A stretch of DNA of 64,000 bases from Nitrospinae bacterium CG11_big_fil_rev_8_21_14_0_20_45_15 (GTDB lineage Bacteria > Nitrospinota > Nitrospinia > Nitrospinales > VA-1), in assembly GCA_002787235.1 (NCBI GenBank), contig PCWG01000032.1:1-64000 (forward strand), in the 5' to 3' direction. The notes beneath the pieces were generated by a model, which had not been told where the DNA came from, did not search any database, and saw nothing but the letters and a program-made list of their open reading frames with translations. Shown here one piece after another: positions 1 to 64,000 of the stretch. A program made the position numbers and the translations under genes. Numbering within the stretch: the first letter of the stretch is position 1; the number at the start of each line of letters is the position of its first letter.

Positions 1-645
1 TCCCACTAGAAATGCCGGGATGGAGAATGTTTTTACAAATTGGAGAATGCGAAAAGCGGTTTCTCGTATCTGCCCGATGCTTCCCGGGGCCGAACTCAGT
101 TCGGAGGTATAAAAAGTCTGAATGGAATCGAACACCACCATTTGTGGAGCCAACTTCTCGATTTGCCCCAGCACGTCTTCGATGCAGATTTCTGAGCAAA
201 CCACAAAATTATCTGAAACGGCACCCAGCCGAATCGCGCGAATTTTGATTTGTGAGGGAGATTCTTCACCGGAAACGTACAAAACTTTTTTGCCCATTTG
301 AGCAAAACGCGCGAGGGTCTGCAGTAACAGAGTCGATTTGCCAATTCCGGGATCGCCACCGATCAAGACCAATGAGCCGGGAGTCAGACCACCGCCGAGA
401 ACTCGGTCGAGTTCGCTGATACCTGTCGCCATGCTGGTTTGCGAGGCGGTTTGAATTTCTGTCAGGGTCTGAAATGTTTTTTTTTCATTGCCGCCGTGCA
501 TCGGACGATGCCTGGAGTTGGACTTGGCAGGTGCGATCTCTTCCGCAAGGGTGTTCCAGTCGCCGCAACCGGGGCACTTCCCCATCCATTTGGTGGCGTG
601 ATGTGCACAACTCTGACAAACAAAAAATGTAGAGGATTTGGCCAT
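1..645 (-). CDS. radA: DNA repair protein RadA, N-terminal part (runs off left edge)
   Basis: Reading from an ATG at 643-645 gives an uninterrupted 215-residue frame to the window edge. It starts with a four-cysteine zinc finger (FVCQSC and later CPGCGDW), then a RecA-like core with Walker A GGDPGIGKS and the RadA-type stretch YVSGEES. RadA/Sms is a DnaB-like ATPase that drives branch migration during recombinational repair. The C-terminal half, with the Lon-like domain, lies outside the window. A small GC hairpin (653-665) sits directly upstream and its 3' arm touches the GGCGGAA Shine-Dalgarno region, so it could limit translation; that is inference. The gene lies downstream of the Tol-Pal cluster on the same strand. 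Confidence 0.93.
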   Translation of the reverse strand, partial: MAKSSTFFVCQSCAHHATKWMGKCPGCGDWNTLAEEIAPAKSNSRHRPMHGGNEKKTFQTLTEIQTASQTSMATGISELDRVLGGGLTPGSLVLIGGDPGIGKSTLLLQTLARFAQMGKKVLYVSGEESPSQIKIRAIRLGAVSDNFVVCSEICIEDVLGQIEKLAPQMVVFDSIQTFYTSELSSAPGSIGQIRETAFRILQFVKTFSIPAFLVG

Positions 646-768
646 AATTCCGCCCGCAAGGCGGGATCAAAAGGGCTAGACAATTCAAGTATTCTTACAA
701 ATCGTGTGCAATCAAACACGCCCTGACATTCACTTACCGTCCCATAACGAAACGGTGTACGGTATTCA

Positions 769-2544
769 TCAAGGTTTAACTGACCCTTGTATCGCCTTCA
801 AGGTTTTTTGAATATCCTGATTGATAGAAATATTCAGGTTGCCCTTGTTGCGCAGGTCCACCAACCGCTCAATGATTTCTTTGATCTGAGCCGAACCAGA
901 ATCACCAGAGCCACCAGCCTGAGTGTGTTTCAACAATTCGTTTTGAGAAGCTACCAATTCATTTTGCGATTTCAGTACCAGTTTATTGGTTTCACCCAGA
1001 GCGGTTTGCTCTTGCAGGAGTTGGTCCATACCCTGCTGGCTGGCTTGTAACAGTGCGTTTTGGGATGCGACCAATTCATTCTGTGATTGCAGTACCAGCT
1101 TGCTGGTTTCAGTGAGCGCATTTTGTTTTTGTAACAGCTCATCTCTGCTCTTCTGACTTTCTACTGCCAACTGATTTTGTGCTGAAACCAATTGGTTCTG
1201 AGATTGTAAAATTTTGTTACTGGTCTCAAGAGTTGAATCGGAAAGACCCTTCACTTGACCGGATATTTCCTTGAGCAAGATACCAGAATCGTTGTTCTGA
1301 ACAACTTTCTGCAACGAACTTTGTTCCTGGGCAATTGTCTTTAGAATTTCTATCAGCTTGGTCAGTTTCTCATTGGAAAGTGCGAGTTGAGCACGATTAT
1401 CCGAGACGGTGCTTTCCATGGCCAACTCATGTTTGATCATTTCTCCAGATGTTAAAAGCAATTGATCGACTTTTTTATCGGACAATTTACCGGCACTCTC
1501 CAGATTTGCAACACCCGTCTGAATCACCAGAAGAGCATTTCCCGATGACTGACTTTGACTGTTCAGCTTATTGACCGTATCCGCTACTTGTTTGAATTGA
1601 CCGTTGACCGAAGCCATAGTTTTACCGGTCTCATCCAGGCCTTTTTCCATCACACCCACTTTGTCGCGCGTGGTTGTGTTGATTTCAAGATTTTGTTTGA
1701 GGATGCCAACAAGTTTTTCATTCCAGTCCTTGACACCCGTACCAAGATCCGTCACCTGTTTCAAATTCGTTTGTATGTCTTGCCGATTCGCAAGAAGCCC
1801 TGCCTGATGCGCCTTCAATGCCTCTTCAATGCTGGCCCGAAGTTTTTCCAAATCTGCAAGCAAAGTGGTGCGGTTGTTATTGCCTTCCTGACTGAGAGCA
1901 GGGATGAGATCATTTTTAACCAGACTATCCATCCTCGTCTGACCCTCTGCCACCTTTTGATTCTGCTCATTCAGAGAAGCCACGATCTGCCCAAGCACTT
2001 CTTGATTGCTTTTTGACAAGCCTTGAAAATTTTGGCTGGAATTTCTGTTTAGATTTTCAAAATCGACAGACATTCCTTCTTTCAGTTGCTTTAGTTTCTC
2101 AACCAGATCTTTTCGGAATAAGTCATTAGCTGAATTCTGATTTTCCAAACGATTCGTAACAGAAGCACTGAGATTATCTATCTTGTTATTCAGCTGAGTT
2201 TCAAGAGAGGCCATCCGATCCAAAGTATTTTTCAGGATTTGTGCGTTTTGTTCGATGCCCATGCGGTTATCATTCAGCGCGCCCTGGAATCCGGGAAAAA
2301 TATTTTTCAATTCTTCAATTTGCCTGACCGCATCTTTTTGAAGGGATTCCATCGCAATCAATTTAACGTTATCCAAATCTACCAAACGCGAATTGATTTT
2401 TTTAATCTGCAAAAAGAGTTGTTCCCACTTTTTATCATCACCACCAAATAATTCAGCGGATGCCAGATTAGGGAAAAGTACGAAGGAGGATAAAAGAATC
2501 CAGCGAATCCAGCAAGCAGGCCTTGTATTCAATTTGTTCACCAT
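769..2544 (-). CDS. Periplasmic coiled-coil protein at the end of the tol-pal cluster
   Basis: 591 residues with an N-terminal signal peptide (hydrophobic core about residues 15-28, cleavage near NLASA). The rest is almost entirely Gln/Asn/Leu/Ser-rich heptad-like coiled coil. Residues about 435-540 contain nearly three copies of a 39-residue repeat, each with a QSQN(E/Q)LV core. A short conserved-looking segment follows a Gly/Ser linker near the C-terminus. It occupies the place of cpoB/ybgF after pal, but I see no TPR repeats, so I do not call it CpoB. A role in linking the envelope layers or modulating TolA/Pal is inferred from context only. It is separated from pal by 135 nt containing a strong hairpin, so it may have its own promoter or be expressed by read-through. 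Confidence 0.8.
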   Translation of the reverse strand: MVNKLNTRPACWIRWILLSSFVLFPNLASAELFGGDDKKWEQLFLQIKKINSRLVDLDNVKLIAMESLQKDAVRQIEELKNIFPGFQGALNDNRMGIEQNAQILKNTLDRMASLETQLNNKIDNLSASVTNRLENQNSANDLFRKDLVEKLKQLKEGMSVDFENLNRNSSQNFQGLSKSNQEVLGQIVASLNEQNQKVAEGQTRMDSLVKNDLIPALSQEGNNNRTTLLADLEKLRASIEEALKAHQAGLLANRQDIQTNLKQVTDLGTGVKDWNEKLVGILKQNLEINTTTRDKVGVMEKGLDETGKTMASVNGQFKQVADTVNKLNSQSQSSGNALLVIQTGVANLESAGKLSDKKVDQLLLTSGEMIKHELAMESTVSDNRAQLALSNEKLTKLIEILKTIAQEQSSLQKVVQNNDSGILLKEISGQVKGLSDSTLETSNKILQSQNQLVSAQNQLAVESQKSRDELLQKQNALTETSKLVLQSQNELVASQNALLQASQQGMDQLLQEQTALGETNKLVLKSQNELVASQNELLKHTQAGGSGDSGSAQIKEIIERLVDLRNKGNLNISINQDIQKTLKAIQGSVKP

Positions 2545-2640
2545 TGAGAAAAATAGGGACTCCCCGAAAACGGGGCTAAGGATGGGAAAAGCCGGTCGAT
2601 AACCGGAACATACGGGGATAGTGCGCCGGCAAAATAAACG

Positions 2641-2672
2641 GTAGCCGCAGTCGTTGTAACGACTGCGGCTAC
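2641..2672 (-). terminator. Perfect 15-bp hairpin after pal
   Basis: GTAGCCGCAGTCGTT and its exact complement are separated by two bases, starting 7 nt after the pal stop codon. On the minus strand the stem is followed by a short T-rich run (CGTTTATTTTG). This fits a rho-independent or attenuating terminator between pal and the coiled-coil gene. Two weaker hairpins (2562-2575 and near 2592-2606) follow. Confidence 0.65.
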
Positions 2673-2679
2673 ATGAGTA

Positions 2680-3747
2680 CTATTCAGAAACCATGAAGTG
2701 GCCTCTTCTGTTATCGTGCCAGCAAGCTTCACTGCTTTCAAAACAGAAGGGTTTTTCTTCTCCATAGCTGATTGTGTGCAAACGTTTTCCATCAACACCC
2801 AAAGACATCAATTTCCTTTTGATTGCATTGGCACGTCGCTCACCGAGAGCAATGTTGTAATTGTTTGTGCCGCGCTCATCACAATGCCCTTGAATCTCAA
2901 CACTTACGTTGGGACGTTTTTTCAAGTAATCCGCATTCTGCTGAAGAACGTTCATAGAACTACCTTCAATACCGTATTTATCAAATTCGAAGAATACATC
3001 ACCAAGGTTTGCGGTAGATTTGAAAGGCAAAAGACGCGCTTCCTGAAGGCCTTCTTGAACCTGCGCTCCCGACTGTGATCCCGACGTCGCTCCAGCGGCA
3101 GCAGCAGCGGCATGTGATGATTCTGCACCTGCAAATCCATCTGACGTAGAGGGAGACATAGGTGTTCCATCAGCACTGAATGATCCGGTATAACCATCCG
3201 GCACATTCTGACCGGAAGCTGAACCAAAATCACGTTCGTTGCTGAGAGGAATATTTCCACCATGACCCAGGCCACTACCAGCCGTCATGTCTTCAGCTTT
3301 TGCAGCAAATCCATTCGTGTTCGTTCCGTCTGCGGCATAGTGACCGTAGTAACCATCGCCGGGCGAAGTGATGTCACCGCCATTACCAAAAGTCCTGGAA
3401 CCAGGTCCGGACAAATTTCCACCGGCAGAGTCATACGTTCCATTAAAACCCTGACCCGGAATAGCATTTCCATTTGCATCCACAGCACTCTCAGTGAAAA
3501 TACTGGGTTGACTGCCTTTACCCATTTCAACTTTTGGCTCTGCGGCAAAAGAATCATCCGCATCGGCAGAACCACCCGATAGAGAACCCGCATTATCATC
3601 AGCACCTTCTGCCAAGCTCGATTCAGACATAGAGCCTGCGCCACTCGCCATTTCGATTTCAGGTGGCAGTAACTTTTTAGAACAAGCTGATGTCAACACG
3701 ACAGAGATGACAATAATAAATGTCTTAAGCCATTGTTTTTTACTCAT
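2680..3747 (-). CDS. pal: Peptidoglycan-associated lipoprotein Pal with a very long linker
   Basis: 355 residues. A lipoprotein signal ends at lipobox LTSAC (Cys22). The C-terminal ~115 residues form an OmpA-like peptidoglycan-binding domain with the typical stretches FEFDKY, IQGHCDERG and GERRANAIK. Between them lie about 210 residues of Gly/Ser/Ala/Asp-rich low-complexity sequence with three degenerate copies of a motif like PGDGYYGHYAADGT. Ordinary Pal is about 170 residues, so the extension is marked. Pal anchors the outer membrane to peptidoglycan and is recycled by TolA/TolB. The start is supported by AAGGAA six bases upstream of the ATG. A 414-nt AT-rich gap separates it from tolB, so separate transcription is likely. 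Confidence 0.93.
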   Translation of the reverse strand: MSKKQWLKTFIIVISVVLTSACSKKLLPPEIEMASGAGSMSESSLAEGADDNAGSLSGGSADADDSFAAEPKVEMGKGSQPSIFTESAVDANGNAIPGQGFNGTYDSAGGNLSGPGSRTFGNGGDITSPGDGYYGHYAADGTNTNGFAAKAEDMTAGSGLGHGGNIPLSNERDFGSASGQNVPDGYTGSFSADGTPMSPSTSDGFAGAESSHAAAAAAGATSGSQSGAQVQEGLQEARLLPFKSTANLGDVFFEFDKYGIEGSSMNVLQQNADYLKKRPNVSVEIQGHCDERGTNNYNIALGERRANAIKRKLMSLGVDGKRLHTISYGEEKPFCFESSEACWHDNRRGHFMVSE

Positions 3748-4161
3748 AAATTTCCTTATCAGAAGATGTATTCGCGGTGTTAATATTGCTTTGTCTTATT
3801 CAAAAAGATTCTCAAGCTTATTACAAGCTGTTAAATTATCCATTTTTTATCAGACAGTTATAGGGATTCAGTTATACAATCTAATACAATTCGTAGAATA
3901 ATTCAACCTTTTTAGGATTTTTTTTATTATCTACGAATTATCAAAACTTTTGATTTAAAAGGAGTAGCAGACTCAGAAAAGTTTCATCGTTGGGAAATAC
4001 CTTTATTTCTCTGATTCTCCCATTTTATCATACTATAACTAATTGAATTTATTACTACTATTTACATTATTCATTAAAACTCTGCTTTTTTCAAGTTTAG
4101 TCTTCCCCTCTCCGTACATTTTTGTACAAGGAAATTCTGCTCACCATTTTTAATAACAGTC
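3748..4161. other. AT-rich intergenic gap between tolB and pal
   Basis: No convincing gene on either strand. The stretch is strongly AT-rich and probably holds the pal promoter on the minus strand. I could not choose a -10/-35 pair with confidence. A short palindrome (GTACAAAAATGTAC, near 4117-4130) lies close to the tolB stop and may be part of its terminator. Confidence 0.6.
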
Positions 4162-5550
4162 CTATTTCGGGAATGGGGACCACGAAGGTGCCGAATATTG
4201 TGCCTCATCCGAGTTGTCAGAAGGTGAAACACGTCTTGCAGTGGTTTCCCCTAGCCTCTGAATATAAATTGCAGATTTATGTCTGTCGCTCCGTGTGAAT
4301 GCAATGAAACGACCGTCTGGAGACCAGGTGGGGTCCTGATTTTCATAAGGTCCGGTAGTAAACTCTTCCAGTTTATTCTCTGCCAGATCGTAAATTTTAA
4401 TTTGCAATCCACTATCGGTGCGGGAAGTGAATGCGATGCGATCTCCATCGGGAGACCATGCAGGGTCATCGTTATAATTGGAATCGGACTCTATTTTTCT
4501 CAACCCGCCTTTTTCTCCCTTATTCGCATCCATGATGTATATCTGCGGTCGGGCAACTCCTGCGCGATCGGATGTAAAAACAATCTGCTTGCCATCAGGT
4601 GACCAGGAAGGGGAGGTGTCGATATTAAAATGCCAGGTCAATCGTTTGAGCTTGAAGTCATCATTCAAAACATAAATTTCTGAATTTTGGTCCTTGCTCA
4701 GAGTCAGCGCAATTTCTTTCCCATTGGGAGCCCAAACGCCTGTCGCGTTCAACCCCGGCAAACGTTGAAGATTTTTTTTGACTTTCACATCGGCACTATT
4801 GATCATCACAAGATTGGGATTTTGTAATTTGGGATTCTCGACGGATTGTTGAAACGTTGTATAAGAAATCCACTTCCCATCCGGCGACCAGTCGGGGCTG
4901 AGGTTGATGGTGTCATCCCAGGTCAATTGTTCCGCACGGTTGCCATCGAAATCCACGGCGTATAATTCTTTCACCATGTGATTTTTATTAGGCGAAAAGC
5001 GGTCCGCTTTGAGCCACTTCTTCAGGAAAACAATACGCGAATCCGCCATACCTCTTTTACCCGTCAATTGTAAAACCATCTCATCAGCAAAACGATGAAT
5101 GATCCTGCGCGAATAACTGGCATCGGATTTGTACTGTTTGCCAAGCAAAAAACTTTCGTGATCGATATCAAACAAACGAAACACATAACTCACAATATTT
5201 GTGTCCACATCCAGATCCATCTGAGTCTTGACCAGCCAGCGAATCCCTTTCTGTCGCCAGGCGGGATAATCTACTTCCGTCAATCCTTCTGCACTAGCCA
5301 GCGTATCCACATCCTGTTGCAGTGAAAACAGTCCTGAAAAATTCAAATCATTTTCAAAAACGATCTTTTCTTTATCTGCCAGGCTGGCGGATTGCGGAGT
5401 CTCTGTTACAAGTCGAAAATCCGGGATGGCTACAGACATCTTGCTTCTGACAATACGTTGCATATCTATCTGCACATCTGCCTGGGACCAGGCAACTGTG
5501 GGGACCAAAATCCAGCAAATGAATAATCCTGAGAACCAATGTTTCATCAC
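4162..5550 (-). CDS. tolB: Tol-Pal system protein TolB
   Basis: 462 residues. A signal peptide (cleavage near VAWSQA) leads to the N-terminal TolB domain, which binds TolA. It is followed by a beta-propeller with at least five WSPDG-type blades (such as WSPDGKWISY, WSPDGKQIVF and WSPDGDRIAF). TolB is the periplasmic partner that shuttles between Pal and TolA during outer-membrane constriction. Length and architecture match the family. The gene starts four bases after the tolA stop, so the two are translated from one operon. Confidence 0.97.
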   Translation of the reverse strand: MMKHWFSGLFICWILVPTVAWSQADVQIDMQRIVRSKMSVAIPDFRLVTETPQSASLADKEKIVFENDLNFSGLFSLQQDVDTLASAEGLTEVDYPAWRQKGIRWLVKTQMDLDVDTNIVSYVFRLFDIDHESFLLGKQYKSDASYSRRIIHRFADEMVLQLTGKRGMADSRIVFLKKWLKADRFSPNKNHMVKELYAVDFDGNRAEQLTWDDTINLSPDWSPDGKWISYTTFQQSVENPKLQNPNLVMINSADVKVKKNLQRLPGLNATGVWAPNGKEIALTLSKDQNSEIYVLNDDFKLKRLTWHFNIDTSPSWSPDGKQIVFTSDRAGVARPQIYIMDANKGEKGGLRKIESDSNYNDDPAWSPDGDRIAFTSRTDSGLQIKIYDLAENKLEEFTTGPYENQDPTWSPDGRFIAFTRSDRHKSAIYIQRLGETTARRVSPSDNSDEAQYSAPSWSPFPK

Positions 5551-5554
5551 AACC

Positions 5555-7027
5555 TCATTTTTTGTCCAGCTTGTATTTAAAATTGATAGTTAAATGCATA
5601 TTTGTCAACGCCAGTTCCTTTGGAAATTCAGAAAACGGTTCAGCATCTAAAATAGCCTGTACCGCTAACGAATCCAGTTTCCCATTGCCTGACTTTTTAG
5701 TCACTCGCGGGGGATCAATGGTGCCCGCTCTATAAATATAAAAAGATACCTGCACTTCCTTGTCTTCTGTAGCTAATGGATTTTTCCACTTTGACATGAT
5801 TTTCGCCTCGACCGACTTTATATAAAGTGCCTGAAGGTTTGCCATGTCGGAACTTGAAACATTGCCCGAACCCGCTATCGAACCGCCTGAACTTTCTGGA
5901 ATAACAACCGTCGTCGAAACAGAAATTTCAACTTCTCTCATCTTGCTGGAGAATTCTTTATTCGTAACGGGACTTTGAACGGGCTGAAGAATTTTCAGTT
6001 TCTGACTCGGTTTCAAGGTATCCAGATCTGCAAATTTTTGAGCCACCGAATTGAGAGCATCGGATTTATTTTCATTGAGCAAGGTCAAAGGAGCCAATTT
6101 TGGAATCTCTGCCTTTGCTAAATGATCAACAGATTTTTCCGGCTGTTTCAGAGCGTCAAGCGTATCCTTTCCAGACAAGTCTTCCAGTGCAGACAGTTTT
6201 TCCAAAGGTGACATTTCAGCAGGAGGTGCGGTTTTCAAAGGCTCGATCTTCAATGGTTCGACGGGAACAGGCGTCGATGGAATCGCTAGAGTTTCGGCCG
6301 CCTTCTCCTCACGAACCTTCTCCAAAGCTTTCAGGTTGTCGCTGAGCGGGCTGGCTCTTTTCGCCACATCCGTTTTTTTAATCTGAAGACTCGCCACTTG
6401 ATCCAGCTCTTTGATCCGATTTTCATTCGGAGTGTTCTTTGTCTCAATATTGTCGAGCAGAGCCAGTGTTTTATTATCCGCTTCTTTTACTGGAGCGACT
6501 TTAGATTCCTGAATCTTGTCAACCAGCTTGGGGACCGGCTTGGCAGAAGAAGGAATCGCAACTTCTTTCTGCTCGATTGCCTTGCTTTGAAGGGCTTCCA
6601 AAGGCTTGACAACAGGCTTTACCTTCGCCAGTTTTTTAGGAGCCACTTTTTTGAGTGTGCTCATAGGTTTGACAATCGGTTGGACCTCTGCCAGCTTTTT
6701 AGGCTTCGGTGCGGGTTTAATAACCACTTGATCCGGCTGTTGTGCGGGCTTTGGAGGTGCAACCGGTTTGTCTGATATTTCGGGTGCAACCGACTTGGCG
6801 ATCGCGTCAGAATCTTTTGCTTCTTCGGAAACAATCGGAGCCGTGCCCTCCGATTTTTTTATTTGCGGTGCTTCCACCAACTGCACTTCAAAAATAGATA
6901 CAGGCGTGGGCGGCGGAGGCTGATACTTTGGGAGGTACAGTGCCATTGCCAAAAAGAACAAATGAAAAAAAACAGAGCCAACAAGTGCCCGGTTGATGTC
7001 CGCTGTCTGATCCAAAGTGCCCCTCAT
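5555..7027 (-). CDS. tolA: TolA-like energy-transducing protein with TonB-type C-terminus
   Basis: 490 residues: one N-terminal membrane helix (about 15-35), then a Pro-rich stretch, a long Lys/Pro/Ala-rich periplasmic region (about 60-390) and a C-terminal TonB/TolA-like domain. That domain contains a SKWKNPL motif followed by QVSFYIYRAGTI and a final amphipathic strand. TolA couples the TolQR proton motor to TolB and Pal. The start ATG overlaps the tolR stop by four bases. Sequence similarity to classical TolA is low except for architecture, so the symbol rests on domain order and operon position. Confidence 0.9.
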   Translation of the reverse strand: MRGTLDQTADINRALVGSVFFHLFFLAMALYLPKYQPPPPTPVSIFEVQLVEAPQIKKSEGTAPIVSEEAKDSDAIAKSVAPEISDKPVAPPKPAQQPDQVVIKPAPKPKKLAEVQPIVKPMSTLKKVAPKKLAKVKPVVKPLEALQSKAIEQKEVAIPSSAKPVPKLVDKIQESKVAPVKEADNKTLALLDNIETKNTPNENRIKELDQVASLQIKKTDVAKRASPLSDNLKALEKVREEKAAETLAIPSTPVPVEPLKIEPLKTAPPAEMSPLEKLSALEDLSGKDTLDALKQPEKSVDHLAKAEIPKLAPLTLLNENKSDALNSVAQKFADLDTLKPSQKLKILQPVQSPVTNKEFSSKMREVEISVSTTVVIPESSGGSIAGSGNVSSSDMANLQALYIKSVEAKIMSKWKNPLATEDKEVQVSFYIYRAGTIDPPRVTKKSGNGKLDSLAVQAILDAEPFSEFPKELALTNMHLTINFKYKLDKK

Positions 7028-7425
7028 GCTCCTGAAGGTTCGGTCACCATACCTATGTTTTGAATGCCGGCTCGTTTGATCGTAGCCAGGACATGCATCA
7101 CAAATCCGTAATCCAGCATCTTGTCTGCCTTCAGGTAAATTTCGCCATCTTCGTTTTCAGATTTAAATGCCTTCACTCGCTCCACCATGGCAGGCAGGGT
7201 TTCCAATTCTTCCTCACCCCAGAACATACGCTTGTTACTTTTCAAAGTAATCGTCGGAGAAGTTTTTTTGCTCTCCAGCGGGGAAATAGACTCTTTCGGC
7301 AACTGCACCTTCATCCCATGCTTCATCAACGGTGCCGTTATCATGAAGATCACCAGCAGAACCAGCATAACATCTACAAAGGGAGTCACGTTGATGTCAG
7401 ACATCAAGGGTCGTCTATTACGCAT
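7024..7425 (-). CDS. tolR: TolR/ExbD-type motor component
   Basis: 133 residues. The N-terminal cytoplasmic segment MSDINVTPFVDVMLVLL leads into a single membrane helix carrying the Asp (VDVML) needed for proton-driven rotation in the TolR/ExbD family. A periplasmic ExbD-like domain with LKADKMLDYG follows. Its 3' end overlaps tolA by four bases, and tolQ ends 42 nt upstream. Confidence 0.96.
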   Translation of the reverse strand: MRNRRPLMSDINVTPFVDVMLVLLVIFMITAPLMKHGMKVQLPKESISPLESKKTSPTITLKSNKRMFWGEEELETLPAMVERVKAFKSENEDGEIYLKADKMLDYGFVMHVLATIKRAGIQNIGMVTEPSGA

Positions 7426-7467
7426 TGAATTTTCCAGAGAGAAAGTTTGTCATTGTCATACAGGTCT

Positions 7468-8235
7468 TCATTGCAAATTCGGATCGAAGGCGACCAAATC
7501 ATCCGCGGTCATCGACCAGTTTTTCTCGGTCAGATAAAGAAAATCGTTGGAGAAATCATCCATCGCACTGCTGAACAGGCGAATCTTGTCGTTCAGGTAA
7601 TTGAAAAAAATAACCGCAGGAATCGCCGCAATCAAACCCGCCGCCGTAGCGATCAAAGCCTCGGCAATACCAGGAGCCACACCGCCAATGCTGGCGGCCC
7701 CTTGCGTACCAATCACGCTGAACGAATGCATGATGCCCCACACCGTTCCAAACAAACCAATGAATGGCGAGGAACTTCCCGTCGTCGCCAGAAATTCAAG
7801 ACGGTGTGAAAGTTGCTCAATCTCACGATTGATCGCCTTGTTCATGGCAATGCCAATGCCTTTGAGATCAAGAGGCGTCAACATGGGAACGCCGGGAACC
7901 ACCGGCTTGTTCTGGCTCTGCTTTTCTTTACGCGACAATTCCTGAAAAACATACAACTCGCGATAGCCGGTTAAAAAAATACGAGCCACCGGACTGTGCT
8001 TCATTTCTTGAGCAAATTTATTCACCTGCGTCAAATTGCGAGATTTGGAAAAGAATTCCAAAAATTCCCGATCTTGTCGACGCGAATTTTTATAGGCACT
8101 CACCTTCTGCAAAATGATCGCCCAGGATAAAACTGAAAAAATAAACAGAACCGCCAAAACCGCTTTGGCGACAGGACCCGAGTGCAGGATCAATTCGGTG
8201 ACCCCCATCGACGCGCTGTTCAATCCGATTTCCAC
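7468..8235 (-). CDS. tolQ: TolQ/ExbB-type proton channel subunit
   Basis: 255 residues with three predicted membrane helices. The family signature SPFIGLFGTVWGIMHSF leads into helix 2, and helix 3 contains the small-residue run AEALIATAAGL. TolQ forms the inner-membrane pentamer around TolR. The best start is a GTG at 8233-8235 with GAGG about six bases upstream. This is the first gene of the cluster, and a long non-coding gap lies ahead of it. Confidence 0.96.
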   Translation of the reverse strand: MEIGLNSASMGVTELILHSGPVAKAVLAVLFIFSVLSWAIILQKVSAYKNSRRQDREFLEFFSKSRNLTQVNKFAQEMKHSPVARIFLTGYRELYVFQELSRKEKQSQNKPVVPGVPMLTPLDLKGIGIAMNKAINREIEQLSHRLEFLATTGSSSPFIGLFGTVWGIMHSFSVIGTQGAASIGGVAPGIAEALIATAAGLIAAIPAVIFFNYLNDKIRLFSSAMDDFSNDFLYLTEKNWSMTADDLVAFDPNLQ

Positions 8236-8716
8236 ATTAACCTCTACTTTGGCCAGCAGGACCGTTGATTAAAAATGAATTCATTAACAATAAGATTTCT
8301 CGGGTTTGCAGAACTTCAACACCATTGCATACAGAGCCCGGTCTGGTTTTATTTTGAAACACGTTCAGGGAGACTGATAAAAGAGGAAATTTACGCCGAG
8401 AAAAACTCGCCGCTTCTTCGGGGGAGAACTAAAGGGAACCTCTAAAAATTGCTTCTGGCCATGAGCGGCTCTTACAAAGTAAGAGCCCGCGAGTAGCCTT
8501 AAGGTAAAATATTGAATTATTAGAGATACCCTTAAAACTATCAATAACTTCAACTACCTATAAGAATAGGAAAACCTCATTGCGATGTCAATCGTGGATT
8601 GCATTTTAATACAAAGAATTACATAAAAAAAGCAATTCATGGCATCCGGCCGTTGAAATCGGGATAGAAAAACGGATTCCGCACAGAAATTGTTGCGGAT
8701 GCTGAAAAAGAGGGAA
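8236..8716. other. Non-coding gap upstream of tolQ with hairpins
   Basis: No supported gene; a 62-codon minus-strand frame has no family features or good start site. The gap contains a perfect 9-bp hairpin (8467-8475 with 8479-8487, loop AAA). This hairpin lies inside a longer possible structure: 8434-8445 can pair with 8520-8531 at 10 of 12 positions. It may be the tolQ leader, an aroDE terminator region, or a small RNA. Direction and function are unknown. Confidence 0.5.
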
Positions 8717-10189
8717 CTATTTTCCAAGTTGCTCTAAAAGTGCCTCGCGCATGGCAAACAACGGTGCAGACAGTCCCGTCCACAACTCAAACTGAGCTCC
8801 CGCCTGATTGAGGAACAACTCAATGCCGGGAATCACCGTACACCCCGCCTCGCGTGCTTCTTTCAAAAGCCTCGTTTCCAACGGATTGTAAACGGAATCG
8901 AAAACAACCATGCCCGCCTTCAAAAATGATTGCGGGATCGGTGTCGCATCCACATTCGGGTTCATCCCCACCGGCGAACAGTTGATCAAAATATCGCAAC
9001 TCTCCTTAACCGCCTTGCTGACCGGGATAGAACGACCGCCCAACTCCTTCGCCAGCAAATCCGCACGCTCGCGATTGGTGTTGTAGCTCACCGTCACCTG
9101 CGCGCCCAAGGCCACCACCTCATGCCCGATCGCCTTCGCCGTACCGCCCGCGCCAATGATAAGAATTTTCTTGCCCGGCAACGACGTTTTTTCCGCCAAA
9201 GCCTTCACCGCGCCGATGCCATCCGTATTCGCACCGAACCAGCCGTCCTTCGCCTTCGCCATAGTATTGACCGCGCCGATCTTCTTTGCCGCGTCCTCCA
9301 CTGTCCCGGCGAGACGCGCCATATCTTCCTTGAACGGCATGGTGATGCTGAGTCCCTCGATCTCCGATTCAAAGGCCTTGAAAAATTTCTCCGCATTGTC
9401 CGCATAAAAAGGCAGATAGATGCCCGGCCAATCCATCTCCGCAAACGCACGATTATGAATCCACGGACCCATGCTCTTGGAAACAGGGTTGCCCAGAACG
9501 CCATACCATTTCGTCTCCGAAGAATGGCGATCCAAACGGTACACCTCCTGCAAACGACGCGCCGTGATCTGACCCGGAGCACTCTCCTTGCCTCTCTCCA
9601 GCGAACCGAAGGTGAGGTATCCACCCAGCAGAGGCGACAGAATGCGGCTGATCTCGCCTTTCTCACCCATGCAAAGCCCGATCATCTTGCGACCCTCTTT
9701 TTTAGCACGCCGAAGCAATTTGAAAATTTGCAGATTGTCGTTGATGTCCTGCGCGTAAGTGACGATCTTGATGATGTTGTCGCCCGGCAACTCGCACATG
9801 ATCTCGTAAAAAGCCTCCACCCGATCCGGTGTCTTGCTGAAATCGTGATACGACAAAATCAATTTCGACTTGCCACGATCTCCTTCCAAAATAGGCTGAA
9901 GAAATTCCCGAGGTGTCGAAACCTCAATGTCCACATAATCCGCACCCGCCGCAATCGCCTGATGCAATACCGCCACACGGCTCGCTTCATCGCCGGAAAA
10001 CTGACCACCCTCCAGCTTCGTCCGGTTCGTCACAATGCAGGGCGCATCGGCAGAAGCCAACAGCTTAGCCAGGTCGGCACCTTCAATGAGGTCCATACGC
10101 AATTCAAAAAGATCCGCCAGGGGAAGGGCACTTTCAAGATCGGCCAAAGCCTGCTCCATGCTCAACCCGGTAATAGGAACGCAAATCAT
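8717..10189 (-). CDS. aroDE: Bifunctional 3-dehydroquinate dehydratase / shikimate dehydrogenase
   Basis: 490 residues, a fusion of two shikimate-pathway enzymes. Residues 1-215 are a type I dehydroquinase: Glu29/Arg31 (FELRMD), His115 (SYHDF) and Schiff-base Lys141 (KIVTYA). Residues about 228-490 are shikimate dehydrogenase: substrate Ser pair in NPVSKSM, catalytic Lys287 (MPFKEDM), Asn321/Asp323 (NTDG) and the NADP loop IIGAGGTAKA. Together they convert 3-dehydroquinate to shikimate for aromatic amino acid synthesis. All key residues are present, so both halves should be active. Similar fusions are known in plants and some bacteria. No aro neighbours are seen. Confidence 0.95.
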   Translation of the reverse strand: MICVPITGLSMEQALADLESALPLADLFELRMDLIEGADLAKLLASADAPCIVTNRTKLEGGQFSGDEASRVAVLHQAIAAGADYVDIEVSTPREFLQPILEGDRGKSKLILSYHDFSKTPDRVEAFYEIMCELPGDNIIKIVTYAQDINDNLQIFKLLRRAKKEGRKMIGLCMGEKGEISRILSPLLGGYLTFGSLERGKESAPGQITARRLQEVYRLDRHSSETKWYGVLGNPVSKSMGPWIHNRAFAEMDWPGIYLPFYADNAEKFFKAFESEIEGLSITMPFKEDMARLAGTVEDAAKKIGAVNTMAKAKDGWFGANTDGIGAVKALAEKTSLPGKKILIIGAGGTAKAIGHEVVALGAQVTVSYNTNRERADLLAKELGGRSIPVSKAVKESCDILINCSPVGMNPNVDATPIPQSFLKAGMVVFDSVYNPLETRLLKEAREAGCTVIPGIELFLNQAGAQFELWTGLSAPLFAMREALLEQLGK

Positions 10190-10872
10190 AAAATCATTCG
10201 ATCAAAAAAAGGTTCAAAGAAAAAAAATATCAGATACGACTTTAGCCTCTGTGCCAAAAAGATGCAAGCCCGGCGAGCGGGCCCGGCGAGCCGCCGGGGG
10301 CAATGGGCTGTGTCTTTTCCTAAAAATGACACAAACCTTGCGCCATCGCTGAACAGCTGTCATTTTGAACCTTGGCGAAGAATCTCTGCTTTTCTGTTTC
10401 ACCTCCCTGAGATTGCAGGACAGAGATCCTTCACTTCGTTCAGGATGACGATTCGGGGGGTTTCTTTTTCCGTACAGGCTTGGCCCAACCACGGGACGCA
10501 ACCAAAGTCAAAATGGATTGCCGCGCTCCCTAGGGTCGCTCGCAATGACGGGCAGAGAGGTTGATAGTTTTGCGCACACGCCCGCCGGCCAGCGTGACGC
10601 TGGACCCAAAATTAACCAGCAGGCTTTCCTTGCCACTTGCTTCTCACTAAAGCTGTCTTTGGATAGTTCTATTGCCCCCGGCGGCTCGCCGGGCCTGCCC
10701 GCCGGAGCGGGGTCCATTTGGGGTACATTGATTTTAAAGGAACGGTCTGTTGGATAGTTCTATTCACCGCGGGCTTGGCCCGCTCGCCCGAAAATAGTTG
10801 ACCTGAACGGAGGTTTAGAGTTAGCTTTGAGGTATAAAAAAGAATATTCATTCATGACTTAAAAAATGGCTT
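10190..10872. repeat. Non-coding gap filled with dispersed GC-rich repeats
   Basis: No supported gene. The gap is a patchwork of elements found elsewhere in the window. A 48-bp unit (10504-10551) matches 19171-19218 at 45 of 48 positions. A segment near 10699-10784 resembles 19329-19440 and, inverted, 32898-32990. There are GGCGAGCCGCCGG-type GC runs near 10267-10300 and 10676-10692. A hairpin GCGGGC-TTG-GCCCGC sits at 10769-10783. A motif resembling common TTCGTTCAGGATGAC intergenic repeats occurs near 10437-10449. They look like short non-autonomous repeats, not coding DNA. Confidence 0.7.
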
Positions 10873-11391
10873 ATGAAAACACATAAAAAAACTGGCATTT
10901 CCCTTGCTTTCAGCCTTGCGCTGACCCTGTTTGCCGTCTCAATGGCGAGTGCCGAGACATTGTACATCAAGAAATCGGGAACCACGTTGTTGGCAGAAGC
11001 CACCTCCAGTGCCAAAGTAGTGGCGACCCTGAAAGCAGGTACCGCCGTTCAGGTCAAGGCCAAGTCCGGCAAGTATTATCAGGTCGCGGCTTCTGGCAGT
11101 CCTGCGGGCTGGGTGTATAAATTCAAGCTCGGTACCGAAGCACCCGGCGGTTCCGGTGGAGATGCCGATCTGTTGGGCGATTTGGGCGGACGCCAGAAAG
11201 TCGCCGCACGTGAGACCGGCTCCAGTTCCAGTATTCGCGGACTCAGCCCGGTTTCCGAGCAGTTGGCGCATAAGAAAGGTATTCCCGAGGAGAGCATCAA
11301 CGCGGTCAAGGCGATGGAGAAATACACCGTGCCTGCCAGCGAGCTCAGTGGTTTCCTGAAAGAAGGCAAATTGGGAGAATACGTACAATGA
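10873..11391 (+). CDS. Secreted SH3-domain protein
   Basis: 172 residues. A signal peptide (cleavage near SMASAE) is followed by a bacterial SH3 domain (about residues 28-90; ATSSAKVVATLKAGTAVQV, then GWVYKFKL), a Gly-rich linker and a C-terminal region without recognised domains. Bacterial SH3 modules often bind cell-wall peptides. The gene overlaps the downstream M48 peptidase by four bases (ATGA), so the two are translationally coupled and probably act together in the envelope. That functional link is inferred. Confidence 0.85.
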   Translation: MKTHKKTGISLAFSLALTLFAVSMASAETLYIKKSGTTLLAEATSSAKVVATLKAGTAVQVKAKSGKYYQVAASGSPAGWVYKFKLGTEAPGGSGGDADLLGDLGGRQKVAARETGSSSSIRGLSPVSEQLAHKKGIPEESINAVKAMEKYTVPASELSGFLKEGKLGEYVQ

Positions 11392-12371
11392 AGAAAATTT
11401 CCGTTTTGCGTGTGATACTAATTTCCAGCCTGATTTTTGCGCCGTCGGCTTTTGGTTTTTCCTTTGGCGATCTCGGCAAGGCTTTGGACAAAAAAGTACA
11501 AGAAGTACAGCCGCCTGCAAAAAAACAAGCCGCTCCAGCGACGCAACAGAATGCCGAGCCACAGGGCGAGCCGAGTTTGCTTGATCTTGGCGGAGCGTTG
11601 CTGGGGACCGATCCTGAAACAACGGGACGCCTCAAGCAGGGCATACAGGGTTTGCAAAAATTACAGCCTCTGACCTTTGCCGAGGAGCAGGAAATCGGCG
11701 GCATGCTGGCGGTGGAAGTGTTCAATAAATTTGGCGGGCCTTATCACGATACCAAGCTGGAACGTTACATCAATCTCATTGGCAAGAACATGGCCGAGGT
11801 TTCTGATCGCCCGGACATTGAATATCATTTTGCTTTGCTGAATACCGAGTACCCGAACGCTTTTGCCACGCCCGGCGGATATGTCATGCTGAGCGTGGGT
11901 CTGGTGAAAATGCTTCAGAATGAAGCCCAGTTGGCGGGTGTCATCGGGCATGAGATTTCACACATCACGCGCAAGCACGCTTTGGAGGCGATTGAAGACA
12001 ATCGCAAGCTTCAGGGAATCGGTTCCATTGCCACGGCCGCTTCCGGTCAAAAAGTGGATCTGCTCGATCAGCTCATCACCTTCAGTTCGCAACTGATTTT
12101 TGAAAACGGTCTCGCGCCTGAGAAGGAATACGAAGCCGACCGCGACGGAACGGAGTTTGCGTATCGTCTCGGTTACGATCCGCAAGGCTTACTGGAGTCG
12201 CTGAAAATTTTGGGGAAATCGCATTCGCAGAAGGAATCTGTTTTCAGCAAGACGCATCCCAGTTTTGAAAATCGCTATCGCAACCTGGCGAGTAAAATCG
12301 GGCGTTATCCGTCCAATACCCCTTACCCTTTACTAGAGCAGAGATTTAAATCTGTCGTGCAAATTCGTTAA
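11388..12371 (+). CDS. M48 family metalloprotease, periplasmic (BepA/LoiP-like)
   Basis: 327 residues. A signal peptide is followed by a Pro/Gln-rich segment and an M48 catalytic domain. Zinc ligands are His188 and His192 in HEISH, and the third is the Glu in KEYEADRDG. YPNAFATPGGYVML is typical of periplasmic M48 peptidases. There is no C-terminal TPR domain as in BepA, so it is nearer to the short LoiP/YcaL type. The likely role is quality control of outer-membrane or periplasmic proteins. It overlaps both neighbours (four bases upstream, one base downstream), making a tight three-gene operon. Confidence 0.92.
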   Translation: MKKISVLRVILISSLIFAPSAFGFSFGDLGKALDKKVQEVQPPAKKQAAPATQQNAEPQGEPSLLDLGGALLGTDPETTGRLKQGIQGLQKLQPLTFAEEQEIGGMLAVEVFNKFGGPYHDTKLERYINLIGKNMAEVSDRPDIEYHFALLNTEYPNAFATPGGYVMLSVGLVKMLQNEAQLAGVIGHEISHITRKHALEAIEDNRKLQGIGSIATAASGQKVDLLDQLITFSSQLIFENGLAPEKEYEADRDGTEFAYRLGYDPQGLLESLKILGKSHSQKESVFSKTHPSFENRYRNLASKIGRYPSNTPYPLLEQRFKSVVQIR

Positions 12372-12838
12372 TGAGTCAAAATTCTATATTTCGGGATGAA
12401 TTGCCCGGAGAAAAAAAGAGCATCATCAATTTGTTGATGACGGGCTATCTGGTGTCCATCACCTGTTTGGGATACATGGCCTTTTATCTGTATATTCAGA
12501 TGGGGCAATTGGATCGCATTGTGCGGACGATGAACCCGCAAACGCTCAGTGTCGAGCAGATGACGGTGTTGCAGGAGAGGGTGACGCGTTCGACGGAACA
12601 ATTGCAGAATGAGATGATCGGACTCGCCATCTTTGGCGGTGTGGTGTCCGTCATCGGCGCGTTTTATACTTTCAATCTGGTGATCCGCCCTTTGAACCGG
12701 ATGATCGAGTACGCCAGCAGTCGGGGCAAAACTCCGATGCCGGAGTTCAAGAGCAACACCGAGTTGAAACAACTGACGACAGAAATAACTCTGCTCACCG
12801 AGCAGTTGAAGGCCGACCGTGGGTCAAACCCACTCTGA
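12371..12838 (+). CDS. Two-helix membrane protein with HAMP-like C-terminus
   Basis: 155 residues: membrane helix 1 (about 20-45), an extracytoplasmic coiled stretch, membrane helix 2 (about 81-103), then a segment (FNLVIRPLNRMIEYAS) resembling the start of a HAMP linker. It looks like a truncated chemoreceptor or kinase sensor without output domain. The final codons (RGSNPL then stop) are encoded by a repeat-type hairpin, GTGGGT-CAA-ACCCAC (12819-12833). The start ATG overlaps the M48 gene stop by one base. Function unknown; operon context suggests envelope stress. Confidence 0.75.
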   Translation: MSQNSIFRDELPGEKKSIINLLMTGYLVSITCLGYMAFYLYIQMGQLDRIVRTMNPQTLSVEQMTVLQERVTRSTEQLQNEMIGLAIFGGVVSVIGAFYTFNLVIRPLNRMIEYASSRGKTPMPEFKSNTELKQLTTEITLLTEQLKADRGSNPL

Positions 12839-12863
12839 CGATGCGAGAGAGAGAAAATCCATC

Positions 12864-12941
12864 ATGCTGAAATTTATGAGCTGGTTCTCCGCGATCACCG
12901 TCCTCGGCTTCATCCTTCTCATGATCTTCGATTACAAGTAG
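12864..12941 (+). CDS. Possible 25-residue single-helix membrane peptide
   Basis: ATG at 12864 opens a 25-codon frame ending in TAG. The peptide starts MLKFMSWFSAIT and has one strongly hydrophobic helix ending in charged residues (DYK). A purine-rich GAGAGAG run lies about 10 bases upstream. It is the last gene of the SH3/M48 operon if real. Short membrane peptides often tune membrane proteases, but that role is only suggested by position. Confidence 0.45.
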   Translation: MLKFMSWFSAITVLGFILLMIFDYK

Positions 12942-12970
12942 CCGGGACTCTCAATCCACAGGCGTGCTGT

Positions 12971-14398
12971 TTAGCTCAGGCCGTTCAGGCGTTCGATGAT
13001 CTCGCCTTTGTAGGAGCGGAAGGGATCGAGCATCAGAAAGGGTTCCTCGCTATCACTCAGGCGGAATCCGATCCAGTCGATCAGATAACCGATTTCACGT
13101 TCGGCCAGCATACGCACCAGTTCGCCGCGACCATGCGCCCGGGTCCCTTTCGGGGAGTTGGTTTGGGCCTGATCCACCGCAAGGTCGGTGCATTTTCGGG
13201 GAGCTTCGCCGTTTTCTTCCAATCCCCAGTACAGTCCCTGATTTTTGTTGAGATTGTGATATTCGAGATCGACGCTTTTCAGCCAGGGATCGTTCCATTC
13301 CAGATTTTCTTCGTTCTGAAATTCCTGGAGCATCCAGAGTTTTCCCGCCCAATCGACCCTGCCTATTAGATGTTCCGGCCCTTTCGGCAGGTCTTCCAGA
13401 ATTTCTCCCCAAGCGGATAGAATCCAGTCCGTTTCCATATTTTTTCCGGCCAGTTCGGCTTTGGCTTTTTGCTGAAAGGCGTGTTGCAATTCCAGAGCCG
13501 TCGTGGTTTTCCCGTTGCGTAGCTGGATTTCCCATTTGAATTCAGGATCGCGTGAAATGGAACTCATTGCGAAAACAGAATTTGCCAGAATCCAATCGTA
13601 GGACACCGCACCCATCTCCATCAATTCCAGCATGAGCTGGGTGGTTCCCATTTTCAGAGCTGTTGCGTATTCGCTCATATTCGAATCGCCGACAAGCAGA
13701 TGCACCCGGCGGTATTTGCTGGGATCGGCTAAAGGTTCGTCGCGGGTGTTGACAATGGCGCGATTGTATTGCACCCATCGGTAGAATTCGTTGGGGATGT
13801 GATCGGCACGTTGCGAAATCTGGAACTTGACGGTTTCATCATCGACGTTTTCGTGGACCGACTCTTCCCAATCGCGCATGGGATGCGGATTGCAGGCCCC
13901 GATACGACCCGCGCCGCAAAAAATTTGCCGTGTGACGAGGAAAGCCGCCAGCAGTTTGAGATTGTCGCGGTCTTCCAACTGCAAATCGCGGCTCGCCAGA
14001 TAGTTTTCATGGCAACCAAAAGTGGCGTTGGTTTCGAGATCGACATTATTTTTGATGATGGAAACTTTATCCCCCCAGCCCAAGTCTTCGACCGCCGACT
14101 GGATGATTTGATCGCCGGCACGATCGTAAGCCAGCAGATCGACCAGAGTAGAGCATTCCGGCGAGGCGTATTCCAGATGTCCCATGTCGAGATAAATTCT
14201 TCCACCGTTGAAAAGGAATCCTCCATTTTCAGGTGGCTCGTCATTGGCACGGTAGTGGATGTCCAGCATCCCGATCTTCATTTTGCGGAAGATATGATCT
14301 TTGATGTGATATGCCACCTCACTGGGATCCCAATCCAGATGGGGATCCTTGACCAGAAGCCCGTATTCCGTTTCGATGCCGTATATTCTTTTTCTCAT
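12971..14398 (-). CDS. pafA: Pup/UBact protein ligase PafA
   Basis: 475 residues of the carboxylate-amine-ligase fold shared by PafA and Dop. The PafA reading is favoured by GIETEYG at the N-terminus, the ATP-site strand NGGRIYLDMGHLEYASPEC, FLVTRQIFCGAGRIG, SQRADHI and VNTRDEPLADPSKYRR-VHLLVGDSNMSE. It joins the C-terminal Glu of a small Pup-like modifier to lysines of proteins destined for the proteasome. It lies downstream of prcA on the same strand. No Pup/UBact gene, Dop or Mpa/ARC ATPase is visible in the window, so the rest of the system must be elsewhere. Confidence 0.92.
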   Translation of the reverse strand: MRKRIYGIETEYGLLVKDPHLDWDPSEVAYHIKDHIFRKMKIGMLDIHYRANDEPPENGGFLFNGGRIYLDMGHLEYASPECSTLVDLLAYDRAGDQIIQSAVEDLGWGDKVSIIKNNVDLETNATFGCHENYLASRDLQLEDRDNLKLLAAFLVTRQIFCGAGRIGACNPHPMRDWEESVHENVDDETVKFQISQRADHIPNEFYRWVQYNRAIVNTRDEPLADPSKYRRVHLLVGDSNMSEYATALKMGTTQLMLELMEMGAVSYDWILANSVFAMSSISRDPEFKWEIQLRNGKTTTALELQHAFQQKAKAELAGKNMETDWILSAWGEILEDLPKGPEHLIGRVDWAGKLWMLQEFQNEENLEWNDPWLKSVDLEYHNLNKNQGLYWGLEENGEAPRKCTDLAVDQAQTNSPKGTRAHGRGELVRMLAEREIGYLIDWIGFRLSDSEEPFLMLDPFRSYKGEIIERLNGLS

Positions 14399-14424
14399 TA
14401 TTTATTTACCAGGGTAATCATAGT

Positions 14425-14492
14425 TTTTGTGGAGCGTGTGAGCGCATCAAAGTAGCTTGTGGAGCCTGAAATAGAATATACGCTCCACAAAA
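14425..14492. repeat. 13-bp perfect inverted repeat between prcA and pafA
   Basis: TTTTGTGGAGCGT (14425-14437) is the exact reverse complement of 14480-14492, with 42 bases between. A third partial copy of TTGTGGAGC lies in the loop. It sits in the 217-nt gap between prcA and pafA and could act as a terminator/attenuator, an operator, or the remnant of a small mobile element. Confidence 0.55.
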
Positions 14493-14615
14493 TCATAAGT
14501 GAGGAGTTCCAGGTTACTGAAAATAATCAGAGAACATTCTTTCCCTCAGCAAGATTACGTTAAAACATCAGGTACATAAGGGGGTAGCATTTTAGGAATC
14601 CCTAAGAGTCAGCAA

Positions 14616-15365
14616 TCAAGCTTCCGCTTTTAAAACCTGTGATTTGCCTTGCTCGATCTGTTCTGGAGAAAGTCTTTTGTACAAGACCTTGCGTGGGCTC
14701 GTGCTGTTCAGGACTGCGGCCTCAAGGGGCCAGCGGTCAAAAGCATATTCCAGAGTCATGGGTTCTTCGTCATCTTCTCCAACACTGTGTTGTTGTCCTT
14801 CGCGCCAAAGTTCCAGAGCTTTCACAAATGCGGATTCCAGCGGCATTTCTGCGAATGCCGTTTTTTCGATTTCCTTGCCGATCCATTCTGCCACATCCGA
14901 GTTGCCAGCGATCACGGTTCCATGGTCAAACGTTTCCCAATAGCCATCATAATTGAGGCGATAAAAATTCGGTTTCCCATCTCTGTCCAATTCCGTCAAG
15001 ATGAGTTGGACCAGATAGGGGGAACGCTGGAGTTCTTCAAAATTCTGTTTCAATGCGGGAGCGATTCCAAATTGCAACAGCCTGAGCAAATTGACATCGG
15101 AAGCCGAGCGGTTGAATCCTTCCATATGAGCCATTTCCAGCAGAGTCATGCGTAATCGCTCGACATCGGCAGGATGACCGAGGCCACCCATAGCGATGCG
15201 GTCATAAATTTCTGCGATTTTCCCGGGTTGCGGGGCAAAACCCAGCAATAAAACGCCTTCATTGAAAGGTACAGCAATAACGGGCTGACCCTTTTGTAAT
15301 TTTTCCTGAACGTAACTATGACGGATGGCTACTTCTTCCATCAAACGAAAGGGTTCTTCAAACAT
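14616..15365 (-). CDS. prcA: Proteasome alpha subunit PrcA
   Basis: About 249 residues from the ATG at 15365, which has GAGGAAA upstream; a GTG at 15383 would add six. The N-terminal helix region is followed by the Ntn-fold core: PVIAVPFNEGVLLLGFAP, then KIAEIYDRIAMGGLG, matching the actinobacterial PrcA pattern of ISELYDRVGFAAAG. YRLNYDGYWE matches YRITYDG. The N-terminal catalytic Thr of beta subunits is absent, as expected for alpha. PrcA rings gate the 20S core. The catalytic partner prcB is not adjacent; the upstream neighbour is a histidine kinase 196 nt away. This departs from the usual prcB-prcA-pafA order. Confidence 0.87.
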   Translation of the reverse strand: MFEEPFRLMEEVAIRHSYVQEKLQKGQPVIAVPFNEGVLLLGFAPQPGKIAEIYDRIAMGGLGHPADVERLRMTLLEMAHMEGFNRSASDVNLLRLLQFGIAPALKQNFEELQRSPYLVQLILTELDRDGKPNFYRLNYDGYWETFDHGTVIAGNSDVAEWIGKEIEKTAFAEMPLESAFVKALELWREGQQHSVGEDDEEPMTLEYAFDRWPLEAAVLNSTSPRKVLYKRLSPEQIEQGKSQVLKAEA

Positions 15366-15561
15366 AATGAGACGTTTCCTCACGTAATGATTTATCGGTG
15401 TCGGCTCCGGTCAAACTGGAGCAACTAAATAGTAATATAAAATTTATTTGCGGGAATCGTACTTCCTATCCCTGCCTCAGCCAAATGGCTATGCAACATA
15501 TCATTAGATGCTGTCTTTAACGATTCGGTGTAACAAGGTTTGTTACAAACGACAAAGCAAT

Positions 15562-16692
15562 CTATTCAATCAAAGTGGGTTCTGCTTTTAAAGGCAGAGT
15601 GAAGCGAAAGGCCGTTCCTCTTCCCCATTCGGTATCGTACCAGAAACGTCCTTGATGCAAATCTTCGATGATGTATTTGCATGACAGTAAGCCCAAACCG
15701 TTGCCGTCTTTTTTTGTCGTCAAACTTTCCTTCAACAGAAAGGGGCGTATCTCTTTCGGAATTCCTCCCCCGCGATCAATAACGCTGATTTCGAGGGTAT
15801 CGCCTTTTTCTCGAAGTGATACCCGGATCGATCCACTGTCTTCCGTCACGCAACCGGCGTTGATGATCAGGTTCTGCAAAACGCGCTTGATGTCGATGGC
15901 ATAACAAGCAGGATGAGGCAAAACCGCTGGCGCGTCGATGTCGATGGTTTTGCCCATCAAATTTTTATGGCAACCCAAACCCTGAACCGTGTCGCTGACC
16001 AGGTCTTCCAGATTCTCATTTCTTTTAATATAAGGGGCTTTGATTTTTTTGACTTGATTCAAACTGGCATCGAGCATGGCCATGACGGTGTCCCGAACGC
16101 CGATCACAACATCATAGCATTCCTCCGCTTCGTCCAGGCCATCACGGATCGTTTGATTTGGCCCCGATCCTTTGAGTTTATCGAACAACTCCATCAACAC
16201 GATTTCAGCCAGGCCAAGCGGTGTCATATTATTTCGGACATCGTGCGCGAAGATACTCAATTTCTGCATTTCATCGACCGCTTTGTCCAGATCGTTTCGA
16301 ATACGTCCGGACAGGGTACGCATCATCGCCAGCAGTGCTTTCGGTTCGGAAGCGAGAAATTGATTGAACTGTGTCTCGTCAATTTCCAGCAAGACACTGT
16401 CCCGAACCGCTTTCACTGAAGCCGAACGGGGTTTGGATTCAATGAGAGACATCTCACCCAGATATTGACCGGCTCCAAGAGAAGCGATTTGCTTGTTACC
16501 TTTGGAGACAATCAACTCGCCGGATAGAATGAGATACATTGCATTTTCAAGAGATCCTTCCTCGAACAAAACCTCACCGGTTTCCAGAGAAATCTCTTGG
16601 CAATTGGTCACAACCTTTTCCAACGTCAACCGATCGTAAAAATTCAAGAGGTCAACATTCTTCAAAAAATTTATTTTTTCGTCGGCGTCCAT
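15562..16692 (-). CDS. Cyclic-nucleotide-binding histidine kinase
   Basis: 376 residues. Residues about 10-125 form a cNMP-binding (CRP-like) domain with LEEGS-like and GQYLGEMSLIESKPRSASV phosphate-cassette sequence. A phosphoacceptor helix follows with His150 (FAHDVRNN), then an HATPase domain with N-box LQNLIINAG, G1 DRGGGIP and G2 GNGLGL. It has no membrane helices, so it is cytoplasmic. The combination suggests phosphorelay signalling gated by a cyclic nucleotide. No partner regulator is adjacent. Confidence 0.9.
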   Translation of the reverse strand: MDADEKINFLKNVDLLNFYDRLTLEKVVTNCQEISLETGEVLFEEGSLENAMYLILSGELIVSKGNKQIASLGAGQYLGEMSLIESKPRSASVKAVRDSVLLEIDETQFNQFLASEPKALLAMMRTLSGRIRNDLDKAVDEMQKLSIFAHDVRNNMTPLGLAEIVLMELFDKLKGSGPNQTIRDGLDEAEECYDVVIGVRDTVMAMLDASLNQVKKIKAPYIKRNENLEDLVSDTVQGLGCHKNLMGKTIDIDAPAVLPHPACYAIDIKRVLQNLIINAGCVTEDSGSIRVSLREKGDTLEISVIDRGGGIPKEIRPFLLKESLTTKKDGNGLGLLSCKYIIEDLHQGRFWYDTEWGRGTAFRFTLPLKAEPTLIE

Positions 16693-16742
16693 TTTTTAGG
16701 AATAACACAAGCCGCAAATTCAGGCAATTTATATATCCATTA

Positions 16743-18119
16743 TTATTCGGAAATCCGTTGTAAACGTACCGCCGTTTCGATATGCCTTGTATGGGGAAAC
16801 ATATCTGCCAAAGCAATTTCCTCTATCCGGTAGGAACTCAATAAATTGAGGTCGCGCGCCAGAGTAGAGGGGTTGCAGGAAACGTAGATGATTTGGGCCG
16901 GGGCGTTCTCTTCGATCGCCGCGATGAATTCGGGACTACAGCCTTTGCGCGGCGGATCAATGATCAGCGTTTGCAAATCCTTCAATTTTTTGAAAGATTC
17001 CATATAACTCTCAACGGAACCTTGCCAGAATTCGCAAGAATCCAGCTTGTTCAACTCTGCATTTTTTCTCGCATCGTTGATGGAGTCGTTCGATTCGTCG
17101 ATCCCGATCACACGTCGCCCGCTTTGCGCCAACCAAAGTGAGATACCGCCAGAGCCGCAATAAGCATCGACAACCAGCCCTTGCCCGGCGACCCATTTTT
17201 CGATCAACTGATAAAGCTTGAGCGTCAAACTGGAATTGATTTGCGCAAAAGAACCCAATGACAAATGAAATTGCAAATCGCCCAAACGATCGTTCAGATA
17301 TTCTTGTCCCCAAAGGGTCTTGAATTTTGAACCAAAAATCGCATTCCCGGGTTTGTCGTTGATATTTTGCACAATGCCTTTGATATTGAATTTTTCGACA
17401 AATTCTCCTTCGGTCAATTTTTCAATGAATCCGAGGGGAAAGTTTCCGGGCGTTGTCACAAATCCCAGCAGAGTCTCTCCGGTAGCCGGGGATCGGCGGA
17501 TGACGATATGCTTTAGAAAACCCCGTTTTTTCTTCTCGTTGTATATGGTAACGATGAATTGAAAAATACGCTTGCGCAGACTTTCCTTGATCGCGTTGAT
17601 CGGCTCCACCATGACATCGCATAAAGTCGAGTCGATGACGAAGTGACTTTCTTTTTCATAAAATCCGATATTGAGATATTCTTTTCTCTGCTGAACCGGA
17701 AAAATTCCTTTATTGCGGTAACCAAAAATTTTGTCGGAGGGAATGACGGTTATTTCTGGATGCGACTCAAATTTGCCAATGCGTTTCAGATTTTCTGAAA
17801 GGGTTTCTTTTTTGTATTCGATCTGCTTGTCATAGTTCAGCCACAACAATTGACATCCCCCGCATTTTGGGAATACCTCGCACGGGGAGGTGATGCGGTC
17901 GGGTGAATTACTCAAGCGTTCGATGGTGCGCACACTGCCCCAGCGTGTCGTTGTTTTGTTGACCTCTGCATACACACGGTCGCCCGGCAATCCTTCCGGG
18001 ACAAACAGGGTGTAACCTTCGTGATGCGCAATGCCATCTCCCGAAGCACCCAGAGTTTCTACAAGTAGCTCCAGCCGGGTGCCACACTTGACGGGAATCT
18101 GATATTTAATTTTTGCCAT
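16743..18119 (-). CDS. rlmD: 23S rRNA (uracil-5-)-methyltransferase, RlmD/RumA type
   Basis: About 458 residues from the ATG at 18119 (AAAGGA just upstream; an earlier ATG at 18152 is possible). An N-terminal TRAM domain is followed by an Fe-S cluster motif C-x5-CGGC (CEVFPKCGGCQ), with a fourth Cys in TLCDVM. The Rossmann SAM-binding domain shows VVDAYCGSGGISLWLA. The catalytic Cys lies in VSCNPSTLARDL, with DPPRKG before it. It methylates a uridine in 23S rRNA or tRNA; the exact target cannot be assigned from sequence. It is divergent from the nucleoside phosphorylase gene, 73 nt away. Confidence 0.9.
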   Translation of the reverse strand: MAKIKYQIPVKCGTRLELLVETLGASGDGIAHHEGYTLFVPEGLPGDRVYAEVNKTTTRWGSVRTIERLSNSPDRITSPCEVFPKCGGCQLLWLNYDKQIEYKKETLSENLKRIGKFESHPEITVIPSDKIFGYRNKGIFPVQQRKEYLNIGFYEKESHFVIDSTLCDVMVEPINAIKESLRKRIFQFIVTIYNEKKKRGFLKHIVIRRSPATGETLLGFVTTPGNFPLGFIEKLTEGEFVEKFNIKGIVQNINDKPGNAIFGSKFKTLWGQEYLNDRLGDLQFHLSLGSFAQINSSLTLKLYQLIEKWVAGQGLVVDAYCGSGGISLWLAQSGRRVIGIDESNDSINDARKNAELNKLDSCEFWQGSVESYMESFKKLKDLQTLIIDPPRKGCSPEFIAAIEENAPAQIIYVSCNPSTLARDLNLLSSYRIEEIALADMFPHTRHIETAVRLQRISE

Positions 18120-18192
18120 GTTTCCTTTATGAATGTTATAAATTCCACGCAACCTAACACTTGCACAGCCTTCTTAACCAAGGCGGAAAGGT

Positions 18193-18981
18193 ATGGAGTC
18201 GGTGATCTGTATTTCAGCGGCGGTCAAAGAGGAACTGGCCGGCGTCAAAAGAGAAATGAAAATTGATGAACATCTACGCCTGAAATCTGCTGAAATCTGG
18301 AAAGGAAGTTGGTTGGGAAGAAATATCGTTCTTCTCAAAACCGGTATCGGCGGAACTAAAGCGAGACAGGCACTGACGTCTCTGCTCGAAGAATGTTCTC
18401 CCCAACTGATCCTGTCCATAGGCTACGCCGGCGGCACACTTCAGAAGCTTCAGCCTTCCAGCCTGATTTTGGCAAACAACGTTCTGGCACTCTCTTCCAA
18501 CAACGAAATAAATTTCTCTCAATGCCAACCGGTTTCTGCAATCGGCCTCAACTCTGAAGTTCTTAATCGGGCAAAAGAAATCCTTTTGCAAGGGAAAGAC
18601 TCTCCAAGTGAAGGTAGTATATTATCAGTAGATCAAATCGTCTACAATCCCGAAAACAAGCAAGCTCTCGGCCGGCTCTACAATGTCGTCGCTCTGGAGA
18701 TGGAAACCTTTCAACTGGCACAGCTCGCTCAGGAAAAATCCATCCCCTTTCTCTCTCTGCGAGGCATCTCTGATTCGGCAGAGGAAGAGTTACTCAACGT
18801 CTCTCCCATGCTCTCGGAAAACGGCAATGTTTCTTTTCTCAAAGCGGGATGGTTCGTCCTCAGCCACCCGGGCTCGATGAAGGACCTGCTCGATCTGAAA
18901 AAACGCGCGGAACGCACCACTCAAAATCTGACCAACGCTCTAAAAAAAATACTCCAGGCAGGCGGGCCAAGCCCACTGTGA
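18193..18981 (+). CDS. Nucleoside phosphorylase / nucleosidase family protein (HpnG-like)
   Basis: 262 residues of the PNP/MTAN fold: LLKTGIGGTKARQAL (phosphate/base loop), LILSIGYAGGT, the nucleoside-binding stretch VVALEMETFQLAQLA with the conserved MET, and the catalytic acid in RGISDSAEEE. The overall pattern is closest to hopanoid-associated phosphorylase HpnG or similar short enzymes. No hpn gene is adjacent, so the substrate is left open. GGAAAGG precedes the ATG. The C-terminal residues GGPSPL are encoded by a dispersed repeat hairpin (18964-18974), suggesting that the repeat altered the end of the gene. Confidence 0.8.
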   Translation: MESVICISAAVKEELAGVKREMKIDEHLRLKSAEIWKGSWLGRNIVLLKTGIGGTKARQALTSLLEECSPQLILSIGYAGGTLQKLQPSSLILANNVLALSSNNEINFSQCQPVSAIGLNSEVLNRAKEILLQGKDSPSEGSILSVDQIVYNPENKQALGRLYNVVALEMETFQLAQLAQEKSIPFLSLRGISDSAEEELLNVSPMLSENGNVSFLKAGWFVLSHPGSMKDLLDLKKRAERTTQNLTNALKKILQAGGPSPL

Positions 18982-19440
18982 ATAGAGCGGGCCAAAGACC
19001 CTTTTTATAAAATCAACATCCTCAATAGCTTCCCGCTCCGGCGGGCGTGTGCGAATAAACCCAAAAGTTCTATCGTCCGTCATCGCGAGTCGCTGAAAGC
19101 GACGTGGCGATCCATTGCAATCATTACTTTAAAATGGGTTGCCACACCCGGCGAGCCGCCGGAGAAAATTAAAGTCAAAATGGATTGCCGCACTCCCGAT
19201 GGTCGCTCGCAATGACGGAGATGTGCAACGCACACCCGTTAATGACCCCTCCTTATATTTCTAGCCCATAGGGCTGAATGACGGCCAATAATAGAACCTT
19301 TGGGTTTCAGTCATTCTATTAGCACACGCCCGCCGGAGCGGGGTCCATTTAGAAACCATGAGTTTTAAGGAAACGGTCTTTCAACAGTTCTATCGCCACC
19401 GGCGGCTCGCCGGACTAGCAGGCGTTGCCTGCCTCGCCGG
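18962..19440. repeat. Cluster of dispersed GC-rich repeats
   Basis: Non-coding. It includes a GGGC-CAA-GCCC hairpin (18964-18974) and a 48-bp unit (19171-19218) repeated at 10504-10551. A longer unit (19329-19440) resembles 10699-10784, and also 32898-32990 in the opposite orientation. The palindrome GCAGGCGTTGCCTGC lies at 19418-19432. Several copies share GGTCT-GTT-ATAGTTCTAT-like cores. I see no transposase. Confidence 0.7.
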
Positions 19441-19620
19441 ACCGGGGGAAAAAAATTCCTTTTTATACTCAGTTTTCCCGGCAAATTTTGACATCACTCC
19501 ATTTAAAGCGTTGTAATATTGACGTCAAATCTCGGCACAGACTTTTTATAAATAAATTGGATATTTAAAAACTCCTTTATTTATATATATTTATGAAATT
19601 TTAGCGCGGTAAATATAATT

Positions 19621-19637
19621 TTGGCACACCACTTGCT
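19621..19637 (+). promoter_or_regulatory. Sigma-54-type (-24/-12) promoter
   Basis: TTGGCACACCACTTGCT matches the RpoN consensus TGGCAC-N5-TTGCW, with GG and GC exactly 12 positions apart. Predicted transcription start is about 19648, giving a roughly 250-nt leader to the lipase ATG. An enhancer-binding activator would be required; none is encoded nearby. Confidence 0.65.
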
Positions 19638-19746
19638 TTAATTGGAATGAAGATTCGAACTGGTACTGCCTCCTCCAACGGATTGGAATCCTCCATTACC
19701 CAATCCGTGGCGTACCAATTATCGATGGGTCATTTTATCTCATTCC

Positions 19747-19767
19747 GGCTCCCCAATCTGGGGAGCC
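19747..19767 (+). other. 8-bp perfect hairpin in lipase leader
   Basis: GGCTCCCC and GGGGAGCC pair around a five-base loop (AATCT). It lies about 100 nt downstream of the predicted sigma-54 start. No T-run follows, so it is more likely a leader structure than a terminator. Confidence 0.5.
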
Positions 19768-19896
19768 ACCCACCCCCTTCTTTTGATTATTCCGCAAAGA
19801 ATTTACTCCAACAATATTTAATCCCGCAGACACAAAACCCCGACCAATATCATTTCGTCCATCCCCCAATCCCCCTGTTTTCATGGAGACCAATTC

Positions 19897-20859
19897 ATGC
19901 CAGCCAACGAAGAAAGCCGCGTGCGTTATAGCGATTTAGAAATCCCATCCTTCCCATTTTTAAAAATTTTTCAACCACTAGAAACCCACTTCAGCATGCA
20001 GAATGCCTTCTGTCTGGCCTGTTGCGCGCAATTGGCATATCAAGAACCAGAAGTAATAAAAAACAGAGTGATTGAATGGGGATTCACTGAATTTGAGTTT
20101 TATGACCGCGAAGGAACCCAGGCCTTTCTCGCCGCTAACGACGAAACCATAATAGTCGCGTTTCGAGGCACCGAGCCCCCAATTCTGGCGGACTGGATGA
20201 CAGATTTTGATTTCAAACAGGTGCCCGGTCCTGCAGGGAAGGTTCATGCGGGATTTGCAAAAGCACTTTCTATTGTATGGCGGCGGATTTTAAAAAAAAT
20301 AATCTCGATTCGCAGTGCTTCAGCGGTCGATCTGCAAACCATGCAACGAGGCGATGGCAAAAAGGCGGGGCCTGCGAATAGAAATGTCCCGACGTTGTGG
20401 ATCACGGGTCACAGTCTGGGGGCCGCATTGGCACTGTTGGCAACCGCTGAATTGAAACTGCGGGAAGATCGGCCCGTCCGCGGCCTGTACACATTCGGTC
20501 AACCGCGTGCAGGCAATCAGGATTTTGCACATGCCTTCAATTCAGTATTTAAAGAGAGAACCTATCGTTTTGCGAACAACAACGACGTCGTCACCCGAGT
20601 CGCCCCGCGACTGCTGGGTTACAGCCACACCGGCTCGATCTATTACATAGAACACGATGGGAAAATTCGTCCCGATATCAATCGTTGGGAACAGTTTCTG
20701 GATCGATTGCAGGGCCGATTCGATGATTTCCTCGACGTCATGCACGGCAACTTGATCCCCGACGGCATCGAGGATCACAACATGGTCAAAGGTTACATTC
20801 CGGCAATCAAGAAGAATTTAGAGACAGAAATACAAGAGATGATTCAAAACGCGGCATAA
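19897..20859 (+). CDS. Class 3 lipase (alpha/beta hydrolase)
   Basis: 320 residues, no signal peptide. Family motifs in order: IVAFRGTEP (oxyanion region), a lid-like insertion rich in basic residues (about 128-165), nucleophile Ser173 in GHSLGAALA, YTFGQPRAGN, the acid in NNNDVVTRV, and a catalytic His likely in EDHNMVKGY. It hydrolyses acylglycerols or other esters. GGAG lies about nine bases upstream of the ATG. Expression probably depends on the sigma-54-type promoter at 19621. Confidence 0.9.
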   Translation: MPANEESRVRYSDLEIPSFPFLKIFQPLETHFSMQNAFCLACCAQLAYQEPEVIKNRVIEWGFTEFEFYDREGTQAFLAANDETIIVAFRGTEPPILADWMTDFDFKQVPGPAGKVHAGFAKALSIVWRRILKKIISIRSASAVDLQTMQRGDGKKAGPANRNVPTLWITGHSLGAALALLATAELKLREDRPVRGLYTFGQPRAGNQDFAHAFNSVFKERTYRFANNNDVVTRVAPRLLGYSHTGSIYYIEHDGKIRPDINRWEQFLDRLQGRFDDFLDVMHGNLIPDGIEDHNMVKGYIPAIKKNLETEIQEMIQNAA

Positions 20860-20907
20860 AAGAAGCACCGCGAATGGATTGGCGAAAGGAATTTCTTTAA
20901 AAGAATT

Positions 20908-21744
20908 TCAGCCCTTGATGACATTATCAATGGCTTTCACCTGTTCCAGAAGTCCCGCCAGTCGGTCGAGAGGAAGCATGTTGGGTCCATCAGAAAGTGC
21001 CTCCTCCGGCTTGGGATGGATCTCCATGAACAAGGCATCGCAACCCGTAGCCACCGCCGCGCGGGTCATGTCCGGGACGAGCTCGCTTTGTCCTCCGCTT
21101 TTGGTTCCCTGTCCGCCCGGCAATTGCAGGCTGTGCGTGGCATCGTAGACGATGGGGTAACCGTATTCGCGCATGAAGATCAGAGAACGGAAATCGCTCA
21201 CCATATTATTGTAACCAAACATAAAGCCGCGTTCCGTGATGAGGATGTTTTGCGTCCCGCTCTGTTCCAGTTTGTTCACCACATTCTTCATGTCCCAGGG
21301 AGCCAGAAACTGGCCTTTCTTGACATTCACATGGACCCCGCTCTTTGCCGCCGCAACCAGCAGATCGGTCTGCCGACACAGAAAAGCCGGTATCTGTAAA
21401 ATATCGAGAACTTCTGCCGCAGGCTCGATTTGTTCGATGGAATGCACATCCGACAAAATCGGAACATCCAGTTCGTCTTTGATTTTTTTGAGAACTTTGA
21501 GGCCTTCTTCAAGGCCGGGGCCGCGAAAAGAATCCAGAGAAGATCGATTGGCCTTGTCGTAAGACGCCTTGAAAATAAAAGGAACCCCATGCGCGCGGGT
21601 GATTTCCTTCAGACTTTTAGCAAGATCGTAAGCGTGTTGAGCCGACTCGATCACACAAGGTCCGGCGATGAGCGCAATCGGCAAACCACCGCCCAGAGCA
21701 ACGTTTCCGATTTTCAATTCCCGCGTTTTCAATATAAGAGACAT
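20908..21744 (-). CDS. kdsA: 3-deoxy-8-phosphooctulonate (KDO8P) synthase
   Basis: 278 residues, TIM barrel. Motifs IAGPCVIESA, FKASYDKANRSS, LSDVHS, FLCRQTDLL, TERGFMFGYNNMVSD and FDATHS-like YDATHSLQLPGG. It condenses PEP with arabinose 5-phosphate to make KDO for lipid A core. The Cys in GPCVIES, where metal-independent enzymes have Asn, points to the metal-dependent class. The gene upstream ends only three bases before this start, so the two are co-transcribed. Confidence 0.97.
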   Translation of the reverse strand: MSLILKTRELKIGNVALGGGLPIALIAGPCVIESAQHAYDLAKSLKEITRAHGVPFIFKASYDKANRSSLDSFRGPGLEEGLKVLKKIKDELDVPILSDVHSIEQIEPAAEVLDILQIPAFLCRQTDLLVAAAKSGVHVNVKKGQFLAPWDMKNVVNKLEQSGTQNILITERGFMFGYNNMVSDFRSLIFMREYGYPIVYDATHSLQLPGGQGTKSGGQSELVPDMTRAAVATGCDALFMEIHPKPEEALSDGPNMLPLDRLAGLLEQVKAIDNVIKG

Positions 21745-21747
21745 GCT

Positions 21748-22203
21748 TTATAAGTTAGCCAGAGGATCACCCAGTTCACGGTTGGGCGGCTTCTCATCAG
21801 GCCAAAGAAGGTTGTAAGTTATTTCACGCGTTTGCTCAAGATCGGTAGACATCTGTATCGAAACAAAACCCTCTTCGCGCAAAGCATTGAGATCGACCGG
21901 AGCCGAATCTAACGTCGGGACAAGAATAAAATGCTTCTCGCGCATCTTTTTCTTGATATTGGTCAGGTGAACGCTCTCCGTTTTCCCATTCCGCAAAACA
22001 AAAATCAATAGATCAAAAGGCATGTACTTTAATTGCTTGAGACAATCGGCCATAGCGGTGAACGCCATGATAAAGATATACTCTTGTTTGATTTGCTTGG
22101 CCAGATGGATGCGCTCGCCCTTTTGCGGATCGATGATATAAACGGTCTTGAACTTTTCATCTACTGTCTTGTTGGTATCTGCCTGCGCATTCTTTTCCCG
22201 CAT
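21748..22203 (-). CDS. Degenerate response-regulator receiver-like protein
   Basis: 151 residues. The first strand TVYIIDP and later VPTLDSAPVDLNALREEGF resemble a CheY fold. The phospho-acceptor position (expected in DLLILD-type strand 3) reads DLLIFVLRNG, with no Asp at the end of the strand. It is therefore probably a pseudo-receiver that works by protein contact. It lies three bases upstream of kdsA, so any regulatory role may concern LPS synthesis; this is inference. A different function for this fold remains possible. Confidence 0.6.
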   Translation of the reverse strand: MREKNAQADTNKTVDEKFKTVYIIDPQKGERIHLAKQIKQEYIFIMAFTAMADCLKQLKYMPFDLLIFVLRNGKTESVHLTNIKKKMREKHFILVPTLDSAPVDLNALREEGFVSIQMSTDLEQTREITYNLLWPDEKPPNRELGDPLANL

Positions 22204-22320
22204 TGTTTACCCGTTGGATAGATTCTTCGTCATTAAACCAGTGTTTGTAAAAAAACCTGGATTGAGTCTACCATCAAAACCATAAGGCCGAAACTGTAAA
22301 GGCGAGGGCGTTTTCCCGCT

Positions 22321-23199
22321 ATGATGTTCCAGACTTTGAAAAAACCATTAGGGATCAATAAAATGTCCTTCATACAGATATTCTCCGTCATCACCCTTGC
22401 GCTGATTGTTTACACCGTCCTCCTGCTAAAGTCTGAAAATTCCATTATATTTCATCCCAGCCCCTATCCCGAAGGGGATTGGGACACCTCGCAGTTTGGT
22501 CTCATGCCCGAGGAAGTGAATTTTGAAGCAGAAGATGGAACCCAACTGCACGGCTGGTACTTCCCCAAAGCCGAGGCACACGCAACCCTGCTCTGGTTCC
22601 ACGGCAACGCCGGCAACATCAGCCACCGACTGGACAATATCCAGAAATGGCAACGTCTCAATATCAATATCTTCATTTTCGACTATCGAGGTTACGGCAA
22701 AAGTAAGGGCACTCCCGACGAGACCGGCATCTACCTCGATTCCCAGGCGGCCTATGATTATTTGATCCAAAAAAAGGAGATCGACCCGCGCCAACTGATT
22801 TTATTCGGGCGTTCGCTCGGTGGCATTTGCGCCGCAAAAATCGCCCGCACCCACCCGTCAGCAGGGTTGATTCTGGAATCGACCTTCACATCCGCCAAAG
22901 ACATGGCAAAAGAGATATTCCCCATCCTCCCCATCGGATGGGCCCTGCGATCCCAATTGAATGCCAAAGAAAACGTCGCCCAATTGACCCTGCCCAAACT
23001 ATTCCTGCACGGAACCGATGACGAAATCGTGCCCTATGCATTGGGGCAGGAATTGTATTCAGCCGCAAAGGAACCCAAAGATTTCTACAGCATCAAAGGA
23101 GCCGGACACAACGACACCTATATTGTCGGAGGCGAAACCTACCTCCAACGACTCGACCGATTCATCCATCAAACAACGGCTCCATTGAAAAAAGATTAA
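22321..23199 (+). CDS. Membrane-anchored alpha/beta hydrolase (ABHD13/BEM46-like)
   Basis: 292 residues. An N-terminal hydrophobic anchor (about 17-36) is followed by an alpha/beta hydrolase core: WFHGNAGN (oxyanion), FDYRGYGKS, nucleophile Ser in GRSLGG, Asp in HGTDDEIVP and His in GAGHNDT. The full triad is present. Substrate unknown; this family includes depalmitoylase-like and peptidase-like members. Two ATGs (22321 and 22363) are possible starts, and the shorter form would still keep the membrane anchor. Confidence 0.85.
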   Translation: MMFQTLKKPLGINKMSFIQIFSVITLALIVYTVLLLKSENSIIFHPSPYPEGDWDTSQFGLMPEEVNFEAEDGTQLHGWYFPKAEAHATLLWFHGNAGNISHRLDNIQKWQRLNINIFIFDYRGYGKSKGTPDETGIYLDSQAAYDYLIQKKEIDPRQLILFGRSLGGICAAKIARTHPSAGLILESTFTSAKDMAKEIFPILPIGWALRSQLNAKENVAQLTLPKLFLHGTDDEIVPYALGQELYSAAKEPKDFYSIKGAGHNDTYIVGGETYLQRLDRFIHQTTAPLKKD

Positions 23200-23280
23200 C
23201 CCAACAAGCCCTAATTTTGTTATAGATAACAAGTCAATCGACGATGACAGATCATCTAAATCAGAAGAATCCTTTATAAA

Positions 23281-24450
23281 ATGCCTTCCGACGCACGCAT
23301 AAATATTTTAAAAAATTTAAAGAGAATCGTGATCAAAATTGGCAGTAGCGTGATCTCCCATCACGAGCCCGGCAAAGGACTCACCCAGGGCCTGAACCCT
23401 GATATGGTGCTCCATTACGCAAAAAAGATCAAAATGATCGTCGGCAAAAACTGTCAACCCGTGATCGTGTCCTCAGGAGCCATCATGGCCGGAAGAGCCC
23501 GTTTGGGACTCGACCGCGACCGGCTTTCCATACCCGAAAAACAGGCCTGCGCCTCCATCGGTCAGAGTTTTTTGATGTACACCTACGAAAAGAAACTCGA
23601 AAAACAAGGCCTCAAAGCCGCACAGATCTTATTGAGCAACGACGATCTTGGCAATCGCAAACGCTACCTCAACGCCAAGCACACCATCGAAACATTGATC
23701 GGCTACGGAGCCGTTCCCATCATCAATGAAAACGATACCGTGACCGTGGACGAGATTAAAATCGGCGACAACGACACCCTGTCCGCCACCGTCGCCAGTC
23801 TGGTAGACGCGCAAGCCCTCATCATCCTGTCCGATGTAGACGGCCTCTTCACCCGCGATCCCAGTCAACCGACACCAAAAGGTGAAGCACCCGCCGAACT
23901 CATCTCGCAGGTCGACCGCATCACCCCCGAAATCGAAAAACTGGCAGGCAAGACCACCAATCGACTCGCAGTGGGGGGAATGTACACCAAAGTCCTTTCC
24001 GCCAAAAAGACCATGAACTCCGGCATCCCCTGCTTGCTGATGAACGGACTCGATAAAAAAGCCCTTGATAAATTTTTTGCCGGGGAAGAAGTCGGGACCC
24101 TGTTCTGGTCCGACAAGAAAAAATTTGGCAGTCGCAAACACTGGATCGCACACACCCTGAAACCGCAAGGAAGCCTGTTTCTCGATGCCGGAGCCTGCAA
24201 AGCCATCGCTCAGGGAGGCAAGAGCCTGCTACCTGCCGGGATCAAAAGTATCGAAGGAAAATTTGAATTTGGAAATTGTGTGAGCCTGATCGACGAAGAA
24301 CAAAAAGAAATAGGACGCGGCCTCGTCAACTACAACTCACGCGACCTGGACGAAATCAAAGGCATGAAGACATCTGCCGTGCGCACGCAGTTTCGCAATA
24401 ACTTTTATGAAGAAGTCATCCACCGGGATGACCTCGCACTGATGGAATGA
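23281..24450 (+). CDS. proB: Glutamate 5-kinase
   Basis: 389 residues: an amino-acid kinase domain (VIKIGSSVIS at the N-terminus, VSSGAIMAGRARLGL, INENDTVTVDEIKIGDNDTL, LSDVDGLF) and a C-terminal PUA domain (about 295-370). It phosphorylates glutamate as the first step of proline synthesis and is usually feedback-inhibited by proline. The stop overlaps the start of the YkgJ-type gene by four bases (ATGA), so the two are translationally coupled. Confidence 0.96.
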   Translation: MPSDARINILKNLKRIVIKIGSSVISHHEPGKGLTQGLNPDMVLHYAKKIKMIVGKNCQPVIVSSGAIMAGRARLGLDRDRLSIPEKQACASIGQSFLMYTYEKKLEKQGLKAAQILLSNDDLGNRKRYLNAKHTIETLIGYGAVPIINENDTVTVDEIKIGDNDTLSATVASLVDAQALIILSDVDGLFTRDPSQPTPKGEAPAELISQVDRITPEIEKLAGKTTNRLAVGGMYTKVLSAKKTMNSGIPCLLMNGLDKKALDKFFAGEEVGTLFWSDKKKFGSRKHWIAHTLKPQGSLFLDAGACKAIAQGGKSLLPAGIKSIEGKFEFGNCVSLIDEEQKEIGRGLVNYNSRDLDEIKGMKTSAVRTQFRNNFYEEVIHRDDLALME

Positions 24451-24866
24451 TGTTTCAAAAATGGTGGAAAAAAGAAGCACTGAAATTTGAATGCCAGCCC
24501 GACTGCTTCAAATGCTGTTGCAAACCCGGCGTTGTTTATTTTGATAAAGACGACATCAAACGCGCCGCCGAGTTCCTCGACCTCAGCGAACAGAAATTCA
24601 AACAGACCTTTTTAAAAAAGGAAGGCCATTACTGGATGCTGGAAGTTGAAGAGAATTCGGCCTGCCTGTTCCTGACCCCGGACGGATGCAACATCCACCC
24701 CGCCAAACCCAAACAATGCAGGACCTATCCCTTCTGGCCCGAAGTCATGGAAACGAAAAACAACTGGGAACTCACCAGTGCCTTCTGCCCCGGAATGAAC
24801 AAAGGCCCCGTCATCCCCACCGAGACCATCCGCCATTTGCTCAAAAACCACACCGACTGGTGGTAG
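24447..24866 (+). CDS. YkgJ family cysteine-cluster protein
   Basis: 139 residues with the zinc/iron-chelating CxCxx family pattern: an N-terminal C-x3-C-x2-CCC cluster (CQPDCFKCCC), then CLFL-TPDGCNIHPAKPKQCRTYPF and a final Cys in FCPGM. This family is thought to bind a metal or Fe-S cluster; the exact role is unknown. It overlaps proB by four bases. Its last 130 bases are duplicated 3.9 kb downstream (28655-28784) at 127 of 130 identity, bracketing the ATPase genes. Confidence 0.88.
   Translation: MMFQKWWKKEALKFECQPDCFKCCCKPGVVYFDKDDIKRAAEFLDLSEQKFKQTFLKKEGHYWMLEVEENSACLFLTPDGCNIHPAKPKQCRTYPFWPEVMETKNNWELTSAFCPGMNKGPVIPTETIRHLLKNHTDWW
24736..24865 (+). repeat. Left copy of 130-bp direct repeat bracketing the ATPase island
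   Basis: This is the 3' end of the YkgJ-type gene. The second copy at 28655-28784 differs at only three positions, two of them silent and one changing Glu to Asp. The distance between copies is 3,919 bases. The intact gene is on the left, and the right copy is a fragment without the 5' part. Confidence 0.9.
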
Positions 24867-24992
24867 AAAATTTCAATTTGAAAGACTGGAATAAAGAAGG
24901 AAGAAGAGCATAAACCTGCGCAAAATATCCTTGTTATCAAGTCTTAAAATCTACCCAAATAGACCAAAATCTAATAAAGATTCCCCCAGCAC

Positions 24993-25069
24993 TTGACATA
25001 TATTCATTTTTAACGTACGTTGTTTATAACGTGAGTTAAAAATAACGTACGTTTTAATAAATGTGCGTC
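24993..25069 (+). promoter_or_regulatory. Promoter with a four-unit iteron operator (16-bp period)
   Basis: A perfect -35 box TTGACA (24993-24998) is followed at 17 bases by a weak -10 (TACGTT). Overlapping it are four 10-bp sites spaced exactly 16 bases apart. AACGTACGTT at 25012 and 25044 is perfect and self-complementary. AACGTGAGTT at 25028 matches 8 of 10, and AATGTGCGTC at 25060 matches 7 of 10. Binding by a dimeric regulator would cover the -10 and the transcript start, so repression is the simplest reading. No regulator gene is adjacent, unless the ATPases' own winged-helix domains bind here. Confidence 0.6.
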
Positions 25070-25098
25070 GTTAGGAATAATAGTTTTCGAGGTCAAGC

Positions 25099-26226
25099 AT
25101 GCCTAAAACTCCTAGTTTTAGAATCGCCGGAGGTTCTCCTCCCAGAAACCCCATAGAGGAAGTTGTCGGGCGAGACAAATTTGTTACCCAAATCATTGCA
25201 TGTCTAGAGCATTCCAGCGTTCAAATATTGGCTCCGCGTCGATTGGGAAAAACCTGGACACTGCATTTACTCAATGCCAAGAAACCCGAAATGGTCAAGG
25301 CCAGTTACCTCGATCTCGAAAAATGTTATAGCGCACCAGATTTTCTTTTTGAAATTCTTAATACTTTAAATCTCAAGAAAAAGAAACTATGGGCAAAAAC
25401 TGAAGCATTGGCACAAAAAATTGTCGTCAGCGGAGTTCAGCTCAAGGGCAACGAGCTTGCTTGGGCAGGTATCCTGACCGAAGCTTTCAAAGAGGCAAAT
25501 GATTTTGAAAATATCACTTGGTTATTACTAGATGAGTTTCCCATCTTTTTGAATAACTTGATTACAAAAGATCAACCGGAAATGGCCACACAGATTTTAG
25601 ATACCTTGCGTTCTTCAAGACAAGTTTATCCAAAGATTAAATTTGTTCTAACGGGTTCGATTGGTCTGCATTGGATCATCGACGAATTGGAAAAAACGGG
25701 CTGGCGCAATCCACCGAATGATCTGGAAAAAATGTTTCTGACAACCCTTGAGCCGGAAGATGGTCTTTATTTGGCAAAAGGCCTATTGAACGGAAAAGGT
25801 TTAAACATAAATCAAGCTGAAGATTTAGCAAGAGTAGCTGAGTACAATCCGTTTTATATTCAAAAACTCATATCCTGTTTTGACCTCCAGCAAAACAACG
25901 AACCTATGGAAGACTTTTGCGACCGCATCGCTCAAGACGCCAAACGCGATCCCTTTGAGCTTTTTGATCTAGACAATCGCATGGGAAGGTATTTTGGTCG
26001 CGAGGACAATCTCGCCAAACGTATTCTTGATTTATTGGCTGAAGGGAATGCGCTCAAACCAAAGGAATTTGTTCAACGACTTGAACGAAAACCTGAAGCT
26101 GTTAAGACAATTCTGGATCGTCTGGAAAAAGACGGTTACATAGAAAATTCGGACGGGAAATACCTGTTTGTATCGCAAATACTTCAACGTTGGTGGTCAA
26201 AACGAAGGGGGAATCTTTATGATTGA
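25099..26226 (+). CDS. Archaeal-type/STAND-like ATPase with winged-helix C-terminus (island gene 1)
   Basis: 375 residues. Near the N-terminus is VVGRDKFVTQII, then Walker A in APRRLGKTWTL, Walker B WLLLDEFPIFL (about 155-165) and a sensor-like strand FVLTGSIGLHWII. The pattern matches the ATPase_2 (archaeal ATPase) branch of STAND/AAA proteins. The last ~85 residues look like a winged helix (LKPKEFVQRL, then VKTILDRLEKDGYIENSDGKY). GAGG lies eight bases upstream of the ATG. The stop overlaps the next ATPase by eight bases. Proteins of this build occur in defence, toxin-linked and DNA-segregation roles; which one applies here is unknown. Confidence 0.85.
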   Translation: MPKTPSFRIAGGSPPRNPIEEVVGRDKFVTQIIACLEHSSVQILAPRRLGKTWTLHLLNAKKPEMVKASYLDLEKCYSAPDFLFEILNTLNLKKKKLWAKTEALAQKIVVSGVQLKGNELAWAGILTEAFKEANDFENITWLLLDEFPIFLNNLITKDQPEMATQILDTLRSSRQVYPKIKFVLTGSIGLHWIIDELEKTGWRNPPNDLEKMFLTTLEPEDGLYLAKGLLNGKGLNINQAEDLARVAEYNPFYIQKLISCFDLQQNNEPMEDFCDRIAQDAKRDPFELFDLDNRMGRYFGREDNLAKRILDLLAEGNALKPKEFVQRLERKPEAVKTILDRLEKDGYIENSDGKYLFVSQILQRWWSKRRGNLYD

Positions 26227-28546
26227 TTTAGCAGGCAAAATTTCTGCCTTCAATCCGGGAAATATGTCCGATGAAAATTTAAAAAAACTCTGGGTGAGAC
26301 GACGCAAGGAAACTGACCTCATCGTAGAAAATATCCGGCACGCCGCAATCAACCAAACCGCTCCTCCACAGCAATTGGTGATTGCCCCTCGCGGTTATGG
26401 GAAAACTCACCTGATGAGTCATGTGTACTTGGCTCTGACGGAAGACAAGTCTTTGAAAGATTGCCTCACCATAGCTCGCCTAAAAGAGGAAGAGCATGTA
26501 CACAGTTATCTGGATTTTTTAAGACGAATCCTGAATGCTATCGATGATTTTCGGACCAAACAAAAGCTCCCAAAAATCGAAGGGCTCAAACAAACGGTCA
26601 TTGCCATTCATGAAAATCCTGATGACTCGATGGATTCCACAGCAGAAGACGTTATCAACTCCGCTGTTGGTGAAGGCATGCTTGTGATACTCATGGAAAA
26701 TTTGGGGGATATTTTTGACGGACTTGAGGAAAAAGGGCAAAGCAAGTTGAGAGCCTTTCTTCAAACATCACGAAAAATTTCATTGTTGTGCAGTGCCCAG
26801 AAGTTGTTTGAACCCATAGAATCGAGAAACTTTCCTTTTTACGGATTTTTTGAAAGAAATTATCTGGAACCTTTTGATGATTCGGAAACACTCGAACTGT
26901 TGAAAATTTTAGCGGAAATCAATAATGATTTGGATTTGGAAAACTTTCTCGATTCTCCCTTGGGAAGATCCCGTACAGCCGTTGTCTGCCAATTGACCAG
27001 CGGCAATCCTCGTTTGATTTTATTGCTCGCTCAATTTCTGAATCGTGAAAAAATGGAAGAATTGACAGGGGCTTTCATGCAACTGGTAGAAAACTGTCTC
27101 ACCCCCTATTACCAAGAGCAAATGGTACGACTGTCGCCTCTGCAAAAAAGAATCATAGAAGTTCTTTGCGAAAAAGGGGACGGCAAACCTCAAACGGTTA
27201 AGGAAATTTCAAAAAATACTCTCACCACAACGCAATCAATCAGCAGTCAATTGAAAAAAATGCAGGAATTGGGAATCCTCAATTCAAATAAATACGGCCG
27301 CTTCACAAAATACGAAATGGCAGAACCATTATGGCGTGTGTCCATAGAAGCTAAAAATAATGTCGAGGGAGTCCTACCCATCGTAGTGGAATTCATTAAA
27401 ATCTGGAAATCCCCTCAAGAATTATGGAACGACCTTCTCGTAGAAGGTCCCGAGTCTGGTCGGGTTTATAGCCACTTGTTCCATGCTTTCAAAAGAAATT
27501 TCGACGAATTGCCTCCTCCCATTCAAGACGAATCGGTCAAGGAAAAAATACGCGAACTCTGCGATTGCCTGCCCGACAATATAGCGCAGGCCGAAAAAAT
27601 CACCTGCGCCCTCAAAGCAGTTGCCTCTATTAAAATCGGAAATCATTCTGACAAATACGGAATTTCTCATTTAAATACTTTTTTACGTTACCTTCAAGGA
27701 AGAGATACTTTCGGCAAATTGTTAGATAAAACAGAGCACTCGAGAACAGAAATAACAATCCTCGGTTTAATAATGTTCACATACACTTGGGCACATATAG
27801 GCATGTGGAATGAAGGGAAAAGCTGGGATCAAGACAATAAAGCTACTCTCGAGCTTATAAAGTTCAACATCTTAAAATTTGTACTTAGGGAAACAAATCT
27901 AAACTTATTGAAATCCATTAAAGCTGAAAGGTTTCAATTCTTAATCTATCACCAGTTGTGCCTAGAAGGTGATGAACTAAAAGCCTTTTCTTGGCTAAAA
28001 AGTACCATCAAAGAAATATACAGCGACAGCAACTTAAGAAGTATGTATGAAATCAGCCTTAAATGTGGATTCTCTACTCAAGAAAATTTACTATTCTCAA
28101 AAATTGCAGATCAGCCGACAGAATTTTTTAATGAAATTGAGTGGGTAGCTCATATTTTTTTCATAATAGCGACTAATAAAAAAGAACGTTTACCATCTTT
28201 TTTAGACTTGCTCATGAAAAATTTAAACACATACAATCAAAAAGCTCTTTTCTTGACAATCGGGCTATTTTTCCTTCAGCACGGAGATGAGGCATTGAAA
28301 ATTTGGAAGAATTCCAAAAATGAAATTTTTGACGCAATCTCAAATTGGGAGAATTTTGATTTTATTAAACTTTTGATGTCACAACTAGAGGACTACGCTA
28401 ACGGCGACGACTCTGCCTTGAACGATTTTCCAATTGAACTGAGAAGTGGTTTTGAAGAAACTAAAGAAAAATGTTCTAAAAAACCTGTCCCTATGGGATT
28501 CAGTTTTATTACGCCATTTGAAATTCCCAAAAAGGACAATTCTTAA
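26219..28546 (+). CDS. Large AAA/STAND ATPase with MarR-like helix-turn-helix and helical C-terminus (island gene 2)
   Basis: 775 residues from the ATG at 26219, chosen because AAGGGGGAA lies seven bases upstream; an upstream frame extension to 26168 lacks a ribosome site. Walker A is IAPRGYGKTHLM. The Walker B strand is MLVILMENLGDIF, with Glu-Asn in place of the usual Asp-Glu. A sensor-like strand SLLCSAQKLF follows. Residues about 285-360 form a winged helix (LSPLQKRIIEVL, then ISSQLKKMQELGILNSN). The last ~400 residues are alpha-helical with no recognised domain, and their DNA is clearly more AT-rich than the flanks. This could be a sensor or effector region. It is translationally coupled to gene 1. 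Confidence 0.82.
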   Translation: MIDLAGKISAFNPGNMSDENLKKLWVRRRKETDLIVENIRHAAINQTAPPQQLVIAPRGYGKTHLMSHVYLALTEDKSLKDCLTIARLKEEEHVHSYLDFLRRILNAIDDFRTKQKLPKIEGLKQTVIAIHENPDDSMDSTAEDVINSAVGEGMLVILMENLGDIFDGLEEKGQSKLRAFLQTSRKISLLCSAQKLFEPIESRNFPFYGFFERNYLEPFDDSETLELLKILAEINNDLDLENFLDSPLGRSRTAVVCQLTSGNPRLILLLAQFLNREKMEELTGAFMQLVENCLTPYYQEQMVRLSPLQKRIIEVLCEKGDGKPQTVKEISKNTLTTTQSISSQLKKMQELGILNSNKYGRFTKYEMAEPLWRVSIEAKNNVEGVLPIVVEFIKIWKSPQELWNDLLVEGPESGRVYSHLFHAFKRNFDELPPPIQDESVKEKIRELCDCLPDNIAQAEKITCALKAVASIKIGNHSDKYGISHLNTFLRYLQGRDTFGKLLDKTEHSRTEITILGLIMFTYTWAHIGMWNEGKSWDQDNKATLELIKFNILKFVLRETNLNLLKSIKAERFQFLIYHQLCLEGDELKAFSWLKSTIKEIYSDSNLRSMYEISLKCGFSTQENLLFSKIADQPTEFFNEIEWVAHIFFIIATNKKERLPSFLDLLMKNLNTYNQKALFLTIGLFFLQHGDEALKIWKNSKNEIFDAISNWENFDFIKLLMSQLEDYANGDDSALNDFPIELRSGFEETKEKCSKKPVPMGFSFITPFEIPKKDNS

Positions 28547-28654
28547 ATCCGTAGGATGACGTGTTTAGATACAACGAGGACATTTTGCATCAGAATAAAG
28601 ATTATCTCTAGCTCACGCTAAAAGGTCATCCATTTCTGGCAAACCAATCCGTAA

Positions 28655-28785
28655 GGCCCGAAGTCATGGAAACGAAAAACAACTGGGAACTCACCAGTGC
28701 CTTCTGCCCCGGAATGAACAAAGGCCCCGTCATCCCCACCGACACCATTCGCCACTTGCTCAAAAACCACACCGACTGGTGGTAA
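28655..28785 (+). pseudogene. 3' fragment of the YkgJ-type gene (right direct repeat)
   Basis: Reads in frame from EVMETKNNWELTSAFCPG to LLKNHTDWW and a TAA stop, as in the intact gene at 24447-24866, but lacks the start and the N-terminal cysteine cluster. The DNA match begins abruptly at GGCCCG and ends at the stop codon. It marks the right edge of the duplicated segment. Confidence 0.9.
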
Positions 28786-28786
28786 G

Positions 28787-28816
28787 TTTTTTAAGAAAAT
28801 ACATTGTCTTAAAAAA
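28787..28816. terminator. Bidirectional terminator-like inverted repeat
   Basis: TTTTTTAAGA (28787-28796) pairs perfectly with 28807-28816 around a ten-base loop. It lies directly after the gene fragment and 43 nt from the end of the convergent membrane-protein gene. The stem is AT-rich, so efficiency is uncertain. Confidence 0.45.
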
Positions 28817-28859
28817 ATTGATTACTATTCCTACCTTGAAAAAATGAGAAAAAATCCAA

Positions 28860-29204
28860 TTAAATTAAGGTCAAAATAGTTTTGTGCAAAAAGTAACCCA
28901 TTACAAGCATTCCCAATCCAATCGCATAGGCTTGCCAGAATGAAATATGTAACTTTTCATAAAATAAAAACGGAATAAAAAATAACAAAGTAACGGGAAC
29001 GGCTACAAAAATACTTTTCGCAAAAACTATCGTTGCTTGAGGGTTTTTATGCTCGCTGTACGAAAATGCAAGTGCAATCAAACTCGCTATAGGCAAGGCT
29101 AATAAGAAACCAGCGAGCTCAGGTCTTTTACCAGAGAGCCAAGAGCAAAAACTGATTATCATTGCCGCCGCAATTACTTTAACAATAAATAAGGTCATGA
29201 CCAT
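28860..29204 (-). CDS. Small four-helix membrane protein (DUF3147/GlpM-like)
   Basis: 114 residues with four hydrophobic helices. After helix 1 comes SGKRPELAGFLLALPIASLIAL, which resembles the DUF3147/GlpM pattern with its conserved KRP/Ala-Gly-Leu segment. Inner-membrane location is certain from hydrophobicity; function is unknown. It is convergent with the ATPase island, and no operon partner is obvious. Confidence 0.7.
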   Translation of the reverse strand: MVMTLFIVKVIAAAMIISFCSWLSGKRPELAGFLLALPIASLIALAFSYSEHKNPQATIVFAKSIFVAVPVTLLFFIPFLFYEKLHISFWQAYAIGLGMLVMGYFLHKTILTLI

Positions 29205-29345
29205 TGTTCCAGATTATTTCTAAAAACCAGCCGACTGAAATTCCCGGGCAGGAAGAGGGATTGGGTTGCTGAAAATCAACCCGATATTACGCCTTCTTCA
29301 TACCAAGCGCATCAAAATTACCCAATCAACCCACACCCCTCAGAA

Positions 29346-30125
29346 TCATCCAACATTCCCTTTATTCCTTGCGAACCAGTCGGCCAGGGCCAAGTGGGTG
29401 CATTGGTAGACGGCTTTGCCGATCCATTCGCCCAGGCGCGTGTGCATGCCGCAATAATTTTCGTCGACCTCGCCACTGCTGGCGATGACGATGCAATCAG
29501 TCCCGGTTCCCGGTGACGGTTTGCCGCTCTTCACGCTCACAACTCCCAAATCAAAAAACGCTGTGGCTTTCGCCAGTGCGGAAAGGTGCAGGGCTTCGGC
29601 ACGACCACTCAGATGGGGCAGGGCGTTGCTCGCAACAATGAGGTTTACGGTTCCCAGCGGGCCAAGCCCGCTATGCAAAGAACTACCCGCATCTGCATTC
29701 GACTCGCCATGATTGTCCCGTTGATCGGACGGATCCATCTTCCAGTCCTCCGGGCTATCCGCAAGGTCGCCCGGTGAGCGGGCGTTTTCGATTCCCACGG
29801 TGACCAACGCGTGGACCCACAGCTGTCCATCGCCAATGAAAAATTCGCAGTACTCTTTCACCTCGGCTCCGGTCAGCAGACCCACTGCGTCTTTTGGAAG
29901 TTTGTGTTCTTCGATCAGATCGAAAAACATTTCCGGCATTTTGATTTCCCGCGCGCGGGTGACCTGATGGTTGAAGATGCAGGAGGTCGTCCCATCTCCA
30001 CCATTGAAAGGGGCCCAGCTCAACACCGGCCACTCTGCGGGCAGATCCACGACCAAAGTACTGCCGCAGAGCCTTGTCCTGAGCGGGCTGTCACTTGGAT
30101 TGTTTGAAATTTGCCGATCACTCAT
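29346..30125 (-). CDS. cbiZ: Adenosylcobinamide amidohydrolase CbiZ
   Basis: 259 residues. Family motifs: APFNGGDG near the N-terminus, VTVGIENARSPGD, GTVNLIVASNA, a helix ALAKATAFFDLGV, then GTGTDCIVIASS and a C-terminal GEWIGKAVY. CbiZ removes the aminopropanol arm from cobinamides and so salvages them as cobyric acid. Between NARSPGD and GTVNLI lies an insertion of roughly 30 residues, rich in Asp/Ser/Asn. It ends in SGLGPL, which is encoded by a repeat-type palindrome (29656-29672). It overlaps the aldo/keto reductase gene by eight bases. Confidence 0.88.
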   Translation of the reverse strand: MSDRQISNNPSDSPLRTRLCGSTLVVDLPAEWPVLSWAPFNGGDGTTSCIFNHQVTRAREIKMPEMFFDLIEEHKLPKDAVGLLTGAEVKEYCEFFIGDGQLWVHALVTVGIENARSPGDLADSPEDWKMDPSDQRDNHGESNADAGSSLHSGLGPLGTVNLIVASNALPHLSGRAEALHLSALAKATAFFDLGVVSVKSGKPSPGTGTDCIVIASSGEVDENYCGMHTRLGEWIGKAVYQCTHLALADWFARNKGNVG

Positions 30126-31062
30126 TTTTAAAAATCAAATCGATTTCATGGGCATGGATCGGATCCATCTTCCAATCCAACGCACTCAGGTTTTCTTCCA
30201 CTTGCGATTCGTTTTTGAATCCGAGCAGGGCGGTCGCCATTGCGGGCTGGTTGACGATCCAGTTGATCGCCATTTGCGTGCAGGTTTTGCCCAATCGTTT
30301 GGCAACTTTCTTGAGCTGTTCCACCTTGTCGATATTCTTGTAATAACCCTCGCCCTTGAAGGTTCCTATGATGCCTTTGCCGCGCCAATCTTTAAATTGC
30401 GTGTTCTTATTATATTTACCAGTGAGCACGCCAGACGCCAATGGACTGTAAGCAACGATGCCGATGTTGTGTTTCAGACAATAAGGGACGATCTCTTTTT
30501 CGATCTTTCGATTGAGCAGGCTGTAGTCCGGTTGCAAAGACAGAATATCGCCGAATTTCATGATCTCGGTCATCTGCGCCACCGAGTAATTGCTGACGCC
30601 GATGTGCCGTATCTTGCCCGATGCCTTGAGCTTCTGCAGGGCTTCCATGGTTTCCTGCTGAGACGTTTCATCGTCCGGCCAATGCACCTGATACAGGTCG
30701 ATCCAGTCCGTTTGCAAACGTTGTAAACTGCGTTCCACTTCCGCCAGTATGGAATCCTTTGAAGCAAGATGCTTGATCGCACCCAGCTCTTCTTTGTCCC
30801 ACACCAGTCCGCATTTGGTCGCGTAGATGATTTTATCGCGAAACGGCTTGAGGGTCTTGCCGATCAATTCCTCTGAGTGTCCAAAACCGTAAACCGGAGC
30901 CGTGTCAAAAAAATTGATTCCCAGTTCATAGGCCTTGAGCATGGCCCGGCTCGATACTTCATCGCCTTCATTGCTCCAAAACGGCGCACCGCCGACACCC
31001 CAGGCACCGAAGCCCAGAACGGAGACCTGCAAACCGCTGTTGCCAAGATTTTTGTATTCCAT
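30118..31062 (-). CDS. Aldo/keto reductase
   Basis: About 314 residues from the ATG at 31062, which has AAGGA eight bases upstream; an open frame continues to 31152 but lacks a ribosome site. TIM-barrel AKR motifs: NLGNSGLQVSVLGFGAWGVGG at the start, FFDTAPVYGFGHSEE (catalytic Asp and Tyr), YATKCG (Lys), VHWPD (His), IGVSNYS and SPLASGVLTGKY. It is an NADPH-dependent carbonyl reductase of unknown substrate. It sits upstream of cbiZ in a two-gene operon with overlapping ends. Confidence 0.93.
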   Translation of the reverse strand: MEYKNLGNSGLQVSVLGFGAWGVGGAPFWSNEGDEVSSRAMLKAYELGINFFDTAPVYGFGHSEELIGKTLKPFRDKIIYATKCGLVWDKEELGAIKHLASKDSILAEVERSLQRLQTDWIDLYQVHWPDDETSQQETMEALQKLKASGKIRHIGVSNYSVAQMTEIMKFGDILSLQPDYSLLNRKIEKEIVPYCLKHNIGIVAYSPLASGVLTGKYNKNTQFKDWRGKGIIGTFKGEGYYKNIDKVEQLKKVAKRLGKTCTQMAINWIVNQPAMATALLGFKNESQVEENLSALDWKMDPIHAHEIDLIFKNE

Positions 31063-31170
31063 AGATGCCATCCTTGTATAATGTAAAGTTTGAATCTGAA
31101 AGCCTTCGATACTTTTGAAAATAACATTTATTGACTGTGGCGACACGGTCAATTTTCTATTTTAAATTCT

Positions 31171-32895
31171 ATGAAAACCCTGTTGCGCGTTCTCAGTTAT
31201 CTCAAGCCCTACAGTGGCCCAGTCAGCATCACCCTTGGCCTTGCCGTGTTGACCACTCTGCTCGACATGGTCCCGCCCTGGCTCATCAAACTCGTGGTCG
31301 ATCGATTGGTCGATGGCGAGGTCACAAACAGAGTTCACTGGCTCATCGTCGCATTGGTCGTCGCCTATTTTGCACGCCACTATTCCAACCATCGCAGAAT
31401 TTTACTGAACAATGAGGTCGAACAGAAAATCGTCTTCGACATGCGGTCGCAGGTCTACCGCGCATTGCAGGGACTGTCACTGAACTTTTTTGAAAATCGC
31501 TCTACCGGGGAGTTGATGTCGCGCGTCAACGACGACGTGAATTATGTCGAGCGCATTTTCATCGACGGCGTCGAGCAGGCACTGACCGCAGTGTTAACCC
31601 TCGTCGGCATCACCATCATACTGTTTGCCATGCACTGGAAACTCGCACTCCTGGCCCTGTTGCCGATTCCCCTCCTCGTATACGGAGCCTGGAAATACAC
31701 CCGGCGCGCGCATTCGCAATACCATGTCGTGCGCAAATCTGCCGGCAGGATGAACTCCATCCTGCAAGACACCTTGTCCGGCATCCGCGAAACTTTTTCC
31801 TTCAATCGACAGGAATATGAGATCGAACGCTTTGAAGAGCGCAGTCGCGATTACTGCAACGGTACACTGGAGGTTATGCGCCTGTGGTCCTATTACTCGC
31901 CTTCCATGATGTTTCTAGGATCACTCGGCACGGTCTTTATTTTGTGGTACGGCATCGATCTCGTGCAGGTGGGAACCATCACCGTCGGAACGCTCGTTGC
32001 CTTCATCGGCTATCTGGCATTGTTTTATACCCCCATCAACCAACTGCATTCTGTCAACCACATGTTGCAACACGCACTCGCTTCCAGCGAACGCCTGTTC
32101 GACATCATTGACCAGAAACCGCAAGTAAAAAACGCGCCGGACGCCTATCTTCCATCCACCAATGCACAGGGCCGAATCATTTTTAAAGACGTTTCCTTTT
32201 CGTACATCCCCGAAGTTTCTGTGCTGAAGAATGTTTCTTTCGACATACAACCGGGCGAACAGATCGCGCTCGCGGGCCATACGGGGAGCGGGAAATCCAC
32301 CCTCATCAAATTACTCCTGCGCTTTTACGATGCCAGCACCGGACAGGTCATGCTCGACGAACATTCTGTAAAAGATATAAAACTTTCGTACCTGAGGGAG
32401 CAAGTGGGACTGGTTTCGCAGGATCCCTTTTTGTTCAATGGAACCATCGCTGAAAATATTTTATACGGAAACATTGAAGCCACTCGCGAAGCCGTCGAAC
32501 GCTCAGCAATCGCCGCGGGCGCAGACGATTTCATAAAAAAACTGCCATACGGCTATGACACGCAGGTCGGCGAGCGCGGCATCAAACTGTCTGGTGGCGA
32601 AAAACATCGCATCGCCATTGCACGGGTATTCTTGAAAGACCCACCCATCATCATTCTCGACGAAGCCACCGCCTCGGTAGACACTCAAACCGAAGCAAAG
32701 ATAAAAGTTGCTTTGGACACGCTCATGAAAGGCCGTACCACGCTCATCATCGCTCATCGCCTTTCCACGCTGGAGGGATGCACGCGCATTCTGGTGTTGA
32801 AAGGCGGAGTGTTGGTTGAGAGCGGCAGTCATCAGGAATTGATCGAAAGGGATTCGGAATACGCCCGCTTGTTCAAAGATCAGGTTTACCTATAG
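31171..32895 (+). CDS. ABC exporter, fused permease-ATPase (MsbA/LmrA type)
   Basis: 574 residues. Six membrane helices lie in residues 1-300, with the ABC_membrane signature IVFDMRSQVYRALQGL-SLNFFENRSTGELMSRVNDD. The nucleotide-binding domain has Walker A GHTGSGKST, Q-loop VSQDPFLF, signature LSGGEKHR, Walker B IIILDEAT and switch His in IIAHRLST. It likely exports lipids or hydrophobic compounds as a homodimer. No Shine-Dalgarno is visible. A TTGACT box at 31131-31136 would put the transcript start only a few bases before the ATG, so near-leaderless translation is possible. Confidence 0.94.
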   Translation: MKTLLRVLSYLKPYSGPVSITLGLAVLTTLLDMVPPWLIKLVVDRLVDGEVTNRVHWLIVALVVAYFARHYSNHRRILLNNEVEQKIVFDMRSQVYRALQGLSLNFFENRSTGELMSRVNDDVNYVERIFIDGVEQALTAVLTLVGITIILFAMHWKLALLALLPIPLLVYGAWKYTRRAHSQYHVVRKSAGRMNSILQDTLSGIRETFSFNRQEYEIERFEERSRDYCNGTLEVMRLWSYYSPSMMFLGSLGTVFILWYGIDLVQVGTITVGTLVAFIGYLALFYTPINQLHSVNHMLQHALASSERLFDIIDQKPQVKNAPDAYLPSTNAQGRIIFKDVSFSYIPEVSVLKNVSFDIQPGEQIALAGHTGSGKSTLIKLLLRFYDASTGQVMLDEHSVKDIKLSYLREQVGLVSQDPFLFNGTIAENILYGNIEATREAVERSAIAAGADDFIKKLPYGYDTQVGERGIKLSGGEKHRIAIARVFLKDPPIIILDEATASVDTQTEAKIKVALDTLMKGRTTLIIAHRLSTLEGCTRILVLKGGVLVESGSHQELIERDSEYARLFKDQVYL

Positions 32896-32897
32896 GG

Positions 32898-33014
32898 CAG
32901 CCGGCGAGCAGCCGGGGGCAGGCCAAGCCTGCAGTGAATAGAACTATTCAACAGACCCTTCCTTTAAAACTCACCGTTTCTAAAAAAATTTATATGAATT
33001 CAAGATTTGACCCC
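32898..33014. repeat. Inverted-orientation copy of the dispersed repeat
   Basis: Contains GCAGGC-CAA-GCCTGC (32918-32932) followed by a core whose reverse complement (TTTTAAAGGAAGGGTCTGTTG and ATAGTTCTAT) matches 10733-10762 and 19363-19393. At its right end, TGAATTCAAGATTTGACCCC (32995-33014) matches 53144-53163 at 19 of 20. Confidence 0.7.
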
Positions 33015-33036
33015 ATAAATCATCATATAATTTTAT

Positions 33037-33918
33037 TTAGCGGGAGGAGGTGCGGCCTTTCATGATTTTTCGATAATCCTCGCCTTCGAGTTCCAGAAAC
33101 TGCGAGTTCTCGCTCAAACGTGAATAAATCCGTTCTCCCACCACGTCTGAAAGGGTCTCTTTTTCATAGGACTTCAGATACTCAACGTCTGTGGTGTTTA
33201 CAAAACCTTCGGTCTTGGTTTTCTTGCGTTTCGGCAGGGCATTCTTGTAATTCGTCGTGCAAAGGGTGACTTTGTTGCCGGCGTTGTAACGGCCGGAAAT
33301 CAACTGATCGAGCATATCCAAAGCCCACTCTCCTTTTTTTCCTTTGCCCAGTTCGTCGATGACCAGGACGCGTGATTCGATGAACGGTTCCAGGATCGTC
33401 TTTTCTGCTTTCTCTTCGGAATAACCCTGACGGATGTCGGAAAGCAGTTGAAAGAAATCCACGAATTTGCAAGGGATGCCAAACTTCATCACCAGATGTT
33501 TGACGATGCCGACGCAGAGATGAGTTTTTCCGGTTCCCGGATTGCCCATAAAAACGAGGCTTCCAAGAAAATCAGCCCGGCGTTTGCCAAAATCTGCCAG
33601 AAAATCATTCGCTCGTGACAAAGCCACTTTCTGCGAATTGTTCATGGGCTGATAGGTTTCCAGTGTGGCGCGGATGTATTTTCCTGGCAAACCGGATTCT
33701 GTGAGCAAATGCGCGCGCCTGCGCAGAATCTGGCATTCGCACTCTGCCATGAACGAACGGCCCTTATCGTCTTCATGAAAAATCTTACCGCTGTTGCCGC
33801 AAATCTCACATCGATAACAATCGCATATTCTGGATCGCAGATGATCTTTCACATTGGACAGGAAAACACCGGTGCCGTGACACTGCTCGCAGGTCTGATC
33901 TGCCTGAATCACGCTCAT
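33037..33918 (-). CDS. DnaC/IstB-like helicase-loader ATPase with N-terminal zinc finger
   Basis: 293 residues. The N-terminus has paired cysteine motifs (CEQCHGTG, CDCYRCEICGNSG, CECQ), suggesting one or two zinc sites. An AAA+ core follows: Walker A FMGNPGTGKTH, Walker B VLVIDELGKGKKGEW, sensor CTTNYKN and Arg finger region GERIYSRL. This resembles DnaC/DnaI loaders that place DnaB on DNA. No transposase is adjacent, so an IstB role is unlikely. Its start overlaps the upstream small gene by four bases. Confidence 0.87.
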   Translation of the reverse strand: MSVIQADQTCEQCHGTGVFLSNVKDHLRSRICDCYRCEICGNSGKIFHEDDKGRSFMAECECQILRRRAHLLTESGLPGKYIRATLETYQPMNNSQKVALSRANDFLADFGKRRADFLGSLVFMGNPGTGKTHLCVGIVKHLVMKFGIPCKFVDFFQLLSDIRQGYSEEKAEKTILEPFIESRVLVIDELGKGKKGEWALDMLDQLISGRYNAGNKVTLCTTNYKNALPKRKKTKTEGFVNTTDVEYLKSYEKETLSDVVGERIYSRLSENSQFLELEGEDYRKIMKGRTSSR

Positions 33919-34190
33919 CGTGTCGATCCCTCAATCTCATCTTCGATGAATCGTTCGATTCGCCCCAGTGAAAGTCCGTGGACGGAGGAAGCCCCGTGCT
34001 TGTGCCGAAACTCGGCGACGCTTGCGGATATGGCATGACACAGTTGCCGGGCTGGAATACCGCGCGCTTCCCATTTCGATATCAAATCGTAATCGACGCC
34101 AGAGAGGGAAAGTCCCGCTCCTTTGAGGTTGAGAAAATACTGCTCCACCTCGGTCAGGTAACTGAGGTTATTTTTGTCGATCAGGCTCAT
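33915..34190 (-). CDS. Small conserved partner of the DnaC-like gene
   Basis: 91 residues. YLTEVEQYFLNLKGAGLSLS is followed by DYDLISKWEARGIPARQLCHAI. The pattern (a helical start, then a W-x2-RGIP turn and a helix) resembles small proteins found next to DnaC-like loaders in other Gram-negative genomes; this is from memory, without a search. The four-base overlap with the loader suggests the two act together in replication or in handling DNA-bound helicase. Confidence 0.65.
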   Translation of the reverse strand: MSLIDKNNLSYLTEVEQYFLNLKGAGLSLSGVDYDLISKWEARGIPARQLCHAISASVAEFRHKHGASSVHGLSLGRIERFIEDEIEGSTR

Positions 34191-34300
34191 AAAACAGGGA
34201 GTGATAAAATGCGAAACTAAAAATTTATATGTGTCTAGGTTTTAACGCAAAGGGCAGGAAAACGCCAGTCAAATGCACACCCGGCGCGATAAGATTTGTT

Positions 34301-35017
34301 TCAGGCTTTGATATCGAGGAGGGCACCGATCATTTCGTCACTGGCGCGGATGACGTTGACATTGGCTTTGAAAGCGGCTTTTGAAACCATTTGGCTCACC
34401 ATTTCTTCTGCAATATCGACGTTGGAGGATTCCAGAAATCCTGAAACGATGCTACCGAATCCGCCATCACCAGGAGCTCCTGCCACGGGGCCACCGGAAG
34501 CTGAAGATTCTCCAAAGTTGTTACCGCCCTGTGCGCTGAGTCCTGAGGGGTTGTTGAAATTGGCCAGTTGAATTTGACCCAGTACCTCGTTGTTGCCACC
34601 GACATTGGCACTGACCTGACCCTGTGAATCGACGCTGATTTGTGTGGCTCCTCCGGGAACGTTGATTTCAGGAACAAGGGGTTCGCCATTCGCGTTGCTC
34701 AATCGACCGTCGGACCCGACTTTGAAACCGCCGGATCGGGTGAAGCTGGTTCCACCGCCACTGGACTGGACCTGGAAGAATCCATTGCCATTGATGGCAA
34801 GATCGAGCGGGTTGGAAGTGGGGATCAATGAGCCGGGTGTGTTGGAACGACTGATAGCGGTTACGTTGGTCCCGCCGGATTTAAGAGAGGCACTGACAAC
34901 GTCACTTTTCTTGAATCCGTTGGTTTGAACATTGGCCAGATTATTGGCACTGTTTTGCAGGCGTTTGGTCGCCGCGTTCATACCCGAAAGCGCGTTAAAC
35001 ATTCCATCGATCAACAT
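34301..35017 (-). CDS. Flagellar basal-body rod/hook protein (FlgF/FlgG family)
   Basis: 238 residues. The N-terminal flg_bb_rod motif NALSGMNAATKRLQNSANNLANVQTNGFKK and the C-terminal helix with LESSNVDIAEEMVSQMV are typical of axial flagellar proteins. FFQVQ with SFTRSGGFKVGSDG marks the FlgF/FlgG/FlgE core. AAAGGGGG lies five bases upstream of the ATG. A Gly-rich variable loop lies around residues 165-190. No other flagellar gene is near, so this orphan could be a FlgF/G paralogue. Confidence 0.88.
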   Translation of the reverse strand: MLIDGMFNALSGMNAATKRLQNSANNLANVQTNGFKKSDVVSASLKSGGTNVTAISRSNTPGSLIPTSNPLDLAINGNGFFQVQSSGGGTSFTRSGGFKVGSDGRLSNANGEPLVPEINVPGGATQISVDSQGQVSANVGGNNEVLGQIQLANFNNPSGLSAQGGNNFGESSASGGPVAGAPGDGGFGSIVSGFLESSNVDIAEEMVSQMVSKAAFKANVNVIRASDEMIGALLDIKA

Positions 35018-35166
35018 GAATGCCCCCTTTTTTCGATTTGTAACCGGGATACCACACTCTCAGGCTAGCACAAACTAATCAAAAATCCAACGCTACGGAA
35101 CGATTTGAAATAACTGCCGTAAATTCAGGGAAATCTAAAAGGGAATGATGGACTGCAAACGCCGGA

Positions 35167-35694
35167 TCAAATGGCTTCGGCAACAATTGCAGGGCTGACG
35201 ACATAACTCATCGCCGGTATGTATTGTCGGATGAGCGGGCGCACCATCGCTGTTTCATCACATTTGTCGCTATGCAGGCAATACTTGCAATCGTTCCATA
35301 CTTTCGCAGGGAGTGTTGATTTCTCTACGATCTGAAAACCGAGTTTCTGAAAAAGTGAAACGACGTAGGTGAATACAAACAGTTGTTCTTCACCGCGTTC
35401 GCGGCTACAGCCAGACTCGGCTTGTTCGATGGCTTCCAGCACCAGGGCGGTGCCAATCCCGCGTCGATAATAGCGCGGGTCTACTGCAAGAGAGCGTATT
35501 TCGATGCTTCGGTCGCCATCGGATTTCAAACTACAGGCACCGACGATCTCACCCTCTGATTCATACACGATGAAGGATCCGATATGCTTTTCGATTTCCT
35601 CCAAAGGGCGGTACAACATCTTCCCGGTTTCGGAGTAGAGTCGAATCAAATTCTGGATGGAGGCGGCGTCGCCATAGCCTGCTTTACGTAACAT
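35167..35694 (-). CDS. GNAT acetyltransferase, short ArgA-like (N-acetylglutamate synthase type)
   Basis: About 175 residues from the ATG at 35694; a longer frame to 35739 starts inside a dispersed repeat and is less likely. The GNAT fold shows RSLAVDPRYYRRGIGTALV (acetyl-CoA loop) and LFQKLGF. The C-terminal LPAKVWNDCKYC and the CDE motif match short ArgA proteins such as the mycobacterial type. It probably makes N-acetylglutamate for arginine synthesis. GAGG lies 13 bases ahead of the ATG, a little far. Confidence 0.78.
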   Translation of the reverse strand: MLRKAGYGDAASIQNLIRLYSETGKMLYRPLEEIEKHIGSFIVYESEGEIVGACSLKSDGDRSIEIRSLAVDPRYYRRGIGTALVLEAIEQAESGCSRERGEEQLFVFTYVVSLFQKLGFQIVEKSTLPAKVWNDCKYCLHSDKCDETAMVRPLIRQYIPAMSYVVSPAIVAEAI

Positions 35695-35714
35695 AATTAC
35701 AAAAATACCTCGAT

Positions 35715-35735
35715 TAAGCAGGCAACGCCTGGCGG
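35715..35735. repeat. Repeat palindrome GCAGGC-AAC-GCCTG
   Basis: The same palindrome as at 19418-19432, 52395-52409 and 52475-52489. Here it lies just upstream of the acetyltransferase start and would be within its leader. Confidence 0.6.
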
Positions 35736-35809
35736 TCAATCCGCAGTGATTTTATAATAGGTCTGCGATAAGCCAGGACTGGACCCTTGCCTACGCCGTA
35801 TGCGAACAT

Positions 35810-35854
35810 GTCCGGATCATTGCTACACATGCCCGTCGGTCACAGCATCCGGAC
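35810..35854 (-). terminator. Inverted repeat after the DUF484-GGDEF gene
   Basis: ATCCGGAC (35847-35854) and GTCCGGAT (35810-35817) form a perfect 8-bp stem with a 29-base spacer, starting five bases after the stop codon. No clear T-run follows. Confidence 0.4.
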
Positions 35855-35858
35855 TGGA

Positions 35859-37085
35859 TCAACCTGTGGCGGCTAGAATCAAACGATTTCCCCCTTCTTC
35901 CAATGCCGACGCGAGTCCTCTGCCAGCGAGCTGAATCAGATCGCTGGATGTGGCCACGCCTTCACCGGGATAAACCGAAATACCCACGCTGATGGTGGGG
36001 TATTCGTAGCCCTTCAAATGCGGGTAGCGCAGAGGCCCAAGTGCAGAACGTATTTTATCTGCAAATCTTCGGGCAGAAATACCATCGGCGTTGGGCAATA
36101 AAACTATGAATTCGCCTATCTCTATACGAAAAATACTAGCATAATTGCCACACACCTCGGTAAGTATTTTTGAAAAATCCTGTAATATTTTTTCTCCCAT
36201 CTCTTCGCCAAAACTTTCCAGCAGGCTGAGGAAGTAATCAATATGAATTTTCAGGCAGGACAGCGGCAGTTTGCTTTCCTTGGCCCGTGCAAATTCTTTT
36301 TTCAGGGAAGGTTCCAGCATGGAGGAATTATACACACCGGTTTGTCTGTCTGTAACCGGTTGTTTTCGCAAACGTTCTATAAGTAATATATTGCCAATGG
36401 CGATGCCGATCTTCTCGGCCATGCGCTCCAGGTAGTCGGTGCGCAGACCTTCATGAAAATGAGTTTTGCGCGCGCTTCCCAAACCGATCAACCCGACTAC
36501 GTCTCCACGTACAATGATGGGAATGAGTGCTTCGGACTGAATCATCAAACGATCGCCGGGGCTGTCGAAGAGTTTGGAATCGCCCATCACTTCACTGCGT
36601 AGAATCGGTCGTTTGTCTTTACAGAAAATGTTTTCCACTACGTTTCGACACACAAAACGCAGGGTGCCATTGATGCCGTTAGGGTAACTTTCCTTCAATT
36701 TGTATTCCATGAAATGGTCGGCACCGTCGGCCAGACAGATCCGTACCAGTGCGATATCGAAACGGCTGGTGATCTCTGACTTCAATTGCTCCACCATTTG
36801 CTCCAGATTGACGGTGGTGAGGATGGACCTCTCGATTTCATACAAATGGCCGTGGATTTTCTCGTTGGTCTCGGCAACTTCAACAAGCCATTCCAACTTG
36901 CTTTTCAGATGGGCCTTATCGTCGTGGACACGTTTGATGATGCGATCAGCAATGCTCAGGGTGTTGAGCGGCTCGATGGGCAGATCGGACTCATCAATGC
37001 CTTTGATTTTATGCAAAAGCTCGGGGAATTCGTTGAAAAATTCAGGATGTTCGTTCAGGTAGATGGCTATTTGATCTTTTTTCAT
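35859..37085 (-). CDS. DUF484 (GAF-like) protein with degenerate GGDEF domain
   Basis: 408 residues. The N-terminal DUF484 pattern is AIYLNEHPEFFNEFPELL, then a coiled segment and a GAF-like domain (about 90-230, RPILRSEVMG, ALIPIIVRGDVVGLIGLG). The C-terminal ~160 residues follow the GGDEF fold, but the active-site loop reads EIGEF in place of GGDEF/GGEEF. It is therefore probably not an active diguanylate cyclase and may bind c-di-GMP or GTP instead. No membrane helices. It has a good -10 box ahead (TATAAT). Confidence 0.87.
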   Translation of the reverse strand: MKKDQIAIYLNEHPEFFNEFPELLHKIKGIDESDLPIEPLNTLSIADRIIKRVHDDKAHLKSKLEWLVEVAETNEKIHGHLYEIERSILTTVNLEQMVEQLKSEITSRFDIALVRICLADGADHFMEYKLKESYPNGINGTLRFVCRNVVENIFCKDKRPILRSEVMGDSKLFDSPGDRLMIQSEALIPIIVRGDVVGLIGLGSARKTHFHEGLRTDYLERMAEKIGIAIGNILLIERLRKQPVTDRQTGVYNSSMLEPSLKKEFARAKESKLPLSCLKIHIDYFLSLLESFGEEMGEKILQDFSKILTEVCGNYASIFRIEIGEFIVLLPNADGISARRFADKIRSALGPLRYPHLKGYEYPTISVGISVYPGEGVATSSDLIQLAGRGLASALEEGGNRLILAATG

Positions 37086-37392
37086 CCGTCGGGTTTCCTT
37101 AAAAAAGGGAATTTAGAAAATAAGGCACTCCCCAAAAACAAAAAAACAAGGAGACAGGCTTTGAATGCTCGCATTATACCAAAAAGCCTTAAAAAAACAA
37201 TAACTTATGATTGTTTGGGATGCTTTTTTCAGCGACAGGGTGCTTTTTTTGGGGAAATATGCGGAAACAAGACCCGGGAGGGATGCCTGAAGGTGTGCAG
37301 GACTCTAAAAAAACATCAAGTGATTGATTTATATATAGAAATAATGCGGAATAGAAAAGAAATACAAATACAACGCGGTGCTTTTTAAAATA
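37086..37392. other. AT-rich gap between serS and the DUF484-GGDEF gene
   Basis: No gene found. It holds the promoter described at 37173-37200 and two related runs, GATGCTTTTTTC (37219) and GGTGCTTTTTTG (37239). On the minus strand the region just after the serS stop has A/T runs but no clear GC stem for a terminator. Confidence 0.6.
37173..37200 (-). promoter_or_regulatory. Promoter for the DUF484-GGDEF gene
   Basis: Perfect -10 TATAAT (37178-37173), 16-base spacer and weak -35 TTGTTT. Predicted start lies about 80 nt upstream of the ATG. A small palindrome AATGC-TC-GCATT (37164-37175) overlaps the -10 and could be an operator. Confidence 0.5.
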
Positions 37393-38670
37393 TTATTGCT
37401 GTAGGGCTTCGCGTTCTTTCAAATAGGGACGCAGGGCCGGGGGGATGGTGATGCTACCGTCGGCGCATTGATAGTTTTCGAGCAGGGCGACGAAGAGTCG
37501 TCCGGCGGCGAGGCCGGAGCCATTGAGGGTATGCACCCATTCGGGCTTGCCGGTCTTGCGTTTGAAACGGATGTTTCCACGTCGGGCCTGATAGTCACCA
37601 AAATTGCTACAGGACGATATTTCCCTGAAACATCCCTGTGCGGGGAGCCACACTTCGAGATCGTAGGTTTTGCGGGCGGAGAATCCCATATCACCGGCAC
37701 ACAGCACGACGACGCGGTAATGCAGTCCGAGCTTTTGCAAAATCGATTCGGCATCAGCTACCAGCAATTCGAGTTCCGCATCCGACTGTTCGGGAGCAAC
37801 GAATTTGACCAATTCCACTTTGTCAAATTGGTGCTGGCGTATCAGGCCCTGGGTGTCTTTACCGTAAGACCCGGCTTCGCGTCGGAAGCAGGGGGTGTAG
37901 GCCGTGTATTTGATGGGCAGTTCATCCTCTGCCAGCATTTCGTTGCGGTGATAATTTGTAACCGGCACTTCGGCGGTCGGGATAAGATACAGGGAATCGT
38001 CGCGCATGACGAAAAGGTCTTCTTCAAACTTTGGCAATTGTCCGGTTGCAGTCATGCTTTCTTTGTTGACAAGGAAAGGCGGGTACAGTTCCTGATAACC
38101 GTTTTCTTCGGTCTGTACATCGAGCATGAAGTTGATGAGTGCGCGTAGCAGACGGGCTCCGTCATTTTTATAAACTGCGAAACGTGCGCCGGATATTTTT
38201 GCGGCACGTTTCAAATCGAGCAAACCCAGTCCTTCAGCCAATTCGACATGGTTTTTAGGTTCGAAATCAAACTCGGGACGTTCGCCAATGACGCGCAATT
38301 CCTGGTTGCTGGACTCGTCGCGACCATCGGGGATGGCGGGGTCGGGTAAATTGGGAATGTTTAAAAGCAGGTCCCTGATCTGGTTTTCACAGTCGGAAGT
38401 CTTTTCGTCCCATTCGCCAATTTCTTGATTGATGGATTTGACTTCTGCCATCTCACTGTCCGCATTGGCACCTTCTCGTTTCAATCGACCGACATCAGCG
38501 GACAGTTTATTTTTTCTACTTTTTAGATTTTCTGAATTTTGCAGGGAATTTCTACGCTCGCTGTCCAATGCGTTTAATTTTTCAAGATCACCGGAAAAGT
38601 CTGCATTTCTCCGAGATAAAGCATGATTGACCGAGTCGGTTTCTTCGCGTATGAGTTTGATATCGAGCAT
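37393..38670 (-). CDS. serS: Seryl-tRNA synthetase
   Basis: 425 residues. The N-terminal antiparallel coiled coil (about 30-105) binds the tRNA long variable arm. The class II core shows motif 2 ([24 protein letters not shown]) and motif 3 ([20 protein letters not shown]). Length is typical. It overlaps the stop of the upstream TPR lipoprotein gene by one base (TAATG), so it is translated from a gyrA-TPR-serS operon. Confidence 0.97.
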
Positions 38671-39485
38671 TATTTTTTCTTTTTGATTCTTTTTATAAGT
38701 CCATCCACTTTTATTTTGATCAGAGATGGATAGGGATAAATTTCTTCAAGTGCCTTGAATTTTTCAAGAGCCTTTGGCAAATTGCCTTTTTCTTCGATGC
38801 AGGAGGCAAGCACAAATTCCATTTCGGGTTTGAATTTACTGTCAGGATTTTTATTCAGAATCTGGTTGTAGCGATCTTCCACTTCGGAACAACGACCCAG
38901 ACTGTATAAAATCTCAAGAATTTTGAAATCCGATTCATCACTCGAAGGACTCGACGGATATTCTTCCAGCAGGGCTTCGTGTTCTGAGAGAGCCTGCTCG
39001 TAATTTTGCATTTTATAATAAATCGATGCGATACGAAACTGACGCTCGGCTTTTTTATTGAGATTATTATAACTGTTGATCAAACGCTGGTTTTCAATGA
39101 TCGCCTGCTCGTAGTCTTTGAAATCGTATTCCAGCAGATCGGCAATGGATCTCTGCGCTTCCATAGCGAATTCGCCTTTGGGATTCAGATCGATCAATTC
39201 CTTGAAGTAGCCGATGGCTTTGCCGTCATCGTCCAGACTCAAATGATGAATCTCACCCAGTCGAAACAAGGCTTCTTCAACAAAATGTCCAGATTCTTTG
39301 AGTTTTAAAACGGATTTGAATAATTCTACAGAGGAGCTGTTTTGACCTTTGATCCATTCCTGGTTGGCTTTTTGGATCAACTCTTCTGCTGGATCTTCCA
39401 GACAGGAGAGGGTGAACAATAAGGCTATCAGGCACAGGAAGATGCGTGTGGGCATCTGAAAACGAGCGCGAAGGGGGATATCCAT
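38670..39485 (-). CDS. TPR outer-membrane-type lipoprotein (BamD/YbgF-like)
   Basis: About 271 residues from the ATG at 39485; an ATG at 39455 or a TTG at 39503 are alternatives, with no clear ribosome site at any. A lipoprotein signal ends in LLFTLSC. At least five TPR-like helical pairs follow ([73 protein letters not shown]). This resembles the BamD/CpoB fold and could act in envelope assembly. A TPR lipoprotein may fill the role of the missing cpoB, although it lies between gyrA and serS. Confidence 0.82.
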
Positions 39486-39503
39486 AATACCGGGTTCAAT
39501 CAA

Positions 39504-42020
39504 TCATTCATTTTCAACGGTTTCATTTCCCGCTTCATTTTCTACTTCTTCAACTTCTCCCTCTTCAACTTCTCCTTCGACCACATCACTATCACTGTCA
39601 TCACTTTCAACGAGCTTTTCTACACTGACCAACCGGTTGCCTTCGTTCAGTGCTACCAGTCGCACACCTTGTGTGTTTCTTCCAATGATGGAAATTTCTT
39701 TAACATTCATCCGCACGATGTTGCCCATTGTGGTGATGGCAAGCAACTGATCGTTTTCGGTCACTTGATGAACGGCCACTACGGAACCTATCTTATCATT
39801 GCATTTGATGGTGATGATGCCCGAACCGCCACGACCTTGAACCCTATACTCTTCCAGAGAGGTGCGTTTTCCATAACCGTTTTCGGTCACGGTCAACAAT
39901 TCGTTGCCAGGCTCGACCACTTCCGCGCCAACGACCTTGTCGTCACCTTTGAGCCGGATGCCGCGCACACCGCGTGCGGTACGCCCCATCGATCGTGCTT
40001 CTGCTTCTGAAAAACGGATTGAACTGCCGTTGCGGGTGGCTAATAGAATGTCGCGACCACTCTCACAGAGTTCTGCGGCAATGACGCGATCGTCTTCTTC
40101 AATCGTCAATCCGATGATGCCGCCTTGCCGTGGTTTGCTATAGGCCATGAGCGGGGTTTTCTTGACGAAGCCGCGTTCGGTAACGGAGACAACAAATTGA
40201 TCTTCGCGAAAAACGCGTACATCGAGAATGCTTGCGATGCTCTCGTTGGGTTGCAGGTTCAACAAGTTGGCAATGGCCTTGCCTTTGGAAATGCGGGTGA
40301 CTTCGGGAATATGAAATACCTTCAGCCAGTGCACTTTGCCAATGTTGGTGAATATGAGCAGGTAACTGTGTGTCGAGGCGACGAATAATTTTTCAACCAC
40401 ATCTTCGTCACGCAGATCCATGCCTTTGATGCCTTTGCCGCCGCGTCTCTGCGATTTGTAATTGTCCATGTTCTGACGCTTGATGTAGCCACTACGGGAA
40501 TAGCTGACCACCACATCTTCTTCAGCGATCATGTCCTCGATATCAATGTCTTCGAGATCGCCTTCAACAATTTCTGTGCGCCGTTCGTCGCCGTATTTTT
40601 CCTTGATAGCTTTGAACTCGTCGCGGATGATCCCCAGCTTGACTTCGTCATGAGCGAGAATATTTTCACACTCTTTGATTTTTTCGACAATCACCGCCAA
40701 CTCGTCGAGAATTTTTTGCCGTTCGAGTCCGGTGAGTCTTTGCAGACGCATTTCGAGAATCGCTTTGGCTTGAATTTCAGAGAGCTGAAAGTTTTCCATC
40801 AAACCTTCTTTGGCGGCGTTGGGATTCTCAGACTCACGGATCAGCTTCACCACCGCGTCCATATTGTCGATGGCGACTTTCAGACCTTCAAAGATGTGTT
40901 CCTTTTCGCGGGCTTTTCTTAAATCAAACTCCGTGCGCAGGGTAATGACTTCTTTGCGGAACAGGATGAAGGTGTGCAGGATTTCTTTGAGATTCAGTAC
41001 TTGCGGTTGCTGATTGACGAGTGCGAGCAGGATGACGCCAAAGGTCTCCTGCAATTGGGTGTTTTTATAAAGGGTATTGATGACGACTTCAGACATGGTC
41101 CCTTTTTTCAATTCCAGGACCACGCGCACGCCTTCGCGATCGGACTCGTCACGCAAATCGGAAATGCCTTCGAGTTTTTTCTCGCGCACCAATGCCGCAA
41201 TTTTTTCGACCATGCGCGCCTTGTTCACCTGATAAGGCAATTCGCGGATGATGAGGCGTTCACGCTCGCCATTTTTGAACGTTTCAATTTCTACTCGACC
41301 GCGAATTTTGATGATCCCGCGTCCGGTTCGATAAGCCGAGCGGATGCCGCTGGAACCGTAGATGATGCCTCGCGTCGGGAAATCCGGGCCGGGAACGATA
41401 TCGATCAAATCTTCGATACTGCAATCGGGGTTGTCGATCACGTGAATGGCGGCGGTCAGTATTTCAGCCAGATTGTGCGGCGGGATATTGGTCGCCATAC
41501 CGACGGCGATACCGGAAGAGCCATTGACCAGCAATTGTGGGAATACCGCTGGCAGGACAACAGGTTCTTCAAGAGATTCGTCGTAGTTGGTGGACCAGCG
41601 AACGGTGTCTTTTTCCAGATCGCGCAAGAGTTCCTGGGTGATTTCGGCCATGCGTATTTCGGTGTATCGCATGGCGGCGGCAGAGTCGCCGTCGATCGAA
41701 CCAAAGTTTCCCTGTCCATCAACGATAGGATATCGTTGTGAAAAATCCTGAGCCAATCGCACGATGGTGTCGTACACAGCCGTGTCTCCGTGCGGATGAT
41801 ATTTACCGATCACGTCACCCACGATGCGGGCGGATTTTTTGTAGGGTTTATTGAAGACATTGCTCACTTCGTGCATGGCGAATAATACGCGCCGATGAAC
41901 GGGCTTCAATCCATCTCTCACATCGGGCAGGGCTCTGCCGATGATCACGCTCATGGCGTAGTCGAGATAGGAGGTTTTCATCTCCTCATCAATATTAACT
42001 GGCTCTATCGCTGATGACAT
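39504..42020 (-). CDS. gyrA: DNA gyrase subunit A
   Basis: 838 residues. Winged-helix core with catalytic Tyr119 ([12 protein letters not shown]), [14 protein letters not shown] and HPHGDTAVY. The C-terminal beta-pinwheel carries the GyrA box QRRGGKG, which confirms gyrase and not topoisomerase IV. The last ~30 residues are very acidic ([13 protein letters not shown]), as in many GyrA tails. AAGGA lies seven bases ahead of the ATG. It is downstream of gyrB, 130 nt away, on the same strand. Confidence 0.98.
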
Positions 42021-42150
42021 TCTTTATCCTTCCCTCCGTTCGGCGAGCCGACGGGGGTATTATGGCTTTAATTAAAACGATTGCTGGTTCTTTATGCCTG
42101 TTTGCAAATTTATAGATACACCGGAGACACTCAACAGGAGTGACTCACCA

Positions 42151-44977
<2,827 letters not shown>

Positions 44978-46342
44978 TTATCCCCGTTCGATTTGCTTGA
45001 TAATAGTCTCGATGGAATGGGATATCTCATTGTTTTCTTTTATTAAATTTGCAATCTGTCGGTAGGAGTATAAAACCGTGGTGTGATCTTTGCCGCCAAA
45101 CTGTTTGCCAATTTCTGGAAGCGAAGTGGGAGTGTATTCCCGAGAAAGATACATCGCAATTTGCCGCGGCAGGGATATGTTCCGCGAGCGTTTGCTGGAT
45201 TTGAGGTCGGCCACTTTCAAGTGAAAATGCGACGCAACCTTTTTCAGAATTTTAGGAACGGTGAACTGGCGATTTTTATCATAAGTGAAGTCCTTCAAGA
45301 CCTCCTTAGCCAATTCCAGGGAAATTACCTTGTGCGTGAAGGAAGCGTAAGCAATGATTCTCAGCAACAGACCTTCCAATTCCCTGATATTCGTCTTGAT
45401 GTTGTTGGCGATGAACAAATTGACATCATTGGGAACGATTTTATTATGAAACTCTGCCTTGTGTTCCAGAATAGCGACCTTGGTTTCCACATCCGGCAGT
45501 TTGATGTCGGTGATCAACCCCGACTCAAATCGCGAGCGCAAGCGCTCTTCAATGTCATGCATGTCTTTCGGGTAACGATCGCTCGATAGCACCACTTGCT
45601 TTTGCGATTCATAGAGGGCATTGAAAGTGAAAAAGAACTCCTCCTGCGTCCTTTCCTTGCCCGCAATGAACTGAATATCGTCTACCAGCAACACATCCAG
45701 TGGGCGGTATTTAGAACGAAATCCCGGCATGCGGTCGTTGCGCAACGATTCGATCAAATCGACGGTGAATTCTTCAGCCGTCAGATATTTAACGCGCGCG
45801 GCCGGATTTTGCTGAAGGATCGCTCCGCCGATGGCCTGCAATAAATGGGTTTTCCCCAGACCCACGCCACTGTATATGAACAATGGATTGTAGGCCCTGC
45901 CAGGATTTTTAGCGACCGCTTGAGCGGCGGCATGGGCAAATTGATTGCTGGAACCCACCACAAAATTAGCAAAGTTGAACTTGCCATCCACCGAGGGCGT
46001 CAAATTGTTCTTTTTCTCTTTTAATTCAAAAGTCGGAGCATTGACTTCAGGGCTGGAACAAACTTCGTCGAAAGACCGGGGACTTTCCTCCAACTGGCCT
46101 TCCAGAATGTATTTCACAGCCACCGCTTTTCCCACGACTTCCTTGAGAGCGGCCTGGATCAATTCAGAATAATTGTCTTCGAGGCATTTCTTGTAAAAAT
46201 GGTTGGGAACTTCGACGATCAGAGTTTCAGAATCCCATTTCCGAGCCTGAGTGGGGGCAAACCATGTGGAATAGTTATCAAAATGGACCTTGGTTTTAAC
46301 GTAATCGAGACAACTGTTCCAGAGTGTATCTTGGCACTTCAT
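44978..46342 (-). CDS. dnaA: Chromosomal replication initiator DnaA
   Basis: About 454 residues from the ATG at 46342 (AGGA upstream); a longer open frame to 46486 has no DnaA-like sequence and is rejected. Domain I includes WNSCLDYVKTK. The AAA+ core (about 115-330) has Walker A YSGVGLGKTHLLQAIG, Walker B DVLLVDDIQFIAGK and sensor VVLSSDRYP. Domain IV has the DnaA-box-binding helix-turn-helix GKDHTTVLYSYRQI. The usual dnaN and recF genes do not follow; gyrB does. Confidence 0.98.
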   Translation of the reverse strand: MKCQDTLWNSCLDYVKTKVHFDNYSTWFAPTQARKWDSETLIVEVPNHFYKKCLEDNYSELIQAALKEVVGKAVAVKYILEGQLEESPRSFDEVCSSPEVNAPTFELKEKKNNLTPSVDGKFNFANFVVGSSNQFAHAAAQAVAKNPGRAYNPLFIYSGVGLGKTHLLQAIGGAILQQNPAARVKYLTAEEFTVDLIESLRNDRMPGFRSKYRPLDVLLVDDIQFIAGKERTQEEFFFTFNALYESQKQVVLSSDRYPKDMHDIEERLRSRFESGLITDIKLPDVETKVAILEHKAEFHNKIVPNDVNLFIANNIKTNIRELEGLLLRIIAYASFTHKVISLELAKEVLKDFTYDKNRQFTVPKILKKVASHFHLKVADLKSSKRSRNISLPRQIAMYLSREYTPTSLPEIGKQFGGKDHTTVLYSYRQIANLIKENNEISHSIETIIKQIERG

Positions 46343-46569
46343 AGGTTTCCTGACAGCAGAATGTTGGGTGGGAGTTGCTGGGATACTATAAAACCTTCTG
46401 CAAAAAATCAACTCGAAAACAACAAGCCCGCGTCTTTTAAGCTTAAAGCCTGAAATTACAAATGCCTCTTTTTCATCCCATCGCATCTCCAGCAGGAGTC
46501 TCTCCCCCCGCGCGAAAAAAATAGTCGTTACCTTGTTTTTTTAAGACGATATTTCCTTATATTTTAATA
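46343..46569. other. Intergenic region upstream of dnaA
   Basis: No gene and no DnaA box found. On the plus strand, TTGTTT (46533-46538) and TTATAT (46557-46562), 18 bases apart, are a possible promoter for the structured RNA that follows. Confidence 0.4.
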
Positions 46570-46911
46570 CGTTAGTGAAAAATCCCCTTGATCCCCCTGC
46601 CAAAGGATAGGAAGCCCGGTGAGTCGTAGGAGCTGGAAACGACGCAACGGTTGAAACCGATCCAATCAACCCGAGCCAGCACCCACACAGTCGACCGAGC
46701 CTGTCAAACGTTAACCAATCTTACCCGTCCACGATGCGCAGTGGACGTTTGCCTACCTGGACGAGCGAGGGAGCAATCCCTCGCTTCCCGCCTTCTTAAA
46801 TTGTCCAGAGGCATCAAAATACAAAAATAACAAACAAAGCGACGAGATGAAAAGTCTCATCGCTCAGAGGGGGACGTGGTTGTGGGAGCCGCGTTCCCCT
46901 TTTATTTTTTT
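46570..46911 (+). ncRNA. Candidate structured RNA or leader upstream of the phage cluster
   Basis: About 340 nt with no coding frame but a chain of stems. GTCGT/ACGAC lies at 46623-46643. CGGT-TGAA-ACCG lies at 46648-46659. A 7-bp CGTCCAC/GTGGACG lies at 46726-46747, with an alternative CAAACGT/ACGTTTG pairing at 46705-46751. A 9-bp AGCGAGGGA-GCAA-TCCCTCGCT lies at 46764-46785. A 10-bp stem with one mismatch lies at 46838-46864. The chain ends in a rho-independent terminator. No RNase P, tmRNA or SRP landmark motifs are seen. It could be a stand-alone small RNA or an antitermination leader for the phage genes 42 nt downstream. Confidence 0.5.
46869..46911 (+). terminator. Rho-independent terminator before the phage cluster
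   Basis: GGGGGACGTGG (46869-46879) pairs with CCGCGTTCCCC (46889-46899), counting G-U pairs, and is followed by TTTTATTTTTTT. It is the strongest terminator in the window on the plus strand. Confidence 0.8.
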
Positions 46912-46952
46912 AAAATTTCAAACGGACTCACGATCCAATTTGAGGTGGATGC

Positions 46953-47171
46953 ATGAATGAATGGCTATTGTTTTTATTATGCCTGGCAAGTTTCTGTCTG
47001 GGTTTTATCTGTAGCATCCTGCTTCTTGATTTCTTGCAAAGTTCGCAAACCCGCCAAAAAGTCAAAGCATCACAACCCGAAGCACCCACAAAAATAGAAC
47101 CAAAGCTCCATGAAACCTGCGGCGACGATGGTTCCGACCTGCAGGCATACTGGCTCCATCACCGCAATTGA
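46953..47171 (+). CDS. Small single-helix membrane protein at the start of the phage cluster
   Basis: 72 residues: one N-terminal membrane helix (about 4-28, very Leu/Cys/Phe-rich), then a polar tail. GAGGTGG lies just ahead of the ATG. It could be a holin-like or superinfection protein, but sequence alone does not show it. It is co-oriented with the head genes. Confidence 0.6.
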   Translation: MNEWLLFLLCLASFCLGFICSILLLDFLQSSQTRQKVKASQPEAPTKIEPKLHETCGDDGSDLQAYWLHHRN

Positions 47172-47185
47172 AGGGCAATTCAAAA

Positions 47186-47626
47186 ATGAAAACTTCCATC
47201 TTCAATAACGGTCTGGTCGGATTGCATGAAGAACTCGATCGAGCCCGCGAAGACATCCGCGCGATCATTCGCAGTTCGCCCGAAGATTTGCAGGCACATC
47301 GGGTGCACTGCCTGTACGCCGCAAAAATTCTTGAAGTTTACAAAACTGTTCTGCAAGCCCGCTCACTCGATCCAGAAAAAATTCTGATCGATGCCTTGAT
47401 GAGCGTGGTCCTCGTATTGAATGAAAAAGGTGAAGAACAATCTGCGGAAGTGGTGGGACGCCATCTGGAATCCATAGAAGAGAAAGCGAAGGAAAAATGG
47501 CGACGACACGGGGAAGCAAACTGGCTAACGGATACGCAAACATCCGAGCCGTCATCGAATCCTCCGCTGGAGCTTTCGGAAAAACCAGTGCCAAAGAAAA
47601 AGAAAAGCGCAAAGCCAAAGCTCTGA
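47186..47626 (+). CDS. Possible small terminase subunit
   Basis: 146 residues from the ATG at 47186 (AAGGG about ten bases upstream). Helical N-terminal half (LHEELDRAREDIRAIIRSS), then a region ending in a Lys-rich tail (VPKKKKSAKPKL). The last 130 bases overlap the large terminase gene in another frame. Position directly ahead of terL and the basic tail suggest TerS; no clear helix-turn-helix is seen. Confidence in function is low. Confidence 0.6.
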   Translation: MKTSIFNNGLVGLHEELDRAREDIRAIIRSSPEDLQAHRVHCLYAAKILEVYKTVLQARSLDPEKILIDALMSVVLVLNEKGEEQSAEVVGRHLESIEEKAKEKWRRHGEANWLTDTQTSEPSSNPPLELSEKPVPKKKKSAKPKL

Positions 47627-49101
47627 CAGATCTTTTCTATTTTGCGCAAACCTATTTTCCGCATCACTTGACCGAGAAACCGTCGGCGATGCACCGCGAG
47701 TTGTATGCAACCTATCAGTCCATCATCCTCTTGTCCGAACAAACCGGGCAGGGCGCACGCGAAGTAAGAGCCGCACCCCGCGGCAACGCCAAGTCCACAC
47801 TCAGCACATTGATATTGCCCCTCTGGTGCATTGTCGGGAAAAGGCGCCGCTTCATCGGTGTGCTTTCTGATACCACCGAACAGGCCGAAGAATTTTTAGA
47901 ATCCATCAAGGCCGAGCTGGAAGCCAACGAACGATTACGGGAAGACTTTCCCGAGGCATGCACCAGAGGGCGCACCTGGCAGGCCGGACAAATCATCACC
48001 CGCTCGGGAGTGAAAATAAAATGCTGGGGGAAACGCAAACGCCTGCGCGGCGCAAGGCATGGTGCAAGACGACCCGACCTCATCATCTGTGACGATCTCG
48101 AAGACGATGAGAACATCGATTCACCCGAGCAAAGGGAAAAAGACCGCTCCTGGTTTTTCAAAGCTGTCATGAAAATTGGCGGACGCTACTCCGTCTTCAT
48201 CGTGATCGGCACTTTGCTCCATTACGACTCTCTGCTCGCACGGCTGTTGCACCAGCCCGGCTGGCGCGGGAAAAAATGGCAGGCCGTGATCCAATGGTCG
48301 GCTTCGCCCCTTTGGGAACGCTGGGAAAACATCTTTATCAAAGATGGCGAAGAAACCGCCGATGCCTTCTTTGAAAAAAACAAAAAGGAAATGCTCAAGG
48401 GAGCCAAAGAACTCTGGCCCGAAGGAGAACCCTATTATTATTTGATGAAAATTCGACTGGCCGATGGGCCCGCCTATTTCGATTCCGAAAAACAGAACGA
48501 GCCCATCCATCCCTCGGAACGCCTGTTCGATGCAGAATGGTTTCAATACTGGAACGATGAAACCCTGTCCATGCAGGGTGGAATGGAAATCGATTCCGAT
48601 GAGAAAATCATCGCCGCTGTCGATCCCTCGATGGGCGGGGCCTCCAGTAAAGCCGATCCCTCAGCCATTGTGGTGGCCATCGTGCGCAAGAACGGCGTTC
48701 TCGACATCCTCGAAGCCGATATCCAGAAGCGGCATCCCGACCGCATCATGGAAGATCTGTTCGCATGGTATCGAATGTACCCCATGGATAGAGTGGTCAT
48801 CGAAGAAGTCCAGTTTCAGGAACTGTTCAAAGAGCATGTCCTGAGAGAAGGCGCAAAACGCGGGATGTACCTGCCCATCGAAGGCACACGCCCGCACACC
48901 GACAAAACCCTGCGTATTTCCAAACTGCAACCGCATATCAAAAACGGGTTCATACGGTTTCGTCGCAACCAGATCAGCTTGTTGAATCAGCTCAAATACT
49001 TTCCCAAAGCCGATCACGACGATGGACCCGACGCACTCGAAATGGTGTTCAGCCTGGCCAACGCACAAAGCATTCAACCACGCATCCGGCGAATTCTTTA
49101 A
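47497..49101 (+). CDS. Phage terminase large subunit
   Basis: 534 residues. ATPase domain with Walker A at residues 94-101 (PRGNAKST) and Walker B 194-202 (DLIICDDLE). The C-terminal nuclease has acidic motifs AAVDPSMGG and KADHDDGPDALEM. TerL packages DNA into the prohead and cuts the concatemer. AAGGA lies just ahead of the ATG. Overlap of 130 bases with the upstream gene is unusual but common in phages. Confidence 0.92.
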   Translation: MATTRGSKLANGYANIRAVIESSAGAFGKTSAKEKEKRKAKALTDLFYFAQTYFPHHLTEKPSAMHRELYATYQSIILLSEQTGQGAREVRAAPRGNAKSTLSTLILPLWCIVGKRRRFIGVLSDTTEQAEEFLESIKAELEANERLREDFPEACTRGRTWQAGQIITRSGVKIKCWGKRKRLRGARHGARRPDLIICDDLEDDENIDSPEQREKDRSWFFKAVMKIGGRYSVFIVIGTLLHYDSLLARLLHQPGWRGKKWQAVIQWSASPLWERWENIFIKDGEETADAFFEKNKKEMLKGAKELWPEGEPYYYLMKIRLADGPAYFDSEKQNEPIHPSERLFDAEWFQYWNDETLSMQGGMEIDSDEKIIAAVDPSMGGASSKADPSAIVVAIVRKNGVLDILEADIQKRHPDRIMEDLFAWYRMYPMDRVVIEEVQFQELFKEHVLREGAKRGMYLPIEGTRPHTDKTLRISKLQPHIKNGFIRFRRNQISLLNQLKYFPKADHDDGPDALEMVFSLANAQSIQPRIRRIL

Positions 49102-49169
49102 TAAAAATTCTACAACTCGCAAGCGGGTGAGGCGTTCACCCGTCCATTCAATTTCTAACACACATTACC

Positions 49170-50381
49170 ATGAAAATTTTCCCCTGGTTCCAAAGCAAAG
49201 CGAGCGCGACGACGCGCGCCATCACAATGATGCTTCCGTTGGGTACACCACCCATGCCGCGCATCAACTACAAAGCACTGGCAGAAGAAGGCTATTCAGG
49301 AAATACAGTGGTCTTTGCCTGCATTCGAGAAATTGCCGAAGCCTGTGCCGGGGTCGAGTGGGGTGTTTACAAAAAAATTCCCGACAGACGCAGGGAGCGC
49401 ATCCACGATCATCCCGTGCTGGAGCTGTTGCGCAAACCCAATCCCTTTCAAGGCCGTTTTGAATTGTTTGAAAGTGCGGTTTCCTATCTTTATCTTTCCG
49501 GCAACATGTATATGGAATCCGTAGACAGCGGGTCAGGTCGTGACAACCCAACACCCCCGCACGAGCTATATATATTACGACCCGACCGCATCAAAATTTT
49601 ACCGCACCCTGTTCACCGTGTCGGCGGATATGAATACGAAGTTGGCGGCAGAAAGCAGAAATTTTCCTCAAAACAAATTTTACATTTGAAACTTTTTAAT
49701 CCGCTCAGTGACTGGTACGGGTTGTCGCCCGTGCAAGTCGCATCGCTCGCCATTGACAAATTGAACCAGGGCGACCGCTGGAACGCGGCACTATTGCAAA
49801 ATTCAGCCGTCCCCTCCGGCGCACTGGTATCCAAACAAAGGTTGAGCGATGAACAGTTTCGCCGTCTGCGCGAGGAAATGCGCGAGCAATTGCAAGGCAT
49901 CCGCCATGCCCGCGAACCGCTCCTGCTGGAGCAGGATCTTGATTGGAAAGAACTCGGCGTGTCGCCCAAGGACATGGACTGGATCGAAGGCCTCAAACTC
50001 AGCGCAACTCAAATCGCGCAAGTGTTCAATGTGCCGCCCGAACTCGTGGGATTGCAGGAAGCCACCTATCAAAACCGCAAGGAAGCGCGCAAAGCTTTGT
50101 ACACCGAAGTGGTCTGCCCGGTGTTGAATCGACTGCGTGATGGTTTGAATCAGTGGCTGGTACCGCGCTACGGAACGGAGTGGAGACTGGAATACGACCG
50201 CGATTCGATCCCTGCTTTGGCAGAGGATCAGGAAAGCTTGTGGAATCGTGCCAATGAGTCCAGTTTTTTAACCATCAATGAAAAGCGTCGCCTCGTCGGT
50301 TATGGAGAAATTCCCGGCGGCGACTCGTTAAACATTCGCGATGCAGGAAGCGGAAAGGATCTTCACACCCATGAAAAATAA
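49170..50381 (+). CDS. HK97-type portal protein
   Basis: 403 residues. VVFACIREIAEACAGVEWGVY at the start, LLRKPNPFQGRFELFE, LSGNMYMESV, ILHLKLFNPLSDWYGLSPVQVA and AQVFNVPPELVGLQEATYQN are typical of the family (PF04860). The dodecameric portal forms the DNA channel at the head-tail vertex. Its end overlaps the start of the protease gene. Confidence 0.94.
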   Translation: MKIFPWFQSKASATTRAITMMLPLGTPPMPRINYKALAEEGYSGNTVVFACIREIAEACAGVEWGVYKKIPDRRRERIHDHPVLELLRKPNPFQGRFELFESAVSYLYLSGNMYMESVDSGSGRDNPTPPHELYILRPDRIKILPHPVHRVGGYEYEVGGRKQKFSSKQILHLKLFNPLSDWYGLSPVQVASLAIDKLNQGDRWNAALLQNSAVPSGALVSKQRLSDEQFRRLREEMREQLQGIRHAREPLLLEQDLDWKELGVSPKDMDWIEGLKLSATQIAQVFNVPPELVGLQEATYQNRKEARKALYTEVVCPVLNRLRDGLNQWLVPRYGTEWRLEYDRDSIPALAEDQESLWNRANESSFLTINEKRRLVGYGEIPGGDSLNIRDAGSGKDLHTHEK

Positions 50382-51075
50382 TCAAAATTTGCCAGTCCAA
50401 TCCGAACAGGGCATCAAATCATTTCCTTTCAAAATGGACAGCGTGCAGGCGGAAGGAAGTTTTTCTGGATACGCCGCAGTGTTTGGAAACATCGATCTGT
50501 GCGGCGACATCATCGATCCCGGTGCCTTCAAAAAAACGTTGAACGACAGTAAGGGTCGGGTTCCCCTGCTCGATCATCACGATCCGCAAAAACAAATCGG
50601 ATGGAATGTGTCCGCACGTGAAGACGCACGCGGCTTGTTCGTGCAAGGCAAGCTCAACCTCGAAGTTCAGGGCGCGCGCGAAAAACACGCGCTCATGAAG
50701 CAGGCGATGGAAGTGGGAGCGCGTATGGGATTATCGATTGGCTACCGCGTCATCCGCGAAGAGCTGGATAAGAAAGATCCCAACATCCGCCGACTCAAGG
50801 AAATTCAACTGATGGAATACAGTGTCGTCACCTTTCCCATGAACCCGTCCGCGCAAGTGACCGGGGTGAAAGGGCGGCGTGATTCTCTTTATCAATTTTT
50901 ATCACGGGAACTGGGACTGCCGGAAAATCAGGCCCACAGCGCGTGTGAAACACTCACTCCATTTCTACAAGCTTTGCCGGCCCAGGGTCACAAAGCAGAT
51001 ACGGAATGGGGAGCCGAAGATCTGGAACCGCTGAAACGGTCCCTGAACCATTTACTGCAACTGATAACGTCCTGA
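50371..51075 (+). CDS. HK97-family prohead protease
   Basis: About 234 residues from the ATG at 50371, which overlaps the portal stop by eleven bases. Motifs GYAAVFGNIDLCGDIIDPGAF, LLDHHDP (catalytic His) and MGLSIGYRV, EYSVVTFPMNPSAQV (catalytic Ser region). It trims the capsid protein's delta domain during assembly. The C-terminal ~60 residues are less conserved and may be a scaffold-like tail. Confidence 0.93.
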   Translation: MKNNQNLPVQSEQGIKSFPFKMDSVQAEGSFSGYAAVFGNIDLCGDIIDPGAFKKTLNDSKGRVPLLDHHDPQKQIGWNVSAREDARGLFVQGKLNLEVQGAREKHALMKQAMEVGARMGLSIGYRVIREELDKKDPNIRRLKEIQLMEYSVVTFPMNPSAQVTGVKGRRDSLYQFLSRELGLPENQAHSACETLTPFLQALPAQGHKADTEWGAEDLEPLKRSLNHLLQLITS

Positions 51076-51114
51076 CAAATGAATGAGGGCGAACTTAAAC
51101 ACAAGGAGACAGCA

Positions 51115-52311
51115 ATGAACGAAGTGAAACAACTGGTCGAAGAAGTGAATCGCGCTTTTGTCGAACACAAAAAGAAAAACGATCAGCGTCTGCAAGAACT
51201 GGAAAAAAACGGCCACGTCGATCCTCTGTTGGAAAAACAGGTCGAACGGATTTCTGCCGAAATTCAAGGATTGAACGACATGAAAGAAAGGGTTGAGCGA
51301 TTGCACACCGCTCTCAATCGACCGGGTATGGAATACACCAGCGAGCCATCCGCCGATCCTGAACGAAAAGCGCAACGCAAGGCCATGCTTCAATACATTC
51401 GCAAAGGAGAAGCCGCACTGAGTCCGCAGGAATTTAAATTGCTTTCCTCAGACAGTGATCCCGCTGGCGGATATTGGGTGGCTTCTGCCATGTCCGATCA
51501 GGTTGTGCAAAAAGTTTTTGAAACTTCTCCCATGCGCAAGATCATTGCGGTGGAAACCATCTCCGGAGACGCTCTTGAAATTCCCGAAGACATCAACGAA
51601 GCCTCCGCAGGCTGGACAGCAGAAAAAGCTTCACGACCGGAAACGGCAACACCAGACATTGGCGTACGTAGAATCCCGGTTCACGAATTGTACGCACAGC
51701 CTAAAGCAACGCAAACTTTGTTGGACGATTCGCGCATTGATATCGAGAACTGGCTGGCAAACAAGATCGCGGACAAAATTTCCCGCATGGAAAACACCGC
51801 TTTTATCAGCGGCGACGGCATCGGGAAACCACGCGGCATCCTGACTTATCCCGCTGGCACGAGCAATCCGGGTCAGGTACAGCAGATCAATTCCGGTTCG
51901 GCCTCGGCATTGACAGCCGACGGATTGCGTTCGGTCTACTACGCCTTGAAAAACCCCTACGCGGACAATGCAAGTTGGCTGTTGTCACGAAGTTCGGTCG
52001 AAGCAGTTTCAAAGTTGAAAGATTCGAGCGGACAGTATCTCTGGCAACCAGGTCTGCAAGCGGGTGAACCGCAAACGCTCATGGGCCGTCCGATCGAGCG
52101 CATGGAAGACATGCCGAACGTAGCCGCAAATTCGCTTTCAGTAGCCTTCGGTGATTGGCGGCAGGCTTACACGGCAGTGGATCGAACCGGAGTGCGCATC
52201 TTGCGCGATCCGTTCAGCGCGAAACCTTTTGTCATGTTCTACACAACCAAACGTACCGGTGGCGACGTGCTCAACTTTGAAGCCTACGTTCTCCAAAAAA
52301 CCGCCGCCTAG
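51115..52311 (+). CDS. HK97-fold major capsid protein
   Basis: 398 residues from the ATG at 51115 with AAGGAG seven bases upstream. The N-terminal ~100 residues are a coiled-coil delta domain, which the upstream protease would remove. The capsid core shows SSDSDPAGGYWVASAMSDQ, ENTAFISGDGIGKPRGIL, NASWLLSRSSVEAVSKLKD, LMGRPIERMEDMP and FGDWRQAYTAVDRTG. It is the main shell protein of a T-number icosahedral head. Confidence 0.95.
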   Translation: MNEVKQLVEEVNRAFVEHKKKNDQRLQELEKNGHVDPLLEKQVERISAEIQGLNDMKERVERLHTALNRPGMEYTSEPSADPERKAQRKAMLQYIRKGEAALSPQEFKLLSSDSDPAGGYWVASAMSDQVVQKVFETSPMRKIIAVETISGDALEIPEDINEASAGWTAEKASRPETATPDIGVRRIPVHELYAQPKATQTLLDDSRIDIENWLANKIADKISRMENTAFISGDGIGKPRGILTYPAGTSNPGQVQQINSGSASALTADGLRSVYYALKNPYADNASWLLSRSSVEAVSKLKDSSGQYLWQPGLQAGEPQTLMGRPIERMEDMPNVAANSLSVAFGDWRQAYTAVDRTGVRILRDPFSAKPFVMFYTTKRTGGDVLNFEAYVLQKTAA

Positions 52312-52705
52312 CGAACAGCGTCCGCTGGCAATAGACCGTAATAAAAACGGTTTATTAATAGGTCGGGGCGGTGGTTGTCGCTCCGCTCCGGCGGGCAGGC
52401 AACGCCTGCAGAAAAAAAAGCGAACTGGTTCAGGCTTGTATTTTACAAGTCAGCCTTTCGTCCCGCTCCGGCGGGCAGGCAACGCCTGCAGAAAAAAAAG
52501 CGAACTGGTTCAGGCTTGTATTTTACAAGTCAACCTTTCGCCCCGCTCCGGCGGGTAGCTTTTGACTTTGTAGGGGCAGGCCCCTGTGCCTGCCCGGATT
52601 TGATTTGTCATTCTGAACGGAGTGAAAAATCTATGTTTTGACTTTTAATTGCCTACGGCGACTCGCCGGTTTGATTTTAATAATTTTTTTAACGGAGCAA
52701 AAAAT
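52312..52705. repeat. Non-coding insert with an 80-bp tandem repeat and host-type repeat motifs
   Basis: Between capsid and the next head gene. An 80-bp unit starts at 52383, 52463 and 52543 (two full copies plus a partial third), with only two or three base changes between full copies. Each unit begins with CCGCTCCGGCGGGC, carries the palindrome GCAGGC-AAC-GCCTGC (52395, 52475) and ends near TTTTACAAGTC. The same palindrome and CCGGAGCGG motif occur in chromosomal gaps. A TTCTGAACGGAGTGAA motif (52613-52627) resembles the one at 10437. Confidence 0.8.
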
Positions 52706-53083
52706 ATGAAAGATATGAAAAACAATATGAAAGCGGTCAATTCCATCGACCCCGATGACTACATCGCTTCAGAAAATGGGGTGAGTGCCGATTTGCAAGG
52801 TTTCGATGGTGCCATGCTCGTGTTCAGCGTCGGCACCGTAACGGACGGGACGCACACGCCAAAGATGCAGGAATCGGATGACAACGCGACCTGGAACGAT
52901 GTCGCATCCAGCGATCAGGAGGGGACACTGGCAGACCTCGCCAGTGATACCAATCAACAGGTCGGCTACCTGGGCGTAAAACAGTACATCCGCGCTGTTT
53001 TGACAGTGGCAGGTGCAACCAGCGGAGCACAGGTTGCGGCTCTGATCGTTCTTGGCAAACCCCATTTGTCACCCGTGGCCTGA
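52706..53083 (+). CDS. Small phage structural protein, possible capsid decoration
   Basis: 125 residues from the ATG at 52706 (ACGGAG upstream). Beta-rich sequence: MLVFSVGTVTDGTHTPKMQES, then YIRAVLTVAGATSGAQVAALIVLGKP. Position directly after the capsid gene matches that of decoration or stabilising proteins in HK97-like phages. No firm family assignment. Confidence 0.65.
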   Translation: MKDMKNNMKAVNSIDPDDYIASENGVSADLQGFDGAMLVFSVGTVTDGTHTPKMQESDDNATWNDVASSDQEGTLADLASDTNQQVGYLGVKQYIRAVLTVAGATSGAQVAALIVLGKPHLSPVA

Positions 53084-53100
53084 CAGATATGGTTTGATGA

Positions 53101-53133
53101 GTGGAAAGGGCGTTAGATCGTCCTTTCCACTTT
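53101..53133 (+). terminator. 9-bp hairpin after the putative decoration gene
   Basis: GTGGAAAGG (53101-53109) and CCTTTCCAC (53122-53130) form a perfect stem with a 12-base loop, followed by TTT. It could reduce read-through from the highly expressed capsid genes to the connector genes. A repeat motif, TGAATCCAAGATTTGACCCC, follows at 53144. Confidence 0.5.
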
Positions 53134-53193
53134 CAAATGAGTATGAATCCAAGATTTGACCCCAATTATTTTTCCTCCTCTCGGTAAACTCCT

Positions 53194-53814
53194 ATGTCAC
53201 TAAAATTAAAAACAGCTCCCACAGAGGGAGCGGTAACCTTGGCTGAAGCGAAAGACTACCTGCGTATTTCAGACACGCAAGACGACCTGCAAATCACCTC
53301 ATTGATCCATGCATTGACCGAGCGGGCCGAGATGTGGACAGGCCGGGCATGGCTCGATCAAAGCTGGACACTTTGGCTCGATTCCTTTCCACTGTGTCCA
53401 AACGGTTATGCGAGGCAAATTGAAATTTCGCGCCCGCCCCTGCAATCGGTCACACATTTGAAGACTTACGATTCAGCAGGGGTGGGTTCGGTTCTCTCCG
53501 ATTCTGCCTATCTGGTGGACACCGCGAGTGTTCCGGGGCGCATTGTTTTGCAGGAAGGTCATAGTTGGCCGAGCGGCGGCTTGCGTTCTGCAAATGCGAT
53601 TGAAATCGAGTTCACGGCGGGTTACGGATCGTCCAGTGAAGTTCCTTCAGCACTGCGCGAGGGAATTCTGTTGTGGATGAAAATTCTGTTTGCGGGAAAA
53701 ACCAAATTGTTTGAATCCGATGAATCGACTCCGGGTCTGGCAAATCTGCACAACACGGAAATCCCTCCACAGACGAAGGTTCTCTGGCAACCCTATCAAC
53801 TCATGCGCTTGTGA
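53194..53814 (+). CDS. Head-tail connector (phiE125 gp8 / HK97 gp6 family)
   Basis: 206 residues. VTLAEAKDYLRISDTQDDLQI near the start is the hallmark of this family, followed by LIHALTERAEMWTGRAWLDQ and a beta-rich core (ISRPPLQSVTHLKTYDSAG). The ring-forming adaptor lies below the portal. The Shine-Dalgarno is weak. Confidence 0.88.
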   Translation: MSLKLKTAPTEGAVTLAEAKDYLRISDTQDDLQITSLIHALTERAEMWTGRAWLDQSWTLWLDSFPLCPNGYARQIEISRPPLQSVTHLKTYDSAGVGSVLSDSAYLVDTASVPGRIVLQEGHSWPSGGLRSANAIEIEFTAGYGSSSEVPSALREGILLWMKILFAGKTKLFESDESTPGLANLHNTEIPPQTKVLWQPYQLMRL

Positions 53815-53823
53815 GGAGAATGG

Positions 53824-54228
53824 ATGATGTTTCAATTTTCCATGCAAAACGAAGATGCGCTCTCAATCCTTGCGGACGATCTCAACCGCAGGTTGCAGAA
53901 CGTAGAGCAGGAAACGGCAAGTGCTCTGGCTGAATCCGCAGAACGACTGGCGCGTGAGCGGGTGCTCGATCTGAATCGCAAGCCGAATCCTAAAAGCGGT
54001 AATTACCACCAGTCGATCAAAGCAACGGTCGATAACAAATCTGCATTTTATATTGCGGAGCTGTCGAGCAACGTTCCCTACGCCGGGGCACTGGAGTTTG
54101 GGTTCTCTCGTAAAAAGAATTCATCCAAAACGAAAATGGGTTTTCGTGTTCTCGGTGATGCGGCGGAAGAAGCGGTCAACGAAACCGACCGTATTTTCAC
54201 TGAAATATTCAAAAGACAATCTGATTAG
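53824..54228 (+). CDS. HK97 gp10-like head-closure/neck protein
   Basis: 134 residues. A helical start (LADDLNRRLQNVEQETASALAESAERLARERV) is followed by SGNYHQSIKATV and NVPYAGALEFG, the typical HK97 gp10/DUF64 pattern. GGAG lies seven bases upstream. Acts at the head-tail joint. Confidence 0.83.
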   Translation: MMFQFSMQNEDALSILADDLNRRLQNVEQETASALAESAERLARERVLDLNRKPNPKSGNYHQSIKATVDNKSAFYIAELSSNVPYAGALEFGFSRKKNSSKTKMGFRVLGDAAEEAVNETDRIFTEIFKRQSD

Positions 54229-54284
54229 GAGACCACCATGCAGGAATGCAACGGACATTGTCCAGAACTAAAAGGGGTTCGGGT

Positions 54285-54761
54285 ATGACAGATTACGCGC
54301 AGTTGGCAGAGGCGATACGAACCACCTTGCTTGCAGATTCTTATCTGGGAAATGTTGCAAATATCAAAACCATCGAAACACACAAACGCGGATTCTCCAT
54401 ACAGGAAAATCGCGATGCTCTGTTTTTTGGTGAAGTCGATCTGCCAGCGATAGCGATCGTTCCAAACTCTGGCCCGAAAGAATCGGTTCTCAGTACTACC
54501 AACGAGCAGCTCGAAACGATCAAGGCTCAAGTCATAGCGGTGAGCAAGGATCGCGACGCGCAAGCCGGTCTCACGGCACATCTCAGCATTGTAGAGAATA
54601 TAGAATCGGTGCTGGAAAAGCAGAGGAGTTCGACACAAGACCTGGGGCTGGATGCCTTTGTGCGTCGGGTCGTGACAACGCAGGAACAATTGAAGAAAGG
54701 CGAATTTTATTATTTTGTATCGACGACAACAGCGGCAGTCGAATTGACGGCTACATTTTAG
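54285..54761 (+). CDS. Putative tail terminator protein
   Basis: 158 residues from the ATG at 54285 (AAGGGG upstream). An N-terminal helix is followed by a beta-alpha core (LPAIAIVPNSGPKES, then TIKAQVIAVSK) like gpU/DUF3168-type tail terminators. Placement between the gp10-like protein and the tail tube supports it. No residue-level family proof. Confidence 0.65.
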   Translation: MTDYAQLAEAIRTTLLADSYLGNVANIKTIETHKRGFSIQENRDALFFGEVDLPAIAIVPNSGPKESVLSTTNEQLETIKAQVIAVSKDRDAQAGLTAHLSIVENIESVLEKQRSSTQDLGLDAFVRRVVTTQEQLKKGEFYYFVSTTTAAVELTATF

Positions 54762-54842
54762 AATTACCAGCAGATTCAATCCAGCCCACCCAATCAATCT
54801 TGAAAGCGAAATCATTCGCCTCTATTCACAGGAGATATTTAA

Positions 54843-55886
54843 ATGACCAGCAAGCGTATATCCTCCGGCTGGCGCGCGTTTTCCACCGGGCAGGAATCTG
54901 TCTATGGAAGCCCTGCCACCGTGACGACGGCCCTTAATTTTGAAGGGGCTCCGACTGATATCGAACCGAACGAGATGCAGACTGACGAAAAAGAAATCAC
55001 CGGATTCGTCGAAGCCACGCAACACGAAACCCTCAACTGGAAGCTCGAAGGCCATCACAAGCAGAGAGCCATGCCGCACAATCTGGCGATCTTTCTGGGA
55101 TTGGTCATGGGTCAGGTGACGAGCGATCAGCCGGATGTTGGCAACGATCCTGATGTCTACCGTCACTATATCGAACGCGATCTGGTCAGCGCGGCGATGA
55201 AGTCCGTGACGCTTGTCGAGTTTGATGGTGTCGCCCAAAAACAATTTCCCGGCATTTTTGGCAAGTCGGTGAAAATTTCCGGCGAGCGCGGTCAATTCCT
55301 CAAACTCGATGCCAGTTTCGGCGGCATGGGCAAAGAGCAGGCCAGTGCGGTATCGAAGCCCTCCACGGTGGCGGAATCGTATTTGCGTTATGGCGATGTA
55401 GAGTTCACACGCGGTGGTGCCCTCAGTGGTTCCGTGTCAGGTGGCGACCTTGCCGTTGGTTCCAGTCCCACTTCATTCAAAGGCGTATTGAGGAGTTTTG
55501 AATATGCCATCAACGCCGAACCTGTTTCTTTGTATGAGATGGGTGACAATACGGGTTACGTGACGCGGGCCGAGCGGGGCGAACGCTGGAAGCAGGAATT
55601 GTCCGCCGTGTTTGAAATGGCCGACGACACGCACAAGACGGGATTGATCTCCGGTTCAGAGTACGTGCTGAGCATCCCCATCACAGGCGGAGTGATCGCA
55701 GGCGGTTCGGGTAATTTGAATTATGAAGCCCATTTCATTTTTCCCAAGGTCGTGTATCGCGAAGCCAAAAAAGCGGTGGAAGGTTCCATCGTGATTGTGA
55801 ATGGCGGATTCCAGGTGCTGGAAGATGCGACTTACGGTTCGGTGATTGTGAAAATTCAAAACAAACAAAGTTCGTATCTTGTTTAA
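54843..55886 (+). CDS. Tail tube protein
   Basis: 347 residues, beta-rich. TGQESVYGSPATVTTALNFEG at the start and SYELRYG-like repeats (YLRYGDVEFTRGG, FKGVLRSFEYAINAEP) match the phage tail-tube family (TTP). It builds the tail shaft around the tape measure. AGGAGAT lies ahead of the ATG. Confidence 0.82.
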   Translation: MTSKRISSGWRAFSTGQESVYGSPATVTTALNFEGAPTDIEPNEMQTDEKEITGFVEATQHETLNWKLEGHHKQRAMPHNLAIFLGLVMGQVTSDQPDVGNDPDVYRHYIERDLVSAAMKSVTLVEFDGVAQKQFPGIFGKSVKISGERGQFLKLDASFGGMGKEQASAVSKPSTVAESYLRYGDVEFTRGGALSGSVSGGDLAVGSSPTSFKGVLRSFEYAINAEPVSLYEMGDNTGYVTRAERGERWKQELSAVFEMADDTHKTGLISGSEYVLSIPITGGVIAGGSGNLNYEAHFIFPKVVYREAKKAVEGSIVIVNGGFQVLEDATYGSVIVKIQNKQSSYLV

Positions 55887-55909
55887 CAAGGGCAAAGGAG
55901 AGCTGAATC

Positions 55910-56287
55910 ATGGCGGTTGGATTTTATTACCCGAATAAGTCAGCACCCACCGCCCAGTGGGTTCCATCGACACAACCTGTTTTTCCATTGCAGGAAACGG
56001 TGGACTATCCCTACCAGCTCAAGGGCGAAACCGCTGGCGGGGCCTTGTATGTTCAAGAGAAGGGTCCATTAACAAAGACCGTTGAATTGAACTTTGCACG
56101 CATGACGGAGGCCGATAGAGATTCCGCTCTGGCTTTTTTCAGTGCCGTGAAAAAATCATTTCTCAGCTTCGAATACGAAAGTCCTTCCGGCATTCTGGAA
56201 ACCGTGCGCTGGATGAATGCGTTTGAATTCCAGCATGTCGTGCAGGGCAAGTATTCGGCAACGATCCAGTTGCGCAAGGAAGTATGA
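55910..56287 (+). CDS. Phage tail-associated protein of unknown function
   Basis: 125 residues with no recognised domain. Beta-rich (KTVELNFARMTEADRDSALAFF, then FEYESPSGILETVRWM). AAAGGAG is close ahead of the ATG. It may be a minor tail or tube-capping protein by position. Confidence 0.55.
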   Translation: MAVGFYYPNKSAPTAQWVPSTQPVFPLQETVDYPYQLKGETAGGALYVQEKGPLTKTVELNFARMTEADRDSALAFFSAVKKSFLSFEYESPSGILETVRWMNAFEFQHVVQGKYSATIQLRKEV

Positions 56288-56353
56288 GACAGGGCGAGTT
56301 GTTGCAACGATCAGGTGGTCTTGTGAAATATAAATCGGATGGAGAATATTTAT

Positions 56354-56674
56354 ATGATTGATTGGAAGCAGGCCCGGCCTGCGGATTTTGATTGCTCCTT
56401 TGAGGGTGAAGACATCACCGAGACCGGAACGCATATTCAGATTCCGGTGCGTGTCCTGCATCGTGAATCGGGCGAAACGGCATTCACCCGGGCGATTCCG
56501 ATCCGTGCGGATTTTTATCGCGAGTTGAAAAAACAACCGGATCATTTGCAGGCACTGGTCAAAATAGTGAATCGACGTTGCAGGGAAATGCTGTTGCAGA
56601 AAATCACAAAAGACGCGATGGAGATCGCCGACAAAGTGGATTTGATCCAGATGGATTCCCGGTCCATTCAGTGA
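56354..56674 (+). CDS. Small phage protein of unknown function
   Basis: 106 residues from the ATG at 56354 (GGAG eight bases upstream). MIDWKQARPADFDCSFEGED leads to a beta-alpha pattern and a C-terminal basic helix (LVKIVNRRCREMLLQ). No family is recognised. Expected to be tail-assembly related by position. Confidence 0.55.
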   Translation: MIDWKQARPADFDCSFEGEDITETGTHIQIPVRVLHRESGETAFTRAIPIRADFYRELKKQPDHLQALVKIVNRRCREMLLQKITKDAMEIADKVDLIQMDSRSIQ

Positions 56675-56726
56675 AGGGTTCTCCACTCAGCCTGTAAACC
56701 GTTTAATCGGAAGGAAGAAAAATATT

Positions 56727-56951
56727 TTGAAAATCATCATGCTCAAAGAACAGCACGCGGCGGTCGATGGAATCCGCGTGAAAATTTATCCAGAAGGCAG
56801 TGTTTATTCCGTGCCACGAGATTTGACAGAAGAACTGGCGCAAATTTTTCTGCGTGAAAAATGGGCCAAAGAAATTCAGAAAAATACAAAAACAAAAAAT
56901 CCGGCGGTCAGAAAAAGTTTGTCATCTGCGCCCGAAAATAAATCTGCTTAG
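56727..56951 (+). CDS. Small phage protein, TTG start
   Basis: 74 residues from a TTG at 56727 with GGAAGGAAG nine bases upstream. MKIIMLKEQHAAVDGIRVKIY-PEGSVYSVPRDLTEELA resembles short head or tail proteins of the YonK/gpFI size class. No clear family. Confidence 0.5.
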   Translation: MKIIMLKEQHAAVDGIRVKIYPEGSVYSVPRDLTEELAQIFLREKWAKEIQKNTKTKNPAVRKSLSSAPENKSA

Positions 56952-56964
56952 AAAGGAGGGCAAC

Positions 56965-57357
56965 ATGCCCATTCACGTCAATCCCCCCACGCGCAACATA
57001 CGCATACCCGTGGGTGAAAATCAGATCATCCTCAAGCTTCGCAATTACACCGCACCCGAATACAGCCAGTTCATGCGCGCGCGTTACGAAATAAAAAAAG
57101 GCAACCGGTTCACCGACAAGTCGCATGAAGCGCGCATTCAGTTTGTCGATCTTTTGCTGGTGGATGTCTGTGCAGAGGATGCAGAGGGCAACAAAGACAC
57201 AGTGGTCTTCAGCGATCCAGCGGATGGGCAAACGCGCGAGTTGACGGCGCAGGTTCCCGACTGGAAGTCACACCTCAATCCGTCCTGGAAAATATCAGCG
57301 GCGATGGAGCTGGAAGGTCAGTCTGCTGAATTGGAGCATGACTCCCTAAAAAACTGA
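56965..57357 (+). CDS. Tail assembly chaperone, short form (gpG-like)
   Basis: 130 residues from the ATG at 56965 with AAAGGAGGG seven bases upstream. IRIPVGENQIILKLRNYTAPEYSQF near the start. It ends in SLKN at TGA, where a canonical -1 slippery heptamer joins it to the next frame. This is the conserved arrangement of lambda G/GT-type chaperones ahead of the tape measure gene. Confidence 0.75.
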   Translation: MPIHVNPPTRNIRIPVGENQIILKLRNYTAPEYSQFMRARYEIKKGNRFTDKSHEARIQFVDLLLVDVCAEDAEGNKDTVVFSDPADGQTRELTAQVPDWKSHLNPSWKISAAMELEGQSAELEHDSLKN

Positions 57358-57392
57358 TGGACTATCTCCAGGTCAATGCGCCGGGGCTGGAG
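57348..57392 (+). promoter_or_regulatory. Programmed -1 ribosomal frameshift signal
   Basis: Slippery heptamer A-AAA-AAC at 57348-57354 lies exactly in phase with the zero-frame codons AAA AAC, just before TGA. A possible stem, CTCCAG (57366-57371) with CTGGAG (57387-57392), starts 11 bases downstream. A -1 shift reads on into the 57357-57650 frame and makes a fusion of about 227 residues. The downstream gene also has its own overlapping ATG. Confidence 0.75.
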
Positions 57393-57650
57393 GTAGAGTA
57401 CGAAGATTTTTTGAGTCGGGTGGAACTGGAATGTGAAGACCCGGAATGGAATGCTAAAAATCACCCGGCGCAAAAAATACTGGACCGATTTTCACCAATG
57501 TTCAAACTGTGGGTGAGCGATCTGGAAAGAGTGTCCTTGTGGAAATGTGCGGGCTACCCACTGGCCAGAGAAGATTTGGAACCGCTCGACTGGTCGGCAC
57601 TCGCTGTACTGGAATCTGTCAGAAGAAATCCAGCCCGACCCGATCCATAG
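57357..57650 (+). CDS. Tail assembly chaperone, frameshift extension (gpT-like)
   Basis: 97 residues if started at the ATG overlapping the previous stop (TGATG). Acidic, Trp-rich, with LERVSLWKCAGYPLAREDLEPLDW. As a frameshift product it would be the C-terminal T part of a G-T fusion. Between its stop and the tape measure lies a 157-nt gap with a 6-bp hairpin CCCGGT-TATT-ACCGGG (57661-57676). Confidence 0.7.
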   Translation: MDYLQVNAPGLEVEYEDFLSRVELECEDPEWNAKNHPAQKILDRFSPMFKLWVSDLERVSLWKCAGYPLAREDLEPLDWSALAVLESVRRNPARPDP

Positions 57651-57807
57651 CGGGAAACATCCCGGTTATTACCGGGAAAACCCGCATTGGAACAGGTCTA
57701 AGCACGATCGCTGATTTCTTGTTTGCATCCGTAACAGGGGATCAAAGCCATGGCAGAATTTATTCGCAGTATCATAACACAAACCACATTCACACCGGGA
57801 GCGTTCT

Positions 57808-58755
57808 ATGCCAGTTTCTACATCAGCAATGGCGTCGGCCAAAATACGAATCGAGTTCGACGACCGCTTTACCAGGGAATCGCAAAAAGCATTGGAAAAT
57901 TTCAGAAAAAATTATCAACAGATGTTCAAAGAATTTCAGGCGAATGCTTCGAAAGAAAGTGGTTTTAACAGCTTCTCACAAGGACTGGGTGTTGTTAGTG
58001 CTGGTTTAGCGGCGGGTGCGGCTAATGTGGTTACGAAATTGACGGATAAAGGAATCGGGCAATTGCTTAAAGAGGCCTTTACATCCAATGCGGAAAAGAT
58101 AAAAGAAATAGACCGCCTGAATCTGGAAATATATGAAAGGGAACAAGGCATCACAGCGCAGAGAATCGCGGACATCGAAAAAATAACCAATAAGAAAAAT
58201 GAGGAATTACGGGTTCAATCGGAGATCACGACAGCTATGGACCGGGTTGTCACGAAGACAAAAGAAATTTCCGATATCCAATCAACGATCCAGGCAATAG
58301 AAATATCCGTTTTTCTGAAAAATAGCGAGCGGGTGGTAGCGGAAGCTCTGCAATTGTATTCCGGCCTGCGATCAATATTCAGCACACCGCTTTATCAGGA
58401 AGTAAGGATCAGGCCCGTGCTGGATGGATCGGGCGGGTCAAGCTCTGGCGATATCGGGCAAAATCCGGGTGGATTTTATACCTCCGTTTCGAGCCGGATC
58501 GGGGCGACGCGTCTGGCCAAGGGCGCGGACTTCATTCCCTATGATGATTTTCCCGCGAGCCTGCACCGGGGCGAGGCGGTTCTGCCTGCGGATGTGGCGG
58601 ATCGCTATCGCAAGGGTGCGGTCGCTGGCAACATAACGATTGATAAATTCAATGTGGTCATCAGTGGTGACAACAAACGGCCGGAAGATCTGGCACGTGA
58701 TTTGTATTTCCACTTGAAACGCATCGGACAGCATATCGAAGCCAGCGTGTTCTAG
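57808..58755 (+). CDS. Short tail tape measure protein
   Basis: 315 residues. Helical, with coiled coil about 20-60 and 85-170 and a hydrophobic patch (VVSAGLAAGAANVV, about 62-75). The C-terminal FPASLHRGEAVLPADVADRY is the conserved tape-measure pattern near the end. At about 1.5 angstrom per residue the tail would be roughly 45-50 nm, close to that of gene-transfer agents. GGGAG lies six bases upstream of the ATG. Confidence 0.75.
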   Translation: MPVSTSAMASAKIRIEFDDRFTRESQKALENFRKNYQQMFKEFQANASKESGFNSFSQGLGVVSAGLAAGAANVVTKLTDKGIGQLLKEAFTSNAEKIKEIDRLNLEIYEREQGITAQRIADIEKITNKKNEELRVQSEITTAMDRVVTKTKEISDIQSTIQAIEISVFLKNSERVVAEALQLYSGLRSIFSTPLYQEVRIRPVLDGSGGSSSGDIGQNPGGFYTSVSSRIGATRLAKGADFIPYDDFPASLHRGEAVLPADVADRYRKGAVAGNITIDKFNVVISGDNKRPEDLARDLYFHLKRIGQHIEASVF

Positions 58756-58874
58756 ATTTTGACAAGCTGGTAGGCGGCTCTGCCTGCCATTTCAAATTTT
58801 AGCAGTCATTAAATCACCGTAAAACTCACCTGTTTCCCCTCTCATTTCTCACCCATACTCACCCACCCATTATT

Positions 58875-61841
58875 ATGCGAACAGATTTTACAGCACTCAA
58901 TGAAACAGTGATCGCATCGCCGACCAAAACTCCGGTGACTTTGATGCTACTGCAATGGCCGGCGCAACCGCTGGGGGCCTCGGCATTGACGTTGCGCTTG
59001 TGTGACAGGGCCGGGATCAATATTGAAGGAACCGTCTGGTATCACTTGATGGAGTCTTCCGGTGCGCTGGAGCAATTGGTCGATTCTGCCATGGCAGAAT
59101 CGGGGGCCAATGGCAGTACCAACATCGCGGTCATCAATCATCCGACCGATTTGTTTTCTCCGGCAAAACCGTTCTCACATATCTTTCGGCAATACCGACC
59201 GGAAGCGGGGCTGGTCACGCTTTATCAATGGTACGAGGGTGAGGGGATGACTTCAGCAGATCTGACCCCTCTGTTCGTGGGTCGGCCAACGGACCCGATT
59301 TCATTCGATGAAAACAGATGCTCCTTCAACGTCGTCGATGTGGCGACGGATTATGGTGAGCAAAAGCTCGGCACTTTGATCAATCTTACTGATTACCCAC
59401 TCGCCCCTGAAGCGTCGATTGGCAAGATGAAGCCAATTGTGATCGGTGCGGTTCTCAGTGCCCCGGCGATCCCGCTTCGCAAAGTATTGGAGACGCGGGT
59501 CAAGTCGGTGGTGCAAAAGGGAGGATCATTGGTCAATGTGATGGACACGACGGGGTTCCCCGCAGTGGGAACGATCATCATCAATGACGATGAAATCACT
59601 TATACAAGTAAGAACGCGACGCAGTTTTTGGGATGCACGGGCATCAACGAATTCCATTATGCCGACGACGTGGTACTGGAAAAGGTAACAGGGCATCGTT
59701 ATTTATTGAGCGATCCAGCTTACCCGATCCAGAGCATCGGCGCGGTCAAGGCGGGCGGGCATCTGACCGACCCGGCGGATTACTCGATCGATCTGGCCAA
59801 TGGCGAAGTGGTCTTCCCGGACAAGCCAAAGAAAACCGATTCTATCGACACCAAGTTTTTGCAGGCACAAATGGACGCGATTGCTTCAGCAAACAACGCC
59901 ACCGATCCCGGCAATGCCTACATCCCCAACAGTCCCGCGACCTATGCCAAGCTCAATCAAAGCGCGACTCCGCTGGCTCTCAAGCAAACGGATGACTTGC
60001 CCAATGTCGGTGAGATCGCAAGTGTGCTGGTGCGGGTCGAGCATTTCATGGAAGAAAAATTATCGAGCGATTCGTTGACTGTCGAGATTCCCGGAGTGGG
60101 TGAGTTGGGAACGCTACCGCCTCCAGCAATGGACGATCTCGCCGTGGTGACGGGCGACGTAGACATCACTCATGACACTTTGATCGGATCGCTGGCTTTC
60201 CCCATCAATCCCAGTGGTGGCGGGGCAGGCCATGTTCACAACGTATCCACGCCCGGTACGACAGAAGATCAGAACGAAACCACGACACCGAAACTGACAT
60301 CAACAACGATTCCCGCCTGGGCAGGAACAAAACTTGAAACTGTTACTTTGACCTTTCCCCCTTTAGTAGGGAGCCCTCCGCAGAGCTACACCTACACGCT
60401 TGATCTGGTGGGCGATATCACAGGTTTTGTGACGGGCAAGCGCGTGCGTGCTTATCTGGAGGGAGTGGAAATTTACCATTGGTTTGAAGGAACGGTGATC
60501 ACCAATTTAACGTCGCTATATAAAAGCGGCACGCCATCGGACAGTGTAGACATTGATGTGACTTACACAATTTCTCCGGTTGAGAGTATTGGCCAAACCG
60601 GACGTTTTGACATTCAGTCACAGATTGTGCGGACGGTGGATATAGGAGGCTCGGATATCACGGACTCGCAACTCGACGCATTGGACACCGAACAGACGGG
60701 TGCGCTTGAAACCACAACAGGAACCCCGGCCCTCAATACGACCAGCGAAAAAGCCACAAAAACGGTGGTGAAGCATTTTGATATCACCAGCACGGTCAAT
60801 GGCGATTGGGGCTGGTTCAAGGACAAAGAAATCCATGTGCTGTACAACGGCACTTCGGACGGTCGAACAGCTTTTATTATTCACATGGCTTTTGAAATCG
60901 AATACGCGCGCCGACGTGTGAGCTTCACCGATGAAATCAGCGCGGATGTGAACGGTGTGATCGACGATGCGAGCGGGAGCGTGACAGGCACGTCATCGGC
61001 TTTGATCGAACGTCCCGATCATGTTTACAAATGGTCGGTGTTGATGGGTCTTCTAAAAACCACTTCTGAAATTGACAGCACATCTTTCACCAGTGCGGGA
61101 TCGTTTTACACGACGCAGGCGGGTGGCTACGCCTTGGCGGGTATCGTGCAAAGCCAAAGCGCGTGGCGGGATTTGTGGCGCGAGTGGGGGCGTTCTTGCC
61201 GTTCTTCGTTTTATTGGGATCTGGGCAAGGCGAAGATTCTAATTCGACCGCTCAACCGGGTGGACCTTGCTACGACTTACGATCAGGCGATTGATCCCGA
61301 CGATCTGCGCCTGGACAGTGACAAGCGTTTGATCTTCAAAACTGAGCGCGGTGCGTCACGCAACATCGTCAATGCCATCGATCTGAAATACCAGAAAAAC
61401 TGGAGCGGTGGCGAGACCGAACCTTATTCAGGTATCGTTTCAATCAGTGATGAGGAGTCTATAACGCGCTATGACAGACGCGAGGATGCCAGCCGATTCC
61501 AGTTTGACTGGGTGCGTGAGCAGGCAATGGCTGAAGACCTTGCGGAATTTTATCTCGAAGAATATGCCGAGCCGCTGGATGTTTACGACTTTGAATTGTT
61601 CCTGCCTTATATGGCTCTGGAGCGCGGTGACATCATTCGTCTGAATCCGCCGTCACACGATCTGGACAACGTTCTTTGTGTGGTGCTCGGTGTGGGCCGG
61701 GTTTTCGGATCGGGCAAGGAAGGACGCATGGATTCGATACCGGTTACAGCGCGCGCGATGCGTGGATCGTATGCGGTCACGGGTGGGTTTGGTGTGGCTC
61801 CATTCGGAGTGAGTGGTTTTGGCGGCGTGGCAAAAATTTAA
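58875..61841 (+). CDS. Large tail tip / baseplate protein
   Basis: 988 residues, the largest phage gene. The first ~170 residues resemble a distal-tail module (SPTKTPVTLMLLQWPAQPLG, SFNVVDVATDYGEQKLG). A middle region holds Ig-like/fibre-like beta repeats with Thr/Ser-rich linkers (about 400-680). The C-terminal ~250 residues have hub-like features (GDIIRLNPP, VLGVGRVFGSG). It appears to combine distal tail, hub and tip functions in one chain; no peptidase motif was found. Confidence 0.72.
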   Translation: MRTDFTALNETVIASPTKTPVTLMLLQWPAQPLGASALTLRLCDRAGINIEGTVWYHLMESSGALEQLVDSAMAESGANGSTNIAVINHPTDLFSPAKPFSHIFRQYRPEAGLVTLYQWYEGEGMTSADLTPLFVGRPTDPISFDENRCSFNVVDVATDYGEQKLGTLINLTDYPLAPEASIGKMKPIVIGAVLSAPAIPLRKVLETRVKSVVQKGGSLVNVMDTTGFPAVGTIIINDDEITYTSKNATQFLGCTGINEFHYADDVVLEKVTGHRYLLSDPAYPIQSIGAVKAGGHLTDPADYSIDLANGEVVFPDKPKKTDSIDTKFLQAQMDAIASANNATDPGNAYIPNSPATYAKLNQSATPLALKQTDDLPNVGEIASVLVRVEHFMEEKLSSDSLTVEIPGVGELGTLPPPAMDDLAVVTGDVDITHDTLIGSLAFPINPSGGGAGHVHNVSTPGTTEDQNETTTPKLTSTTIPAWAGTKLETVTLTFPPLVGSPPQSYTYTLDLVGDITGFVTGKRVRAYLEGVEIYHWFEGTVITNLTSLYKSGTPSDSVDIDVTYTISPVESIGQTGRFDIQSQIVRTVDIGGSDITDSQLDALDTEQTGALETTTGTPALNTTSEKATKTVVKHFDITSTVNGDWGWFKDKEIHVLYNGTSDGRTAFIIHMAFEIEYARRRVSFTDEISADVNGVIDDASGSVTGTSSALIERPDHVYKWSVLMGLLKTTSEIDSTSFTSAGSFYTTQAGGYALAGIVQSQSAWRDLWREWGRSCRSSFYWDLGKAKILIRPLNRVDLATTYDQAIDPDDLRLDSDKRLIFKTERGASRNIVNAIDLKYQKNWSGGETEPYSGIVSISDEESITRYDRREDASRFQFDWVREQAMAEDLAEFYLEEYAEPLDVYDFELFLPYMALERGDIIRLNPPSHDLDNVLCVVLGVGRVFGSGKEGRMDSIPVTARAMRGSYAVTGGFGVAPFGVSGFGGVAKI

Positions 61842-61861
61842 TTTATTGAGGCGAAAATAAA

Positions 61862-62914
61862 ATGGCAGACACATTCACAGATAATTTTAATCTCACCAAA
61901 CCCGAGGCGGGTAAGGTCAGTTGGGATACAGACTACGCGGCCCTTGCTGATTTGATCGACTCGCGTTTTATGATGGCCGGAAAAAACGCAATCATAAACG
62001 GAGCATGCCAGGTCGCGCAAAGACCAGCCCCAAATATCAGCGGGTCTTACCAGTATGGCAAGGTTGACCGAATTGCGGCGAAGGCAGATGGGACACCGAC
62101 AGCGGGGACGATCAGTCAATCCGAAACTACATTGCTGGGGTCGAGCGGTTATGCCTCTCATTTAAGCGGAGTATCCACAGGCGCGGGTGGGGCGATGTAT
62201 TGGCGGTATCGGATCGAGTCGCGGGACGTCCAGCGTTTTATAAGTCAGGCCGGGATATTTTCTGCGAAGGTTTATCACAACGTTGGGTCGGCGCAAAATT
62301 TCACGATCACGATCAACAAGGCAAATGCAAAAGACGATTTTTCGGCAGTCACTTTGATCTCCGCGTCGGGGAATTTGAGCGTTGAGGATGCGACGGAGAC
62401 GGCGATAGAATTCGCCGTTGCTGACTTGGCGAGTTGCGGCAATGGGATTGAGATCATCGTCAAATGTGATTGTGGTGCTGTAACGACAAAGGATTTTTAT
62501 TTGGCCGATTTGCAATTTGAAAAAGGGAATGTGGCGACCGAGCTAGAGCCACGGCCGATTGCTTTGGAATTCGCAATGTGTCAGCGGTATTACCAGCAAT
62601 ACGGCGAGGGGTCCAACGAAATGCTCGGGACCTCGGCGGTTCATAGCGCAACCACAGCTTTTGTGATCATCCCATTCCAAACCACTATGCGTACCACGCC
62701 GACAGTGACATACGACTCGACACTGTCAAACTATCTTGTTCGCATTTCAGGCAGTAGCCAAACCCCAACCTCACTTAATAATGACGTCATCACCCCAAGG
62801 ACAATGAGTATAAACATTGGCATAACAGGAGGAACGGTGGGTGATTGTTGTTTTATGTATTCGCCCCCTGCGGATGGGATCAGTGGTCTTATTAAGTTAA
62901 GCGCAGAGCTATAA
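61862..62914 (+). CDS. Putative tail fibre / receptor-binding protein
   Basis: 350 residues. FNLTKPEAGKVSWDTDYAAL at the N-terminus is a typical phage fibre start. A jelly-roll-like beta region follows with GKNAIINGACQVAQRP, found in tail proteins with carbohydrate-binding modules. EPRPIALEFAMCQRYYQQYG further on is characteristic of phage fibre proteins. The C-terminal region probably binds the host surface. Confidence 0.78.
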   Translation: MADTFTDNFNLTKPEAGKVSWDTDYAALADLIDSRFMMAGKNAIINGACQVAQRPAPNISGSYQYGKVDRIAAKADGTPTAGTISQSETTLLGSSGYASHLSGVSTGAGGAMYWRYRIESRDVQRFISQAGIFSAKVYHNVGSAQNFTITINKANAKDDFSAVTLISASGNLSVEDATETAIEFAVADLASCGNGIEIIVKCDCGAVTTKDFYLADLQFEKGNVATELEPRPIALEFAMCQRYYQQYGEGSNEMLGTSAVHSATTAFVIIPFQTTMRTTPTVTYDSTLSNYLVRISGSSQTPTSLNNDVITPRTMSINIGITGGTVGDCCFMYSPPADGISGLIKLSAEL

Positions 62915-62929
62915 GAGAGGATATCAAAA

Positions 62930-63349
62930 ATGTCAAAGTACAAAATAATCAATGCCCCCAATATTTTGAATACAGAAACAGGCGCGCAAATTCCCAACGA
63001 TCCAGCAAATGCGGACTGGCAAGAATATCAGGAATGGTTGACCGATCCCGCAAATACTCCCGATCCTGCTGATGCGGTCGTAGTGACAGCGGATATGATT
63101 AAAACGGAAGCGCGTCGGCGTATCCTTGAGAAATATCCCGAATGGAAACAGGCGAATCTGACCGCGCGCATGGTGGAGCTGAACAAGATCCGTGCCAGTG
63201 TGGGCAGTTGGACCGCTGGCGAGCAGATGGAGGTCGATGCCATCCAGTCGGCCTGGGATTGGGTCAAGTCCGTGCGTTCCGCATCCGATGCGCTGGAGCT
63301 GATCCTGCCGGTGGATTATCAGGACAACAGCTATTGGCCTGCGTTCTAA
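62930..63349 (+). CDS. Small phage protein after the fibre gene
   Basis: 139 residues. YKIINAPNILNTETGAQIPNDPAN, DWQEYQEWL, then a helical C-terminal half (ARRRILEKYPEWKQANLTARMVE). The pattern is that of accessory tail-fibre proteins encoded next to fibres. AGAGAGGAT precedes the ATG. Confidence 0.62.
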   Translation: MSKYKIINAPNILNTETGAQIPNDPANADWQEYQEWLTDPANTPDPADAVVVTADMIKTEARRRILEKYPEWKQANLTARMVELNKIRASVGSWTAGEQMEVDAIQSAWDWVKSVRSASDALELILPVDYQDNSYWPAF

Positions 63350-63370
63350 AATAGAGAAAGGTTGCAAACA

Positions 63371-63628
63371 ATGACGGTATCGAGAGAAGAATTGGACGCG
63401 ATTTTAGAGCGTCATGTCAAGTCGATCAAAGAGCATATCAGCGACAAGCTTGACCCGATCAGCGAAAATTTGCAGGGACACAGCGCAACCTTGTACGGCA
63501 AGGATGGTCGCAACGGACTGGTCGGCGATGTGACAACGATCAAAACAACGGGACTGGCCTTCAAGTGGATTGCGGGCTCGGGTTTCTTTGCGGGAATTTC
63601 AAAATGGATTCACGAATTTTATAAATGA
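63371..63628 (+). CDS. Holin-associated / XhlA-like protein
   Basis: 85 residues from the ATG at 63371 with GAAAGG ahead. Coiled coil (SREELDAILERHVKSIKEHIS), then a C-terminal hydrophobic segment (LAFKWIAGSGFFAGISKWI). This matches the layout of hemolysin XhlA-type lysis accessories. No endolysin is seen nearby. Confidence 0.6.
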   Translation: MTVSREELDAILERHVKSIKEHISDKLDPISENLQGHSATLYGKDGRNGLVGDVTTIKTTGLAFKWIAGSGFFAGISKWIHEFYK

Positions 63629-63670
63629 GCGGGAGGGCAGTGAATCGGGTGGGGCGGATTTTGTCGGTCG

Positions 63671-64000
63671 TTACTTTTGGAAAGTTTCGATGACATCTTT
63701 GATGTCCTGCACGATGGTTTTGATGTTGAAGGGTTTAGTGATCATCGCGTTCATTCCGGCATTGAGGTAGCGTTGTCGATCTTCTTCGGAGGTGTTGGCG
63801 GTGAGGGCAATGATGGGGATGGGTGTTTTTTCGGGATGCTCGCCTTCATATTTTCTGATTTCGCGGGTGGAATCTATGCCCCCCATGACCGGCATTTGCA
63901 CGTCCATCAAAATGACATCGAAAGTTCCCGCTTTGTAGGTCTCAAAGGCTTGCAAACCGTCTTCAGCGGTGGTGACGTTGTGACCGCGCCGGGTGAGAAG
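63671..64000 (-). CDS. Receiver domain of a response regulator or hybrid histidine kinase (runs off right edge)
   Basis: The frame is open to the window end and ends at 63671. FDVILMDVQMPVMGG holds the phospho-acceptor Asp. ALTAN gives the Thr/Ala switch site, and MITKPF the conserved Lys. The sequence before it, TRRGHNVTTAEDGLQAFETY, is the receiver alpha1-beta2 region. A C-terminal receiver without output domain suggests a hybrid kinase. This is the first host-type gene after the phage cluster. Confidence 0.92.
   Translation of the reverse strand, partial: LLTRRGHNVTTAEDGLQAFETYKAGTFDVILMDVQMPVMGGIDSTREIRKYEGEHPEKTPIPIIALTANTSEEDRQRYLNAGMNAMITKPFNIKTIVQDIKDVIETFQK

What the first reader, a model, noticed from the sequence alone, without database searches (positions are those of the whole stretch)
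24736..28785. Two-ATPase island bracketed by a 130-bp direct repeat of the target gene's 3' end
Seen: 24736-24865 and 28655-28784 match at 127 of 130 positions, and both end at the stop codon of the YkgJ-type gene. The copy on the left is complete and the right one is a fragment. The DNA between carries only two overlapping ATPase genes with their own operator array and is more AT-rich toward its right end. Inference: an element entered the 3' end of this gene and restored it, as integrative elements do at tRNA genes, or a duplication occurred by recombination. No integrase is present, so mobilisation would be in trans.
Basis: partly seen in the sequence, partly recalled or inferred. Interest (0 to 1): 0.75.

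Follow-up and report, generated by a model that had tools for sequence, protein, structure and literature searches.

The report
Mobile ATPase cassette inside gene ends
A small two-gene package of ATPases, possibly a bacterial immune module, appears to have slipped into the tail end of a host gene while supplying a replacement tail so that the gene still reads, and related packages did the same at other genes in other bacteria although no integration enzyme was found in them.

Summary
In detail: the repeat (127/130), the complete gene on the left and the two overlapping ATPase genes are as described. Same-genus G002 has one ykgJ-type gene, no fragment and no ATPases.

The pair recurs elsewhere with the same anatomy. 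In G027 (40-42% identical) it lies behind an unrelated gene whose last 36 bases are repeated (34/36); 16 of 19 relatives' loci show that site empty. Two myxobacterial pairs adjoin a third gene's end (73/78) and a cysK-like gene's end (72/75). Seven of 41 loci reach the repeat threshold against 1 of 478 control placements; I accept 4 and probable.

Of 10 differences between copies within coding sequence or stop codon, 9 are third-position. So the copies look like two functional alleles, as in E. coli icd/e14: the cassette seems to have brought its own gene end. The test was post hoc and small.

No integrase, transposase or inverted ends were found in the units; what recombines them is unknown. 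ATPase 1 has a STAND/ORC-like fold with a winged helix; an immune role is inferred, not shown.

The parts
24447..24866 (+). target gene, CxxCxxCC-family (YkgJ-type), 139 aa, complete
   Evidence: PF03692 E 8.9e-10; G002 orthologue 82% identical, single
24736..24865 (+). left repeat copy: the 3' end now in use by the gene; read here as brought by the cassette
   Evidence: 127/130 with 28655-28784; 3 of 3 differences at third codon positions
24866..28654 (.). cassette between the repeat copies, 3789 bases
   Evidence: absent from collinear G002
25011..25068 (.). operator-like array, palindromic AACGTACGTT-type units 16 bases apart
   Evidence: best lag 16, shuffle p 0.04 here; identical unit in G027
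25099..26226 (+). ATPase 1, 375 aa, STAND/ORC-Cdc6-like P-loop ATPase with C-terminal winged helix
   Evidence: PF01047 E 1.7e-5; model pLDDT 72.5; Z 22.4 to 2qen
26219..28546 (+). ATPase 2, 775 aa, ORC4-like ATPase domain, winged helix, long helical C-terminal part
   Evidence: weak Pfam hits; profile of the family finds ORC4 and ArsR chains; own model poor
28655..28784 (+). right repeat copy: displaced 3' end of the target gene, frame and stop (28783-28785 TAA) kept

Best explanation
A compact mobile cassette (operator array plus two overlapping ATPase genes) integrated into the 3' end of the ykgJ-type gene. It brought its own, slightly different allele of the gene's last 130 bases, so the resident gene stayed complete, and the displaced original end remains at the far side. 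The gene-end repeat thus behaves like an att site. Shown: the anatomy, its recurrence at other genes, the empty sites. Inferred: the import of the gene end, and the crossover, made either by a recombinase supplied in trans or by host homologous recombination between the two gene ends. The cargo is most likely a STAND-type immune or stress module that represses itself through the operators (inferred).
For: Empty site in collinear same-genus G002. Same unit behind unrelated genes: G027, DUF5919-domain gene, 34/36; L063, AAT-domain gene, 73/78; L124, PALP-family cysK-like gene, 72/75. In 16 of 19 relatives' loci the G027 target gene is followed by nuoA with no ATPase 2, and sequence from 154 bases beyond the G027 fragment on matches what follows the gene in relatives. 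Control: 1 of 478 placements at score 25 or more, against 7 of 41 real loci. Differences inside coding sequence or stop: 0, 1 and 9 at codon positions 1, 2, 3; p 0.0004 against 1/3, 0.005 against a hand-set 0.45; the four fragments keep frame and a stop; the block ends within or at the stop codon in 3 of 4. Best upstream repeat lag includes 16 in 15 of 31 loci.
Against: No gene for an integrase was found in the units, and four unrelated target genes would need several specificities. The ends of the four units share no sequence. Neither ATPase was found in viral contigs, nor ATPase 2 in phage records, nor the gene-end sequence in either. 33 of 41 loci show no flanking repeat at score 20. In L120, a probable fifth case, one copy is frameshifted, as plain decay would give. 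The allele argument rests on ten differences and was devised after seeing them. In the window the right fragment is not next to the downstream gene seen in G002, so its native status there is inferred; in G027 the first 153 bases after the fragment do not align with relatives.
Confidence: 0.58

Rival explanations
1. Insertion with long, variable target duplication, as reported for restriction-modification genes: the module enters by an unknown route and the target stretch (36 to 130 bases here) is duplicated; the copies were identical at first and drifted apart.
For: No integrase found, variable repeat length, unrelated targets, module of defence-like type. The pattern is described for RM genes in passages of PMC1643837, PMC3031569 and PMC4978471. 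L120 shows a long copy with frameshift. Long variable direct repeats of 8-514 bp also occur with IS1549 and IS1634 (PMC2266710, passage).
Against: A drifting fragment should change at all codon positions; 9 of 10 differences are third-position and the four fragments keep frame and a stop. Arbitrary target boundaries should rarely fall at the stop codon, yet 3 of 4 do.
Confidence: 0.25
2. A decayed integrative element (CIME-like): a former integrase-bearing element inserted in the gene end and lost everything but the ATPase pair; the repeats are its attL and attR and a related integrase could still move it.
For: Repeats at gene 3' ends with the gene kept intact; CIMEs are defined as elements that kept attL and attR but lost integration genes (PMC5704250, passage).
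Against: Four units at four genes would have had to decay to nearly the same two genes with 25-1000 bases around them; no integrase-bearing relative at these sites was seen, though none was searched for by integrase model.
Confidence: 0.1
3. Local accident: an unequal exchange or assembly error duplicated the gene end beside an unrelated gene pair.
For: None beyond the repeat itself; the genome is a draft of 45 contigs.
Against: Recurrence at other genes and empty sites in relatives; the flanks of the two copies differ and lie within one 253,626-base contig.
Confidence: 0.03

Closest known systems
Prophage e14 in icd of E. coli K-12
   Same: Element in the 3' part of a protein gene, gene kept intact by an element-side copy: 165 bp with 12 exchanges and two Glu/Asp changes (PMC11148124, passage); here 130 bp with 3 exchanges, one of them Glu/Asp.
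   Different: e14 is a prophage with an integrase gene; here only two ATPase genes were found and related cassettes sit at several different genes.
Insertion of restriction-modification genes with long target duplication
   Same: Defence-type module without own recombinase, flanked by long direct repeats of variable length (passages).
   Different: Here the copies differ mostly at third codon positions and the repeat ends at the stop codon in 3 of 4; the cargo has no nuclease or methylase. The original paper (Nobusato 2000) was not seen.
CIME (cis-mobilizable element)
   Same: Bordered by att-like repeats at a gene end, no integrase (PMC5704250, passage).
   Different: No trace of other genes of an integrative element; same small unit at several unrelated genes.
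Archaeal STAND/MNS-type ATPases (2qen, 2fna) and ORC/Cdc6
   Same: Fold of ATPase 1 over about 314 residues, winged helix.
   Different: 13-17% identity; paired with a second, longer ATPase. The label MNS is recalled.
BREX ATPases BrxC and BrxD
   Same: ORC/Cdc6-type ATPases; BrxC has a winged helix after the ATPase domain (PMC12839542, passages).
   Different: No other BREX gene in the cassette and no BREX model among PADLOC hits.

Membership tests
Gene-end-restoring integrative element (icd/e14, tRNA-gene type) | target gene 3' end repeated, complete gene on one side, tail on the other | tested here: met
   window and three other loci
Gene-end-restoring integrative element (icd/e14, tRNA-gene type) | element-side copy is a different functional allele | tested here: met
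   9 of 10 coding differences third-position; small numbers, post hoc, L120 not in line
Gene-end-restoring integrative element (icd/e14, tRNA-gene type) | empty site with a single gene in relatives | tested here: met
   G002; 16 of 19 loci for the G027 target; not shown for L063 and L124
Gene-end-restoring integrative element (icd/e14, tRNA-gene type) | own integrase | tested here: not met
   only the ATPase genes by ORF listing and Pfam, plus one gene without Pfam hit in L124
Insertion with long target duplication | flanking direct repeats of variable length from the target, no recombinase | tested here: met
   36, 75, 78 and 130 bases
Insertion with long target duplication | copies identical at insertion, later drift without coding constraint on the tail | tested here: inconclusive
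   9 of 10 third-position differences speak against it; frameshifted L120 copy speaks for it
DDE transposon with long direct repeats (IS1549/IS1634 kind) | terminal inverted repeats and a transposase | tested here: not met
   no inverted repeat clearly above shuffles in the outer 150 bases of four units (window 10 against a shuffle maximum of 9, others below), no transposase gene
STAND/ORC-Cdc6-type AAA+ ATPase (ATPase 1) | P-loop ATPase fold with C-terminal winged helix | tested here: met
   Z 22.4 to 2qen, 314 aligned, rmsd 3.7; MarR-type winged helix
BREX system | BrxC, PglZ and methyltransferase together | tested here: not met
   two genes only; no BREX model among PADLOC hits up to E 1
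Anti-phage defence system | demonstrated protection against phage | not testable with these tools
   context only: a homologous pair lies near qatD on Moraxella plasmid pNP7-2

The most novel reading that the evidence does not exclude
The two ATPases, whose structural neighbours include the transposition ATPases TnsC and MuB as well as ORC/Cdc6, are themselves the mobility machinery: they bind the 16-bp array, assemble on DNA and drive exchange between the cassette-borne gene tail and its resident twin, giving an integrase-free element that uses copied gene tails as addresses.
Probability: 0.07. Interest if true: 0.92.

Novelty: new variant of a known kind. Interest (0 to 1): 0.62.

Why it matters
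If right, a defence-like module in which no integrase was found settles in the ends of ordinary protein genes and spares the host gene by carrying a replacement tail. That would extend gene-end-restoring elements to very small cassettes, give a route for spread of such modules, and provide a sequence signature (third-position differences between the repeat copies, repeat ending at the stop codon) that tells an imported gene end from a plain target duplication, a question also open for the long target duplications around restriction-modification genes.

Tried and rejected
Virus origin: no relative of ATPase 2 or ATPase 1 in viral contigs by the pattern search, none of ATPase 2 in phage records, no match of the right repeat region in phages or of a 23-base piece in viral contigs. 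Transposon with inverted ends: none clearly above shuffles, no shared ends among four units. A RelA/SpoT-like third gene in L124, noted early from the look of the sequence (note), found no Pfam hit and no solved relative and is dropped. Known RNA family at 24300-29500: none. G041 and G043 carry a distant ATPase-1-like gene about 3.4 kb from their ykgJ-type gene; in G041, where I read the genes, it stands alone beside a gene that looks like purA (label recalled), and neither locus has a strong ATPase 2 match, so I do not count them. No flanking repeat was seen for L064, L067, L049, L050 and L051. L107 (59/69, intergenic), L133 (25/25) and L103 (operator-like copies at both ends, 28/32) are not counted as gene-end cases; L120 (ClpB end plus DUF433 gene; 87% identical, frameshifted, 5,675-base contig) is counted only as probable. 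Empty sites for L124 and L063 were sought, but the best homologues outside their own genomes were 41% and 48% identical, so they are not shown. The class search returned 71 genomes and no place that one search had not listed. A script to read ykgJ ends in relatives matched 6 of 29 loci and was not used. The ATPase 2 model (pTM 0.34) was not searched. Whether integrases occur elsewhere in the window or genome was not tested.

Full report
WHAT IS THERE. The 130-base direct repeat is present as described, 127 of 130. The left copy closes a complete CxxCxxCC-family gene, 24447-24866; the right copy is an in-frame tail with its own TAA stop. Between them, 3,789 bases hold an operator-like array and two genes overlapping by 8 bases. 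A DNA search of the own genome found only these two places.

EMPTY SITE. In 59 other genomes (60 with its own) 50 have a ykgJ-type hit, 49 of them a single one. ATPase 2 is matched in 3 of 59 others and ATPase 1 in 4 of 59 at E 0.001; only G027 has strong matches to both. Same-genus G002 is collinear over the 18 kb compared, with small gaps, but has nothing between the gene end and cbiZ except 6 bases. In the window 28785-29345, with a small gene on the minus strand (weak PF11457 hit), also separates the right tail from cbiZ and is missing from G002, so the native status of the right flank is inferred here.

THE SAME UNIT ELSEWHERE. The gene before it, with a DUF5919 hit, has its last 36 bases repeated after ATPase 2, 34/36. 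In 16 of 19 relatives' loci that gene is followed by nuoA and none of the 19 holds ATPase 2; the other three loci showed no nuoA. Sequence from 154 bases beyond the G027 fragment on matches what follows the gene in relatives; the first 153 bases do not align, although the stop TGA and the next few bases resemble G030 by eye. A Myxococcales genome (L063) has the pair behind an AAT-domain gene with 78 bases repeated, 73/78. A search of 377 Myxococcota genomes found ATPase 2 in 29, including the two known before; 33 loci were fetched. L124 has the pair plus one gene without known relatives between two copies of the end of a PALP-family, cysK-like gene, 72/75; there the intact gene is on the right and points towards the cassette, so orientation is not fixed.

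COUNTS AND CONTROL. Forty-one loci were scanned, the window among them. With 1,500-base blocks 8 of 41 reach score 20 and 7 of 41 reach 25; 1 of 478 overlapping placements elsewhere in the same sequences reaches 25, a low-complexity stretch. I accept four (window, G027, L063, L124), call L120 probable (ClpB end and DUF433 gene), and leave out L107, L133 and L103. Thirty-three of 41 show nothing at score 20: old insertions, another route, or lost traces. Ten of 41 lack an upstream ORF by my criterion, so some may not be the same system.

IMPORTED END OR DUPLICATED TARGET. The four accepted repeats hold 13 mismatches, 10 within coding sequence or stop codons, at codon positions 1, 2, 3 in the numbers 0, 1, 9. 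Nine or more of ten has a chance of 0.0004 at 1/3 and 0.005 at 0.45, a value set by hand for one constrained and one free copy. In three pairs the stop codons differ but remain stops (two of these lie just outside the counted block). In three of four the similarity ends 0-2 bases short of the end of the stop codon; in L063 it runs 27 bases further with three differences. Two functional alleles explain this; a fragment decaying after duplication does so less easily. The test was devised after seeing the data, numbers are small, and L120, where one copy is frameshifted, points the other way.

WHAT THE PROTEINS ARE. ATPase 1 was modelled at mean pLDDT 72.5. Its best matches are the archaeal ATPases 2qen (Z 22.4, rmsd 3.7, 314 aligned) and 2fna (Z 22.0), then NLR resistosomes, apoptosome ATPases, ORC/Cdc6, MuB, TnsC and Avs3; a profile also finds 2qen (E 0.0008). 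For ATPase 2 a family profile finds ORC4 and ArsR-type chains; TPR repeats fill the C terminus in L063, L107 and L102 but Pfam shows none in the window protein. PADLOC gives weak winged-helix hits, NCBIfam and PHROGs weak winged-helix or ATPase hits for the window proteins. In 31 of 41 loci an ORF of 200 aa or more ends within 150 bases of the ATPase 2 start. Among those 31, the best repeat lag upstream (lags 10-30) includes 16 in 15; nine of them at shuffle p 0.01 or less, two of which (L103, L104) are orthologous loci; the window itself gives p 0.04.

FUNCTION. A homologous pair on Moraxella plasmid pNP7-2 lies near qatD and a kinase gene, on p4 upstream of a methylase gene, on pSKB0120-2 among hypothetical genes. 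With the fold and the patchy distribution this suggests an immune module; no assay shows it. Operators of repeated palindromes control a known defence island through RptR (PMC12255303, passages).

LITERATURE. The closest architecture in what I saw is e14 in icd (PMC11148124, passages). Insertion with long target duplication is known for RM genes; I saw passages of PMC1643837, PMC3031569 and PMC4978471, not the original (Nobusato 2000), and Furuta 2010 is not held. The searches listed no paper that I recognised as describing this pair; that is a limited negative in an open-licence library.

VERDICT. Real, recurrent, and best read as a mobile cassette that carries its own copy of the target gene's tail. 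The recombining agent is the open point.

Noticed in passing
window 28785-29345: A small gene (28860-29204, minus strand, weak DUF3021 hit) lies between the right tail and cbiZ; absent from G002, matched in 7 of 59 other genomes. Possibly a separate insertion.
   Followed up: partly
L103 (opposite strand of the locus, about 5264-5295 and 9286-9317) and L104: In two orthologous myxobacterial loci operator-like 16-bp repeats stand at both ends of the ATPase pair, as element-end sites might.
   Followed up: partly
L044:6041-6078 and L044:11457-11494: A 38-base inverted repeat (87%) brackets the whole G027 region, target gene included.
   Followed up: no
L045:3827-5047 and G043:C6:5919-7073: Distant ATPase-1-like genes about 3.4 kb from the ykgJ-type gene in two genomes of the same order, without a clear ATPase 2.
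   Followed up: partly
L067 and L190 (Moraxella osloensis plasmids p4 and pNP7-2): A homologous pair with the same annotated genes on its right but different genes on its left; in pNP7-2 qatD lies upstream.
   Followed up: partly
L066:6956-9651 (Mycobacterium avium plasmid pP4-4a): An ATPase-2-like gene directly followed by a serine/threonine kinase gene, with no ATPase 1 annotated beside it.
   Followed up: no
L120:1-1169: A stretch of some 300-400 bases with the ClpB end and a DUF433 gene occurs on both sides of an ATPase pair, one copy frameshifted.
   Followed up: partly

Follow-up and report, generated by a model that had tools for sequence, protein, structure and literature searches.

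What is carried by the segment that lies between dnaA and a run of phage-type genes in Nitrospinae bacterium CG11_big_fil_rev_8_21_14_0_20_45_15? The segment (46570-46911) belongs to the window analyzed here, a stretch of 64,000 nucleotides from contig PCWG01000032.1. A first-pass annotation had described it as non-coding and heavily structured, with five or more stable stems ending in a strong rho-independent terminator 42 nt ahead of the first phage gene, and had offered two readings: a new small RNA or a leader whose terminator must be overcome to express the structural genes of a phage late operon. We examined the segment, its relatives, and the adjoining genes. The closest named relative recovered by searching is a Nitrospinaceae MAG.

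Structure of the segment

Folded as the + strand, the segment reaches -117.5 kcal/mol, compared with -91.2 ± 5.1 kcal/mol for dinucleotide shuffles (z = -5.16; 0 of 100), and the - strand shows a weaker excess (z = -2.29). The signal resides in the 3' domain, which alone gives a z of -5.1; upstream of 46717, over the first ~150 nt, no structure beyond chance was found (5' domain, z = +1.2; middle, z = +0.4). The earlier count of five or more stems was not confirmed; hairpins A, B, and C and terminator D were recovered, all downstream of 46717 (Table 1). Its 7-bp stem corresponds to hairpin A, its 9-bp stem with a GCAA loop to hairpin B, and its 10-bp stem with a mismatch to hairpin C, and the terminator was confirmed as a stem followed by TATTTTTTT. 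The reported lack of known RNA landmarks also stands: no Rfam 15 family exceeded its gathering cut-off in the whole window, and the segment had no meaningful match at E ≤ 10. Assignment as 6S RNA (RF00013) was rejected, as the 6S RNA of this genome sits elsewhere (G000:C38, 94.1 bits). A single structured RNA of 342 nt was likewise rejected, given that structure is confined to the 3' part and that the 5' block is conserved in g6 without the phage-type genes.

In the sister genome G025, a DNA search recovered three blocks of the segment at the corresponding location. The stem core of terminator D is near-identical there and was not found in other genera. No sigma-70 consensus promoter was detected at the leader, including the AT-rich upstream module, the equivalent of which persists in g6 genomes that lack the phage cluster and is probably not part of the cluster's leader. 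In g6, this module reads TACTTAATTTTTAAA ... ACCTTGTTC ... TTACATAGTTAAGAGGGTT and is conserved in genomes that lost the phage cluster.

Table 1. Features of the dnaA-proximal locus, in window coordinates
Feature	Coordinates	Strand	Remarks
dnaA	44981..46342	-	Divergent neighbor in all loci
Upstream module	46520..46625	+	AT-rich, promoter-like sequence; fold not above chance
Conserved leader core, ~80 nt	46717..46797	+	Pyrimidine strand, hairpin A, C-rich linker, hairpin B, C-rich tail; R1 match of 56.6 bits
Hairpin A	46726..46747	+	CGTCCAC-[GATGCGCA]-GTGGACG; loop has palindrome UGCGCA
C/U-rich linker	46748..46762	+	TTTGCCTACCTGGAC; unpaired between hairpins A and B
Hairpin B	46763..46786	+	GAGCGAGGGA-[GCAA]-TCCCTCGCTT; 10 bp
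C-rich tail	46787..46797	+	No U-tract; directly 3' of hairpin B
Hairpin C	46838..46864	+	Present in G000 and G025 only
Intrinsic terminator D	46866..46911	+	Stem 46866-46902 plus T-tract; GC-rich hairpin followed directly by a U-tract
Small ORF	46953..47171	+	42 nt after terminator; no homolog in relatives
First conserved cluster gene	47186..47626	+	Small-terminase (terS) position; 37-87% identity in seven relatives; no family match
Large terminase, TerL	47497..49101	+	
Portal, prohead protease, HK97 major capsid protein	49170..52311	+	
Connector, neck, and tail genes	52649..63349	+	Same cluster; includes tail tube

A conserved two-hairpin core

In most genera of the family, the dnaA upstream regions have a common 3' architecture that outlasts DNA identity. 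In order, it comprises a C/U-rich strand, hairpin A (with a loop of the GCGC type), a C-rich linker, hairpin B, and a C-rich tail. A covariance model of this element, R1, was trained on sequences from 18 genomes and gave one strong match per genome in the order. R1 also matched four genomes outside its training set, namely G024 (72.4 bits) and, from a second family, f4, G052 (33.5 bits), G054 (30.6 bits), and G056 (29.8 bits), in every case between divergent dnaA and cluster genes where the contig shows the flanks. A distant relative (L140) retains a weak syntenic match with a UGCGCA loop. The only other match of the phylum-wide search, in G065 (2.8e-4), lies inside a coding gene and was attributed to chance.

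A first consensus fold on a MAFFT alignment recovered almost nothing, with the stems out of register. In an alignment of 22 sequences fitted to R1, 59 double-change cells keep pairing, compared with 25.2 ± 4.6 in shuffled alignments (0 of 500 reach 59), and the covariation score is 0.428 against 0.230; with genera unevenly sampled and same-genus sequences not independent, these values constitute support rather than proof. When the pair partners are slid, all covariation measures drop, with one exception: at -1, the count of pair types rises by one. An arm-swap test also favors hairpin pairing, with a bias arising from the selection of the best stem per sequence. The covariance model proposed earlier as a check on the segment thus finds the stems of the core conserved and covarying among relatives and syntenic across two families.

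The two hairpins differ in how they stand out individually. For hairpin B, 17 of the 22 sequences are above the 95th percentile of shuffles; for hairpin A, only 3 of 22 are, which is weak alone, so that this hairpin rests on conservation and covariation. Among non-Watson-Crick cells in the core stems, G.T outnumbers A.C by 16 to 5 (p = 0.013), an excess that favors + strand RNA. Across the 22 sequences, the unpaired part of the core is 45.5% C, 36% U, and 6% G. Because a C-rich tail follows hairpin B in most of 21 genomes, the hairpin is not an intrinsic terminator there, that is, a GC-rich hairpin directly followed by a U-tract; U-rich sequence lies 3' of hairpin B in G026 and G001.

The hairpin A loop contains a palindrome of at least 4 nt in 21 of 22 sequences and of at least 6 nt in 14, above shuffled loops, although palindromes come easily to a GYRY-type loop and the sequences, being related, do not count as independent. 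Self-pairing of this loop is an intriguing but weak hint, offered as speculation. By eye, a purine-rich block at the 5' side could pair with the linker over 7-9 bp in several genomes; a two-state, attenuator-type switch built on this pairing was rejected, as cognate duplexes were no better than permuted ones (p ~0.18; 0.5 at the genus level). The terminator and leader hairpins are ordinary parts, yet the conserved two-hairpin leader element is undescribed as a whole.

A vertically inherited GTA-like cluster beside dnaA

The nature of the downstream genes bears on what the core could control. The ORF at 46953, previously taken as the first phage gene, is not evidently of phage origin: neither a family match nor a homolog, even in the nearest relative, was found for it, and the first conserved cluster gene begins further downstream. 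In the window, the cluster spans 46953-63628. Its first gene differs among genera, and in most of them lysis-type genes precede the terminase. Beyond the window, the far end (G000:C21:64168-68361, L059) encodes a CI-like S24 repressor and, divergently, a long coiled-coil/ATPase-like protein, a Cys-rich protein, and a sigma-region-4-like protein. In most of the genera examined, this repressor and its divergent operon are syntenic. The model of the sigma-like protein is of low confidence; its C-terminal part resembles sigma region 4, and a fold search gave no match under E = 0.001; a fold search with the Cys-rich protein gave no meaningful match. Two further features were observed along the locus. 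Short direct repeats (CRKKSELVQACILQV-type translations) occupy 52350-52640, between the capsid gene and the next gene, and a gene for a response-regulator receiver domain lies on the opposite strand at 63671-63955, between the tail genes and the repressor, as it does in G025, G026, and G043.

TerL was found in 19 and the capsid protein in 20 of the 46 family genomes. These genomes represent seven of nine genera, and in most cases the genes lie near dnaA on one contig. Particle proteins derived from caudoviricetes are encoded (TerL, portal, protease, HK97 capsid, connector, and tail tube), and the locus keeps the same chromosomal place beside dnaA in two families, which corresponds to endogenization as defined for GTAs (PMC9662315). 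Several lines of evidence indicate vertical inheritance and co-diversification with the host. Divergence of TerL and of the capsid follows that of DnaA (Mantel r of 0.88 and 0.905, respectively; 0 of 2,000 permutations). In a TerL tree, the 20 Nitrospinota sequences are monophyletic with a support of 0.988. Across 2.9 million viral contigs scanned, the best TerL relative among the matches listed has 52% identity, compared with at least 58% within Nitrospinota. The dN/dS values of 0.046 (TerL) and 0.026 (capsid), obtained with dS near saturation, point to purifying selection on the cluster.

The GTA definition additionally requires that particles package mostly random host DNA, amounting to less than their own genome, and deliver it to other cells (PMC9662315). 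By the genomic part of this definition, the "phage genes" form a GTA-like cluster that is passed on vertically next to dnaA, and not the ordinary phage late operon first envisaged. Such a cluster is not mentioned in the Nitrospinota genome papers that we compared and is apparently undescribed so far.

The core is lost with the cluster

Presence of the core follows that of the cluster closely. All 19 family genomes with terL carry the core, compared with 1 of 27 without terL (Fisher p ~5e-12), and the single exception, G024, keeps a remnant of the cluster. Physical linkage alone could explain part of this co-occurrence. Because the core and the cluster are adjacent, decay is more telling. Six g6 genomes have no cluster genes; in these, identity over the best-conserved stretch of the core is 0.38 (decayed pairs), down from 0.90 for intact pairs, whereas the immediately upstream module still shows 0.65-0.72. 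Decay of the core without the cluster, next to an upstream module that persists, indicates that the core belongs to the cluster; for the module, an association with dnaA or some other role is probable. Not every cluster has the complete element: G015 keeps terL and the capsid gene and has lost hairpin B, and L138 has TerL beside dnaA with no recognizable leader. We nonetheless regard the link between the leader core and the cluster as well supported, and the earlier association of a structured element with the structural genes is borne out for the core. From the pattern of loss across genomes, an element that vanishes along with the phage-particle genes is probably a control switch for them.

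How the core may act

We propose that the core is a cis-acting structured 5' leader of the GTA-like cluster, most likely acting on transcription elongation and triggered by the regulators of the cluster. Based on comparison of sequences, we assign this reading a probability of roughly 0.5. The leader would be transcribed away from dnaA, and its two hairpins, with the flanking C-rich, G-poor strands, would decide whether RNA polymerase continues into the cluster. The core might serve as a Rho-sensitive attenuator, in keeping with its C-rich leader. Alternatively, it might be a signal of the put/nut type, by which polymerase is carried past stops further along, terminator D being one such stop in the window species. 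Triggering would fall to the regulators encoded at the far end of the cluster, the CI-like S24 repressor and the divergent sigma-region-4-like and Cys-rich proteins.

Spacing bears on the level of action. Hairpin B ends 21-32 nt before the first conserved start codon in g4, g5, g8, and g2, which would suit translational control in which the ribosome binding site of the first gene is masked or freed by hairpin B and its C-rich tail. That distance, however, rises to 56 nt in g6, ~100 nt in f4, 129 nt in G026, 246 nt in G025, and 399 nt in the window, and the first gene is not constant. A spacing of 21-399 nt combined with differing first genes points to a transcriptional rather than a translational target. 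With control of one ribosome site thus disfavored, and in our estimate improbable, transcription elongation is the most economical level left. A free-standing small RNA, the other reading originally offered, would end at or after hairpin B and pair, through its C-rich, anti-Shine-Dalgarno-like single strands (CCUACCU, CCUCC, CCUUCC), with ribosome sites on mRNAs of the cluster or the host. Three C-rich single strands surround the two hairpins in all members, hairpin B precedes U-rich sequence in G026 and G001, and ending at terminator D would yield an RNA of ~340 nt in the window species. Most genomes, however, have the C-rich tail and then a start codon within 21-57 nt, with no terminator after the conserved core, and the core always occurs in cis to the cluster and never elsewhere in the genome. 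We therefore consider a small RNA unlikely and weaker than a cis leader, if slightly less so than translational control.

The hairpins could also reflect inverted repeats in DNA, inherited from the ancestral phage as a packaging-initiation or regulator-binding site and unused as RNA. The position just before the terminase genes in the window genus and the palindrome in nearly all hairpin A loops are consistent with such a site. Against it, the stems vary with compensatory changes and keep no single recognition sequence, strand-asymmetric C-richness and the G.T excess favor RNA, and the terminase is preceded by lysis-type genes in most genera; we hold it to be about as improbable as translational control. 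Terminator D and the hairpins might instead only insulate the cluster from stray transcription with no regulated read-through. D is a canonical terminator, and excerpts of two papers describe terminators as often shielding mobile elements from adjoining transcription (PMC11658703, PMC8955417). With dnaA divergent, though, there would be little upstream transcription to block, and the conserved part is the two-hairpin core, which mostly lacks a U-tract and is lost with the cluster. Insulation alone thus seems very unlikely.

To return to the cis-acting leader, in the window species and G025, where terminator D separates the core from the genes, read-through would be needed unless a promoter lies in the remaining gap. 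Antitermination past D cannot be the general function of the core, since D occurs in only two genomes. The suggestion that a terminator must be overcome thus survives in part: it is plausible and has a precedent in the GTA of Caulobacter, but the terminator is limited to G000 and G025, and hairpin B is mostly not one.

Comparison with known systems

In lambda-type nut sites (boxA/boxB), the leader signal consists of a hairpin and single-stranded segments, and rut (Rho utilization) sites are typically C-rich, G-poor strands. The Nitrospinota core resembles both in combining hairpins with C-rich, G-poor single strands; unlike lambda nut, no boxA-like conserved word was seen in it. The putRNA of HK022 is likewise a leader element of ~70-80 nt with two stem-loops upstream of terminators; its two stems adjoin, and their specific fold needs no added proteins to act in early operons of phages (PMC9378689). 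In the Nitrospinota core, by contrast, the stems are split by a C-rich linker of 10-15 nt and there is no Rfam match, the comparison with put being one of anatomy and context only.

A direct precedent among GTAs is CcGTA of Caulobacter, for which excerpts of a published account describe a 229-nt UTR, a terminator, and antitermination by GafZ (PMC11150451). According to the same excerpts, the terminator terGTA follows the first gene and is made up of three 150-bp repeats, the DNA between -10 and -35 is the putative GafZ element, and the repressor RogA controls the activators GafY and GafZ (PMC11150451). As in CcGTA, a GTA structural cluster here would sit behind a long untranslated leader and a terminator, and the counterpart of RogA would be the CI-like repressor facing small HTH/Cys-rich genes, which are candidate regulators. 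The excerpts describe no conserved RNA hairpin pair in the CcGTA leader (PMC11150451), in contrast to the Nitrospinota core. With RcGTA-type (alphaproteobacterial type I) GTAs, the locus shares HK97-type head genes, compactness, and vertical inheritance with the host; it differs in phylum, in its Nitrospinota-specific TerL clade, and in its place beside dnaA (PMC9662315).

Implications and further features of the locus

Through this locus, Nitrospinota would join the lineages with a GTA-like cluster, in this case one kept by vertical descent, and the conserved leader element offers a handle on when such a cluster switches on, with regulated read-through of the leader as the prediction. Nitrospinota are major marine nitrite oxidizers. 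GTAs have been documented in few lineages, mostly alphaproteobacteria, and direct activators of the cluster have been worked out in Rhodobacter and Caulobacter. "Prophages" of this kind are better judged by inheritance than by gene content alone.

The surroundings of dnaA provide additional observations. The sign of the GC skew flips near 50 kb, and two DnaA-box-like sites (44945 and 44967) lie on the dnaA-gyrB side, from which the cluster may be close to the replication origin. An origin on the leader side of dnaA was considered and rejected, as no consistent DnaA boxes were found there. Several family members have no cluster beside dnaA, namely those with loci L036 (G005) and L065-L068 (G030, G032, G037, and G010). 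In four of these loci, an etfB-like gene directly follows dnaA, an adjacency that suggests clean loss of the locus.
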